Of a DNA stretch of 43,232 nt, positions 1-43,232 are shown piece after piece. Made by a program: the position numbers and the translations under genes. This DNA is from a virus: positions 1-43,232 of the IMG/VR virus record IMGVR_UViG_3300025086_000063. One strand, given 5' to 3'. The first letter of the stretch is position 1, and each line of letters begins with the position of its first letter. The notes under the pieces were generated by a model, which had not been told where the DNA came from, did no database searches, and saw only the letters and a program-made list of their open reading frames with translations.

Positions 1-3
1 CAT
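1..3 (-). CDS. Start codon of a leftward gene leaving the window
   Basis: Only the ATG is inside the window (complement of CAT at 1-3). It is believed to be a real start because AGGAGG lies on the minus strand at 13-8, four bases before the ATG, and a TATACT box lies about 60 bases upstream. The gene would run left, away from the rightward early genes, in the same direction as the late virion genes at the other end of the window. Its product cannot be seen. Packaging genes are missing from the window, so one of them is a reasonable guess but only that. Confidence 0.5.
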
Positions 4-61
4 GTTGCCTCCTGTGTTGATATCTAGGTAAGCTTTTTTCCCATGCTTTATGGCTTCAATC

Positions 62-90
62 AGTATACCTTGGTTTTTGAAAATTTTGCA
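62..90 (-). promoter_or_regulatory. Candidate leftward promoter in the divergent region
   Basis: On the minus strand TATACT (67-62) is a good -10 box. TGCAAA (90-85), 17 bases upstream, is a poor -35 box with three of six matches. The predicted start would give a leader of about 50 nt before the ATG at position 3. The weak -35 suggests low basal activity or activation, as expected for a late promoter. This is inference from consensus only. Confidence 0.4.
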
Positions 91-185
91 GAAAATTTTT
101 TTGATTTGCCTATTTGTAAAGTTAGGGGGTGTCTTTTGAAAATCTACTGATTATTTATGTATATTTGAGATATATAGGTGACAGC

Positions 186-290
186 ATGTATCGTAATATA
201 TTTGGTGCATGGGGGGTAGGTGGGGTTTTAAATGCTGGAAAATCAGTATATCAATGTTTAAATATGTCTATCATTAGATTATATCTCTAA
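186..290 (+). CDS. Possible 34-aa peptide, doubtful
   Basis: An ATG at 186 is preceded by a good Shine-Dalgarno (AGGTGA) and opens 34 codons (begins MYRNIFGAWGVGGV). Its 3' part runs through the promoter/operator repeat at 256-310, which is also present at 1282-1336 without an equivalent frame, so the coding potential of that part is incidental. No family is recognised. It could be a leader peptide in the divergent region or chance. Confidence 0.2.
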   Translation: MYRNIFGAWGVGGVLNAGKSVYQCLNMSIIRLYL

Positions 291-310
291 TGATGCTATA
301 ATGGTTTTAA
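256..310 (+). promoter_or_regulatory. Early promoter with palindromic operator, copy 1
   Basis: A 55-bp block is repeated exactly at 1282-1336. It holds TATAAT at 297-302 with TTAGAT 17 bases upstream (274-279). Between and overlapping these is a 9-7-9 inverted repeat, ATCATTAGA (270-278) and TCTAATGAT (286-294). A dyad inside the core promoter is the usual position of a repressor operator. Exact conservation of the whole block in front of two different genes argues that promoter and dyad work together. It drives the small genes from 357. Confidence 0.7.
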
Positions 311-356
311 TCTCAAAGCAATAATGCATATTGAGAATAACTAGAGAGATAATACT

Positions 357-584
357 ATGAATGTATTTGATAATAAAAGTGGTGTTGATACTCTTGCACA
401 AATTATCTTAATTAGTTTAAGAAAACTTAAGCAAGAAGATAAGTTAGTGCAAAAGCTTATTGACGAACCTGCTAAATCTAAGTACGACATGTTGTACTTA
501 ATGGACTTAGCAAAAAACTATGCTGATAAAAAAGCAATGACTATGATACTTAAAGTCGAGAACTTCTATAGAGAAGTTAAGTAA
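357..584 (+). CDS. Small early protein, unknown
   Basis: A 75-aa protein and the first gene behind promoter copy 1. It begins MNVFDNKSGVDT and looks mostly helical, with Lys-rich amphipathic segments and a central KSKYDMLYLMDLAKNYADKK stretch. There is no signal peptide, membrane segment or cysteine motif. The ATG at 357 follows CTAGAGAGAT, a moderate ribosome site. Its place as the first rightward gene after the divergent control region suggests an immediate-early host-takeover or regulatory role, but no family is recognised. Confidence 0.7.
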   Translation: MNVFDNKSGVDTLAQIILISLRKLKQEDKLVQKLIDEPAKSKYDMLYLMDLAKNYADKKAMTMILKVENFYREVK

Positions 585-592
585 CTTAACAT

Positions 593-608
593 GGGGCAAG
601 GACGCCCC
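593..608 (+). other. GC hairpin between early genes
   Basis: GGGGC (593-597) and GCCCC (604-608) form a 5-bp stem with a 6-nt loop just after the stop at 584. It is followed by GAATTTA rather than a run of T, so it is more likely a processing or attenuation hairpin than a full terminator. Confidence 0.3.
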
Positions 609-628
609 GAATTTACTGGAGATATATT

Positions 629-721
629 ATGTTAATAGACGCATTGGAAGTTTATGTTATTGGTATGTTTTTAATTTGTATTTTAATATTACTATATTTT
701 ATAGGGGAGTATTTTAAATGA
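629..721 (+). CDS. 30-aa single-span membrane peptide
   Basis: The frame begins MLIDALEVYVIGMF and has a continuous hydrophobic run at about residues 8-25 (Val, Ile, Leu, Phe, Cys), followed by GEYFK. It is therefore a one-pass membrane peptide. The start follows ACTGGAGATATATT, a usable Shine-Dalgarno. Its stop overlaps the ATG of the next gene (ATGA at 718-721), a translational-coupling arrangement seen repeatedly in this genome, which supports expression. It may act on the host envelope early in infection. A similar membrane peptide lies at 4284-4394. Confidence 0.5.
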   Translation: MLIDALEVYVIGMFLICILILLYFIGEYFK

Positions 722-873
722 AACAATTAGAAATGTTTTGTACTATCAAGAAGTTCACACCAGTCGAGCAGTTAGCTAGACATATGAGAATGTTCAGGGT
801 TAATTTCACATATGATGAACTAAGAGCTTGGCATAAAAAAGCTAACGAGTTGACACAGAAAGTAAGTAAGTAA
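718..873 (+). CDS. Small basic protein, 51 aa, unknown
   Basis: The frame begins MKQLEMFCTIKKFTPVEQ and ends QKVSK. It is rich in Lys and Arg with a predicted helical core (EQLARHMRMFRVNF, YDELRAWHKKANEL), compatible with nucleic-acid or protein binding but matching no family I recognise. It is coupled to the upstream membrane peptide through ATGA and is followed by a GC hairpin at 881. The GGGGAG at 704-709 can serve as its ribosome site. Confidence 0.5.
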   Translation: MKQLEMFCTIKKFTPVEQLARHMRMFRVNFTYDELRAWHKKANELTQKVSK

Positions 874-880
874 ACTAACA

Positions 881-902
881 GCCCCCGAAAGGGGGCATTT
901 TA
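881..902 (+). terminator. GC-stem hairpin, probable terminator
   Basis: GCCCCC (881-886), loop GAAA, GGGGGC (891-896), then ATTTTAT. The stem is perfect with a stable GNRA tetraloop. The T-tract is short and interrupted, so termination may be partial and let the next gene be expressed at a lower level. Confidence 0.6.
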
Positions 903-915
903 TAGGAGAGAGAAA

Positions 916-1125
916 ATGAACATACTAGTAAACGACTTAACATTTATTATAGTAGACAAAGAAGGTTTTGATGATGGTAAAACATATCGTTTAAAAATTG
1001 GAAATATCATGGAAAAATATACACAATTACCTTTTACTATGATTATAAAAGAAAATGAATTGGGTTTTAGAAATATATGGTTAGAGGATTTTACAGAGGA
1101 TATGTTAGAGGAGATTAAATTATGA
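916..1125 (+). CDS. Small acidic protein, unknown
   Basis: A 69-aa protein with a strong ribosome site (AGGAGAGAG just before the ATG). It begins MNILVNDLTFIIVDKEGFDD. Alternating hydrophobic residues suggest a small beta-rich fold followed by an acidic helical tail (EDFTEDMLEEIKL). There are no cysteines and no membrane segment. It is the last gene before the strong terminator at 1138. The acidic, compact character is common in phage inhibitors of host proteins, but no function can be assigned. Confidence 0.65.
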   Translation: MNILVNDLTFIIVDKEGFDDGKTYRLKIGNIMEKYTQLPFTMIIKENELGFRNIWLEDFTEDMLEEIKL

Positions 1126-1137
1126 AGTAGTCTACGT

Positions 1138-1174
1138 AGCAGGGCTTAGAGAAATCTAGGCTCTGCTTTTTTTT
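1138..1174 (+). terminator. Strong rho-independent terminator, copy 1
   Basis: A 13-bp stem (1138-1150 with 1155-1167, two G-U pairs in RNA) closes a GAAA loop and is followed by eight T. An almost identical terminator ends the next unit at 2124-2160. Confidence 0.9.
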
Positions 1175-1187
1175 GGCCTAGAAGAAA

Positions 1188-1200
1188 TGATACCAGTTAT
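1188..1200 (+). repeat. TGATACCAGTTAT element, copy 1
   Basis: TGATACCAGTTAT followed by a GC-rich tail (CCCGCCGCCGACGCC). The same 13-mer with a similar GC tail recurs at 2174 and 2289, each time after a terminator or before a CGTGACATATGTCACG palindrome. Its function is unknown. Confidence 0.7.
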
Positions 1201-1254
1201 CCCGCCGCCGACGCCAACGCAAAAGTCCTCATATAAATATAGTTTTAACTATAG

Positions 1255-1270
1255 CGTGACATATGTCACG
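1255..1270. promoter_or_regulatory. CGTGACATATGTCACG palindrome, copy 1
   Basis: A perfect 16-bp dyad. This copy lies 12 bases upstream of the second promoter/operator repeat rather than next to a start codon. The spacing GTGA-N6-TCAC is that of CRP/FNR-family sites. Confidence 0.75.
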
Positions 1271-1281
1271 GTGTAATTTTG

Positions 1282-1336
1282 GTTTAAATATGTCTATCAT
1301 TAGATTATATCTCTAATGATGCTATAATGGTTTTAA
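1282..1336 (+). promoter_or_regulatory. Early promoter with palindromic operator, copy 2
   Basis: An exact copy of 256-310: TATAAT at 1323-1328, dyad arms at 1296-1304 and 1312-1320. It is 12 bp downstream of a CGTGACATATGTCACG site, a location where an activator could contact polymerase. It drives the 236-aa gene at 1399. Confidence 0.75.
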
Positions 1337-1398
1337 GTTAAGGAGATATTTTCCTTTATAAAAGCAATTAAGCTAACTTATAACTCATAGGAGTAACT

Positions 1399-2109
1399 AT
1401 GAAAACAAAAATAGAAAGCAATATCGTGAGCTTTAAAACCGATGATTTAGCTGTAAGAACTGGATATGGTTTTAGTCAAGCCATAGCCACTCAAGATGAA
1501 TTAGCTAGTGATTTCGCTAATGCTAACAAACTTGATACTGTTACCAAAAACCAAGATAATAAAAAGTTTAGTACATATCAAGATGTAAAAGACTATGTTA
1601 CTAAGTTCATGTCTGATAGTGGTAACTACACTAAAGTAAGATATGGCATAGCTCAACATCAAGTAGCTAAGCATTACAGCGAAGATGATACAGTATATCT
1701 TAAAAAATCAGATAATGGTGGATATGCTAAATCTACAGCTAAAAGCTATGATGAAGAACTTACACCCATGATGGCTTATGCTTTTTCTGATACTGTTTAT
1801 TCTGTATTAAAGAAAGAAAATGCTAAGACTAATCCTTTCGGTGTACGAGGTGAAGATATGAAAGGATTCATCAAGCCACTTAGAGAAGATGTACAGGGTA
1901 AAGTTAGAAAGCCTTATTCAAGGTTTGTTACTAAGGTGGTGAACATAATAGCTAATCATAATGCTATTGAAACACCTAAGACTAGTGACTTAGAAAAAGC
2001 TGTATCAGGTGTAAAATCCTTATATGGTCATTTTGAGAAATTAGGAGATACAAAAGCACAAAAGATTTTGCTTGGATTATCTTCTGAGTATCTCAAAAAA
2101 CTTAGCTAA
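1399..2109 (+). CDS. 236-aa early protein, unknown
   Basis: A monocistronic gene with its own promoter/operator, a strong ribosome site (TAGGAG, 6 nt before the ATG) and its own terminator at 2124, so it is likely made early and abundantly. It begins MKTKIESNIVSFKTDDLAVR. The protein is hydrophilic, with many Lys and Asp and repeated DTVTKN/KFSTYQDVKDYV-type segments. It has no cysteine motif, no membrane segment and no motif I recognise. It lies directly beside the putative origin, so candidates include an origin-binding or regulatory protein and a host-takeover factor. These are inferences from position alone. Confidence 0.8.
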   Translation: MKTKIESNIVSFKTDDLAVRTGYGFSQAIATQDELASDFANANKLDTVTKNQDNKKFSTYQDVKDYVTKFMSDSGNYTKVRYGIAQHQVAKHYSEDDTVYLKKSDNGGYAKSTAKSYDEELTPMMAYAFSDTVYSVLKKENAKTNPFGVRGEDMKGFIKPLREDVQGKVRKPYSRFVTKVVNIIANHNAIETPKTSDLEKAVSGVKSLYGHFEKLGDTKAQKILLGLSSEYLKKLS

Positions 2110-2123
2110 CTCTTAGCTACTTT

Positions 2124-2160
2124 AGCAGGGTCTAGAGAAATCTAGGCTCTGCTTTTTTTT
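2124..2160 (+). terminator. Strong rho-independent terminator, copy 2
   Basis: Stem 2124-2136 with 2141-2153 around a GAAA loop, then eight T. The second arm and T-run match the terminator at 1138-1174, showing duplication of the unit. It ends the 236-aa gene 15 bases after its stop. Confidence 0.9.
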
Positions 2161-2173
2161 GGCTCAAATTTTG

Positions 2174-2186
2174 TGATACCAGTTAT
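2174..2186 (+). repeat. TGATACCAGTTAT element, copy 2
   Basis: Followed by ATAG and CGACGACGCCG. The next palindrome (2211) is 24 bases downstream. Confidence 0.7.
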
Positions 2187-2210
2187 ATAGCGACGACGCC
2201 GAATCGGTTG

Positions 2211-2226
2211 CGTGACATATGTCATG
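2211..2226. promoter_or_regulatory. Palindrome copy 2, one half-site altered
   Basis: CGTGACATATGTCATG: the right half has one C-to-T change. It is not near a start codon. Its right end merges into the first TGTTCCA octamer of the origin region. Confidence 0.6.
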
Positions 2227-2288
2227 TTCCAGTATGCGTCTGTATTGCGTCAGGTAAGAAACTAAAACGAGATGTAATACCAAAGTTG

Positions 2289-2301
2289 TGATACCAGTTA
2301 T
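2289..2301 (+). repeat. TGATACCAGTTAT element, copy 3
   Basis: Followed by ACAA and CGACGACGCCG, which runs directly into the variant palindrome at 2315. A reverse-oriented near copy (12 of 13) is at 11067-11079. Confidence 0.7.
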
Positions 2302-2314
2302 ACAACGACGACGC

Positions 2315-2330
2315 CGTGACAAATGTCACG
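2315..2330. promoter_or_regulatory. Palindrome copy 3, altered centre
   Basis: CGTGACAAATGTCACG: both half-sites are intact and one central base is changed, so the half-sites and their spacing are kept while the centre drifts. This is what a protein-binding dyad would show. Confidence 0.65.
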
Positions 2331-2811
2331 CTTTGGTTTTGTTCCACGCCTTTACTTTTGTTCCAAAACGCCTACTTTGGTTGGAACAGAATTCCGTTGT
2401 ACTACTAGGGTTGTGAGCGTTTGTTCCAATGTTCCAATGTTCCACGAGGGTATACGCAGGGTTTTAACAATTTGAGAGTCAAGAGTCCTGTTTTCGCAGT
2501 GCAACCAAAGTTGCTCTAGCAGACTGTCCTATTTTTAGAGTGGAACATTGGAACAAACCTATAAATAAAATATAATCTATAATAATAACTATAATAAAAA
2601 CAAACGCTTACCATAGTTAACTTATCGTTGTTCCGTTCTGTTAGTAAAGTTAAAACAGTCTTTTTTATTGGAACACTTGGAACAACCATAAATATCAATA
2701 ACTTACAGGATTTGTTCCGTTCTATTCGTAAAGTTACATTGGAACACGATTTGGAACAACGCCAAAAACAGACGCAAACTACAAATAAATAGCAATCCTC
2801 AAACCAAAGCA

Positions 2812-2845
2812 AAACACTTGGATATTAGTAAAGTTATGCTATAAT
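2812..2845 (+). promoter_or_regulatory. Early promoter, TTGGAT-16-TATAAT
   Basis: TTGGAT (2818-2823) and TATAAT (2840-2845) are separated by 16 bp. A 32-bp block (2812-2843) is repeated exactly at 4470-4501. The spacer holds TTAGTAAAGTTA, also found in the origin region. The palindrome at 2897 lies about 52 bases downstream of the -10, the same arrangement as at the 4470 copy. Confidence 0.75.
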
Positions 2846-2896
2846 GGTTGTATAGTGTGAGTAGAGGAATAATTATACGAAACATTATTAATTAAC

Positions 2897-2912
2897 CGTG
2901 ACATATGTCACG
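2897..2912. promoter_or_regulatory. Leader palindrome copy 4
   Basis: A perfect CGTGACATATGTCACG 20 nt before the ATG at 2933, followed by an A-rich tract and CGGAG. A 32-nt block around it (2884-2915) is identical to 3259-3290. Confidence 0.8.
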
Positions 2913-2932
2913 CAAACAAAACGGAGTATATT

Positions 2933-3259
2933 ATGGTAGATAAAATAGCAAACAAAGACGCAAGTCAGTATGTAAATAGATGTGAAAGTTTTAATGGCAA
3001 CAACACCAAAGGTGCAAGATACAATGATAATTTATATGTTGTATACAGCTACGGACACCACTTTCCAATGTATGTCTATGACTACACTACAAGACAGTGG
3101 TACGCAAACAGCGACAAGTATTCACAGACTACATCAAAACACCAAACGCAATGCAGACCTAGATTTGAGATTGCCAGAAAGTTTAATAGAGAAGACCTTA
3201 TAAACCTTATTGACAGAGGTAGTCTTGCAGAGTGGGTAAAATGGCAAGCAGTCGCTTAA
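2933..3259 (+). CDS. Conserved-looking phage protein, 108 aa
   Basis: It begins MVDKIANKDASQYVNRCESF. It is aromatic-rich with a central segment (NLYVVYSYGHHFPMYVYD) followed by WYANSDKYSQTTSKHQTQ. That Tyr/His-rich core with a Lys-His-Gln tail recalls a small hypothetical protein common in phage early regions, but I cannot name the family with certainty. There is no membrane segment. It is the first gene after the 2812 promoter, with a CGGAG ribosome site. An overlapping +1 frame from 2982 is a shadow and was not called. A role in host takeover is a guess from location. Confidence 0.75.
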   Translation: MVDKIANKDASQYVNRCESFNGNNTKGARYNDNLYVVYSYGHHFPMYVYDYTTRQWYANSDKYSQTTSKHQTQCRPRFEIARKFNREDLINLIDRGSLAEWVKWQAVA

Positions 3260-3271
3260 TTATTAATTAAC

Positions 3272-3287
3272 CGTGACATATGTCACG
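3272..3287. promoter_or_regulatory. Leader palindrome copy 5
   Basis: A perfect copy in the 48-nt gap between the stop at 3259 and the ATG at 3308, 20 nt before that ATG, followed by CAACAGAGAGAGG (ribosome site). No promoter box is evident just upstream, so here it acts within a polycistronic message or as a site on its own. Confidence 0.8.
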
Positions 3288-3307
3288 CAACAGAGAGAGG
3301 TAAAGAA

Positions 3308-3484
3308 ATGGCAAAACAATTTGAAATGATAAAAGTAGCAATAGAAATACACGAAGATGATTGGAACGGAGATTTACGAATTAATGTAATGCGTGATAAT
3401 CACCTTATAGAACAATACACTGCAGTTGATTTAGAAGTGATTGAAGTTTCATCAAATTTAATAACGGAGAAAAACTATGAGTAA
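3308..3484 (+). CDS. Small acidic protein, 58 aa
   Basis: The frame begins MAKQFEMIKVAIEIHEDDWN and is preceded by GAGAGAGG. It is probably beta-rich and acidic, with no recognised family. Its end overlaps the next start by 8 nt (ATG at 3477), the coupling pattern typical of this operon. Its size, the leader palindrome and the ribosome site together support it as a real gene. Confidence 0.6.
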   Translation: MAKQFEMIKVAIEIHEDDWNGDLRINVMRDNHLIEQYTAVDLEVIEVSSNLITEKNYE

Positions 3485-3743
3485 ACTAACTTTAGTAGTA
3501 AAAGACGATAATGTACTTGGATTTTTACATGTATATCCAGAAGGCAACATACACACAGAGGAGGATATTGATGGAATGTTTGAGCAATTAATGTCTGTAA
3601 CACCAGAATATATGGACAGAGAATCTTGGAATAAACCAGACTTGGTTGGTGCAATCAAAGGGCATGTTAGTTGGTTCCGACCACATGATAAGGTTGAACC
3701 ACCGAAGACATACAATGTACTACCAAGAAAAACAAAGGAGTAA
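3477..3743 (+). CDS. Small early protein, 88 aa, unknown
   Basis: It begins MSKLTLVVKDDNVLGFLHVY. The N-terminal half is predicted to be beta-strands. A Pro- and Lys-rich C-terminus (KVEPPKTYNVLPRKTKE) follows a WFRPHDK segment. ACGGAGAAAAACT precedes the ATG, giving a good ribosome site. The antisense frame on 3458-3715 is rejected because this strand has a ribosome site and overlaps its neighbour by a coupling junction. No family is recognised. Confidence 0.7.
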   Translation: MSKLTLVVKDDNVLGFLHVYPEGNIHTEEDIDGMFEQLMSVTPEYMDRESWNKPDLVGAIKGHVSWFRPHDKVEPPKTYNVLPRKTKE

Positions 3744-3746
3744 ACT

Positions 3747-3935
3747 ATGAGTAAAGATTATTGTAGATGTTGCGAAACACATTTACGGGGTGAACGAGCA
3801 CAGCTCGGCTATGATACTTGTATGTCATGTGGTGAGTTTGAGGCACAAAAAGTAAAGCACACAATCGTGCCAATGCATAAATCAAACTATGTTGTAGTAA
3901 CCGATAAATCACTATTAAAGGAGAGATACAAATGA
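3747..3935 (+). CDS. Mini zinc-ribbon protein, 62 aa
   Basis: It begins MSKDYCRCCETHLRGE. The cysteine pattern CRCC and CMSCGEF, about 17 residues apart, fits a four-cysteine zinc ribbon or knuckle. The C-terminal half has no motif. The start follows AAAGGAG and lies 3 nt after the previous stop, so it is co-transcribed and probably coupled. Small zinc-ribbon proteins in phage early operons often bind host polymerase or nucleic acid, but which applies here is unknown. Confidence 0.7.
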   Translation: MSKDYCRCCETHLRGERAQLGYDTCMSCGEFEAQKVKHTIVPMHKSNYVVVTDKSLLKERYK

Positions 3936-4096
3936 AAATACTTGAATGGGGTGTATTTGTTGAGCGACCAGATGGCTCAACACACGAGATAATCTTAGAT
4001 GATATATCAAAGTCTAAGGTTGTTAAATATATAGATGACCTTGCAGAAGATGACGAGAATATTCGTGTAGACACGCAAGGCAACATTAAATGGTGA
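3932..4096 (+). CDS. Small acidic protein, 54 aa
   Basis: The frame begins MKILEWGVFVERPDGSTHE and ends DTQGNIKW. It overlaps the previous gene by four bases (ATGA) and has AAAGGAGAGA upstream. It is acidic (KYIDDLAEDDENI) with no cysteines and no recognised family. Coupled placement on both sides supports it. A strongly competing antisense frame (3745-4119) has no ribosome site and is taken as a shadow. Confidence 0.6.
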   Translation: MKILEWGVFVERPDGSTHEIILDDISKSKVVKYIDDLAEDDENIRVDTQGNIKW

Positions 4097-4104
4097 GGTG
4101 AGAG

Positions 4105-4287
4105 ATGACTAGAGAGCAAACATTAGACCAATTAATTGAACACAAAATAAGTCTTTTTAAAGAAGATACACCGATAGATGAATTGTATCGTGTTTTAGAG
4201 TGTTACATGAGAGATAGTTACAAGGGGTACAATAAAGAATCTTTAAAAGATGAATTAGAAGAGATGTTAAGAGAGGAGGAATTATGA
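4105..4287 (+). CDS. Small helical protein, 60 aa
   Basis: It begins MTREQTLDQLIEHKISLFKE, looks helical throughout and ends with a highly acidic helix (KDELEEMLREEEL). GGTGAGGTGAGAG precedes the ATG. It overlaps the membrane peptide that follows (ATG at 4284). No family is recognised. The amphipathic helices suggest an oligomer or a partner-binding factor. Confidence 0.6.
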   Translation: MTREQTLDQLIEHKISLFKEDTPIDELYRVLECYMRDSYKGYNKESLKDELEEMLREEEL

Positions 4288-4394
4288 ATGAATTTATATT
4301 GTACTGTAAGTTAACAGTACTTGTGCTGATACCATTGGTACTTATGGTGTCATGTGGATTAGCTATCTTTATTCATAAGACAGGAGGATTGTAA
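4284..4394 (+). CDS. 36-aa single-span membrane peptide
   Basis: The frame begins MNEFILYCKLTVLVLIPLVL. A hydrophobic run covers about residues 9-30, ending in FIHKTGGL, so it is a one-pass membrane peptide. GAGAGGAGGAATT gives a strong ribosome site. It closes the 2933-4394 operon just as the 30-aa membrane peptide at 629 lies in the first operon. The central cysteine (VSCGL) could also be read as a lipobox-like feature, but there is no proper charged signal-peptide N-region, so a plain membrane anchor is more likely. Confidence 0.5.
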   Translation: MNEFILYCKLTVLVLIPLVLMVSCGLAIFIHKTGGL

Positions 4395-4404
4395 AAGTTT
4401 GGGG

Positions 4405-4443
4405 TAGTGAGTGTTTTTTATTCTATTTTGTTTTCACTCACTA
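4405..4443 (+). other. 9-bp inverted repeat with T-rich loop
   Basis: TAGTGAGTG (4405-4413) pairs with CACTCACTA (4435-4443). The T-rich sequence is inside the 21-nt loop rather than after the stem, so it does not fit a standard terminator. It lies between the operon end and the next promoter. The remaining sequence to 4593 holds that promoter and the palindrome. Confidence 0.4.
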
Positions 4444-4469
4444 TCTCTCATCTAAGATAAACTAAATAG

Positions 4470-4503
4470 AAACACTTGGATATTAGTAAAGTTATGCTAT
4501 ACT
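4470..4503 (+). promoter_or_regulatory. Early promoter, TTGGAT-16-TATACT
   Basis: The 32-bp block 4470-4501 is identical to 2812-2843. The -10 differs by one base (TATACT at 4498-4503). It drives the DUF3150/AAA+/VWA operon. The palindrome at 4557 follows 54 bases after the -10. Confidence 0.7.
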
Positions 4504-4556
4504 ATTAATATCAGTGGGGGAACTATTAGATAAAGTAATCTCACTAATAACTTAAC

Positions 4557-4572
4557 CGTGACATATGTCACG
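4557..4572. promoter_or_regulatory. Leader palindrome copy 6
   Basis: A perfect dyad 21 nt before the ATG at 4594, followed by CAACAAAAATGGAG. A mini-frame starting inside the dyad (MSRNKNGVKL, stop overlapping the true ATG as ATGA) is present but has no ribosome site. Confidence 0.8.
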
Positions 4573-4593
4573 CAACAAAAATGGAGTAAAACT

Positions 4594-5514
4594 ATGAAAC
4601 TTAAAGAAAGTGAACTTGAAACACCAGAGCATATCATATCGTTAGCAACATCAGGTATGTTAATCTCAACTGATGTAGGGTTGTGGAGTGCTACTAAGCA
4701 AGACCAAGTTATTTCTAACGAAGTAACGACAAACAAAAAAGCTCAAGCAAACGCAGGTAGATTTATTAAACACCTGTTAGCAGGGAATGTGCAACATAAA
4801 GACCTAAAGAACTACCGACAGGAGATATATAATTGGAGGAAGAAAAGAACCTTTCGCTGGAATAATTCACAAGACTATCTACTATCAATAGACTTAGAAA
4901 ACTTTATGAAAGAATGGCACAAACACAAAGCAGAGTACGACAGATTGGTAGATAATTTCTGTAAAAATTACAGGACTTATGTCAGTAAAATGGCATTTGA
5001 AATGGGTGATATGTATGACAGAAACGACTATCCACATGTTGATGAAGTTAGGAAAAAGTTTGGTTGTGAACTCTATGTATCAGAAGTGCCAGAGGGCGAC
5101 CCTCGTTGTCAGATAAGTTACGACTTGGCGAATGACCTTAAAGATAATCTTAGCCGACAGCACAAGGAAAAAATAAATTCTATTCTATCTCAACAGATAA
5201 ATAGATTGACCGAAGTAATGCAAAGTATATCGCATTGTTGTACCTCGCATGAAGTTAAACTAAAAAATGGTACGAAGACACAAAAGAAACGCAAGATATA
5301 TGATGAAACTTTACAAAAAGCAAAGGACTACTGCAAGTCCTACGCAAACTACGATTTAGCAGACACTAAGGATAATAAGAAACTTAAGTCAGCTATTAAA
5401 CTCTTGGACGATACACTCAATGGAGTAGATAGTAATACTCTTCGTGAGAGTGATATAGTACGAGAGCAAGTCAAGTCAAATGTTGATGAAATACTCAGTA
5501 AATTTGATTTTTAA
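4594..5514 (+). CDS. DUF3150-like partner of the AAA+/VWA pair
   Basis: 306 aa from the ATG at 4594, chosen because ATGGAG lies 7-12 nt upstream. The longer frame from 4558 would start inside the leader palindrome. The N-terminal part has a LISTDVGLWSATKQD segment followed by NAGRFIKHLLAG, which recalls DUF3150 proteins encoded beside MoxR/CobS-type ATPases in phages. The rest is helical and charged, with a Lys-rich linker near residue 220 and a KSNVDEILSKFDF end. It is the first gene of the operon with the ATPase (5554) and VWA protein (6620). By analogy it may be an adaptor or substrate of the ATPase. The DUF assignment is from memory of the pattern and is moderate. Confidence 0.7.
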   Translation: MKLKESELETPEHIISLATSGMLISTDVGLWSATKQDQVISNEVTTNKKAQANAGRFIKHLLAGNVQHKDLKNYRQEIYNWRKKRTFRWNNSQDYLLSIDLENFMKEWHKHKAEYDRLVDNFCKNYRTYVSKMAFEMGDMYDRNDYPHVDEVRKKFGCELYVSEVPEGDPRCQISYDLANDLKDNLSRQHKEKINSILSQQINRLTEVMQSISHCCTSHEVKLKNGTKTQKKRKIYDETLQKAKDYCKSYANYDLADTKDNKKLKSAIKLLDDTLNGVDSNTLRESDIVREQVKSNVDEILSKFDF

Positions 5515-5515
5515 C

Positions 5516-5531
5516 CGTGACATATGTCACG
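5516..5531. promoter_or_regulatory. Leader palindrome copy 7
   Basis: A perfect dyad one base after the stop at 5514 and 22 nt before the ATG at 5554, followed by CAAACAAAACTATGGAGG. The ATG inside the dyad (5524) is in frame with the ATPase and would add ten residues (MSRKQNYGGF), but it lacks a ribosome site. Confidence 0.8.
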
Positions 5532-5553
5532 CAAACAAAACTATGGAGGTTTT

Positions 5554-6609
5554 ATGCAAGCAAGTATTGAAGAACTAAGAACGTTTATCCCTGAGGTTGG
5601 TCATAAGTTAACACCAATCATACAAAGTGAGGCAGGGTGTGGTAAGACAAGTATACTTAAGATGTTGAAAGAAGATTTGGGGGAAGATGAATATGATTAC
5701 ATTTATGTTGATTGTCCTGTAAAAGACTACTCAGATATATGTATGACTATTCCTAACCATGATACCAAATCATTAGAAAGTTATGTTGGTGCATTGTTTA
5801 AGTTAGATAGTCCTAAACGTAAAGTAATACTGCTAGATGAGTTTATGAAAGCACCACAAATGTTGAAGATTATCTTCACTAGACTCATGTTGGAAAGAGA
5901 GGTAGGTGATATAGCTTTACCAGAGGGAAGTATTGTATTTGGTACTTCAAACAATCAGTCAGACGGATTGGGTGACAATATGTTAGCTCATGCAGGTAAC
6001 AGAGTGTGTATTGTGCAAATGAAGAAACCAAACGCAGAGGAATGGTTGTATTGGGCGAATGCTAATAACGTTCATCCGTATGTACAAACTTTCGTGCATG
6101 AATATCCAGACTGTTTAGCTAGTTACTTAGACAGTAATCAGAAAGATAATCCATACATCTTTAATCCTAAGAATACTGAGCTATCTTTTGTATCACCTCG
6201 TTCGCTAGAGAAATGCTCTATCATTGTAGAGAAGAGAGATATACTTGGTGAAAACATGACCATGTGTGCATTGGCAGGTACGATTGGTAAAAGTGCAGCT
6301 GCACAATTCTCAGCTATGTTACAACTAGGTGATAGATTACCTAAGTTTGAAGATGTGTTGAAAAATCCAGATAGTATTAAAATTCCTGAAGAAGTATCAG
6401 CACAACTTATACTAATGTTCCAATCAACAAATAAGATAAAAACACAAATGGACTGCTCTAAATTTATGACTTTTGTTCAACGAATACCACAACTAGAAAC
6501 TCAAGCAGTATTTTTTGGTATGGTATTGAAGAATGAGAAAACTAAAATGATTGCATGTCGTAACAAAACAATCACAGATTGGGCAACAGCTAATCACTTT
6601 ATATACTAA
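5554..6609 (+). CDS. MoxR/CobS-type AAA+ ATPase
   Basis: 351 aa. Walker A is SEAGCGKTSIL (GCGKT at about 28-32), Walker B is VILLDEF (Asp95-Glu96) and sensor 1 is FGTSNN (Asn133/134). These are the marks of a MoxR/CobS-class AAA+ ring ATPase. Such ATPases use ATP to remodel complexes together with VWA-domain partners, and in chelatases the pair inserts metal. The start is placed at 5554 behind TATGGAGG. It is followed 10 nt later by the VWA/metallopeptidase gene, the classic pairing. Phage copies are often labelled cobS, but nothing here shows cobalamin chemistry (no large chelatase subunit in the window). A remodelling role on virion or host complexes is equally possible. Confidence 0.85.
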   Translation: MQASIEELRTFIPEVGHKLTPIIQSEAGCGKTSILKMLKEDLGEDEYDYIYVDCPVKDYSDICMTIPNHDTKSLESYVGALFKLDSPKRKVILLDEFMKAPQMLKIIFTRLMLEREVGDIALPEGSIVFGTSNNQSDGLGDNMLAHAGNRVCIVQMKKPNAEEWLYWANANNVHPYVQTFVHEYPDCLASYLDSNQKDNPYIFNPKNTELSFVSPRSLEKCSIIVEKRDILGENMTMCALAGTIGKSAAAQFSAMLQLGDRLPKFEDVLKNPDSIKIPEEVSAQLILMFQSTNKIKTQMDCSKFMTFVQRIPQLETQAVFFGMVLKNEKTKMIACRNKTITDWATANHFIY

Positions 6610-6619
6610 GGAGGAAACT

Positions 6620-7786
6620 ATGAACTACACAGCAGAGCAAAGACTTACGAGGTCACATGTTGCGTTGATGAAACACCCTGAAACTGCACTATACTCAGGT
6701 ATTATTCTTATGGGTAAGAGTACCATAGATGACAATGTTCCAACGGCATACACAGATGGAATAAACAAAGTTTATGGTAGGAAGTTTGTTGATGAACTAG
6801 ATGATGAAGAGCTACGAGCATTGGTACTGCATGAGAACTTACATGTTGCATTAAAGCACATTGATAGGTTTTATAAAGAGTTTAAAGAAGAACCACAACT
6901 CATTAATGCGTCAGCAGATTATGTCGTAAATGATATAATCGTAAATCTAGCCGATAACAATTTTTGTAAACTTCCGAAAGGGGGATTGATTGACAGCAAA
7001 TATCATAATTGGTCAGTGCGACAGGTTTACAATGACTTAAAACAAAAGCAGGATAATGACCCTGATTTTCAACCTGAAGATTCATTAGATGAACATGGAT
7101 TTGGTGAGGGTGAGAATGCAAACATGACACCTAAAAAACAGAAAGAACTTAGTGATGAAATTGACAAAGCATTACGACAGGGTTCACTACTTGCAGGTAA
7201 GTTAGGTGGTAAAACACCAAAAGCTATTGATGAACTATTGAAACCTAAAGTTAATTGGCGAAGTGCATTGAGAGAATTTGTTACATCAATGATGAAAGGT
7301 GGAGATGATTTGACTTGGCGACATTACAACAAGCGACATCTTGCTAATGATATGTATTTACCTAGTATGTTTACTGAGAAATTATCAGAACTTGCTATTG
7401 CATGGGATACATCAGGTTCTATTGGTAATCAAGCGAACGCAGAGTTTGGTGGTGAGATGAAGTCTATATGTGAATTACTCAATCCTGAGAAAGTAAGAAT
7501 ACTATGGTGGGATACTGAGGTTGCAGGTGAGCAAGTATTTACAGAGGGTAACTATGAGGGTATGGAAGATTTACTAAAGCCGAAAGGTGGAGGTGGTACA
7601 AACCCTAATTGTATTCCTAAGTACATCAAAGATAAGAATATTAATGCAACAGCTATGGTTGTATTTACTGATGGTTACTTTTGGAATGATGTGGAGTGGG
7701 ATACAGATATTCCTACACTATGGTTGGTTACTGAAAATGATAAATTGGAAGTACCAAAAGGTAAGATTGTTAAACAATATTTATGA
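6620..7786 (+). CDS. DUF2201-type protein: HExxH domain plus VWA
   Basis: 388 aa from the ATG at 6620, which follows AGGAGG with ideal spacing. The longer frame overlaps the ATPase and has no ribosome site. Residues about 1-120 carry the metallopeptidase-like motif HENLHVALKH (His71, Glu72, His75), then NASADYVVNDII, as in DUF2201. An acidic linker spans about 145-190. The C-terminal VWA domain has an intact MIDAS, AWDTSGSIG (Asp263-x-Ser265-x-Ser267), and a VVFTDG strand. VWA proteins of this type pair with MoxR ATPases, here the gene just upstream. Function: metal-dependent binding partner, possibly a protease-like maturation factor. The HExxH may be structural rather than catalytic. Confidence 0.85.
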   Translation: MNYTAEQRLTRSHVALMKHPETALYSGIILMGKSTIDDNVPTAYTDGINKVYGRKFVDELDDEELRALVLHENLHVALKHIDRFYKEFKEEPQLINASADYVVNDIIVNLADNNFCKLPKGGLIDSKYHNWSVRQVYNDLKQKQDNDPDFQPEDSLDEHGFGEGENANMTPKKQKELSDEIDKALRQGSLLAGKLGGKTPKAIDELLKPKVNWRSALREFVTSMMKGGDDLTWRHYNKRHLANDMYLPSMFTEKLSELAIAWDTSGSIGNQANAEFGGEMKSICELLNPEKVRILWWDTEVAGEQVFTEGNYEGMEDLLKPKGGGGTNPNCIPKYIKDKNINATAMVVFTDGYFWNDVEWDTDIPTLWLVTENDKLEVPKGKIVKQYL

Positions 7787-7799
7787 AATAAAAACAGAC

Positions 7800-7815
7800 C
7801 GTGACATATGTCACA
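7800..7815. promoter_or_regulatory. Leader palindrome copy 8
   Basis: The 14-bp core GTGACATATGTCAC is intact and the outer G is A. It lies 25 nt before the ATG at 7841, within a 38-nt block (7789-7826) identical to 10801-10838. The in-frame internal ATG at 7808 would add MSHNKNYGGFI to the next protein. Confidence 0.8.
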
Positions 7816-7840
7816 CAACAAAAACTATGGAGGTTTTATT

Positions 7841-8713
7841 ATGTTTGAAAGAGTAAAGTTTGAAAAGTTAGAGGATATTCGCAATAACTCTAAACCAATA
7901 AAAGGTAGGAAAGCTGAAGAGTATTACTACTCAAGCAAAAATCATAAAGGTAAATATAGACGAGGTGGTAGGCATTCTATACGACCTGAGTACAATGAGT
8001 ATGGTGTATGTGATAGCTATGTATATATCTATGGGTTGGCAAAGGCAGAAATACTTCGTGTTTATCATAACGATATAGTACAAATGATGAGTGTAGGGCA
8101 AGGTAGACTCATAATGAATGATTTACACGAAGACCGTTCGTGGAGTGTTGGGCATGAGAAATTGAGAGGTGGTCATATACTTCGTCGGTGGTGCTATAAA
8201 GATGAAACACAACGTCGTATATACCCTTTGATAAATGGTATGGCATTTAGTATAGACAGTAATGAACCTGTTACTAAGTATGATGTGCATTGTCGTACTA
8301 TTAATCGTAAGAAAGCTAAAGAGTCATGGGTTGCTAATTATTCAAAATGGTCAGCAGTATTATCTATGATGAAATCTATAGATGATGAAGGAAAAGTGGG
8401 AGAAATGGTAAGAGAGATTCATAAATCACATGGGTTTAAATACCATGATAACTTTCATTGGATAGAATCAAGACCATACAGACCTCTCACACCTGAACAT
8501 ATAGAGGCAGTTAAAAAAGCAAGTAAAGTAAGTGTCTTTGATGAAGTAGTCACTGCTTGTGGTGCATACGACATTCCAGATAATAAGTTATATAAGAGTT
8601 ACTTAAATGAAGTAGATGATAACTTTAATACAAAGATACACCCTTGTGAAGATAAATACTTTCCAACAAACAAACACATTAAAATAGTAATGAGAGAGGT
8701 GAATGATGAGTAA
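7841..8713 (+). CDS. Unknown 290-aa protein after the AAA+/VWA genes
   Basis: The start at 7841 follows TATGGAGGTTTTATT. The frame open from 7808 begins in the leader palindrome and is not favoured. The protein is basic and aromatic-rich, with a Tyr/Lys/Arg-rich N-terminus (EEYYYSSKNHKGKYRRGGRH), a WCYKDETQRR segment and several His and Cys residues spread without a clear zinc pattern. No fold is recognised. Context next to the ATPase/VWA pair suggests a substrate or effector of that module. Its own leader element suggests independent control. It overlaps the next gene by 8-11 nt through a GAGAGGTGAATGATG junction. Confidence 0.75.
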   Translation: MFERVKFEKLEDIRNNSKPIKGRKAEEYYYSSKNHKGKYRRGGRHSIRPEYNEYGVCDSYVYIYGLAKAEILRVYHNDIVQMMSVGQGRLIMNDLHEDRSWSVGHEKLRGGHILRRWCYKDETQRRIYPLINGMAFSIDSNEPVTKYDVHCRTINRKKAKESWVANYSKWSAVLSMMKSIDDEGKVGEMVREIHKSHGFKYHDNFHWIESRPYRPLTPEHIEAVKKASKVSVFDEVVTACGAYDIPDNKLYKSYLNEVDDNFNTKIHPCEDKYFPTNKHIKIVMREVNDE

Positions 8714-8840
8714 AGATATACAAACAATAGATAATTTAATAATGAGTTTATATGATGATTATGAGTCTGAACAAGACAACGCACAAGAAATAATTAGTGC
8801 GTGGGATAATATAAAACAAAAACTAGAGAGAGGTGAATGA
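8706..8840 (+). CDS. Small acidic protein, 44 aa
   Basis: The frame begins MSKDIQTIDNLIMSLYDDYE and ends KLERGE. Two ATGs are in frame (8703, 8706); the second has better spacing to AGAGAGGT. It is acidic and helical. It is joined to both neighbours by the same junction sequence, GAGAGGTGAATGATGAG, in which the stop, the ribosome site and the next start are fused. This strongly supports translation. No family is recognised. The ending KLERGE is shared with the gene that ends at 11293 because the junction cassette is reused. Confidence 0.6.
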   Translation: MSKDIQTIDNLIMSLYDDYESEQDNAQEIISAWDNIKQKLERGE

Positions 8841-9025
8841 TGAGTGAAGAATATACAAAACTTGAAATCATATTAAATAAAGAATGGGATAAATGGAAGA
8901 AAGCAGACAGTGGGGGAGATTGGTTTGAAATAGAACACATGATTATGTCGGATAACTATGGGTACTCATACACAGATGATTGTGAATGGATAAAAGAGGA
9001 GGTGAATGATGAAAACAATAGATAG
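8840..9025 (+). CDS. Small acidic protein, 61 aa
   Basis: It begins MSEEYTKLEIILNKEWDKWK (a second in-frame ATG lies at 8837). It is Trp- and Asp/Glu-rich (GGDWFEIEHMIMSDNYGY, DDCEWIKEEVNDE). Small, acidic and aromatic phage proteins of this sort are frequently DNA mimics or inhibitors of host enzymes, but there is no specific evidence here. It is coupled on both sides through GAGGTGAATGATG junctions and overlaps the next gene. Confidence 0.6.
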   Translation: MSEEYTKLEIILNKEWDKWKKADSGGDWFEIEHMIMSDNYGYSYTDDCEWIKEEVNDENNR

Positions 9026-10079
9026 TAAAAACATATTAGTAAATAAACCGAAAGAACTACAACTTTTTGCACGTGAAATGTGTGGTAAGTTTGATATGCA
9101 GGTACTAAATGATTGTAGAATATATAGTGACGATTATTATGATACAAAATTTTTACCAATGAACTACAAGGCATTTACTAAAGACGAATATTATATAAAA
9201 ACAGCTAAAGATAAAGGTTTAAATACTTATGGTATTATTTTATCTTATGGTCAACTACCTAACGCAGTTATTTGGGTAGAGAAAATTGATGGTGATTTAA
9301 AATATCATTATCACACAGCTATGACTTTAAAAGAAAAAGATAATAGAGGTTATATTTATGCAAAAAGACTAAGTCAACTTATTAAGAAAATAAAAACTCA
9401 TCAAGTGCATGGACGCACTATTGAACCTTTGTCAGATAATAAGCTAATAACTAATCTTACAAATGGATATAATTATAATTTATATGATTCTTTTGAGAAA
9501 TTAATTAGTGGTGATGTAAGAAGAATAAAAGATAAATATAATGATAAGCATTTAAAAGGTAAGGTACTTCATTCGTTACTGAAAGTCTTAGATGATGACA
9601 AAGTCTTTTCTCAGTCAAGTGACTTTTTCTCACATAAAAATAAAGTGCAAGAGGTGTTAAAATATTTTAATGAAGAAAGTGAAAAGATAAAAATTGCTGA
9701 GAATTTAGTACAAGCAAAACTTTTTAAACCTTTTCATTTGTTTATACAATCACGTAATTATAACTCACATGATAGCTGTTATGCTTTACGTGCTAACTTT
9801 TTTGTGGGTGGTAATGATGATAAACCACAACTTTATATTTTTAAAGACAGTACACAATTTTGTAATAGTATAGAGGAATACAAACATTATGATAGTATTC
9901 GTGGTAGACTTACTATGTTTAAGAATGTATATCCCGTCAATCAAAAAATTGGTGAGTTATCAAACTTGATAGAACAAGATGTATATACTTATAAAGGGAA
10001 TAGATATGACGACGCATTGGATATGGGGTATTTGTATTTTGATAAGAATCCAACTAACATATTCTTTATTTTTGAATAA
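9009..10079 (+). CDS. Unknown 356-aa protein
   Basis: The start at 9009 is chosen over 9006 for its six-base spacing from GAGGAGG. The protein is rich in Lys, Tyr, Asn and Asp, with repeated Tyr-rich stretches (YSDDYYDTKFLPMNY, NGYNYNLYDSFEK) and helical segments in the middle. No catalytic motif, cysteine cluster or membrane segment is seen. It is the last gene of the operon starting at 7841, followed by a 67-nt gap with a 9-bp inverted repeat. Base composition is even more AT-rich than its neighbours. Nothing identifies its function. The linkage to the DUF3150/AAA+/VWA genes is the only clue. Confidence 0.75.
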   Translation: MKTIDSKNILVNKPKELQLFAREMCGKFDMQVLNDCRIYSDDYYDTKFLPMNYKAFTKDEYYIKTAKDKGLNTYGIILSYGQLPNAVIWVEKIDGDLKYHYHTAMTLKEKDNRGYIYAKRLSQLIKKIKTHQVHGRTIEPLSDNKLITNLTNGYNYNLYDSFEKLISGDVRRIKDKYNDKHLKGKVLHSLLKVLDDDKVFSQSSDFFSHKNKVQEVLKYFNEESEKIKIAENLVQAKLFKPFHLFIQSRNYNSHDSCYALRANFFVGGNDDKPQLYIFKDSTQFCNSIEEYKHYDSIRGRLTMFKNVYPVNQKIGELSNLIEQDVYTYKGNRYDDALDMGYLYFDKNPTNIFFIFE

Positions 10080-10086
10080 AATCAAG

Positions 10087-10122
10087 AGGTACTTAGATAA
10101 ACAAAACTTTTTTTAAGTGCCT
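10087..10122 (+). other. Inverted repeat with T-rich loop
   Basis: AGGTACTTA (10087-10095) pairs with TAAGTGCCT (10114-10122) with one G-U. The T-run lies in the loop, as at 4405-4443, so this is not a canonical terminator. It sits between the stop at 10079 and the next gene. Confidence 0.35.
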
Positions 10123-10146
10123 TAAATCGCAAATGAGAGAGAAAAA

Positions 10147-10536
10147 TTGGGGTTAGTTTTACCAGAATTTGAATTTGAACCAATAACCTCCAAAGTTAAG
10201 GGAAGTAAGTGTGTGCCAATAGTGTTAGACATGAAAGACATCTACAATGTTTACGTGGCTAAAGATACAACTAGACGATACAAACAAGAACAACTTCCCT
10301 CCTTTATCCTATCTAAAATTATCATAGCTAAAGAACTTAGCATTAATCCTAAACTTAAATCTATTTATTCAATCCCCTCAAAGAACGAACTCTTTACTTG
10401 TCCAGAAGACGGACTTGAAGATGTTTCATGGAAGATATCTGATAGCATATATGTTATAGTCTTGACCAAGCAAGAACTATCTGAACTTAAAGGTACAAGG
10501 ATTGACACCAGAAAAGAAAGTCAAAGAGAAAGTTAA
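10147..10536 (+). CDS. Unknown 129-aa protein, TTG start
   Basis: The frame opens with TTG at 10147 behind GAGAGAG. The nearby ATG at 10133 is out of frame and stops after seven codons. The first in-frame ATG would be at 10231 and would cut off a hydrophobic/acidic N-terminus (LVLPEFEFEPI). It looks like a mixed alpha/beta protein with strand-like VPIVLDM and IYVIVLTK segments. No family is recognised. It overlaps the VRR-NUC gene by 35 nt, so the pair is translated together and may work together in DNA metabolism. Confidence 0.55.
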   Translation: MGLVLPEFEFEPITSKVKGSKCVPIVLDMKDIYNVYVAKDTTRRYKQEQLPSFILSKIIIAKELSINPKLKSIYSIPSKNELFTCPEDGLEDVSWKISDSIYVIVLTKQELSELKGTRIDTRKESQRES

Positions 10537-10798
10537 AAAAATTCTTAAAGAACTCAGCTGTTATTACTGCATGCCTGCAACAGGTGGCTATGGCTCTAGT
10601 GGTGTGCCAGACATCATTGTATCCTATCGTGGTAAATTCATTGGTATTGAATGTAAAGCCAATGGTGGTAAACCAACTGCATTACAAAAGAAACACTTAG
10701 CTGATATAAAAAATTCATTAGGTCAGAGTTTACTTATTGACGAAACAAATGTTGACATGCTAGACTGTTTAATACTTTCAGGCGAAAGTAACATATAA
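10502..10798 (+). CDS. VRR-NUC (PD-(D/E)XK) nuclease
   Basis: A 98-aa single-domain protein with the VRR-NUC signature: YGSSGVPDIIV (PD motif at about residues 36-37), then FIGIECKANGGKPTALQKKHL with the Glu-x-Lys pair. Stand-alone phage VRR-NUC proteins are Holliday-junction or structure-specific endonucleases acting in recombination and replication-intermediate resolution. The size is normal for the family. It starts with TTG at 10502, preceded by AAAGGTACAAGGA, inside the end of the preceding gene. The assignment is from clear motifs; the substrate is inferred from the family. Confidence 0.88.
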   Translation: MTPEKKVKEKVKKILKELSCYYCMPATGGYGSSGVPDIIVSYRGKFIGIECKANGGKPTALQKKHLADIKNSLGQSLLIDETNVDMLDCLILSGESNI

Positions 10799-10811
10799 AC
10801 TAAAAACAGAC

Positions 10812-10827
10812 CGTGACATATGTCACA
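10812..10827. promoter_or_regulatory. Leader palindrome copy 9
   Basis: The 14-bp core is intact and the outer G is A, as in copy 8. It lies 22 nt before the ATG at 10850. It is the most downstream copy seen; none was found in the replication-core or late regions. Confidence 0.8.
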
Positions 10828-10849
10828 CAACAAAAACTGGAGAGACAAT

Positions 10850-11065
10850 ATGAGTAAAGACTATGAGAAAAGAAGTTATACTGTCTACATCACTGCAAAT
10901 TATAAACCTATATCAGTTATGGCATGTAGTAAAGAAGACGCAGAAAAAACTGTACAAGAACATCATGTGTGGGGTGAGCCAACAGATGTGGATATATTAG
11001 CTATTGGAAAGTTTGAATCAAAGCCTGTGGCAACACAAACACGAAAACAAGAAAACAAATGGTAG
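10850..11065 (+). CDS. Small protein, 71 aa, unknown
   Basis: It begins MSKDYEKRSYTVYITANYKP; the start at 10850 follows TGGAGAG. Pattern: strand (SYTVYITAN), strand (PISVMACS), helix (KEDAEKTVQEHH), strand (DVDILAIGKF), then a disordered basic tail (TQTRKQENKW). This is a compact alpha/beta mini-domain of a kind common in phages, without a known family. An in-frame ATG inside the palindrome (10820) would add MSHNKNWRDN but has no ribosome site. It begins the last palindrome-led unit before the replication core. Confidence 0.65.
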   Translation: MSKDYEKRSYTVYITANYKPISVMACSKEDAEKTVQEHHVWGEPTDVDILAIGKFESKPVATQTRKQENKW

Positions 11066-11066
11066 G

Positions 11067-11079
11067 ACAACTGGTATCA
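11067..11079 (-). repeat. TGATACCAGTTAT-like element, reversed copy
   Basis: The minus strand reads TGATACCAGTTGT, matching 12 of 13 bases of the elements at 1188, 2174 and 2289, placed directly after the stop at 11065. It has no GC-rich tail, so it may be a degenerate or chance copy. Confidence 0.35.
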
Positions 11080-11104
11080 AAATACCGAAAGAGGCAAAAC
11101 AAAA

Positions 11105-11293
11105 ATGAAAATACCAACATCATTAAATGATATTATAAAACCAGACTTATATAGCTCTTTAAGTCCAGAAGATAAATTTAAGTTTCTTATGCTATATGCA
11201 CAGCAAAACAAAAACTTAAATAACAATCAACACGAGGCAGTGTTAAAAATGACCGAAGAAGAATTTAAAAAACTAGAGAGAGGTGAGCAATGA
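11105..11293 (+). CDS. Small protein, 62 aa, unknown
   Basis: It begins MKIPTSLNDIIKPDLYSSLS, looks helical, and ends with a charged helix (KMTEEEFKKLERGEQ). The ending arises from the reused AGAGAGGTGA junction that also provides the ribosome site of the next gene. Its own ribosome site is weak (GAGG about 12 nt upstream). No family is recognised. It may bind protein partners through its C-terminal helix. Confidence 0.6.
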   Translation: MKIPTSLNDIIKPDLYSSLSPEDKFKFLMLYAQQNKNLNNNQHEAVLKMTEEEFKKLERGEQ

Positions 11294-11490
11294 GAGATAA
11301 AATAAAAATACCAACAGAAATATGGGTTGAACTATATTCAGAATTGTCAGAGCATATTTTGGAGTTTTCGGCTATTGACTCAGTCTGTGATGAAGATGGT
11401 GAGAGAACCCCAGAGGCAGAAGATAAATTTTGCGGTATTGTTAATGATGTAGAACACATATTAGATATATTTTTTATAAAAGAGAGGTGA
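11290..11490 (+). CDS. Small acidic protein, 66 aa
   Basis: It begins MRDKIKIPTEIWVELYSELS and is strongly acidic in the middle (DSVCDEDGERTPEAEDKF), ending HILDIFFIKER. It overlaps the previous gene by four bases (ATGA) behind AGAGAGGTGAGCA. There are two isolated cysteines and no motif. The antisense frame here (11265-11654) spans two well-spaced sense genes with ribosome sites and is rejected. No family is recognised. Confidence 0.65.
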   Translation: MRDKIKIPTEIWVELYSELSEHILEFSAIDSVCDEDGERTPEAEDKFCGIVNDVEHILDIFFIKER

Positions 11491-11493
11491 AGA

Positions 11494-11787
11494 ATGACTA
11501 AGAAAAAAGACCCAAGAGTAGGCACAGGTAAAAAGCCAAAAGGCTCAGGTAGAAGATTATATACTGATGAAAACCCAAAGGATACAGTTGGGATAAAGTT
11601 TGCAACACCAACAGACGCAAGAGCCACAGTTGCTAAGGTTAAAAAGATAAACAAGCCCTATGCTCGTAAGATACAGATATTAACAGTGGGTGAGCAAAGA
11701 GCAAAGGTCATGGGCAAAACGGAAGTTGCCTCTATATTTAAAAAAGGTAAAGAATCTTTAAAGAAAGCGAGAAAGAAAAATGCCTAG
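11494..11787 (+). CDS. Basic 97-aa protein, probably nucleic-acid binding
   Basis: It begins MTKKKDPRVGTGKKPKGSGR; about a quarter of the residues are Lys or Arg. A flexible basic N-terminus (to about 25) is followed by a core (TVGIKFATPTDARATVAKVK, then KPYARKIQILTVGEQRAKVM) and a basic tail (KKGKESLKKARKKNA). I believe similar short basic proteins occur in marine podovirus contigs, without known function. GAGAGGTGAAGA gives the ribosome site. The charge pattern supports DNA or RNA binding near the replication genes. Confidence 0.7.
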   Translation: MTKKKDPRVGTGKKPKGSGRRLYTDENPKDTVGIKFATPTDARATVAKVKKINKPYARKIQILTVGEQRAKVMGKTEVASIFKKGKESLKKARKKNA

Positions 11788-12028
11788 AGGTTCAATATAC
11801 ACAGTAGAACAAATAGATAATATTATAAAAAGAGTTGAACAATTTAAAGAAGAAAACTCAGACGCAACACGAGCTAGTCTTGCAAGATACGCAGGTGTTG
11901 ATATATCAGTGTTGAAAAGATTAGAGAAACAAGGCAAACTTACACTACCGAAACCATTAACTCGTAAACAACAAACAAAAAGAAATGTTAACTGGACTAA
12001 ATCATTAGGAAAATTAAGAACATGGTAG
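11780..12028 (+). CDS. Putative helix-turn-helix protein, 82 aa
   Basis: It begins MPRGSIYTVEQIDNIIKRVE. Residues about 29-52 (ATRASLARYAGVDISVLKRL) read as a helix-turn-helix: helix, short turn at GVD, then a recognition helix. The C-terminus is basic (RKQQTKRNVNWTKSLGKLR). It overlaps both neighbours by 7-8 nt. It could regulate early promoters or bind the origin. The assignment rests on motif shape only. Confidence 0.6.
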   Translation: MPRGSIYTVEQIDNIIKRVEQFKEENSDATRASLARYAGVDISVLKRLEKQGKLTLPKPLTRKQQTKRNVNWTKSLGKLRTW

Positions 12029-12210
12029 ATGATGTAGATAGAGCTAACGAACAAATACAAAAAAGTATAGATGATACATTAAAAAATATTGACACTACAA
12101 TACCTAAGAATGTAACAGGTGAGTGTCTTACGTGTGGACAACCTGTTGATAACGAGAGAAGATGGTGTAACGCAGATTGTAGGGATAACTATGAAAAAAA
12201 CCAAAGATAA
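12022..12210 (+). CDS. Zinc-ribbon mini-protein, 62 aa
   Basis: It begins MVDDVDRANEQIQKSIDDTL, an acidic helical N-terminus. The C-terminal half has CLTCGQPVDNERRWCNADC, a four-cysteine pattern (C-x2-C-x10-C-x3-C) typical of small zinc ribbons. It overlaps the upstream HTH gene by 7 nt and the next Cys-rich gene by 20 nt, so the three small genes form a tightly packed group. A nucleic-acid- or protein-binding function is likely but unspecified. Confidence 0.7.
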   Translation: MVDDVDRANEQIQKSIDDTLKNIDTTIPKNVTGECLTCGQPVDNERRWCNADCRDNYEKNQR

Positions 12211-12361
12211 AAACGTATGTCATAAATGTGGAGATAAAGGAAGATTTCTTGATAGAGGAACTTGGTGGTGTGCATGGAAACAAGAAAAAGGTGTATATAA
12301 CTTAGTTGGAAGATGTAAACACGAAAAGAGAGATAGAAACTATGCAAATCCTGACGATTGA
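12191..12361 (+). CDS. Cys/His mini-protein, 56 aa
   Basis: It begins MKKTKDKNVCHKCGDKGRFL from the ATG at 12191. The frame is open further upstream with a GTG at 12119, but that would overlap the previous gene almost completely. CHKCGDKGRF, then WWCAWKQ and GRCKHEK give four Cys and nearby His, a possible zinc site. It overlaps the polymerase start by 20 nt, indicating co-translation with the polymerase. Confidence 0.55.
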   Translation: MKKTKDKNVCHKCGDKGRFLDRGTWWCAWKQEKGVYNLVGRCKHEKRDRNYANPDD

Positions 12362-14228
12362 TTTTGAAACATACTATGCTAGTGACTTTAGTTTATCTAA
12401 GTTAACTACTGAGGCATATATAAAAGACTCACGTTTTCAAGTTATTGGCTTTAGTATTAAAGTAAATGGTGGTGTTGCTAAATGGTACACAGGCACACAT
12501 AAAGAATTAAAAGAAATATTAAACTCATATAAAATAAAAGAAAACGGACTGCTATGCCATAACACTATATTTGATGGTGCAATACTATCTTTTATCTTTG
12601 ATATAACTCCTAAACTTTATCTTGATACTTTATCAATGGCTCGTGCTCTACATGGTATTAATGCAGGTGGCTCACTCAAAGCTCTTGCTGAGAAATATAA
12701 TTTAGGACAGAAAGGCACAGAAGTACTAGACGCAAAAGACAAAAGAATAGAAGACTTTGAACAAGATGAACTAGACCAATATGGTCAGTATTGTATTAAT
12801 GATGTAGAACTTACTTATAAACTTTTTCATAAACTATTAAGACCTCAAGAAGAATATGGTATAGAAGAGTTTCCAAAGTCAGAGATACTATTAATTGATA
12901 TAACTATAAGAATGTTTACTCAACCTCGTTTAAAAATTAACGACGCAATTTTAGTTGAAAGACTTGAAGAGGTTACGACAGAAAAACAACAATTATTATC
13001 TGGGTTAAAAGCTAAGTTAAACTGTGAGACTACTGAAGAAGTACGCAAAAAGTTAGCCAGTAATAAACAATTTGCTGAACTGTTAGAAGAGATGGGAGTA
13101 GTTGTTCCTTTAAAAGTATCACCAACAACAGGTAAAGATACATTTGCATTAGCTAAGAATGACATAGGGTTTATAGAATTAAAAGAACATGATGACCCAT
13201 TGATACAAGAATTGTGTACTGTTAGATTAGGAACTAAGTCTACAATGGAAGAGGCAAGGATAGAGAGATTCTTAGATATTGGATGTCGTAACAATGGATT
13301 ATTACCTATACCTTTGAAATATTATGGTGCACATACAGGTAGGTGGGCAGGGTCAGATAAAGTTAACTTTCAAAACTTACCAAGTCGTGACGTAAAGAAA
13401 AAAGCATTGAAGAACGCAATCATACCACCAAAAGGTCATGTCATACTAAACGTAGATTCGTCACAAATTGAAGCACGCATACTAGTCTGGTTAGCAGGAC
13501 AAGAAGATGTCGTACAAGAATTTAGAAACGGTGAAGATGTGTATGCAAACTTCTCTAGTAAAGTATATGGCAAGAAGATTACTAAAGCTAATAAGAAAGA
13601 ACGTTTTGTAGGTAAGACATGTACGTTAGGATTAGGCTACGGTACAGGTTGGAAGAAACTACAACACACCCTAGAAACATCTGGACAAGTTGCGAAGTTA
13701 GATGAAGCAGAATGTCAGAACTTGGTACGAGTTTATCGTGAAGTAAACCATAAAGTAATAGAGTTATGGAGAGAATGTGACAAGGCATTAGAGTCTATAG
13801 CAAGTAGTACCGACAAAGGCTATTACTTAGATAAACATAAGTGTGTACATATAGAGAAAGGTCGTATTAGATTACCGAATGGTATGTGTATATATTACCC
13901 TGATTTAAGGTGGGATACTTCAGAGTCAAGAGGTGAATTTAGATATAAGTCACGAAGAGGCACAGTCGGTATATGGGGTGGCTCAGTTGTAGAGAACGTA
14001 GTGCAAGCGTTAGCTAGGATAGTCATAGGTGAGCAAATGATAAAGGTTGCCAGGGAGTATCCAGTTGTGTTGACTGTGCATGACGCAATCGTTTGTGTTG
14101 CACCAGAAGAAGAAAAAGATATAGCACTAGAAAAGATTATGAAGATAATGTCTGAGCCTCCTGAGTGGGCACCAGATTTACCTATTGCCTGTGAGGGTGA
14201 TTATGCAAATAACTATGGAGATTGTTAA
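12342..14228 (+). CDS. polA-like: Family-A DNA polymerase with 3'-5' exonuclease
   Basis: 628 aa from the ATG at 12342. An upstream TTG frame adds 12 residues without a better ribosome site. Exonuclease: ILTIDFETYY (Asp7, Glu9), CHNTIFDGAIL and YCINDVELTYKLF. Polymerase: motif A NVDSSQIEARI (Asp near 372), motif B/O-helix RFVGKTCTLGLGYG and motif C LTVHDAIV (His-Asp near 580-581). All catalytic acids are present, so it should be a proofreading replicative polymerase like those of T7-type podoviruses. At about 630 aa it is short, lacking a 5' nuclease domain. It is followed with no gap by a GTG-started gene. Confidence 0.96.
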   Translation: MQILTIDFETYYASDFSLSKLTTEAYIKDSRFQVIGFSIKVNGGVAKWYTGTHKELKEILNSYKIKENGLLCHNTIFDGAILSFIFDITPKLYLDTLSMARALHGINAGGSLKALAEKYNLGQKGTEVLDAKDKRIEDFEQDELDQYGQYCINDVELTYKLFHKLLRPQEEYGIEEFPKSEILLIDITIRMFTQPRLKINDAILVERLEEVTTEKQQLLSGLKAKLNCETTEEVRKKLASNKQFAELLEEMGVVVPLKVSPTTGKDTFALAKNDIGFIELKEHDDPLIQELCTVRLGTKSTMEEARIERFLDIGCRNNGLLPIPLKYYGAHTGRWAGSDKVNFQNLPSRDVKKKALKNAIIPPKGHVILNVDSSQIEARILVWLAGQEDVVQEFRNGEDVYANFSSKVYGKKITKANKKERFVGKTCTLGLGYGTGWKKLQHTLETSGQVAKLDEAECQNLVRVYREVNHKVIELWRECDKALESIASSTDKGYYLDKHKCVHIEKGRIRLPNGMCIYYPDLRWDTSESRGEFRYKSRRGTVGIWGGSVVENVVQALARIVIGEQMIKVAREYPVVLTVHDAIVCVAPEEEKDIALEKIMKIMSEPPEWAPDLPIACEGDYANNYGDC

Positions 14229-14936
14229 GTGGCAATAGCCAAGATAAGACAGAATGATATATGCAAAGACTTACTTATGAAAAGAAAGAAGATGGGTGAG
14301 TTGAACGCAGAAATACTTACTAAGTACAGACGATATGCCAGAAATAAAAAAGCACAGTTGTTTGCAGAAGGTTATGTAGATGATGACCATGAGTATTGGC
14401 TAAGATATTATTGTGCGACTTGGTTGAGAGATAAGAAACCTAGTCGTATGGACAAGAGTAATAAACGCAGAAGAAACTGTCCAATACACAAGAAGAAAGC
14501 TAAAGTTGCAAAGTATAAAAGAATGAACTTAAATCTTTGGGGATTTACCGAGTCTATGTGGAATGATTATGCTTTTGCTGATATGAAAAGAAAAAACCCT
14601 AGACGAGTGATGTGGAAAACTCGTAAAGAACTTTATCATTGGCTTGTTAAACAATTAAAGATACAAGGTGGTCGTTCTGCTCATAGAAATAGAAATGGTA
14701 TTTACCCTAAGATGACAATGATAAGAAATGGAAACTTAACACCAAAACAAAACTTTTTAATACAAACTAACTTAAGTATTGATAGAATATTAAATAATAA
14801 GTGGTATGTAGAGGGTAATATGGTATTAGTTCAAAGACAACAGAACAAAGACAAGAATGCAATACATTTATATCAAACAGAAGATGTTGTTAAGTTACAA
14901 AGAAAAGCTACTAAAATATTTTCAAGAAGTTTGTAA
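14229..14936 (+). CDS. Basic protein with HNH-like C-terminus
   Basis: 235 aa, starting with GTG immediately after the polymerase stop; GGAG inside the polymerase end serves as ribosome site. It is very basic, with an NCPIHKKKAKV segment near residue 85. The C-terminal segment LSIDRILNNKWYVEGNMVLV then QRQQNKDKN matches the tail of phage HNH/endonuclease VII-like proteins (SIDRI-x-x-x-K-x-Y-x-x-x-N, then Asn-x-x-Lys). The upstream His and Cys pairs of a complete HNH are not obvious, so activity is uncertain. Likely role: nuclease or DNA-binding partner in replication or recombination. It could also be a degenerate homing nuclease. Confidence 0.55.
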   Translation: MAIAKIRQNDICKDLLMKRKKMGELNAEILTKYRRYARNKKAQLFAEGYVDDDHEYWLRYYCATWLRDKKPSRMDKSNKRRRNCPIHKKKAKVAKYKRMNLNLWGFTESMWNDYAFADMKRKNPRRVMWKTRKELYHWLVKQLKIQGGRSAHRNRNGIYPKMTMIRNGNLTPKQNFLIQTNLSIDRILNNKWYVEGNMVLVQRQQNKDKNAIHLYQTEDVVKLQRKATKIFSRSL

Positions 14937-14988
14937 ACATGTGTAATATATGAGATTATTAGCTAATCTAAATAACAAAAGGATTAAT

Positions 14989-15645
14989 ATGGTAGATTTT
15001 ACTTGGAGTTATTCATCATTAAAACAATATCAAAACTGTCCTAAACAATATCAAGAAATACGTGTTCTTAAAAACTATACCATAAAAGAAAGTGAAGCTA
15101 TGATTTATGGTAAAGAAGTGCACACTGCACTGGAAGAATACGTAAGAGATAATAAACCATTAGCTAAGAACTATCAAAGATTTAAAGGTATGGTTGACTC
15201 TTTAGTAAATATAAAAGGTGATAAATATGTTGAGTATGAAATGGCACTTAAACATGATAGAACACCTTGTGATTTTCACAATAAAGATAGATGGGTAAGA
15301 GGTATTGCTGATTTAGTTATTGTTGATGAAGATTGTGCGTTTATAGTTGACTACAAAACAGGAAGTAAAAAATATCCAGACCCTAAACAGTTAAGATTAA
15401 TGTCTTTAATGGCGTTTACACATTTTCCTGATGTGCAGAAAATAAAAGCAGGGTTATTATTTGTTATGCATAATGCTTTTATTACTGAAGAATATCATAG
15501 GAGAGACATGGATAAATCGTGGGGTATGTTTGAACAATCTTTAAAAAGATTAGAAAACTCTTATGAAACAGATACTTGGCAGCCAAATCCTACACCTTTA
15601 TGTGGGTGGTGTTCTGTAGACAGTTGTGAATTTAACTCTAAGTAG
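14989..15645 (+). CDS. Cas4/RecB-like PD-(D/E)XK nuclease, probable Fe-S
   Basis: 218 aa from the ATG at 14989 (AAAGG upstream); the frame from 14950 adds 13 residues without a ribosome site. The N-terminal motif WSYSSLKQYQNCPKQYQEI is the conserved start of this nuclease family. GKEVHTALEEYV follows, then the catalytic strand pair IADLVIV and AFIVDYKTGSK (Asp...Asp-x-Lys). Gln in DPKQLRLMSL fits motif IV. One N-terminal Cys plus LCGWCSVDSC at the C-terminus (C-x2-C-x4-C) forms the four-cysteine Fe-S arrangement of Cas4/AddB-type enzymes. Likely role: DNA exonuclease in recombination or host DNA degradation. Confidence 0.88.
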   Translation: MVDFTWSYSSLKQYQNCPKQYQEIRVLKNYTIKESEAMIYGKEVHTALEEYVRDNKPLAKNYQRFKGMVDSLVNIKGDKYVEYEMALKHDRTPCDFHNKDRWVRGIADLVIVDEDCAFIVDYKTGSKKYPDPKQLRLMSLMAFTHFPDVQKIKAGLLFVMHNAFITEEYHRRDMDKSWGMFEQSLKRLENSYETDTWQPNPTPLCGWCSVDSCEFNSK

Positions 15646-15657
15646 TATAATACAAAA

Positions 15658-15948
15658 ATGGCAGTCAAAAAAAGAAATTACAAAAAAGAATATCAACAGC
15701 AGAAAGCTAGAGGTGAGCATAAAAATCGTATGGAACGCCAACGTGGTCGCCGTAAGCTAGATAAAGCAGGTGTTGCCCGTAAAGGCAAAGATGTATCACA
15801 TGTTAAAGCCTTATCTAAAGGCGGTAAAAATAAAGATGGCTTAAAAGTAGTATCTAAATCTAAGAATCGTTCATTCAAACGTAACTCTCAAGGCAAACTA
15901 ATATCAGAAACAAGCAAGAGAGAAAGAAAAAAATCTAAAAAATCTTAA
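15658..15948 (+). CDS. Highly basic HNH-like protein, 96 aa
   Basis: It begins MAVKKRNYKKEYQQQKARGE; nearly 40 percent of residues are Lys or Arg. The segment DVSHVKALSKGGKNKDGLKV followed by KSKNRSFKR resembles the core of small HNH nucleases (His, then Gly-Gly, Asn, and a later Asn). The first catalytic His pair and zinc cysteines are missing, so it may be a DNA-binding derivative rather than an active enzyme. The ribosome site is weak. It sits between the Cas4-like nuclease and the helicase promoter. Confidence 0.65.
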   Translation: MAVKKRNYKKEYQQQKARGEHKNRMERQRGRRKLDKAGVARKGKDVSHVKALSKGGKNKDGLKVVSKSKNRSFKRNSQGKLISETSKRERKKSKKS

Positions 15949-15967
15949 TAAGATAGTAAATTATTAG

Positions 15968-15995
15968 TTGACTTTCTATATTAGAGGTGTAAACT
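15968..15995 (+). promoter_or_regulatory. Sigma-70-type promoter before the helicase
   Basis: TTGACT (15968-15973), 16-bp spacer, TAAACT (15990-15995), in the only 70-nt gap of the replication core. The leader is short, about 20 nt. No early-type repeat or palindrome is present, so this promoter belongs to a different class from those at 256, 1282, 2812 and 4470. Confidence 0.55.
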
Positions 15996-16018
15996 GTATA
16001 TCTTACTGAGATAAAACT

Positions 16019-17587
16019 ATGAATTTATATAAAAATAAAGTATTAAAATTAAAACTACGAGACGAATCAGCAAAACTAGTAAAACAATATATTGAAAGAA
16101 GTGAAATACTTTCAAGAAATGAAGATGGGGTAAACGAAGTAGTTATTTATTGGGGACTTGATGAAATAACTTTACTTAATCAACTTGTAAATACAAATAA
16201 AAATATACCTTCTCCTATTACTAAAGAATATAAATGGGCAGGACTATATGAACCCTTTGACCATCAACGTGTTACATCTGAATTTTTATCTATAACTAAA
16301 AGAGGTTTTTGTTTTAACGAAGCAGGAACAGGTAAAACTTCGTCAGCATTATGGGCAGCTGATTATCTTATGAATAAAGGTAAAGTTAAACGTGTGCTTA
16401 TAATATGTCCTCTATCAATTATGTACTCAGCATGGCAAGGAGATATATTTAATACTTGTATGCATAGAACATCACAAGTTTGTCATGGTACTAAAGAAAA
16501 ACGTCAACTTATAATAAACGGTGAGTATGAATTTATAATAATAAATTATGATGGTGTGGCTATTGTAAGAGATGATATTAAACGAGCTAATTTTGATTTA
16601 ATTATTGTTGATGAAGCTAATGCATATAAATCAACCTCAACAAGTCGTTGGAAAACATTAGCTAAAATATTAACACCTCGCACTAGATTGTGGATGATGA
16701 CAGGAACACCTGCATCTCAATCACCAGAGGATGCATATGGATTAGCTAAATTAGTTTGTCCAGAACGTGTGCCTAAGTTTAAAACAGCATGGCGAGATAA
16801 AGTGATGTATCAAATTTCTAGATTTAAATGGATACCAAGACCAACTGCAAAAGACGATGTGTTTAAAGCACTTACACCTGCGATTAGATTTGCAAAAGAT
16901 GAATGTTTAGACTTACCTGATGTTATGTATCAAACGAGAAATGTTGAATTAACAGCACAAGCTAAAAAATATTATAAGCAACTTAAAAACCAAGCACTAA
17001 TTGAAACAGCAGGAGAACAAATATCTGCTGTAAATGCAGCTTCTGGCATGAATAAATTATTACAGATATCAGGCGGTGCAGTTTATACAGACACAAAAGA
17101 AACAATAACATTTGATATAAAACCTAGATTGAATGCATTACTAGAAGCTATTGAAGAGACTTCACATAAAGTATTAGTTTTTGTTCCATATAGACATACT
17201 ATTAATGTGGTGTCTGAGTTTTTATCAAAGAACAATATAACAAACGAATTAATACATGGTGATGTTAGTGCAAGAGAGAGATACAACATTATTACAAAAT
17301 TTCAAACCGTAGAAGACCCTAGAGTTTTAATTATACAACCTCAATCTGCTTCACATGGAGTTACATTAACTGCTGCTAACGTAGTAGTCTTTTGGTCTCC
17401 TGTAATGTCAGTAGAAGTTTATTTACAGTGTATAGCTAGGATGGATAGAGTAGGACAAAAGAACAAAATGACAGTTGTTCACCTACAAGGCTCTGCTGTT
17501 GAAAAAAGAATGTATGCGATGCTACGAGGAAAAGTAGACCAACATACTAAATTAGTAGACTTATATAGGGAGGTCTTAGAAGAATGA
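16019..17587 (+). CDS. SNF2-family helicase/ATPase
   Basis: 522 aa. Motif Q-like YEPFDHQ, motif I FNEAGTGKTSSA (Lys106), motif II IIVDEAN (Asp198-Glu199; Asn in place of the usual His), motif III MMTGTPASQSPED, and in the second RecA domain LVFVPYRHTINV, LIHGD, GVTLTAANVVV and QCIARMDRVGQKN (arginine-finger motif VI). This is the complete SF2/SNF2 set. Phage SNF2 helicases of this size are replication or recombination helicases, and their place beside the polymerase and primase fits. The stop overlaps the next ATG (ATGA at 17584). Confidence 0.94.
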   Translation: MNLYKNKVLKLKLRDESAKLVKQYIERSEILSRNEDGVNEVVIYWGLDEITLLNQLVNTNKNIPSPITKEYKWAGLYEPFDHQRVTSEFLSITKRGFCFNEAGTGKTSSALWAADYLMNKGKVKRVLIICPLSIMYSAWQGDIFNTCMHRTSQVCHGTKEKRQLIINGEYEFIIINYDGVAIVRDDIKRANFDLIIVDEANAYKSTSTSRWKTLAKILTPRTRLWMMTGTPASQSPEDAYGLAKLVCPERVPKFKTAWRDKVMYQISRFKWIPRPTAKDDVFKALTPAIRFAKDECLDLPDVMYQTRNVELTAQAKKYYKQLKNQALIETAGEQISAVNAASGMNKLLQISGGAVYTDTKETITFDIKPRLNALLEAIEETSHKVLVFVPYRHTINVVSEFLSKNNITNELIHGDVSARERYNIITKFQTVEDPRVLIIQPQSASHGVTLTAANVVVFWSPVMSVEVYLQCIARMDRVGQKNKMTVVHLQGSAVEKRMYAMLRGKVDQHTKLVDLYREVLEE

Positions 17588-17991
17588 CAGATAAAAAACT
17601 TACAGCTAATGAAAAATTAGTTAAGACATATGTAGCTATAAGAGATGAGAGAAACAAACTTTCTAGGGAGTTTGAAGCTAAAGATAAAGATTTAGCTAAT
17701 GACCTTGTCTCTATAGAACAGGCTTTATTAAGTTCTTGTAATGAGATAGGTGCTGACAGTATTCGTACTGGGTTTGGCACAGTTATCAAGAGCACTAAAG
17801 AAAATTTTGTTTGTGGAGATTGGGATAACTTTAAAAAGTGGGATGGTTTTGAAGTAGAGTTATTACAACAACGACTCCATCAAGGAAATTTCAAAGAATT
17901 TTTAAGTAATCGTGAGGATGAGGGACTTCCACCTGGAATTAGCACCATGCGAGAATTTAAAATAACTGTACGTAAACCAACTAAATCTTAA
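17584..17991 (+). CDS. Replication-module protein, 135 aa, unknown
   Basis: It begins MTDKKLTANEKLVKTYVAIR. Residues about 1-55 form a charged coiled-coil-like helix. After that comes IRTGFGTVIKSTKENFVCGD, a Trp-rich part (WDNFKKWDGF) and a basic end (FKITVRKPTKS). It lies between the helicase and the ssDNA-binding candidate, is coupled to the helicase by ATGA, and is followed after 12 nt by the next gene. I recognise the pattern as one carried in phage replication modules but cannot name a family. A helicase- or ssDNA-accessory role is inferred. Confidence 0.7.
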   Translation: MTDKKLTANEKLVKTYVAIRDERNKLSREFEAKDKDLANDLVSIEQALLSSCNEIGADSIRTGFGTVIKSTKENFVCGDWDNFKKWDGFEVELLQQRLHQGNFKEFLSNREDEGLPPGISTMREFKITVRKPTKS

Positions 17992-18003
17992 GGAGATTAT
18001 ACT

Positions 18004-18675
18004 ATGGCAAGAGAAACTATAACTACAGAAACAGGGGTTGCTTTGTACCCTTGGTTGACTAAACCAGACACAAAGTATAGTGAAGAGGGAGAGTATAAAG
18101 TTAATCTTATACTATCTAAAGAAAATGCTGCACCAATTATTAAAACTATTGTTGGTGTGCATGAAGACAACTATAAAGAGCAACTAAAGATACAGAAGAA
18201 AAAATCTGTTACACAAGCGGCACCTCCATTTACAGAAGAATTGGATGATAATGGTAAACCAACAGGTAATTATATCTTTAAGTTTAAATCAAAAGCAGCT
18301 TACAAACCTGCAATTTTTGATGCAAAAGGTAATGCATTGATTGACCCTCCAATTTGGGGTGGCTCTGAATTAAAAGTTAACGCAGCATTGTATCCATATT
18401 TTTCACCTATGAACGGAGCAGGTGTTTCATTAAAGATAAAAGCTGTTCAAGTAATCGCTCTTGTTGAAGGCTCAGAAGGTGCAAGCCGTTTTGGGTTCAG
18501 TGAGACTAGCGGATACAATGTTAAAGATGGTGTTGATGAACAAGTAGATGCTAAAGTTTTTGATAAAAAAGCAGATGATGTTCCTGAGCCTGAAGTAGTA
18601 AAAACTAAATCCGCATCTGATGGAAGTAAAGACGTTACAGACATTTTAGATAAGTGGGGAGTAAAGGATGACTGA
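18004..18675 (+). CDS. Putative ssDNA-binding protein (DUF2815-like)
   Basis: 223 aa behind AAGGAG. It begins MARETITTETGVALYPWLTK and is predicted to be a beta-rich OB-type domain (GEYKVNLILSKENA, NYIFKFKSKAAYK, ELKVNAALYPYF, GVSLKIKAVQVIAL). A flexible acidic C-terminus ends in ILDKWGVKDD. This layout matches phage SSBs of the DUF2815 / T7 gp2.5 type, where the acidic tail docks the polymerase and helicase. The same tail (DKWG) ends the neighbouring protein at 18668. It overlaps that gene by 8 nt. Function: coats ssDNA at the fork and promotes annealing. Confidence 0.75.
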   Translation: MARETITTETGVALYPWLTKPDTKYSEEGEYKVNLILSKENAAPIIKTIVGVHEDNYKEQLKIQKKKSVTQAAPPFTEELDDNGKPTGNYIFKFKSKAAYKPAIFDAKGNALIDPPIWGGSELKVNAALYPYFSPMNGAGVSLKIKAVQVIALVEGSEGASRFGFSETSGYNVKDGVDEQVDAKVFDKKADDVPEPEVVKTKSASDGSKDVTDILDKWGVKDD

Positions 18676-19483
18676 TGATTTGTGGGGTATTCTACAAAAC
18701 AATCCAGATTTACAAGAAGGACTGGATGAAGATACCCTCGCTGTTGCAAGTGGGGGTGGTAGAGATTCCACTAAACGAATATCTATTCGTGATAAAAATT
18801 TTCATAAAGTCGTCAATGGTAAAGAAATATCTACTATAGAAGATAATTATATGAACGTAATTATAGTGAAGATGGCTCATAATGCTTCACGTACTTTCTA
18901 TGAAAAAGAGTATGAAGAAGGTAAACCTGTCTCACCGACTTGTTGGTCAACTGATTCTAAATTACCTGATGAAGAAGTACCAACACCTCAAGCTAAAAAC
19001 TGTAATGTTTGCGAGCTTAGTGTTAGAGGTTCTGGTGCAGGTGGTATGGGTGCAGCGTGTAAACTTTCGTGGCGGATTGCTGTTGTATTAGCAAATGACC
19101 CAGCTGGTGATGTGATGCAAATGATTTTACCTGCAACTTCAGCATTTGGAAAAGAGGATATGGGTAAATGGCCTTTCAGACCTTATGTGCAAATGTTAGC
19201 TAATAATAATGTTAGTGCTGGTAATGTGGTAACTAAAATGCAATTTGACTCAGAAGCTTTTATACCTAAGCTATATTTTTCACCAGCGGCAGCTGTTAAA
19301 ACTGAAGATATAGATATACTAAAAGGACAAGCTAAATCAACGGCAGCTAAAGAAGCTATCAAGATGAATGTGTATCAGAGTAATTTTAAAAAATCACCGT
19401 TTGCTAAACCAAAACCTATAGTAGATGAGAATGACATAAATACCCTAATGGATAAATGGGGCATAGAAACTGAGGGAGATTAA
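18668..19483 (+). CDS. Zinc-containing protein sharing an SSB tail
   Basis: 271 aa, coupled to the SSB by an 8-nt overlap. It begins MTDDLWGILQNNPDLQEGLD. A four-cysteine set lies at about residues 97-136 (CWSTDS, then NCNVCELS, then ACKLSWR), a likely zinc site. The surrounding beta-rich region (MQMILPATSAFGKEDMGKWP) recalls zinc-bearing ssDNA-binding proteins such as T4 gp32, though homology is not shown. The C-terminus LMDKWGIETEGD repeats the DKWG tail of the upstream SSB. A second ssDNA-binding or loader protein that competes for the same partner is a good hypothesis. Confidence 0.65.
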   Translation: MTDDLWGILQNNPDLQEGLDEDTLAVASGGGRDSTKRISIRDKNFHKVVNGKEISTIEDNYMNVIIVKMAHNASRTFYEKEYEEGKPVSPTCWSTDSKLPDEEVPTPQAKNCNVCELSVRGSGAGGMGAACKLSWRIAVVLANDPAGDVMQMILPATSAFGKEDMGKWPFRPYVQMLANNNVSAGNVVTKMQFDSEAFIPKLYFSPAAAVKTEDIDILKGQAKSTAAKEAIKMNVYQSNFKKSPFAKPKPIVDENDINTLMDKWGIETEGD

Positions 19484-19484
19484 A

Positions 19485-19793
19485 ATGGCAAGACCATATA
19501 GTGATAAACTTTTAATTCATCTAACTAATGCTGACCCTGAGAGGGTTGGTATACAGTTAGCAAAGTTATGCGTAGAGGCTAAACTACCTGCTTCAGCAGT
19601 AGCTGAATATTTTGAAGTCTCAAGGATGGCAGTGCATGGATGGTTTAGAGGTAAATATATACGAGAAAAAAAATGTATTAGTATTAGAAAATTTATGAGT
19701 GTAGTACAAAAAGACTTGGATAAAGGGAAGTTACCAACTAAAACTCAGGTATTAGCTAAGAAATATTTACAGAATATAGAAAATGATTACTAA
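19485..19793 (+). CDS. Helix-turn-helix DNA-binding protein, 102 aa
   Basis: It begins MARPYSDKLLIHLTNADPER. Residues about 36-59 (ASAVAEYFEVSRMAVHGWFR) are a clear Cro/CI-type helix-turn-helix, with Ala and Val at the expected turn positions and a recognition helix rich in Arg, His and Trp. The C-terminus is basic. GAGGGAG precedes the ATG. It overlaps the primase-helicase gene by 11 nt. As a regulator made with the replication genes it is the best candidate in the window to bind the early palindromes or the operator repeat, though this is only inference. Confidence 0.75.
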   Translation: MARPYSDKLLIHLTNADPERVGIQLAKLCVEAKLPASAVAEYFEVSRMAVHGWFRGKYIREKKCISIRKFMSVVQKDLDKGKLPTKTQVLAKKYLQNIENDY

Positions 19794-22653
19794 ATTTTAC
19801 AAAAAAATATTACCAATAAAGGGCAACAAATACTGTATAGCTTGGACTAGTGGCAAAGGAATGAACCACGAGTGGGTTGATTATATAAAAGATATAGAAC
19901 CCACAATAAAAAACTTACAGAGTAAACACAAAGATATAAATATATATGTAGCTATGTCTTCTTTTGAAGGACAAAGCAGGTTAGCTAAACATGCTACGTA
20001 TAGAAAATCTTTATTTGTAGACCTAGATGTAGGTAAAGATAAAGCCGAGTCAGGTAAAGGGTATGCTACAAAAGAAGAGGCAGAGAAAGCTTTAGATGAT
20101 TTTGTAGAGAAAACTTTATTACCTCCTGTAATTAAACTAGATTCTGGTAATGGTATACATGGGTATTGGCCTTTACAAGAAGAGCTAACTATAAAAGAAT
20201 GGGAGCCTTACGCAGAAAAGTTTTTTAATTTTTGTTTAGAGCATAAGTTATTAGTTGATTCTTCTGTTATGTGTGATGCTGCTAGAATAATGCGAAGTCC
20301 TGATAGTATTAATTACAAGAAAGGGAAAGAACCTGCACCTGCCAAACTATTAACCGAAGAGATACATGAGTATTCATTGGAACTTATCAAAGATATAATT
20401 GGTGAAGTAGAAGTATCACTAGATGTTATATTAAAAGATAGAAAACTAACTGAGGACCAAAGAAAAGCACTTAAGTTAGATAACTTTCAATCTGTATTTT
20501 CTACTATAGCTAAGAAAAGTCTTAGAGGTGAAGACGGTTGTAATCAAATAAAACATATATTAATGAATGCAACTATGTTAGAAGAACCTTTATGGTATGC
20601 AGGTTTATCAATAGCACAGCATTGTAAAGATAGAGACCAAGCAATACATTTGATGTCAGAGAATCACAAAGACTATGACCCAAAAACTACTGAGGCTAAA
20701 GCTACACAGTCACAAGACAAACCTTTTTCATGCGAAAAATTTAATGACCTTAATCCTACAGGGTGTGATGGATGCTCACATAAAGGTAAAATAACAAACC
20801 CTTTAGCAATAGGTAAAGAATTTGTACCTGCCCCATCTACAGATGTAACTCCTGTAGAACAACATAAACAAGGTGGTGCTTTGTCTACTCTTGGTGGATT
20901 ACCAAAAGACTTGTATCCATTTGTATATGGTGGTGCAGATGGTGGTATTTACTTTGAACACCCACAAGAAATAGATGAAGATGGGCAAGCGTTACCACGC
21001 AAAAAACCTATGTTAGTATCACCATATGATTTGTACCCTATCAATAGAATATATAGTGCAACAGAGGGTGAGTGTTTAAATATGATGTATCATCCACCTA
21101 ATGATAAGCCAAGAGAATTTATGATGCCTATGGAGCATTTATATGACCCAACAAAATTTAAACAAATTGTATTACGTAATGGGGTATTTTTTGACCCTAA
21201 CAACCAACAAGGAAGATATCTTATGACTTATATTTATAGATGGGGAGACTACCTATTATCCAAAAGTAAAGCTGAAATTATGCGAACACAGATGGGGTGG
21301 ACACCAGATAAAGATGCTTTTGTAATAGGTAATAAAGAAATAGATTTAAAAGGAAATGTTGTCAATAGTCCAACTTCACCATTATGTAAAGGTATAGCTC
21401 AACATTTAAATACTGAAGGTAGCTATGAAGAATGGAAAAAAACAGCTAACAAACTAAATACACCTAGTTTAGAACTACATGCATTTACTATGTTGACTGG
21501 GTTTGGTTCGGTAATTATGGACTTTACAACTACCAATGGTATGACTGTATGTCTCACAGGAACAGATTCAGGTTCAGGTAAAACAGGTGCATTACAAGCA
21601 GCTTTGAGTATATGGGGTAATCCAGAGGCACTAAAGCTTACACAGGGTGGTGCTACAGAGAACGCATTAACAGCTAGATATCTAGCATTTCATAATCTAC
21701 CGTTTGGTCTAGATGAGGTAGGTAATATAGAAGGTAGAGCGTTATCTAATCTAATACATAAGATATCAAATGGTAAAGCAAAAGTGCGTATGCAAGCCTC
21801 AGTGAACGCTGAGAGGGAGTATGAGATGTCTGCCTCACTAATAGCCTTGTTTACCTCTAATCACTCTTTATATAACACCTTGCAGACTGTAAAGAAAAAC
21901 CCACATGGAGAGGTGGCTCGTTTACTAGAAATTACTGTGAATAAACCTAAGATATTCTTTGATGACCCAACAGCAGGGGCAGGCATATTTCAACCCTATA
22001 ATCACCACTATGGGCACGCAGGGTTGGATTTTATAACTAAGTTATTTGATTACTCTCCTGATGATATACGTAGTAGAATTGACAAGTGGTTAGTTAAATT
22101 TAAGAAAGACTTTGGAGACGATACTACTTATAGATTCCATGAGAACATGGTAGCTTGTACTTTTGCTGCAGGTGAAATAGCTGTGGAGCATGACATAGTA
22201 GACTTAGATTTATCTAGAATATATTTAGCTACTGTTAGTGAACTTATAAATATTAGAGATAACGTCATAGGACGTATCAATGTGGTAGATTACGAAAGCA
22301 TCCTTGGAGAATATCTTAATGCACACAATACTAACATCCTGGCACTTGAGGTGAACGAGAATAATCGACTTAATCAAGAACCAAGAGGTGAACTATTGAT
22401 ACGTGCAGAGATTGATACAGGTAAGATGTTTATAGAAAAGCGTCACTTTAGAGAATATCTTGCTAAATTAGGTGTTAGTGTGTCTGACTTTATGCTCAAG
22501 ATGAAAGCAAAAGGTTATAACATACGTGACCATAAACGTCGTATGGGTACAGGTTGGAAAGCCGCTACAGGATTTAGCTCAGTAATGACACTTGAGATTG
22601 ATACTACTAAGTTTATAGAAGACTTGATACAGGAAAACAATGAGACTAAATGA
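19783..22653 (+). CDS. Primase-helicase fusion (Prim-Pol plus DUF927-like)
   Basis: 956 aa. The N-terminus has archaeo-eukaryotic primase/Prim-Pol features: LFVDLDVG (Asp80, Asp82), LDSGNGIHGYW (to His126) and DAARIMRSPDSINY. A cysteine cluster (CEKFNDLNPTGCDGCSHKG, about residues 316-334) may bind zinc. The C-terminal half is a RecA/SF3-like ATPase: Walker A TGTDSGSGKTGAL (597-601), Walker-B-like LPFGLDEVGN, and LIALFTSN as sensor, as in DUF927 primase-helicases. It should synthesise primers and unwind DNA, and may also recognise the iteron origin. The start at 19783 overlaps the HTH gene. No separate primase gene is seen. Confidence 0.88.
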   Translation: MITKFYKKILPIKGNKYCIAWTSGKGMNHEWVDYIKDIEPTIKNLQSKHKDINIYVAMSSFEGQSRLAKHATYRKSLFVDLDVGKDKAESGKGYATKEEAEKALDDFVEKTLLPPVIKLDSGNGIHGYWPLQEELTIKEWEPYAEKFFNFCLEHKLLVDSSVMCDAARIMRSPDSINYKKGKEPAPAKLLTEEIHEYSLELIKDIIGEVEVSLDVILKDRKLTEDQRKALKLDNFQSVFSTIAKKSLRGEDGCNQIKHILMNATMLEEPLWYAGLSIAQHCKDRDQAIHLMSENHKDYDPKTTEAKATQSQDKPFSCEKFNDLNPTGCDGCSHKGKITNPLAIGKEFVPAPSTDVTPVEQHKQGGALSTLGGLPKDLYPFVYGGADGGIYFEHPQEIDEDGQALPRKKPMLVSPYDLYPINRIYSATEGECLNMMYHPPNDKPREFMMPMEHLYDPTKFKQIVLRNGVFFDPNNQQGRYLMTYIYRWGDYLLSKSKAEIMRTQMGWTPDKDAFVIGNKEIDLKGNVVNSPTSPLCKGIAQHLNTEGSYEEWKKTANKLNTPSLELHAFTMLTGFGSVIMDFTTTNGMTVCLTGTDSGSGKTGALQAALSIWGNPEALKLTQGGATENALTARYLAFHNLPFGLDEVGNIEGRALSNLIHKISNGKAKVRMQASVNAEREYEMSASLIALFTSNHSLYNTLQTVKKNPHGEVARLLEITVNKPKIFFDDPTAGAGIFQPYNHHYGHAGLDFITKLFDYSPDDIRSRIDKWLVKFKKDFGDDTTYRFHENMVACTFAAGEIAVEHDIVDLDLSRIYLATVSELINIRDNVIGRINVVDYESILGEYLNAHNTNILALEVNENNRLNQEPRGELLIRAEIDTGKMFIEKRHFREYLAKLGVSVSDFMLKMKAKGYNIRDHKRRMGTGWKAATGFSSVMTLEIDTTKFIEDLIQENNETK

Positions 22654-22840
22654 CGAACCAGAATGGAACTTTCCTCTCGAATGGATGCAAATAGGGGAAA
22701 GTTTTTTTATACCAACATTAAAACCATCATCTATGATATATGCCATTGATAGTGGTGCTAAACGAGCTAAAGTAAAAGTCAAAATATTTCAGACTATGAA
22801 AGATGATGTGATGGGTGTTAGAGTTTGGAGAGTCAGGTAA
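22640..22840 (+). CDS. Small protein ending the rightward arm, 66 aa
   Basis: It begins MRLNDEPEWNFPLEWMQIGE and overlaps the primase-helicase by 14 nt, with CAGGAAAA as ribosome site. The pattern is an acidic/aromatic N-terminus, a GESFFIPTLKPSSM strand segment, then a basic strand region (GAKRAKVKVKIFQT, GVRVWRVR). It may be a small nucleic-acid-binding beta protein, possibly replisome-associated. Its stop codon (22838-22840) directly abuts the stop of the leftward giant gene (22841), with no room for a terminator. Confidence 0.7.
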   Translation: MRLNDEPEWNFPLEWMQIGESFFIPTLKPSSMIYAIDSGAKRAKVKVKIFQTMKDDVMGVRVWRVR

Positions 22841-25800
22841 TTACTCTGGTATACCTTGTGTAACAGCATTTGTCATTTGACGTTTTATAATTAGCTGAGT
22901 TTTCTTTATATAGTCTAAAAGTTCTTTTTTCTGTTTTGGTGTTAAATCTTGATTATCTCTTATTTTATTAGCTTGTGCATTCAACTTGTTAAGTCGAGCT
23001 TTTAAACTATCAAAAACTTTTATAGTTGGTAATGCTGCAGGGTTATCATTTAACGTTTCTAAATATTTTGTTGGGTTAGTATTCTTAAATAAATCTATTT
23101 GTTCTCTAAGTTTATCAACTTTTTTTATAGTGTTAGCATAAGCTCTTTGGTCTAGGTCAGAAAACTTATTAAAAAAACTACCAAGAATTATAGTATCTGA
23201 TTTTAAGTTAAGTTCTTGTTTACCTCTTGCAGTCAAGAAAAGTAAGCTATACATATTTTGCGAAAAAGTTGCAGCAGCATCAAGATAGTTATTAGCAAAG
23301 AAATAGTATTCATTAGGAGAAACATTCATAAGACCTTGTTCTGCAAAAAAAGCTGCTATATCTTTATACATCTCTGGCGTTGAGTCTGCACCTGAATAAG
23401 CTGCTCCACGACCTGTTGTTTGATTATATATCGGCGAACCGAAGCCGTTAATATTCATATTATATTGAAATAATGGTCTTATAATACTTGGCATAAGACT
23501 ATCAAGTCCAAAAGTTATTGCCCTATCTGTAGGATTCACTCTAGATATTGGTATGGGTGCAAAATTATCTAATACAATAGTGCTCATATTACCAAATATT
23601 GATGCTTTAGAATTTTCATTAGAATGAATAAGACCTGCAAGTTGAGAACCAAGTGCAGGTATACCGCCTAAACCAAAACCCCACGGTATTTGAAAGACAT
23701 CACCTTTTTTACCTGTAATTGCACTTATATCAAATCTAGCATACCTAGTCCATCTACCTAAGTCATCATTTAATACCATGTTTGTATCATCTTCATCATC
23801 ACCAGTCGCAAGCATAGATGCTAACATATAAATAATATACCCTAAACCTAGAAGTGAACCTGTTGCTACTTGTGCTCGTTGTTTTTTTAATGCAAATTTT
23901 TGTCTAAAAGTAGCTAATCTTTGAGGGTCATTTTTTATATAGTCAGATAAATTACTTTCTACTTCGCTTTCTCTCATCATACCTGGTCCTATTGTTTGAA
24001 GAGCTCTAGCAGCACCAACTGCAGAAGCACGGAAGAACATAAAGAAAGCACCAAAAGCACGACCGAGTTCACCAACCTCTTCGAAGTTAGATAATCTTTT
24101 AGCGTATACTGCTGCTGAAGATTTGGCTGCATTCATAACTTCTTTAGAAACCTGATTATCTTTTAGTCCAGTTGCGTTTCTAGCTAAGTAATTCTTTTTT
24201 AATGTTGAATATGCTGCTACCCTTACACTCAATTCAAACATACCCATATAGGCATCAAAAAATCCATTTACTTGTCTACTTGTTTTTGCAATTTTATCTC
24301 CTTTAAACATTTTTTGTTGTTCTCTAAATACTGCTTCTGATGACAAAGCTTGTTTATAAGCTACCATACCACCTTGTTCTAGATACTCTAAAAACATTTT
24401 AGGATAAGTATTACCTTTTTTAGTTTCTTCATTTACAAATTTTCTAAGTTCAACTTTTTTTCCATCATTATATAATCTGGTCATTTTAAAACTGTGCCTA
24501 AAACCTTTCTTTGTTATTAATGTTTCAGCCATAGACATAGCAAAAGCATTTGCATCTTTTAGTCCTACGTCTGTAGCTATTAAAAAATATGCCGAAATAA
24601 AATCACGAGTGAAGTTTACTGGTCCAAATTTTACATTATATCTAGTATGTAATTGTCCTAATTTACCTGTTAAAAAATTAGCAGTATCTAATAAAGGATT
24701 TTTATTAGCATAAGATTTTCTAACTGCTGTAAGCATAGCTTCATCTTTAATTGAAATAGCTACAAGAGAACCATCAGGTAAAAAATGAATTACAGTATTT
24801 GGTTTTTGTATTGCTTTTTGAAGGTCATCACTATTTCTGTATCTATCTTCATAACTAAATATTTCTTCTATTTTACCATCTATAGCAGTGGTTTTTACTT
24901 TTTCACCTTTCTCATTGAGATATTCAATTTCTGTTGATACTGCATTATATAATGCTTCAGTGTATCCAACTCTACCTGCTCTTGAAGCTGATAATGATGC
25001 GTCAACTACAACTTGTGTGAATGGGTCTTCTGCATCTTCTGTTTGTGCTTCAAAAGTAGATTCTAATTTTTTTAATTCTCTTGACATTTTATTTGTTGGT
25101 TCAAGAAATGCCATATCATCAGATACAAAATCTTGATTCTGTTTACCTTTTAATGGAATATAGTTATTCCAACCATAGAAATCTAATATGTTAGTAACTT
25201 GAGGCCCAGCATAGTTACCTAAAGCATTAAGTTTTGTAGTTTCTGTTTGCACTGTTGTCATGTTTTTTCTAACTGTATTCATAGCATTATAAAGTTCTGG
25301 ATTACTAAGTTTTACATTTTCATACTCTTGTTTTAGTTGTACACCAGTATTGTAATCAATAACAGATACATCATAAAAACTATCTTTTATGTCTAATGGA
25401 ATTTTACTAGGTAATGTTTTTTTATTTTTATAACTTTTACCTAATTGTTTGTTTTCATTTGTAACTTTATTAGTTACAGTAGGTTGACCTGAAATTCTTG
25501 TTTTAGGGTCAGCTAAAAATATAAGGTTTTGTTTGTATTTTTTTAAAGCTGCTATACGTTCATTAGGGTCAGTCCACTCTTTATTAGTTATAGTTTTCAT
25601 AATTTCTTCTCTATACTCAGCAGGTGACACCTTTGTACCATTTTTACCTTGCATTATTTCTATTGTACTTAACGGTACTGTTAAAATATATCTTATTTGT
25701 CTTCTTTCAAATTCATGTTGTCCTAAAAATAAATCTTGTAAAACGGCTCTTGCTCTTGCTTCACTCGCTTCAGGGTTTGCTTCTTGGTATATTTTTATGT

Positions 25801-28800
25801 AATCTAATAAGCTATTTTCATAGTCTTTTAAAGAAGGTAGCATCTCAATCATATAATCGTTTGCTTTAGAGTATGACAACACAAGTTGGTCATAAATATC
25901 ATTATTTCCCTCTACCCCTCTAAGTAATAAGTTAGAATCTTCTAGCTGTTGTTGTAAATCTTTTATTTTAACAGACGCATTTGCAAACTTTCTTTCTACA
26001 TATTTAACAGCTTTTTCATACTGTATGCCATTATTCATTATTGATTTTAAACCTGCAAAAAATCTACCTGTATCTGTTCGTTGTTCATTTGCTTCTGTCT
26101 GTTGTTCTCTTCTTTGTAAAGTTGTTCTACCTTTTTTATCTTTACTTTGAGGTCCCTCTAATGCGGCAGGGTCCATTCTGTCACCTGGCGGAAACAATAT
26201 ATCTATTATTTCTTGTGGTATACCTCTTTGTTTTGCATTTATAGCTTTTACAAAGTTTATCTTTCTTTGTGTTACTGGAGGTATCGCACCAAACTCAAAC
26301 AGTTCAGGAGTCATTTTAATTGTGTCGCCTAATAAAGAATTATCTACATCTCCTCCTATACTTAATAGTCTTTTTATTGCGTTAATTAAATCAGATAGTA
26401 ATGATTTAAATGTGGACTCTCTTGACAGTTGTGGGTCAACACTTTCTATTGAAGCTAAGAAATTAAAAAATGTAGGATTACTAAATGCCTCTGCAAAAAA
26501 CTCTTGTATATCTGTAAGTCCATAAAAATCATTTTTAAACTCTGTAATACCTTTTTCTGCAGCAGCTTCTCTTGCTTTTACAAGCATATCTCTTAATATA
26601 GTTGCTTGTTCTAAATTTATATTAGAAAGACCGAGCATGGTTGCAGCGTGTAGAGTTTCGTGAAAAAACGCCCTAGCCATACTAGAATCTTCTAAATTTT
26701 CTACAATAGAAATTGTGCTATTTTGTTTATCTAAATTACTTATATACATACCTTCAACGTTTTCTTCTTTTGACAATTTCTTCATTGCTTCAGGTGTTAT
26801 AATATTTACCCTTACATTGTCTAAATTAGGAACTCTCAAAAGAACATCTATCAAAGATATTTGAAATAGTCTTAATTTTGTTGCTGGTTTAGATGATATG
26901 TTTTGACGTATTAATATTAAACCTTCTCTTGCGTTAGTAGCATTTCTTAGAATACTAGTAGTAGGAGCATCCGTGGCTACTCTAGCTGTTTCATCTCTTA
27001 ATTTTGCATTTAGATTAGTTTCTTTTTTTAATTGTTCTTTAAGTTTATTTAATTGTTTTTGGTCTTTTTGTGCAGCTAATTGTTCTTTAAAAGCTTTATA
27101 AGCTTTGTCTACCATATCTTTTATAGTTCTACCATCTGCATAAAAATTAACAGCCACTTTAGTATCTACATATTTAAGACTTTTTCTTTGTCCTTTTTCA
27201 AATCTTTCAACTTGTGAATCTATAGAGTTATCAAATGCACTATCTAGTATTTTATTTTTAGATATATTATTTCTTGATAAATAAGCGTCAAAAAGTGGTG
27301 AATTGTAAAATTCTTTTCTTGTATCTCTACGTTTATTTAAACTGTCTTCATTAACTATAGTGCCATCAAAAACACCTCTACCATAAAATTCTTCTTTGTT
27401 TGCTCCCTTATCAGGTTTACGTATTATATTATCCATTCCTTCTTCATAAATATAATCACCTAACACTGCTTTCATTAAATCATCAACAGATGTTGCATCT
27501 TCTATTGGACTACGAACAGAACCAAACACGGCACCTGTTTTAATAAAGTCTGGTATAGCCACTCCTAATATTTTTGCTTCAACTTCTAACTCTTCTACAA
27601 CAGGGTTAGTGTTAGCATTAAAAGCTTTTAATCTTTTATCTGTTTCTGTGTTTACTGTTTTTGTACCAGCAGTTCTAGCAGGGTCTATGGCATAACGCTC
27701 TTTTATTTTTCTTGGTATTTGGGCTAGTATTTTATTATACTTATCTTTGTCTTTACTTATTTCTTCAAATTGTTCTTTGTTTAAACTATTATTTAAAAAT
27801 CTTCTAATTTCAAGTGGATTTATTTTTGTTTCTTTACCACCTTTTTTAGTTTTAATTACTTCAATTATTTTATATTCTTTACCAATAGAAACTCCTTGGT
27901 CTTTAAGAATATAGTTAGTTAACTCATCAGCTATTTTACTATTAGCTTTAAGTTTTTTACCTTTCTTTAAATCTAATGTAACACGAGGTTGTAAATAGTA
28001 TGATAGCACTACTTCTTTTGCTACTTGACCTATAGACTCAATTTCTCTCTCTTCTCTTATAAAATGACTGTCTTCTAAATTATTATCTTTTTGATAATTT
28101 TGTATTTTAGTTTTATTATTACTTAATATTGTAGATGTTTTAAGTTCTTCTTTTGTATCAGCTGTTGTTTTTATAGGTGATGCTACATTAAGATATGCTT
28201 CGTATTCTCGTTTAAAATCTTTATCTTTAAATCTAGTTCTTGCATAATTATCTGCTTTTCTTTTGCCTTCTTTCTCAGTGTTATAAATCTTAGCATATTC
28301 ACTTTGAAACTCTTGTATTCTAGCAGGCACAGGAAGTTTTTGTTCTTTAGCTTGACTTGCTCGAATGCCAGGTCCAGCTTCGTCTAAATTGATAGTTGGT
28401 GATTTTTCTTCTTGTATTTCATTAATATAGCCCATTATGGCATCAACACCTTGTTGTATTTCTAAGTCCTCACCTTGAAGCTTTTCTATATCAGTTTTTT
28501 CTGCATCAATTTTTTGTCCTCCTTCTAGTGCTTTTCTTCTTAGTTCTTCTTGTCTTTCTCTATTAGCTTCTGCTCTTTTTTCAGCAAGTTTTTGTCTTCG
28601 TTCAGCAGCAAGTTCTTCTTTTTGTTCAGCAGTAAGAGTATTAGTTTTATTACCAAGATTTGCTCGTCTTCTTTCAGCATCTAGTACAGGTATGTTATCT
28701 ACAACTAATTCTATAGGGACATCATATGTATTTGAGTCATTAATTATTAATATTTTATCTTCATCAGTTAAATGTTCGGCTTTATTTAAAGCTTCTGCTA

Positions 28801-30415
28801 ATGCAGGGTCAGCACTTTTTAGTGCTTGTTCTAATGAAGGATTGAATCCTCCTGTTCCATCATCAACTCTTCCAACACCCCCGCCAGTATCATCCATTGG
28901 ACCTCCGAAAGTTCCTGAAGAGTCTTCGGGAGTGTTAATCTCGTCGTAGTATTTGTTAAGAGAGTCGTCTGATGCAGATATTTCAGAGCCAATTCTAGGT
29001 CCGTTTTCGATAGAATTTCCAATTTCATTTTGTCGTCTTGTATCATCGTCCACCTCCATTTTAGATGGGTCTATATTAGCGTTATTTACATCAATTTCTT
29101 GAGTATTTTCATAACTAAAATTACCTTTGTTTTGTTTTTCTATAGTTTCTTTTTTATGGTCTTCTCTTTTTTTATTTGGTGTCCAAACTTTTTGTTTTTC
29201 TTTTATTTCTTGTTCAGATAAGTTTTTAGCATCAATCGTATCAGTAGTTACAATATCTTCATCTACATCAATGTTTGGATTTGAGTCATTTGGTTTTGGT
29301 GATACAGGTCCACTTCTAAGTCCACCGATTGTTGCAGGTACGATAGGCATTACAAAACCAGCTGCAGCTGCGTTAATATACTCTTCAATAGCAGCTTTAT
29401 CAGTTAAAGGTAAATATGCAGCATATCTTTCTATAGCACTTTGTAATGCTTCAACAGGTGCCTCTTTTAAACCTGTTATACCTATGTTTTTAGCTACATT
29501 AAGAAGAACATTTTGTGTAGGTAGTGCCATTTTTTCTAGAGCACCAAGACCAATTTTTAATCCTATATAATTAGCTAACGCATGAGCTGTACTTAATCCT
29601 GCTAATCTACCTGTACCTAATTCTTTTATTTTTTCTAACTGTTCTTCTGGATTATCTATACCTTTTATAGCTTCATCTATTGCACGACCTGTTACCTCGC
29701 CTGCACCAAACTTAGCTGACATTGTACCTAATGCTGCTCTTCTACCTGCTCTTGCATAAATATCTTTAATAGCTTGTTTACCGCCTTGTGAGGCTAAAAA
29801 TTTAGTTGTTTCTGCTTTAATAAAATCATTACGTTCTTTTTCACCTAAATCTTTAGCTGCATCTATAATACCTTTTTTAACTAGATTTTTACTAACAAGC
29901 CCAGTCAATGCACCACTTACTGTTCCTGTACCAGGAGCTAAAGCAGTACCAATCATTGCACCCGCAGTTGAAGTTATAAGAGCTTCACCAATCATACCTA
30001 CACCTTGACCTGCAATAAAAGGTATATACTCAGTTAATACAGCTACTACACCTTTATCTAAAGCTTTTGTAAATTCATCTGTTTCTTTGACACCTCTACG
30101 TCCAATAGCTGCTTCAGACTCATCCATTCTTTGAAGGCCTGATTTAATCATCTCATCGGAGTCAACAGCTTTACCTGCAAGAACTTCTGCTCCACCTAAA
30201 ATACCGCCGAATTGGTCTTTATATGTACCTAAACCACGAAAGAAATCGCTACCTTCGCCTTCTTGTAAAACTTTAGGTTGGCCTGTAGGTTGAGTTTGAG
30301 GTATATTTTTACGAGCTTCTTCTACACGTTGACGTAATTCATCTGAATCACGAGGTATATTATCTGGTATGTTATTTATCTGTATACCATCTTTTGTTAG
30401 TACCGAATATGGCAT
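22841..30415 (-). CDS. Giant polyvalent internal virion protein, 2,524 aa
   Basis: The largest gene of the window, last in the leftward late operon. The N-terminus MPYSVLTKDGIQINNIPDNI resembles other phage internal proteins. Hydrophobic Gly/Ala-rich segments at about 115-185 (TAGAMIGTALAPGTGTVSGA) could insert in membranes. About 380-660 is acidic, Asn-rich and coiled-coil. A zinc-peptidase motif FFHETLHAATM lies near 1252, with a downstream Glu (DIQEFFAEAF). FGPVNFTRDFISAYF near 1930 resembles the LPD38-type domain of large polyvalent proteins. A membrane segment (GSLLGLGYIIYMLASML) lies near 2190. Probable role: packaged ejection protein that forms or processes the DNA entry channel. It could be cut by its own peptidase. 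Confidence 0.82.
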   Translation of the reverse strand: MPYSVLTKDGIQINNIPDNIPRDSDELRQRVEEARKNIPQTQPTGQPKVLQEGEGSDFFRGLGTYKDQFGGILGGAEVLAGKAVDSDEMIKSGLQRMDESEAAIGRRGVKETDEFTKALDKGVVAVLTEYIPFIAGQGVGMIGEALITSTAGAMIGTALAPGTGTVSGALTGLVSKNLVKKGIIDAAKDLGEKERNDFIKAETTKFLASQGGKQAIKDIYARAGRRAALGTMSAKFGAGEVTGRAIDEAIKGIDNPEEQLEKIKELGTGRLAGLSTAHALANYIGLKIGLGALEKMALPTQNVLLNVAKNIGITGLKEAPVEALQSAIERYAAYLPLTDKAAIEEYINAAAAGFVMPIVPATIGGLRSGPVSPKPNDSNPNIDVDEDIVTTDTIDAKNLSEQEIKEKQKVWTPNKKREDHKKETIEKQNKGNFSYENTQEIDVNNANIDPSKMEVDDDTRRQNEIGNSIENGPRIGSEISASDDSLNKYYDEINTPEDSSGTFGGPMDDTGGGVGRVDDGTGGFNPSLEQALKSADPALAEALNKAEHLTDEDKILIINDSNTYDVPIELVVDNIPVLDAERRRANLGNKTNTLTAEQKEELAAERRQKLAEKRAEANRERQEELRRKALEGGQKIDAEKTDIEKLQGEDLEIQQGVDAIMGYINEIQEEKSPTINLDEAGPGIRASQAKEQKLPVPARIQEFQSEYAKIYNTEKEGKRKADNYARTRFKDKDFKREYEAYLNVASPIKTTADTKEELKTSTILSNNKTKIQNYQKDNNLEDSHFIREEREIESIGQVAKEVVLSYYLQPRVTLDLKKGKKLKANSKIADELTNYILKDQGVSIGKEYKIIEVIKTKKGGKETKINPLEIRRFLNNSLNKEQFEEISKDKDKYNKILAQIPRKIKERYAIDPARTAGTKTVNTETDKRLKAFNANTNPVVEELEVEAKILGVAIPDFIKTGAVFGSVRSPIEDATSVDDLMKAVLGDYIYEEGMDNIIRKPDKGANKEEFYGRGVFDGTIVNEDSLNKRRDTRKEFYNSPLFDAYLSRNNISKNKILDSAFDNSIDSQVERFEKGQRKSLKYVDTKVAVNFYADGRTIKDMVDKAYKAFKEQLAAQKDQKQLNKLKEQLKKETNLNAKLRDETARVATDAPTTSILRNATNAREGLILIRQNISSKPATKLRLFQISLIDVLLRVPNLDNVRVNIITPEAMKKLSKEENVEGMYISNLDKQNSTISIVENLEDSSMARAFFHETLHAATMLGLSNINLEQATILRDMLVKAREAAAEKGITEFKNDFYGLTDIQEFFAEAFSNPTFFNFLASIESVDPQLSRESTFKSLLSDLINAIKRLLSIGGDVDNSLLGDTIKMTPELFEFGAIPPVTQRKINFVKAINAKQRGIPQEIIDILFPPGDRMDPAALEGPQSKDKKGRTTLQRREQQTEANEQRTDTGRFFAGLKSIMNNGIQYEKAVKYVERKFANASVKIKDLQQQLEDSNLLLRGVEGNNDIYDQLVLSYSKANDYMIEMLPSLKDYENSLLDYIKIYQEANPEASEARARAVLQDLFLGQHEFERRQIRYILTVPLSTIEIMQGKNGTKVSPAEYREEIMKTITNKEWTDPNERIAALKKYKQNLIFLADPKTRISGQPTVTNKVTNENKQLGKSYKNKKTLPSKIPLDIKDSFYDVSVIDYNTGVQLKQEYENVKLSNPELYNAMNTVRKNMTTVQTETTKLNALGNYAGPQVTNILDFYGWNNYIPLKGKQNQDFVSDDMAFLEPTNKMSRELKKLESTFEAQTEDAEDPFTQVVVDASLSASRAGRVGYTEALYNAVSTEIEYLNEKGEKVKTTAIDGKIEEIFSYEDRYRNSDDLQKAIQKPNTVIHFLPDGSLVAISIKDEAMLTAVRKSYANKNPLLDTANFLTGKLGQLHTRYNVKFGPVNFTRDFISAYFLIATDVGLKDANAFAMSMAETLITKKGFRHSFKMTRLYNDGKKVELRKFVNEETKKGNTYPKMFLEYLEQGGMVAYKQALSSEAVFREQQKMFKGDKIAKTSRQVNGFFDAYMGMFELSVRVAAYSTLKKNYLARNATGLKDNQVSKEVMNAAKSSAAVYAKRLSNFEEVGELGRAFGAFFMFFRASAVGAARALQTIGPGMMRESEVESNLSDYIKNDPQRLATFRQKFALKKQRAQVATGSLLGLGYIIYMLASMLATGDDEDDTNMVLNDDLGRWTRYARFDISAITGKKGDVFQIPWGFGLGGIPALGSQLAGLIHSNENSKASIFGNMSTIVLDNFAPIPISRVNPTDRAITFGLDSLMPSIIRPLFQYNMNINGFGSPIYNQTTGRGAAYSGADSTPEMYKDIAAFFAEQGLMNVSPNEYYFFANNYLDAAATFSQNMYSLLFLTARGKQELNLKSDTIILGSFFNKFSDLDQRAYANTIKKVDKLREQIDLFKNTNPTKYLETLNDNPAALPTIKVFDSLKARLNKLNAQANKIRDNQDLTPKQKKELLDYIKKTQLIIKRQMTNAVTQGIPE

Positions 30416-30427
30416 TAGATACTCCGT

Positions 30428-31852
30428 TTAATAATCTACGTTATAAACTTGGTTATTTTGACTTACAGTTGGTTGAGGACGTGTCATATTAAATCTTAAA
30501 TAAACATCATCTTCAGCTATTTTCATCGCTGTTTCTGCTTGATTAAGTGTTGCAAGGTCATCTGGCGAAAGTCCACCTTGAGTTTCTGATTTTGCTCTTA
30601 GCTGTGTAGCTAATATTTTATGATTTTGGTAATCCTGGTCTTTTCCAAGTGCTTCTGAAACCTTGTTTTGTTGTTTAACACTATAATATCCACCTGGTGT
30701 TTGTCCTGTAGAAGTAATTTTAGCTATTTCTAACTCTTGTTCTAACTCTCTTTCTTTTGCTGACATATCAAGAGCTTTTGTAGCTATCGCAACTTCTTCT
30801 GCTCTTTGTTGTTTATCTATATTTGCTAGTATATCATCTACTTCATCTGTTGTTTCTGCAAATGATTCTACACCTGATGTTGCACCTGCTGCTAAATTAT
30901 CTATAAAGTTTGCAGACTGTCCTGATGCCATACCTAAACCACCACGTATCAAAGCCATATTTAAAGCATTTTCTTTTTTCTCTTGTGCTCTTGTACGGGT
31001 ATCTTCTCTTGCTGTATCTACTCCAATTAAATCTTCTATTAGTTTTTGTTGTTCTTTAGCTGTAGTAACAAGGTCTTTTTTACTATTTTTAGTGCTTATA
31101 TTTGGCACCGTAGTTGGAACAGTAGGTTTAGCAGGTGGTTGTTTTAACTCGTCACCATCATCACCACCAAATATTGAGTTTGCACCATAAAGTAAACCTA
31201 GTGTTGTTAAAATTTTGTTATTCTTCATAATGTTACCAGCTTTACCTGATACACCTTTTAGGTTACTTAATATTCCAGTAGCTTTACCTTTTGTTTTATC
31301 TGCTGCAGAACTTATAGTGCCTGCAACTGCCGCATCGTCCACTACATCTGGTATTTTAGATGGGTCTATTACTCCACCATATCCAGATACACCTTTTGCT
31401 ATATTTGCTTTTCGTTGAGCTTCTATGTACTTAATAAAATCTTCATCAATTTCACCACCTTTAGCATATCCTACAATCCCACCTTCTTTCATCATAGCTG
31501 TACCACCTACAGCTGATTGTGGGTTAGCAGCTATACCACTAGCAGCTAGTTGTCTTGGGTCTATTTCTGGTGCTGGTGGTGGAGTACCTACGCCTTGACT
31601 TCCAGGCATCATTTGTTGAGGAGCCATAGCACCTAAGCCCATTTGCATTGGTTTTGATTCTGCTACAAGTTGTTCTGCAACACTAGGTTTATCTGCTTGA
31701 GTTGCTTGGAATCTCTCTTTCATTTCTTTACGTCTTTGTAATTCACCTAACGCAAGATAAATAGGAACTTCACCCATAGGTTGCTCTACGTATTTAACTA
31801 ACGCCTGTTCTGGTAATCCTTTTAATCTGTCTTGTAGCTGTATAATATTCAT
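30428..31852 (-). CDS. Internal virion protein, 474 aa
   Basis: It begins MNIIQLQDRLKGLPEQALVK, an N-terminus I recognise from internal proteins of marine podoviruses. Layout: helical N-terminus to about 50, Pro/Met/Gln-rich linker (about 65-110), a GGIVGYAKGGEID motif near 125-137, a possible membrane or glycine-rich segment (KILTTLGLLYGANSIFGGDD), then helical and acidic regions with Gln-rich ends. It lies 12 nt upstream of the giant ejection gene and 1 nt downstream of the 424-aa gene, forming an ejection-protein block. Likely packaged in the head and delivered with DNA; the exact role is unknown. Confidence 0.75.
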   Translation of the reverse strand: MNIIQLQDRLKGLPEQALVKYVEQPMGEVPIYLALGELQRRKEMKERFQATQADKPSVAEQLVAESKPMQMGLGAMAPQQMMPGSQGVGTPPPAPEIDPRQLAASGIAANPQSAVGGTAMMKEGGIVGYAKGGEIDEDFIKYIEAQRKANIAKGVSGYGGVIDPSKIPDVVDDAAVAGTISSAADKTKGKATGILSNLKGVSGKAGNIMKNNKILTTLGLLYGANSIFGGDDGDELKQPPAKPTVPTTVPNISTKNSKKDLVTTAKEQQKLIEDLIGVDTAREDTRTRAQEKKENALNMALIRGGLGMASGQSANFIDNLAAGATSGVESFAETTDEVDDILANIDKQQRAEEVAIATKALDMSAKERELEQELEIAKITSTGQTPGGYYSVKQQNKVSEALGKDQDYQNHKILATQLRAKSETQGGLSPDDLATLNQAETAMKIAEDDVYLRFNMTRPQPTVSQNNQVYNVDY

Positions 31853-31853
31853 A

Positions 31854-33128
31854 TTAACTCATTTGTTGATATAAACCGAGACCCGCAATACCTAATCCAC
31901 CTATTTGACTAGCTAAACTAGGGCGTGGAGCGTAAGAAACTTGTGTTGAGCCTAATGCACCTGCAGTACCACGAAGTATGTTTGATTGATATTCTAGTAA
32001 TTGTCTTTCGTAATCTTGTTCTTCTTTAAACTGTTGATACGCTAAGTTTGCTATCTCTTGGTCTAATGCTTGTTGTTGACCTGCAGTAGCTGCTTGAGCT
32101 TTTAGTCTTTCTAAATTAGCCATTTGCTCATTTCTACCTAATTGTCCTTGAGCCTGACCTGCTTGTATACCAGCACCTAATCCACCAATACCTAAATCAG
32201 CTTGTAACTTAGCACCAAACTGACCACCTGCTTGCTCCATTTGTCTTCTTTGCATTTCAGCTTGTAAGTTTTGACCACCAACATTTATATTAGCAGCTCT
32301 ATCTTTTTCAAACTGTTCCTGAGCATTTTTAAATGCAGCTTCATTACCTTTAGCTCTTAAATCAGCTATTAGTGCATTAGTACGAGCATCACCCTCTGCA
32401 GTCATTAATGCTTCACGACCACCACCAAATGTGCCTCGTCCTATTGAACCTAAAGCAAACTTGTTTTTGTCTATATCTCCTTGTCTTCTAGCTTCTTTTA
32501 TAGCTTCTTCAGTTACTGCAGAAGTATATGGATTTGTTTCAGGACCACCATAAGTAAATGATGGCACATTAGTAGGAGCTTCCATTCTTAAAGTCTCTGT
32601 AGTTCCAGGAGTGTAACCTAATGCTCCTGTTATACCTTGTGCTCCTGCTGCTGTAGCTATTGTACCAGCATCACCTAATGTTTGTGTTGCTGTGCCAAAC
32701 TGACCAGGAGTTTGTAGTCCCATAACACCTTGTTGTACTGCTTGTTGTTGTGGCGTAAAGCCTACAATTCTATCACCTGTATATGGTGTAAAACCTTGCA
32801 CACCTGTAACATTACCTGAAGCATCTGTAGTATAAGTTTGTTTACCTGATTGTTTAAGTAATTCTTCGTAGAAAGGTTTAGCATACTCAGGTAAGTTAGT
32901 TGTGGTTGACTTAGTAGTTCCACCACCACCACTACCTCCGCCATACTCAGATAATCCTGTAGCAGGATTAATTGTACCTGAGCCACCTACCGACTTTAAT
33001 AAGTCTGCTTCGTAATCATTGATGTGAGCTAAACGAGTATCACCCATACGTCCTTTAGACGCAAGGTCTTTGTATAGTAATTTAATTAACCATACTTTTA
33101 ATTTATTTGGTACTAACTTTAACAACAT
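31854..33128 (-). CDS. Internal/ejection protein, 424 aa
   Basis: The region GRMGDTRLAHINDYEADLLK followed by GGSGTINPATGL is a conserved opening of phage internal structural proteins. It follows a basic hydrophobic N-terminus (MLLKLVPNKLKVWLIKLLYK) that could be an amphipathic helix. The middle is Gly-, Thr- and Gln-rich (YAKPFYEELLKQSGKQTYTT, FTPQQQAVQQGVMGLQTPGQ). The C-terminal half is a long Ala/Gln/Glu helical rod with AGQAQGQLGRNEQMANLERL repeats, suited to a channel or core protein. Position between the 140-aa gene and the other two ejection candidates supports the role. Confidence 0.72.
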   Translation of the reverse strand: MLLKLVPNKLKVWLIKLLYKDLASKGRMGDTRLAHINDYEADLLKSVGGSGTINPATGLSEYGGGSGGGGTTKSTTTNLPEYAKPFYEELLKQSGKQTYTTDASGNVTGVQGFTPYTGDRIVGFTPQQQAVQQGVMGLQTPGQFGTATQTLGDAGTIATAAGAQGITGALGYTPGTTETLRMEAPTNVPSFTYGGPETNPYTSAVTEEAIKEARRQGDIDKNKFALGSIGRGTFGGGREALMTAEGDARTNALIADLRAKGNEAAFKNAQEQFEKDRAANINVGGQNLQAEMQRRQMEQAGGQFGAKLQADLGIGGLGAGIQAGQAQGQLGRNEQMANLERLKAQAATAGQQQALDQEIANLAYQQFKEEQDYERQLLEYQSNILRGTAGALGSTQVSYAPRPSLASQIGGLGIAGLGLYQQMS

Positions 33129-33131
33129 TCA

Positions 33132-33554
33132 TCACTCCACTGGTAATTCATAGAATACAAATCGTTTCTTATATCCGTATTCCTTCCACATCTTTTCCCA
33201 ACCTGCTCTACCATGTGACTCTATTCTAATACATCCGTTGTCTCTTGCAAACTTTTGTATCTTCGGTAGACCATCAGGCACCCAACTCTTAAAGTCCTGT
33301 CCTCCTGTAAAATGCATAACTAACATTTTCGCTTGAGGGTACTCCACTACTTCTGTTATTAAAAACCCCACAATAACTTTAGTTTCAGTATCAAAAGATA
33401 CCCATAACTGCTGGTCTTTTAATAACACATCTCTCAGTATATCTTGTTCGGTAAATCTGCCGTATGTATATTTAGCACAGTTTTCTACATACTCTTTTAT
33501 ATCTTCCCAAACATCTGCGATATGTTCTTTTGGAACAATCGTTGCTTTCTTCAA
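33132..33554 (-). CDS. GNAT-like protein, 140 aa
   Basis: It begins MKKATIVPKEHIADVWEDIK. It has the secondary-structure order of a small GNAT acetyltransferase: helix, LWVSFDTETKVIVGFLITEV strand pair, AKMLVMHFTGGQ, helix KIQKFARDNGCIRIESHGRA, and GWEKMWKEYGYKKRFVFYEL at the end. The canonical Q/R-x-x-G-x-G/A acetyl-CoA loop is not evident, so it may be an inactive structural derivative. Similar proteins sit among virion genes of marine podoviruses as far as I recall. It overlaps the 268-aa gene by 4 nt. Confidence 0.6.
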   Translation of the reverse strand: MKKATIVPKEHIADVWEDIKEYVENCAKYTYGRFTEQDILRDVLLKDQQLWVSFDTETKVIVGFLITEVVEYPQAKMLVMHFTGGQDFKSWVPDGLPKIQKFARDNGCIRIESHGRAGWEKMWKEYGYKKRFVFYELPVE

Positions 33555-34357
33555 GCTGGCATATACTCCTGTGGCATTATCTCTCTCCCTTGTTTTTCAT
33601 TGCCTGTTCTAGCTTTTCTTACTCTGTCCATCATATTGTAAAGTTGCTCTGCACCTGCATCTGAAGAGCCATTACCTAATCCACTAACTACATCTGCAGG
33701 GATTACAAATTCATTTTCTGATAACGCTGCTGGTTGTTCGCCATCAATACTACTTGGTATATTATCAGACATACCATCACCCATACCTGTTTCTAAATAA
33801 CCACCTTCTTGCATTAATCGCAGTCCTGAATCTCTATTTAAATTTAATCGTCTTTGAGGGTCATAACCATATTTAGAACTGTTTTGTTCAGCTGTGGTCA
33901 TGTCTGGCACCATCGCTCCTGCTACTGCAGGTAAGCCAACAGCTCCTGCTTTTATAGCACCTTTGGTCATGTCTCCACCACCTAAATTGCTTATAACTTG
34001 ACCTGGATTAGTAAATAAATTTTTAGCTGCTGTAGTTGCTGAGTATGTTGGAGCGGTTGTGCTTGTAGCAGCGGCTGCACTAGGAACTCTTGAACCTCCC
34101 ATCAAAGCATTTGAAGCCATTTGCTCTTTACTAGCATTTGCTAATGTATTAACACCACCTGCTCCTGCTGCAGCTTGGCCAAGTTGACCACCACCGTATC
34201 CTCCAAGACCACCTGTAACAGCACCCATTAATGGGTCTTCCTTTCTTAGTGCAGCTATACCTGCACCTGTGGCAGCACCTGCAGCCAAAGCATAGCCAGG
34301 AAATGCAAAACCTGCGGCTACTGGGGCTAAACTTGATAATAAATTTCCTAGACTCAT
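33551..34357 (-). CDS. Gly/Ala-rich virion-associated protein, 268 aa
   Basis: It begins MSLGNLLSSLAPVAAGFAFP. The N-terminal 70 residues are Gly/Ala-rich and hydrophobic (GYALAAGAATGAGIAALRKE, GAVTGGLGGYGGGQLGQAAA), like glycine-zipper membrane-active proteins. The C-terminus carries GMSDNIPSSIDGEQPAALSE, then NEFVIPADVVSGLGNG, a conserved-looking acidic segment. Such two-part proteins occur next to ejection proteins in podoviruses. Likely role: an internal or tail protein that inserts in the cell envelope during DNA entry. Inference from composition and location. Confidence 0.65.
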   Translation of the reverse strand: MSLGNLLSSLAPVAAGFAFPGYALAAGAATGAGIAALRKEDPLMGAVTGGLGGYGGGQLGQAAAGAGGVNTLANASKEQMASNALMGGSRVPSAAAATSTTAPTYSATTAAKNLFTNPGQVISNLGGGDMTKGAIKAGAVGLPAVAGAMVPDMTTAEQNSSKYGYDPQRRLNLNRDSGLRLMQEGGYLETGMGDGMSDNIPSSIDGEQPAALSENEFVIPADVVSGLGNGSSDAGAEQLYNMMDRVRKARTGNEKQGREIMPQEYMPA

Positions 34358-34383
34358 AGCGTCATTATAACCTTTTTATGTCC

Positions 34384-34722
34384 TTAATCAACGGCTTCTG
34401 CCCCTGATATGTTAATTGTCAAGCCTGTTGCACTACCTTTAAACTGTAAAGTTTCTGACTCATTCATAATCTGTGTTCCTTTCCATTGATAAGTAGTATT
34501 TGCAGCTATACTATGTGCATTAAATAATGCATTAGCTGTTCCTGCAGTACCTTGGTCAGGCACTAAACTTAAAAATAAAGTAACTGCACTACCTGTAGTA
34601 TTACACACGGTTATATCTTTTACATAAGCACGAGTATTACTTGGGCATGTATAAATAGCCAAAAAGCTAGTAGTGCTTGCTGCTTGAGCTAATCTAGTTG
34701 GTGTAATTCTTTGAAACGCCAT
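34384..34722 (-). CDS. Beta-rich structural protein, 112 aa
   Basis: It begins MAFQRITPTRLAQAASTTSF. It is Thr/Ser/Ala-rich with strand-forming segments (LAIYTCPSNTRAYVKDITVC, AVTLFLSLVPDQG, TLQFKGSATGLTINISGAEA), typical of small tail, neck or decoration beta-sandwich proteins. It shares one base with the 62-aa gene upstream (TAATG). It is located right after the gp10-like gene, so it may be a tail or head-tail accessory protein. Confidence 0.65.
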   Translation of the reverse strand: MAFQRITPTRLAQAASTTSFLAIYTCPSNTRAYVKDITVCNTTGSAVTLFLSLVPDQGTAGTANALFNAHSIAANTTYQWKGTQIMNESETLQFKGSATGLTINISGAEAVD

Positions 34723-34910
34723 TAGTTATCTCCTAGCCAATTCAATGTATTTAACGCATCTACACTTTCTTTTACTTGATTATTATTACCATCTATTGAG
34801 TTAAAATATAAACGTAGTTGGTTTACTAACTGTAGTTCTTGCCCTGCATCATATTCTGCTGGTGGGTTAGTTAAGTTAGGTCCTTTGGTTGATGGTATAT
34901 TTGATGCCAT
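34722..34910 (-). CDS. Small virion-module protein, 62 aa
   Basis: It begins MASNIPSTKGPNLTNPPAEY, a Pro-rich flexible N-terminus, followed by one helix (GQELQLVNQLRLYFNSIDGN) and a short acidic end (DALNTLNWLGDN). It is coupled to both neighbours by TAATG overlaps. Similar short Pro-then-helix proteins occur after gp10-type genes in marine phages. It may be a small tail or neck connector. No enzymatic motif. Confidence 0.6.
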   Translation of the reverse strand: MASNIPSTKGPNLTNPPAEYDAGQELQLVNQLRLYFNSIDGNNNQVKESVDALNTLNWLGDN

Positions 34911-37075
34911 TAGCCTCTCCTACCGTCTGGTCTAAAGTCTACTCGTGTAGTACCAAGTTGCCATTGTACACCTACATCTTCACTAGCTATCTTAAAGTTC
35001 ATTTGTCTGCCTCTGGCTCTAACAAATACTTGATTAGTATATTGGTCAACGCTGGCGGTAGTCACTACGTCTCTTGATAAAGTATTACCTGCAACATTAG
35101 AAGTACTACTAGCAGCACCAGGGAAGTTTCTAACTCCTACAGTTACTTGTACTTCTGGTGTTAGAGTAGTTCCTTGTGCAGTTGCTGTATCAGAATTAGT
35201 GAAGTTTACATCAGGTATGACTCTCTTAGTTAAAACAAAACTATCACCATCTTCTATACCCATATCTCCTGATTCAATAAAAGCTTCTATAGCAGTTGGA
35301 GTTGCACCAGGAGTTTCTACATTGTCTTTACCATCTTCATGTTTATATACATAGCCATTGAAAGTAGCTAATGGAAACTTAATAGTTCCAGGATTAGCCC
35401 ATGAAGTTCTTGTTAAATTACCAAAATACCAAATTTTTTCTTCATAATTAAATATAACATACCTATCTACACTGTTAGAACCACTTGAACAATAAAACCA
35501 GATGATTTCATTAAACTCACTATTGACTCCTGCAAAATTTAAAAAGCCGTTTTCTTTATTCATATCTTCAAACACATATTGTTTTAAGGTACACGGCAGA
35601 GTATTAACTCTACCATCATAAGCGAAGAATTTATCTGCTCCCATCCAATAAACAACATTGTTAGCCTCAGCCACTACTTTAGGGCCAATAATGTTGATAC
35701 TGTCACTAATCTCTTGTAAAGCAAATACTTCCTCTGTACCTAAAAACTGTAGGCTTGATAGTGCTGTATCAGTAAAGATAAGAACCTCTTGTCTAGTTCT
35801 AAATCCAGTAATAATTTGAGAGCCTTGTTTGACTCTTAAGAACCCTGCTGAATTAGTTACTTCAGGTTTCCACTCTGTAGGCTCTGGTCCTACAGTAGCA
35901 TCTACATTAGCAAATCTAATAAGTAGTGGGTCAAGTGTTCCAGAATAATCTACACTTACATAACTACCTGTAGTGGTAGCGTTACTACCTGGGTCATAAG
36001 GTAGAGTAATTGTAAAGGTAGTGCTTGATGGCACAGTCAATACTTGAAACTCTCCTTGATATACTTGAGGTGCTTGACCAGTAAAATCTACCCAGTCATA
36101 TATACTAAGACCGTGTCCTGACCCTGTGGTTACTGTCGCTGTGGTGCCAGACCTAGTAATACTAGATATAGACTGTCCTGCTGTAGTGCTACGAGCAAAA
36201 GAAGTACAGCTAAGAGCTAGTAAATGTCCACTTGCTGCAAACATCACTTTACCTACTTGTTCTGGTACTGCTCTTGAACCAACTACAGTATTAAGTTTAA
36301 CAGCACGATTACTAATACTAGCGTCATAATCAAAGAAAAATATATCTGAGTCTTGTATGTTATATATAACATCATTATTAAATTGGTCTTGGAATGTTAA
36401 TCTAGCAGGTATACTAATTGGTGTGGTTGCACTAGAACCCCATGTACCTCTACTCCATGTGCCTGCACTCCAACCATAACCAAAAGTTATTGTAGAAGCA
36501 CCGACAGGATGTTGAAAAGCTGCGACTATACTTGTGCCACCACCTGCAGAAACAGTAGATGTAGCTGCCGCTGCTACTGTAATCTCAAATGTATTACTTG
36601 TAACATTAGCTATTTTAAACTCTGTATTTAAGTTAGCAGCTGTTACTCCACCAACTGCAGCGGAACCACTAAAGGTTACGTAATCACCGCTTGAAGCACC
36701 ATGACCTGTTATCGTGACTACCACCGTAGTTGACTCATCAGTAGTTTTAAAACAGTTATCTGTTGATGGGCTAGTAGCTGATGTGTAAGTAATTCTTAGA
36801 GGAGTTATATCAGTAAGAGTAGTTCCTTTAAGAATATAATTTTTTTCATTAGTAGCAATACTAATTATCTCATTACCATCAGTTGTGCCATATTGTATAA
36901 TACTACTAGAATCGCCTACAAAAGGAGTTATATTGATTGGAGTCCAACCACCTATTTTTTCAGGGTATCCTTGTCTAAATCTTATTTTATCGCAGTTATA
37001 CCATCCGCCATCAGAAGAGTAGTTACTTCTATCTCTGTTTATTCCTGGTTGAAATATAAGCTTTTTTAATGCCAT
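34910..37075 (-). CDS. P22 gp10-like stabilization (tail hub) protein, 721 aa
   Basis: It begins MALKKLIFQPGINRDRSNYS, then WYNCDKIRFRQGYPEKIGGW, the typical opening of the P22 gp10/DNA-stabilization family, which seals the portal and forms the tail hub. It carries two inserted modules of the ubiquitous 'HG-x-x-x-GDYV' type (TGHGASSGDYVTFSG at about 126-140 and GSGHGLSIYDWVDFTG near 318-333), small beta domains found in many phage tail proteins. The C-terminal part has the beta-propeller-like features of the family (VYWMGADKFFAYDGRV, then FNEIIWFYCSSGSNSVD). It is in the expected place between the lysis genes and the ejection block. Confidence 0.88.
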   Translation of the reverse strand: MALKKLIFQPGINRDRSNYSSDGGWYNCDKIRFRQGYPEKIGGWTPINITPFVGDSSSIIQYGTTDGNEIISIATNEKNYILKGTTLTDITPLRITYTSATSPSTDNCFKTTDESTTVVVTITGHGASSGDYVTFSGSAAVGGVTAANLNTEFKIANVTSNTFEITVAAAATSTVSAGGGTSIVAAFQHPVGASTITFGYGWSAGTWSRGTWGSSATTPISIPARLTFQDQFNNDVIYNIQDSDIFFFDYDASISNRAVKLNTVVGSRAVPEQVGKVMFAASGHLLALSCTSFARSTTAGQSISSITRSGTTATVTTGSGHGLSIYDWVDFTGQAPQVYQGEFQVLTVPSSTTFTITLPYDPGSNATTTGSYVSVDYSGTLDPLLIRFANVDATVGPEPTEWKPEVTNSAGFLRVKQGSQIITGFRTRQEVLIFTDTALSSLQFLGTEEVFALQEISDSINIIGPKVVAEANNVVYWMGADKFFAYDGRVNTLPCTLKQYVFEDMNKENGFLNFAGVNSEFNEIIWFYCSSGSNSVDRYVIFNYEEKIWYFGNLTRTSWANPGTIKFPLATFNGYVYKHEDGKDNVETPGATPTAIEAFIESGDMGIEDGDSFVLTKRVIPDVNFTNSDTATAQGTTLTPEVQVTVGVRNFPGAASSTSNVAGNTLSRDVVTTASVDQYTNQVFVRARGRQMNFKIASEDVGVQWQLGTTRVDFRPDGRRG

Positions 37076-37076
37076 A

Positions 37077-37451
37077 TTACTTTTCTCGTTTTAATTCAAA
37101 ATGAGGTCCATCTTTAAATGTTTTCCACGAACCGCCCCATACATACGGAATGTTGGTAAGTTTTGCTGCTTGATTAAAAGCAACATTAATTGTTTCATAA
37201 TCTTCAAACTCCCAAGATACTGCACCATCTTTCCATGCATATACATCTACAGCATGACCTGTAAGATGTCTTGAGTTCATAGTTTGACTTTTACCTGTGT
37301 TATATAATATTTGTTGTCTTTCTTTGGTTCGCATTCCTTCTGATATACCAAAGTCTATGGTTGATAAACCTATAGCATTCTTAACTAATTTCTGTAAATC
37401 AGGGTTTACTTCGCTTAATTTACCTAATGATTTTTTTGATAATTTAAACAT
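37077..37451 (-). CDS. M15-type peptidoglycan peptidase (endolysin)
   Basis: 124 aa. The zinc-peptidase pattern SRHLTGHAVDVYAW (His62, Asp69) plus GPHFEL (His117) gives the three metal ligands of D-Ala-D-Ala carboxypeptidase/T5-like endopeptidases. EGMRTKERQQILYNTGKSQ precedes them as in that family. No signal peptide, so it needs the holin, which is the gene just upstream (TAATG overlap at 37451). The small size fits a single-domain phage endolysin acting on the stem peptide. Its alternative would be a virion-associated lysin, but the holin pairing favours lysis. Confidence 0.9.
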   Translation of the reverse strand: MFKLSKKSLGKLSEVNPDLQKLVKNAIGLSTIDFGISEGMRTKERQQILYNTGKSQTMNSRHLTGHAVDVYAWKDGAVSWEFEDYETINVAFNQAAKLTNIPYVWGGSWKTFKDGPHFELKREK

Positions 37452-37828
37452 TACTTAGTAAATTTCCCTATTGATTTAAGCCCAAAAGATGCTCCGATGC
37501 TTGCCATTATAGACCATTGTAGCCATTCTGGAAATGTAGCTAAGAATTGTATACCTTCAGCAACAAATGGTTGAAAGTATGGAATGAAGCTAAAAATTAT
37601 TATAGCAATGAAAGTCAGCGTCCATGCTTCATCCTTCCAGGAATCGTCAGAAGCCTTTGCCATAGCGGTTTCCCATTCAACCTTACCTTCTGCAACTTTC
37701 TTTTTTACCGCTGTTTTAGCTTCTATCTCGGCTATTTTTAATTCAGACTTTGCGATTGATTCTTTGCCTTTATGTTCAAAGTATCCTCCAACCGCTTTAC
37801 TTAAGCCATTTACAATTAATCCAATCAT
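37451..37828 (-). CDS. Holin (GTA-type, 3TM-family-like), 125 aa
   Basis: It begins MIGLIVNGLSKAVGGYFEHK. A long charged helix (about 20-65, KSELKIAEIEAKTAVKKKVA) is followed by two hydrophobic segments, about 68-90 (AWTLTFIAIIIFSFIPYF) and 96-117 (FPEWLQWSIMASIGASFG). This is the layout of the holin family associated with gene-transfer-agent release (PF11351 as I recall). It overlaps the endolysin by one base (TAATG), a typical lysis cassette. GGAG lies before the ATG. Confidence 0.8.
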   Translation of the reverse strand: MIGLIVNGLSKAVGGYFEHKGKESIAKSELKIAEIEAKTAVKKKVAEGKVEWETAMAKASDDSWKDEAWTLTFIAIIIFSFIPYFQPFVAEGIQFLATFPEWLQWSIMASIGASFGLKSIGKFTK

Positions 37829-37887
37829 AATACACTCCGATATTAATAATACCCTATTTTATATCAACAGTATAGTAAATGCACCTT
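37829..37887 (-). promoter_or_regulatory. 59-nt gap with a possible late promoter
   Basis: The widest gap in the leftward arm. On the minus strand TTGATA is followed after 16 bp by TAATAT, a weak promoter that would separate lysis genes from the upstream oxygenase gene. A GGAG ribosome site for the holin is included. Evidence is consensus only. Confidence 0.3.
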
Positions 37888-38556
37888 TTATGAGTTAGAA
37901 GAACTCCAATTATAAAAATGCGTAATACCAAATCTACCATAGCCAAATGGAATATTTTTACTTGCTTTTAAAGAAGTAACTTCATGTTGTATATAGCTAG
38001 GAAAAAACAACATGCGATTGGGTATACATTCAATAGTTGCATCAATAGGTACAAGTCTAGTGTTACCCCCAAAAAATTTCTTAGGTTCTTTATACATCCA
38101 TATTAAACAAGTAAACTGAACGCTATCATGGTGTGGTTTATAATATTGGTCTTTGTCATAATAACCAATAAAGCTAGCATCAGTATTAGTGTTAATAAAA
38201 TTATTATGATGTAAAGGCATAGTTTCTAAAACTATATCGTGAAACTCTTTAGTTCTTTGTTTATACATATTACGTAATATAGGAGATATATCCCTACCTT
38301 TTTGTGTATAATAATCCCAAACGTGAAAACGAAATGCATTAGATTTTGCAACTCCATCTTCTTTTGCAACAGGACTTCCTTCATCGTCTGCTTTTTCTTT
38401 TATAGGTTGAGTAAGATACATGTTTAATTCATGCCACACAGCAGACAATTCATCTTGAGTATACCAATTATCTATAACCAAATAAGGACATTCTTTTCTT
38501 TGATTATATATTTTAATATCCCAATCTTGTTTAATTGTTTTTATAATTGCACTCAT
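37888..38556 (-). CDS. 2-oxoglutarate/Fe(II) oxygenase
   Basis: 222 aa. The double-stranded beta-helix iron site is complete: YYKPHHDSVQF (His142-x-Asp144), SYIQHEV (His191) and a downstream Arg208 (GYGRFGITHF) for 2-oxoglutarate. GGNTRLVPIDATIECIPNRM sits between, as in prolyl-4-hydroxylase-type enzymes. Such oxygenases are frequent in marine phages and may hydroxylate proteins, nucleic acids or small molecules; the target is unknown. It overlaps the cupin gene by four bases (ATGA), and the pair sits between fibre and lysis genes, hinting at modification of a virion or envelope component. Confidence 0.88.
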   Translation of the reverse strand: MSAIIKTIKQDWDIKIYNQRKECPYLVIDNWYTQDELSAVWHELNMYLTQPIKEKADDEGSPVAKEDGVAKSNAFRFHVWDYYTQKGRDISPILRNMYKQRTKEFHDIVLETMPLHHNNFINTNTDASFIGYYDKDQYYKPHHDSVQFTCLIWMYKEPKKFFGGNTRLVPIDATIECIPNRMLFFPSYIQHEVTSLKASKNIPFGYGRFGITHFYNWSSSNS

Positions 38557-38969
38557 TTTTTGCTTCTATACCTACCATCTCGTTTGCATAGTCTTTTAAA
38601 AGGAATTAATCTACCTTTATATTCAACAACAACTTCGTGCATTTTTCTACCCATAAACTGTATGGTATACACAGGTTTCTCACATTTTATTAAATGTAAT
38701 GTATCCCACTTAACAATATTAATCCAACGATATTTATTTACTTCTAGTTCTTTTTGTCCAGGCACTCTAACATACTCTGTATATCTGCCCCACAAAAGAA
38801 AAGCAATAAAGTTTCCCTCATGGTCGTGCATGACTTGTTCAACTGGCAATATTTTAGAAAAAAAGAAAGCAAAGTATGGCGACCAAAATCCCCATCTTAA
38901 TAATGTTATATGATTAGTTCTTGTAACTACATGAGATGGCCCTATACCCCATTCAACTCCATTAGCCAT
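38553..38969 (-). CDS. Cupin-like metal protein, 138 aa
   Basis: It begins MANGVEWGIGPSHVVTRTNH. VMHDHEGNFIAFLLWGRYTE gives His48-x-His50 with Glu51, resembling cupin motif 1, and DTLHLIKCEKPVYTIQFMG (His93 region) fits motif 2. So it is a single cupin barrel with a probable metal site, maybe a dioxygenase (cysteine-dioxygenase-like) or an isomerase. The C-terminus is very basic (RLIPFKRLCKRDGRYRSKK). It is coupled to the 2OG oxygenase by ATGA. Function is inferred from fold motifs only. Confidence 0.65.
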   Translation of the reverse strand: MANGVEWGIGPSHVVTRTNHITLLRWGFWSPYFAFFFSKILPVEQVMHDHEGNFIAFLLWGRYTEYVRVPGQKELEVNKYRWINIVKWDTLHLIKCEKPVYTIQFMGRKMHEVVVEYKGRLIPFKRLCKRDGRYRSKK

Positions 38970-38977
38970 AACACCCC

Positions 38978-39805
38978 CTACAAGTCTTTTAATTTTACAA
39001 TATCATAGCCACCAGAACCATCTGATTTAGGAACTTTTACATATTCTCCTATATCTTCTTTACTTACATTTTGAGCTATACGATTACCATGATTATCAAA
39101 TTTTGGAACTACAATTTCAGTATCAGCTAGGTTAGTAAGCTCGTCTGCGTAATCAGCTGTATATTCTTCATACAAATTAGTGCCTTCTCCATATACCATA
39201 TATCTTTCAAGATGGGCAACTAAAACAACTTCTGTTAGTTCTTTTGCATTATTAAATTGAAATTTGTACATATCGTCTGCATGTGCTAATTTTTTACTTT
39301 TTGAAATCGGCATGACTATATCTGATTTTAATGATTCAGCCCAAGCCCAAACATTATCATTCGTGCCAGTAACATATATAGCTTGTGTAGCCTGCATTTG
39401 AAAAGAAGCATTACACATATCAGTTACATATTCTACGGTAAGATTGCTAGGGACTGTTACTACAGGCATAACAGCTCCTTTCTTATAAACTACTTCCATC
39501 GTTTTTGTTGTAGTATCTAGGTCATAAAAATATTTAATAAAGTCATGGTTTAACAAAATACTGTTTTGTATTTTACTACTATCTTTATAATCAGGAGCAC
39601 AACTACAACCATGTAGACTGTACTTATTTGCTCCCATTTTTACACCCCACACATTAGGTTCGTGTGGCCATGTTTCACCAGGAAATTTTTTTGCTATTTC
39701 AGCTTTAATTTTTTTAACTTCATCATCCTCGTTTCCTGCCCAATAAGTACGATGTACAACTTTTTTGTTTTGAATCCATGCTCTATATAAAACTGGGTTA
39801 CTCAT
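38978..39805 (-). CDS. Tail-fibre-region protein, 275 aa, unknown
   Basis: It begins MSNPVLYRAWIQNKKVVHRT. It has a Cys-rich patch (LHGCSCAPDYKDSS), strand-rich middle segments and an acidic C-terminus (KEDIGEYVKVPKSDGSGGYD). No family is recognised. It shares one base with the glycine-rich fibre gene upstream (TAATG). Position directly after two fibre genes suggests a fibre assembly chaperone, a receptor-binding accessory or a virion component. Confidence 0.65.
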   Translation of the reverse strand: MSNPVLYRAWIQNKKVVHRTYWAGNEDDEVKKIKAEIAKKFPGETWPHEPNVWGVKMGANKYSLHGCSCAPDYKDSSKIQNSILLNHDFIKYFYDLDTTTKTMEVVYKKGAVMPVVTVPSNLTVEYVTDMCNASFQMQATQAIYVTGTNDNVWAWAESLKSDIVMPISKSKKLAHADDMYKFQFNNAKELTEVVLVAHLERYMVYGEGTNLYEEYTADYADELTNLADTEIVVPKFDNHGNRIAQNVSKEDIGEYVKVPKSDGSGGYDIVKLKDL

Positions 39806-40788
39806 TATGATACTGCTCCTTGGACATTTCCACTTCCATCTTCGTATGTTACTTGATTACCATTTAAATTAATAGCTTTACCCGCTGCACCACCAGCTCC
39901 ACCAGCACCTGATTGTCCACCGTTCTGACCTTGTAAATGTGCTTGTCCAGCTTGTCCACCAGAACCAAAGCCACCACCTGCACCACCGTTACCGCCTTCT
40001 CCTCGTGAGTCACCTTGGTTTGGAGTTGCACCAGTACCACCAGCACCTGCAGCACTTACACTACCAGCTTGACCGTTGGCTAAATTCTGTGATTGTGATG
40101 TATTCATACCTTTACTTCCGCCAGGACCGCCAGTTTGACCAGCTCCACCACCGCCGCCGCCACCAGCACTAGCAATAGTTTGTGTTTGGTTTTTATCCAC
40201 TTGATAAACGCCACGACCACCGCCGCCGCCACCGCCGCCACCGCCGCCGCCACGGATAAATCCTCCGTTGTTTTGGATTGTAGTGTTAAATCCTAAATTA
40301 ATAGCAGCACCCGCAGATGCACCAGCTTGTCCAGCATGTGCAGCATCAGCATTACCACCATTACCACCTTCACCACCAGCACCAACAATTTGATTATTAT
40401 TTATAATTTTAACGGTATCACCAGATGCCCATTGACTTCCTGTATCAATACCATATCCACCTGTGCTTGACGAACCTACAATAGCTTGTACAGTTAAAGT
40501 TATATCTGAATTACCTGCAGAATATGTACCGCCTTTGTTTGAATAAATGTTGTAGTTCTGCGTTGTACTTGAAATAGTAAGTGCAATAGATACACGGTTA
40601 GTGCTACCATAAAACTGTGACATAGAAATAGTTCCACTACTTGGAATATTACCAGAATCTCCAGTTGTACCAGATGGTACATTATCACCACCAGCATAGT
40701 ATTCAGACATTGATATAGGGTTACTACCCCCAAACTCTGTTTGAATAGCTGATAATGCTAACGCTGACCCTGCACTTGGTATTGCCAT
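39805..40788 (-). CDS. Glycine-rich receptor-binding tail fibre, 327 aa
   Basis: The N-terminus MAIPSAGSALALSAIQTEFG, then ISMSEYYAGGDNVPSG and ISMSQFYGS, is a recognised opening of phage fibre proteins. From about 130 the sequence is dominated by Gly-rich motifs separated by short variable loops, including a run of 12 glycines near 179-190 and others near 210-215 and 280-300. This resembles the polyglycine-II adhesins of T4-type gp38 (stacked Gly helices with receptor loops at one end). It is placed next to the S74 fibre. The glycine codons make a GC-rich island at 40130-40260 in an AT-rich genome. Confidence 0.8.
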   Translation of the reverse strand: MAIPSAGSALALSAIQTEFGGSNPISMSEYYAGGDNVPSGTTGDSGNIPSSGTISMSQFYGSTNRVSIALTISSTTQNYNIYSNKGGTYSAGNSDITLTVQAIVGSSSTGGYGIDTGSQWASGDTVKIINNNQIVGAGGEGGNGGNADAAHAGQAGASAGAAINLGFNTTIQNNGGFIRGGGGGGGGGGGGRGVYQVDKNQTQTIASAGGGGGGGAGQTGGPGGSKGMNTSQSQNLANGQAGSVSAAGAGGTGATPNQGDSRGEGGNGGAGGGFGSGGQAGQAHLQGQNGGQSGAGGAGGAAGKAINLNGNQVTYEDGSGNVQGAVS

Positions 40789-42081
40789 CTATTTTCCCTT
40801 TTTAAGTTCGTCTACTTCTGCTTTTAATTCTTTAACTGCTTCAATAAGAACACCAACAAGGTTGCCATAAGCAACTGACATATACTCATTTTCATCATGT
40901 ACTACTTCTGGCATTACTTTTTGCATTTCTTGAGCAATCACACCTGTGCCCTGTCTACCCTCTCTAGTAAAAGTAACACCTCTCATGTTAGTTACTTTAT
41001 CTAAGGCGTTAGTAATTGTCTCAATATTGTCTTTTAGTCTTTCATCAGAAAAAGCTGTAACATCATTATTAAAAGTTGCTGCACCTGCTCCCGACATATC
41101 TAAGGTTAAAGCAGTTATAGTTGAACCACCATCATTACCTTTAAATATTATGTCTTTATCACTAACAGCACTTTGAATTACAAAGTCAGACGAGCTATTA
41201 GCAAACCTACCTATCTCTGTACCAGCATCTTTGATAATGACATCTCCACCATCAGCATCTAAATTAATATCACCTGCAACATCAAGAGTTAAATCACCTG
41301 AAGATAAATCTATTTCTGTGCCATCAATGGTTATATTATCTACTATCACACCAGCGTTTGCTGTAACTGTGCTATTAAAACTAGCAGCTCCCGCTTCACT
41401 CATATCTAGTGTTAATGCTGTTATGTTAGAACCACCATCATTTCCTTGAAAAAGCATATCTTTATCACTAACTGCTGCTCTAATAGTTAAGTTACTACTA
41501 TCCATACTAACTTCAGCTATCTCTGTGCCAGCATCATCAAGTAAAATAGAACCACTATCAGAATCTAAAGTAATATTTCCTGCTACATCCACAAGTAAAT
41601 CACCTGTAGATAAATCAATCTCTGTGCCATCAATAGTAATATTATCTATTGTTACCCCACCGTCTGATTGTAAAGAACTCACAGCGGTAACTGCATCAAC
41701 AACATTAGTGCCGTTGTTATATACCCACATAGTTTTACCTGATGGTACTCCTATTCCTGAACCAGAAGGAGTCTTGACAGTGATAGTATCAGCTGTACCG
41801 TTATTAACTAAGTAATTTTTTTGTATTGCTGGAACAACTAAGTTTTGTGCTCCACCTGATGTACCTGTTAAATTAAGTCTAAGATGACGAGCTGATTGTG
41901 TAGCGTTTGAGTTTGATAAAGTAAGAGTTACTTGACCGCTTGAGAAAGCTACATCAACAGTACCCACTATAGCTTCTTCTATCGCTGTTCCTAAATTAGT
42001 ATTAGTAGTTGTACCCCAACTACCTGATTGCTCACCTGTATTAATTAATTCAATTTTTAAGTCTGAATATGAACTAGCCAT
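40789..42081 (-). CDS. Tail fibre with S74 intramolecular chaperone, 430 aa
   Basis: It begins MASSYSDLKIELINTGEQSG, then SWGTTTNTNLGTAIEEAIVG, a common fibre N-terminus. Residues about 143-238 and 246-341 are two near-identical repeats (each with VDNITIDGTEIDL or TIDNITIDGTEIDL and SDKD-x-x-F-x-GNDGGS). The C-terminus from about 345 (AFSDERLKDNIETI, RQGTGVIAQEMQKVMPEVV, then GVLIEAVKELKAEVDELKKG) is the peptidase S74/endosialidase-type chaperone, which trims itself after trimer folding; the conserved Ser-Asp-x-x-x-Lys start is intact. Role: trimeric receptor-binding fibre or tailspike. Confidence 0.92.
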   Translation of the reverse strand: MASSYSDLKIELINTGEQSGSWGTTTNTNLGTAIEEAIVGTVDVAFSSGQVTLTLSNSNATQSARHLRLNLTGTSGGAQNLVVPAIQKNYLVNNGTADTITVKTPSGSGIGVPSGKTMWVYNNGTNVVDAVTAVSSLQSDGGVTIDNITIDGTEIDLSTGDLLVDVAGNITLDSDSGSILLDDAGTEIAEVSMDSSNLTIRAAVSDKDMLFQGNDGGSNITALTLDMSEAGAASFNSTVTANAGVIVDNITIDGTEIDLSSGDLTLDVAGDINLDADGGDVIIKDAGTEIGRFANSSSDFVIQSAVSDKDIIFKGNDGGSTITALTLDMSGAGAATFNNDVTAFSDERLKDNIETITNALDKVTNMRGVTFTREGRQGTGVIAQEMQKVMPEVVHDENEYMSVAYGNLVGVLIEAVKELKAEVDELKKGK

Positions 42082-42093
42082 TTCTTTCTCCTA

Positions 42094-42297
42094 TTAGCTT
42101 GATTTACCTGCTAATGGAACACTTGTAACGTGAATTTTGGTATGTCGCTTTCCATTCCACGTGGCACCACAATCTGAGCAAGTCCCTGATTTATATTCCT
42201 CTGCATCTACACTCATTCCACAATTAGAACACTCTAGATGTACTTCATATTTACATTGTATTATACCACCATCTAATTTTTTTGCTTCAATTATCAT
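42094..42297 (-). CDS. Zinc-ribbon protein, 67 aa
   Basis: The start is placed at 42297 (MIIEAKKLDGGII) because the ATG overlaps the stop of the upstream gene as ATGA. A longer frame to 42348 would overlap 55 bases of that gene. HLECSNCGMSVDAEEY, then GTCSDCGATW, gives two CxxC knuckles of a zinc ribbon in a beta-rich protein. A zinc ribbon between tail genes is unusual; it may stabilise a fibre junction or act as an assembly factor. Confidence 0.65.
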   Translation of the reverse strand: MIIEAKKLDGGIIQCKYEVHLECSNCGMSVDAEEYKSGTCSDCGATWNGKRHTKIHVTSVPLAGKSS

Positions 42298-42929
42298 GCT
42301 GCTATATCCTTCCAATTCGGTGTCTGAGATGTATCTATTAAGCCCCATACTAATGTAAATCCGTTTGTTTCACAAGTACCACTAACACCTGTAAGAGATA
42401 CTGTAGCTCCTCCTATTGCACTTGAACTTCCAATAGCCGTAGTAGCTACTATTCCTGTTACAGGTACGGTATTGCTACTTTCTTGAGTTACTGTACCTAA
42501 AGCACTTGTTCCAGCTACGCCTGTAACTGTTATGTTTGCTTTTGCAACTGTGGTTACTGTACCTAGAGCACTTGTTCCAGCTACGCCTGTAGCTGCTGCG
42601 TTTGCTTCTGCTACAACTGCCTCTGAACCTAAAGCACTTGTGCCTGCTACTCCCGTAACTGCTGCGTTTGCTTTTGCAACTGTGGTTACGGTACCAACAG
42701 CACCTGTACCTGCTTCTCCTAAAACTTCACCTGATTTATCTCCAGTAACAAGAACAGAAGCTAATGTAGTAGTCCCAGCTACACCTGTAACAGATACACT
42801 AGCACCAGCACCAACTGTAGTGGTTCCTATAGACCCAGTTGCACTAACACTTACGGAGCCTTCACCATAAGCAAGAGCGTTCCAACTGGAGCGTCCCCAT
42901 CCGTCTAAAGGTACTACTATTCCTGCCAT
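42294..42929 (-). CDS. Tail-related protein with tandem repeats, 211 aa
   Basis: The N-terminus GWGRSSWNALAYGEG resembles tail proteins that begin with Gly/Trp-rich motifs. From about residue 45 the sequence is a tandem array with period about 21-24 residues built on VTGVAGTSALGTVTTVAKAN (variants with TTTLAS, SEAVVAE and TVTQES). Val/Thr/Ala/Gly composition suggests a repetitive beta-solenoid or fibrous stalk. A non-repeated Cys-containing end (TGVSGTCETNGFTLVWG) follows. It precedes the zinc-ribbon protein and the S74 fibre. Confidence 0.75.
   Translation of the reverse strand: MAGIVVPLDGWGRSSWNALAYGEGSVSVSATGSIGTTTVGAGASVSVTGVAGTTTLASVLVTGDKSGEVLGEAGTGAVGTVTTVAKANAAVTGVAGTSALGSEAVVAEANAAATGVAGTSALGTVTTVAKANITVTGVAGTSALGTVTQESSNTVPVTGIVATTAIGSSSAIGGATVSLTGVSGTCETNGFTLVWGLIDTSQTPNWKDIAA
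42480..42720 (-). repeat. Tandem coding repeats in the 211-aa gene
   Basis: At DNA level the unit recurs at a period of about 66 bp. Blocks such as GCACTTGTTCCAGCTACGCC (plus strand) recur nearly unchanged at about 42499 and 42568 and with changes at about 42637. High DNA identity shows recent duplication or repeat-length variation. Confidence 0.7.
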
Positions 42930-42930
42930 A

Positions 42931-43232
42931 TTAGTTTCCTAATGGGTTGTCGTTAATAATGTCGTAAACTTTAGATAGTTCTCTTTCCATCCAAGCGGAT
43001 AGTTTATCTTCCATATCTCCCATTTCTACATCCATTTTCTCAAAACTTTCCCAGACATCATCAATGTTATCGCTATTGAACTGTAGTCGTTCTTCTACTG
43101 TAGTTAGTCTGTCATTTAATGTACCTGTGTCACTACTGGCTATACTACCTTCCATAGCCACTAAACGAGTGCTTAGGTCTGACATCCACCATACGAACCC
43201 ACCTGCTGCTGGAACTACTGATAAGACTATCG
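42931..43232 (-). CDS. Partial gene at the right edge, membrane plus coiled coil
   Basis: An ATG at 43185 would give an 84-aa protein, but the frame stays open to the window end without a stop. The residues in front (IVLSVVPAAGGFVWW) form a hydrophobic stretch that fits directly onto the frame, and no ribosome site of normal type precedes 43185. So the gene most likely starts outside. Visible part: one membrane segment, then a helical, acidic coiled-coil (TVEERLQFNSDNIDDVWESF, EMGDMEDKLSAWMERELSKV). A membrane-anchored coiled-coil of this type could be a tail, spanin-like or internal protein. Confidence 0.6.
   Translation of the reverse strand, partial: IVLSVVPAAGGFVWWMSDLSTRLVAMEGSIASSDTGTLNDRLTTVEERLQFNSDNIDDVWESFEKMDVEMGDMEDKLSAWMERELSKVYDIINDNPLGN

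Follow-up and report, generated by a model that had tools for sequence, protein, structure and literature searches.

What does a dense array of TGTTCC-containing octamers do in the noncoding DNA of an uncultured virus, and which protein recognizes it? The window considered here is the whole of the 43,232-base virus record IMGVR_UViG_3300025086_000063 (positions 1–43,232), and it is a partial genome since a relative with shared gene order, G007 (61,071 bases), adds terminase, portal and capsid-side genes. An N4 gp24-like ATPase, a VWA partner and a family A polymerase are features that the window shares with N4-like phages (Schitoviridae), and the phage is N4-related and uncultured rather than the T7-type podovirus supposed in an initial annotation of this DNA. 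The array is best explained as the replication origin of this phage, a reading in which we place high confidence, and the form that suits its sequence best is an iteron origin that the primase-helicase encoded by the phage itself would open, host IHF probably taking part.

The octamer array in the window

There were 15 TGTTCC cores within 534 bp (2225–2758), eight on the plus strand and seven on the minus strand, in a noncoding stretch whose neighboring genes end at 2109 and start at 2933. The initial annotation had counted fifteen copies of an 8-mer; that number holds for the hexamer core, but only nine are exact TGTTCCAA octamers (2359+, 2381-, 2422+, 2430+, 2548-, 2668-, 2677-, 2739-, 2751-), together with four octamers bearing one change (2225+, 2340+, 2438+, 2540-) and two copies of TGTTCCGT (2629+, 2713+). 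The perfect 8-bp triple, the close pairs and the repeated cassette that it described are all present (Table 1), whereas what it took for an A/T-only core at 2557–2607 is A/T-rich instead (43/51, rising to 39/41 in 2560–2600). Chance is excluded both by shuffling and by density, confirming that the array is real: the whole window has 13 exact octamers against 2.15 expected, a count reached by 0 of 100 shuffles, and the local density has E = 9e-11.

Table 1. Features of the putative origin and of the replication module in the window
Feature	Position	Strand	Description
Left-flank iterons	2225..2388		TGTTCCAG 2225+, TGTTCCAC 2340+, TGTTCCAA 2359+, TTGGAACA 2381-; conservation below that of the core
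Core plus arm	2422..2445	+	Three TGTTCCA[A/C] in perfect 8-bp tandem (2422/2430/2438)
Core spacer	2446..2539		Central motif CGCAGTGCAAC at 2495-2505, candidate primer start site
Core minus arm	2540..2555	-	Two octamers in 8-bp tandem
A/T-rich tract	2557..2600		Probable duplex-unwinding element
IHF-like site AAACAAACGCTTA	2598..2610	+	42 bp from minus arm
Cassette 1	2629..2684		TGTTCCGTTCT - GTAAAGTTA - two TTGGAACA (2668, 2677 = minus-strand TGTTCCAA)
Strict IHF consensus TATCAATAACTTA	2693..2705	+	Adjoins 2668/2677 pair
Cassette 2	2713..2758		Layout as cassette 1
Family A DNA polymerase	12306..14228	+	Replication module shared with primase-helicase
SNF2-type helicase	16019..17587	+	Replication module
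gp2.5-like single-strand binding protein	18004..18675	+	
Primase-helicase (956 aa)	19783..22653	+	AEP primase 1-207; DUF927 MCM-like helicase; winged helix ~886-940

Promoter-like stretches occur upstream of early genes at 272–309, 1298–1335, 2815–2852 and 4458–4500, forming two near-identical pairs around TATAATGG. A palindrome, CGTGACATATGTCACG exactly or nearly, also recurs nine times in the early region (1255–1270, 2213–2224, 2317–2328, 2897–2912, 3272–3287, 4557–4572, 5516–5531, 7801–7814, 10813–10826). Nine palindrome sites are found in matching order in G007 with CTGAGAnnTCTCAG in place of CGTGACATATGTCACG, and this concerted switch suggests a regulator and operator that co-evolve. A 2524-aa protein at 22841–30415 had no match in a PHROGs search; its place might suit a virion RNA polymerase or an ejected protein of N4-type phages.

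Conservation and helical phasing among relatives

The initial annotation had looked to close relatives and to GC skew as checks on an origin, and both agree with it. The array is kept in three IMG/VR relatives, with its order and spacing preserved in DNA that is 72–77% identical around it, the core arms nearly invariant and the triple plus arm unchanged up to its last base. The skew minimum fell 0.5–3.9 kb from the array in 11 of 11 contigs (one of them the partial window), a result confounded by a switch of transcription strand at the same place. In two relatives (L013, ~8548–8600; L014, ~8524–8575) cassette 2 is inverted compared with that of the window and ends in TTGTTCC/GGAACAA; this is a natural orientation test of the sites, and because of it cassette orientation seems unimportant.

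The exact 23-mer of the plus-arm triple occurs in 59 IMG/VR stretches and convergent core arms in at least 119 viral stretches. The slot is syntenic, between terminase and the W318/ATPase/VWA genes, and nearly all loci have a terminase/portal arm on one side and on the other an early arm with a homologue of the 4558–5514 gene, the N4 gp24-like ATPase and the VWA protein. Array-bearing larger records (G007, G009–G012, G014, G015) encode a primase-helicase 40–87% identical and a family A polymerase 59–84% identical. When identity of the primase-helicase falls to 32–40%, an unbiased k-mer scan still detected a dense array in the unchanged slot, made of another repeat. The drifted repeats, the ATTCCAA type included, are TGTTCAA (G422), [AG]TTCCAA (G425, G430) and TGTTCCGT (G438), while G432 and G431 retain TGTTCC-type repeats; this drift may follow the primase-helicase no more closely than it follows other genes. 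DnaA-box-like sequences lie beside the array of G425. Among further relatives of the primase-helicase, G439 and Rollin had no detectable array, which counts against the origin reading. Clusters of GGTAAT, GTCCTTG and CCGCC repeats (G421, G001 and others) were set aside as coding or low-complexity.

Across nonredundant loci the spacer measures 93–118 bp, with clusters at 103–108 and 113–118, as taken between two-octamer cores with an upper bound fixed by the search pattern. Near its middle, GCRRTG was present in 28 of 46 spacers, compared with 0 of 46 on the reverse strand and a maximum of eight in shuffles. The 60 bp outside the minus arm were A/T-rich in 43 of 44 nonredundant loci, the median lying at the 99.7th percentile of its own locus and the mean A/T content at 81% vs 57%, and tract sequences differed between loci. 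Beyond the tract an IHF-like site, WAWCAANNNNTTR, was found in 32 of 40 loci (16 strict; shuffles mean 0.7, maximum 4), where IHF-like denotes a consensus match only, with A for T at position 3 in half of the sites. The E. coli IHF consensus is WATCAAnnnnTTR, and IHF is confined to phyla such as proteobacteria (PMC10380432); the four central bases of the sites here are more constrained than IHF requires. Distances from site to minus arm fall at 40–44, 52–54, 63–66 and 75–77 bp, a period of ~11 bp or one helical turn that was matched by 0 of 5000 nulls, also with each distance counted once, among loci filtered on shared spacer 8-mers, by which kinship is reduced and some remains. Such phasing is as expected for a DNA-bending protein that stays on the same side of the helix. 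DnaA boxes, present in some members, were enriched 5.7-fold (p 2e-4).

The candidate initiator and competing readings

The AEP primase domain of the primase-helicase has invariant D80 and D82 and an SGxGxH motif, and residues 1–207 of its model align with S-2L PrimPol (Z 18.2); the DUF927 helicase has Walker motifs (PF06048, E 3.8e-24). Profile matches that include the C-terminal region were obtained to SCCmec Cch (PDB 5dgk, E 3e-26) and SaPIbov1 Rep (PDB 8tch, E 6.5e-25), and model residues ~360–949 align with Cch (Z 31.2) and with SaPIbov1 Rep (Z 27.4), to 8tch as far as 948, the winged helix at 886–940 being built as helix-helix-strand-strand. The primase-helicase is therefore homologous to SaPIbov1 Rep, an iteron-binding initiator. 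In SaPI Rep the C-terminal domain recognizes short iterons, apparently as two hexamers (PMC7581432). In the window and its lineage ~17 kb separates this gene from the array, whereas terminase genes are 2–6 kb off, a point against the origin reading. From this homology and by elimination, the octamer binder would be the primase-helicase. The initial annotation had also put forward the 1399 protein, which is not likely to be the binder as it was found only in the window's closest group.

Arrays in other elements bear on the same question. In Pseudoruegeria sp. HB172150 an TGTTCCAA array with two facing arms immediately follows a Prim-Pol/DUF5906 gene, and in Roseovarius pacificus such an array follows a DUF5906 gene; both elements have an integrase, and both have IHF-like sites outside the arms. 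These Roseobacter loci (L137:11069–18436 with L138:1072–4155, and L139:11698–19135 with L140) are small integrative elements in which the octamer array is accompanied by genes for an integrase, a primase-helicase, a recombinase-like protein and a lone tape-measure-like protein, and are possibly phage satellites. The convergent pattern was found in Pseudoruegeria alone among 395 genomes of the same family, and close-relative patterns found no relative of its PrimPol among viral contigs. In Flavobacterium phage lotta8-1 (array at 10816–11088) and three relatives the octamers lie right behind a VapE-like helicase gene; no IHF-like site was found there. Profiles of the N4-related lineage's proteins had no match in the Roseobacter elements or lotta8-1, so that the sole recognizable link is the class of primase-helicase. 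Arrays of other repeats, of the types TGTCCAGG, TTTCCAC and TGTGCAG, lie just downstream of a DUF5906 gene in plasmids of Roseomonas (9.7 kb), V. vulnificus (pMP1, 7.6 kb) and M. nodulans (pMNOD07, 9.8 kb), and a related layout of NATCAANNNNTTR, A/T tract and TCTAR repeats lies behind PrimPol in the cultured phages Mallos, AXL_1, VBv52 and Donnerlittchen (in the last at ~38.7–39.4 kb), the plasmid and Mesyanzhinovviridae arrays having been recognized by eye and k-mer counts without formal control. No such array was present in a Nitrosoglobus DUF927 plasmid (with RepM), and searching plasmid DNA for the octamer tandem turned up no convincing array.

Several genome-contig matches in Prevotellaceae, Hungateiclostridiaceae, Verrucomicrobia and others resemble simple 8-mer expansions or interspersed repeats and were set aside, the full layout being found among them only in Roseovarius and Pseudoruegeria. 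Three contigs of one Prevotellaceae UBA2448 genome (L118, L119, L125) have tandem TGTTCCAA in a non-phage setting, with four copies facing four inverted in L118, and look like interspersed repeats. Group D phages (L021/G013) have an octamer triple plus one inverted copy with an A/T spacer (L097, from G013, 2120–2220) in an unrelated genome with UvrD, AEP-TOTE primase and PolA, and their array is possibly a case of convergence.

One alternative keeps the iteron origin and changes only the initiator, such that another phage protein, for example the product of 4558–5514, binds the octamers and loads the primase-helicase. Most loci retain that protein next to the array, but it has no match in G431, where TGTTCC repeats occupy the slot, in lotta8-1 or in the Roseobacter elements, and the primase-helicase has a winged helix of its own, homologous to that of an iteron-binding initiator; we therefore consider this alternative improbable. 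Another alternative is a packaging site, at which the small terminase would bind the octamers and mark the start of packaging. In the N4-related lineage 1.7–5.7 kb separates terminase genes from the array, in lotta8-1 they follow it shortly and in Donnerlittchen they are ~2 kb away, the Pseudoruegeria element has a weak TerS-like match (E 0.0017), and lambda cosB combines repeats with an IHF site. Against this, similar arrays lie behind primase-helicase genes of 7.6–9.8 kb plasmids with no terminase among their listed genes (the gene tables being incomplete), the A/T tract and DnaA boxes are features of origins, and no fixed end is seen at the slot, because larger contigs run through it at least 6.7 kb from their ends. 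The occurrence of such arrays with primase-helicase genes in plasmids as well favors an origin, and packaging is quite improbable. Operators, at which a phage transcription regulator would bind the octamers and control early genes, would suit a noncoding region near a promoter-like stretch (~2818–2847) in a phage whose early genes bear another operator-like palindrome; yet there is a single dense array per genome, with an unwinding tract, as opposed to sites at many promoters, conservation extends to the convergent arms, the A/T tract and the helical phasing, and no regulator was detected that lotta8-1 or the Roseobacter elements have in common with this lineage, leaving this reading very improbable indeed. 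A host LexA-type or DnaA-only site was dropped, since hosts differ and the spacing and sequence of the array presumably do not fit.

The iteron origin that the initial annotation had suggested is thus supported, because order and spacing are conserved, a lineage-specific repeat occupies a fixed slot, the A/T tract and IHF-like site are fixed in place and the primase-helicase is homologous to SaPIbov1 Rep, and also because unrelated elements have the octamers next to their primase-helicase genes and plasmids carry similar arrays. As proposed from these sequence patterns, the C-terminal winged helix of the primase-helicase would bind TGTTCCAA octamers on the facing arms (2422–2445 and 2540–2555), where the protein would assemble two helicase rings. 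Host IHF at 2598–2610 may bend the DNA across the A/T tract (2557–2600) and aid its melting, the AEP domain would lay the first primer, possibly at the GTG-containing motif in the center of the spacer (2495–2505), and phage DNA polymerase, single-strand binding protein and SNF2 helicase would extend the forks, probably in both directions.

It is conceivable, though here we are tentative and lean slightly against it, that one origin grammar is common to AEP primase-helicase replicons of several unrelated kinds (N4-related phages, Mesyanzhinovviridae, integrative elements and small plasmids), with iterons that drift with the initiator and a fixed geometry: facing 8–9 bp iteron tandems, a spacer whose center carries the primer-start motif, an A/T tract spanning whole helical turns and an IHF-like site. 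If that were true, sequence could reveal where replication starts in thousands of uncultured phages. If the reading of the array itself is right, a large uncultured phage lineage gains an origin, an initiator and a probable DNA-bending factor of the host together, the helically phased layout yields a prediction of how the initiation complex is arranged, and iterons drift naturally in a manner open to test by array swaps. Experiments are possible now because lotta8-1, which has the octamers, and Donnerlittchen, which has a related layout, are in culture. The open-access literature found on N4-related phages describes no such origin, and a literature search for the octamer returned irrelevant primers only.

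Comparison with known systems

Among the closest known systems are SaPIbov1 Rep and SCCmec Cch, whose DUF927 MCM-like helicase and winged helix are homologous to those of the phage protein, and which, like the window, have their iterons grouped in a single noncoding locus that includes an A/T-rich region. In contrast to these, the phage helicase forms one protein with an AEP primase, the putative origin is ~17 kb from the initiator gene rather than directly downstream of rep, and the IHF-like site is phased to the A/T tract; on these three grounds the phage origin is set apart. An array directly downstream of the gene is found in the Roseobacter elements, lotta8-1 and the plasmids, all with other primase-helicases. 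The phage origin may well work like a SaPI Rep origin, yet it is not filed as one because of the distance to the initiator gene. Phage P4, with type I iterons TGTTCACC at ori1/crr and the alpha protein, resembles the present array in octamer iterons that start with TGTTC and occur in both orientations, and in an initiator that is a primase-helicase (as proposed here). The two differ in that the primase domain here is AEP, whereas that of P4 alpha is of another kind. NrS-1 PrimPol is likewise an AEP primase-helicase and recognizes short sites (TTTGGTTA, GTG) for primer start, and facing arrays with an A/T tract and IHF site are not described in the passages considered (PMC8718748). Iteron plasmid origins and oriC share with the array its repeats, A/T tract, IHF consensus and, in some members, DnaA boxes; they rely on Rep or DnaA recruiting DnaB, whereas here the initiator is proposed to be the primase-helicase.
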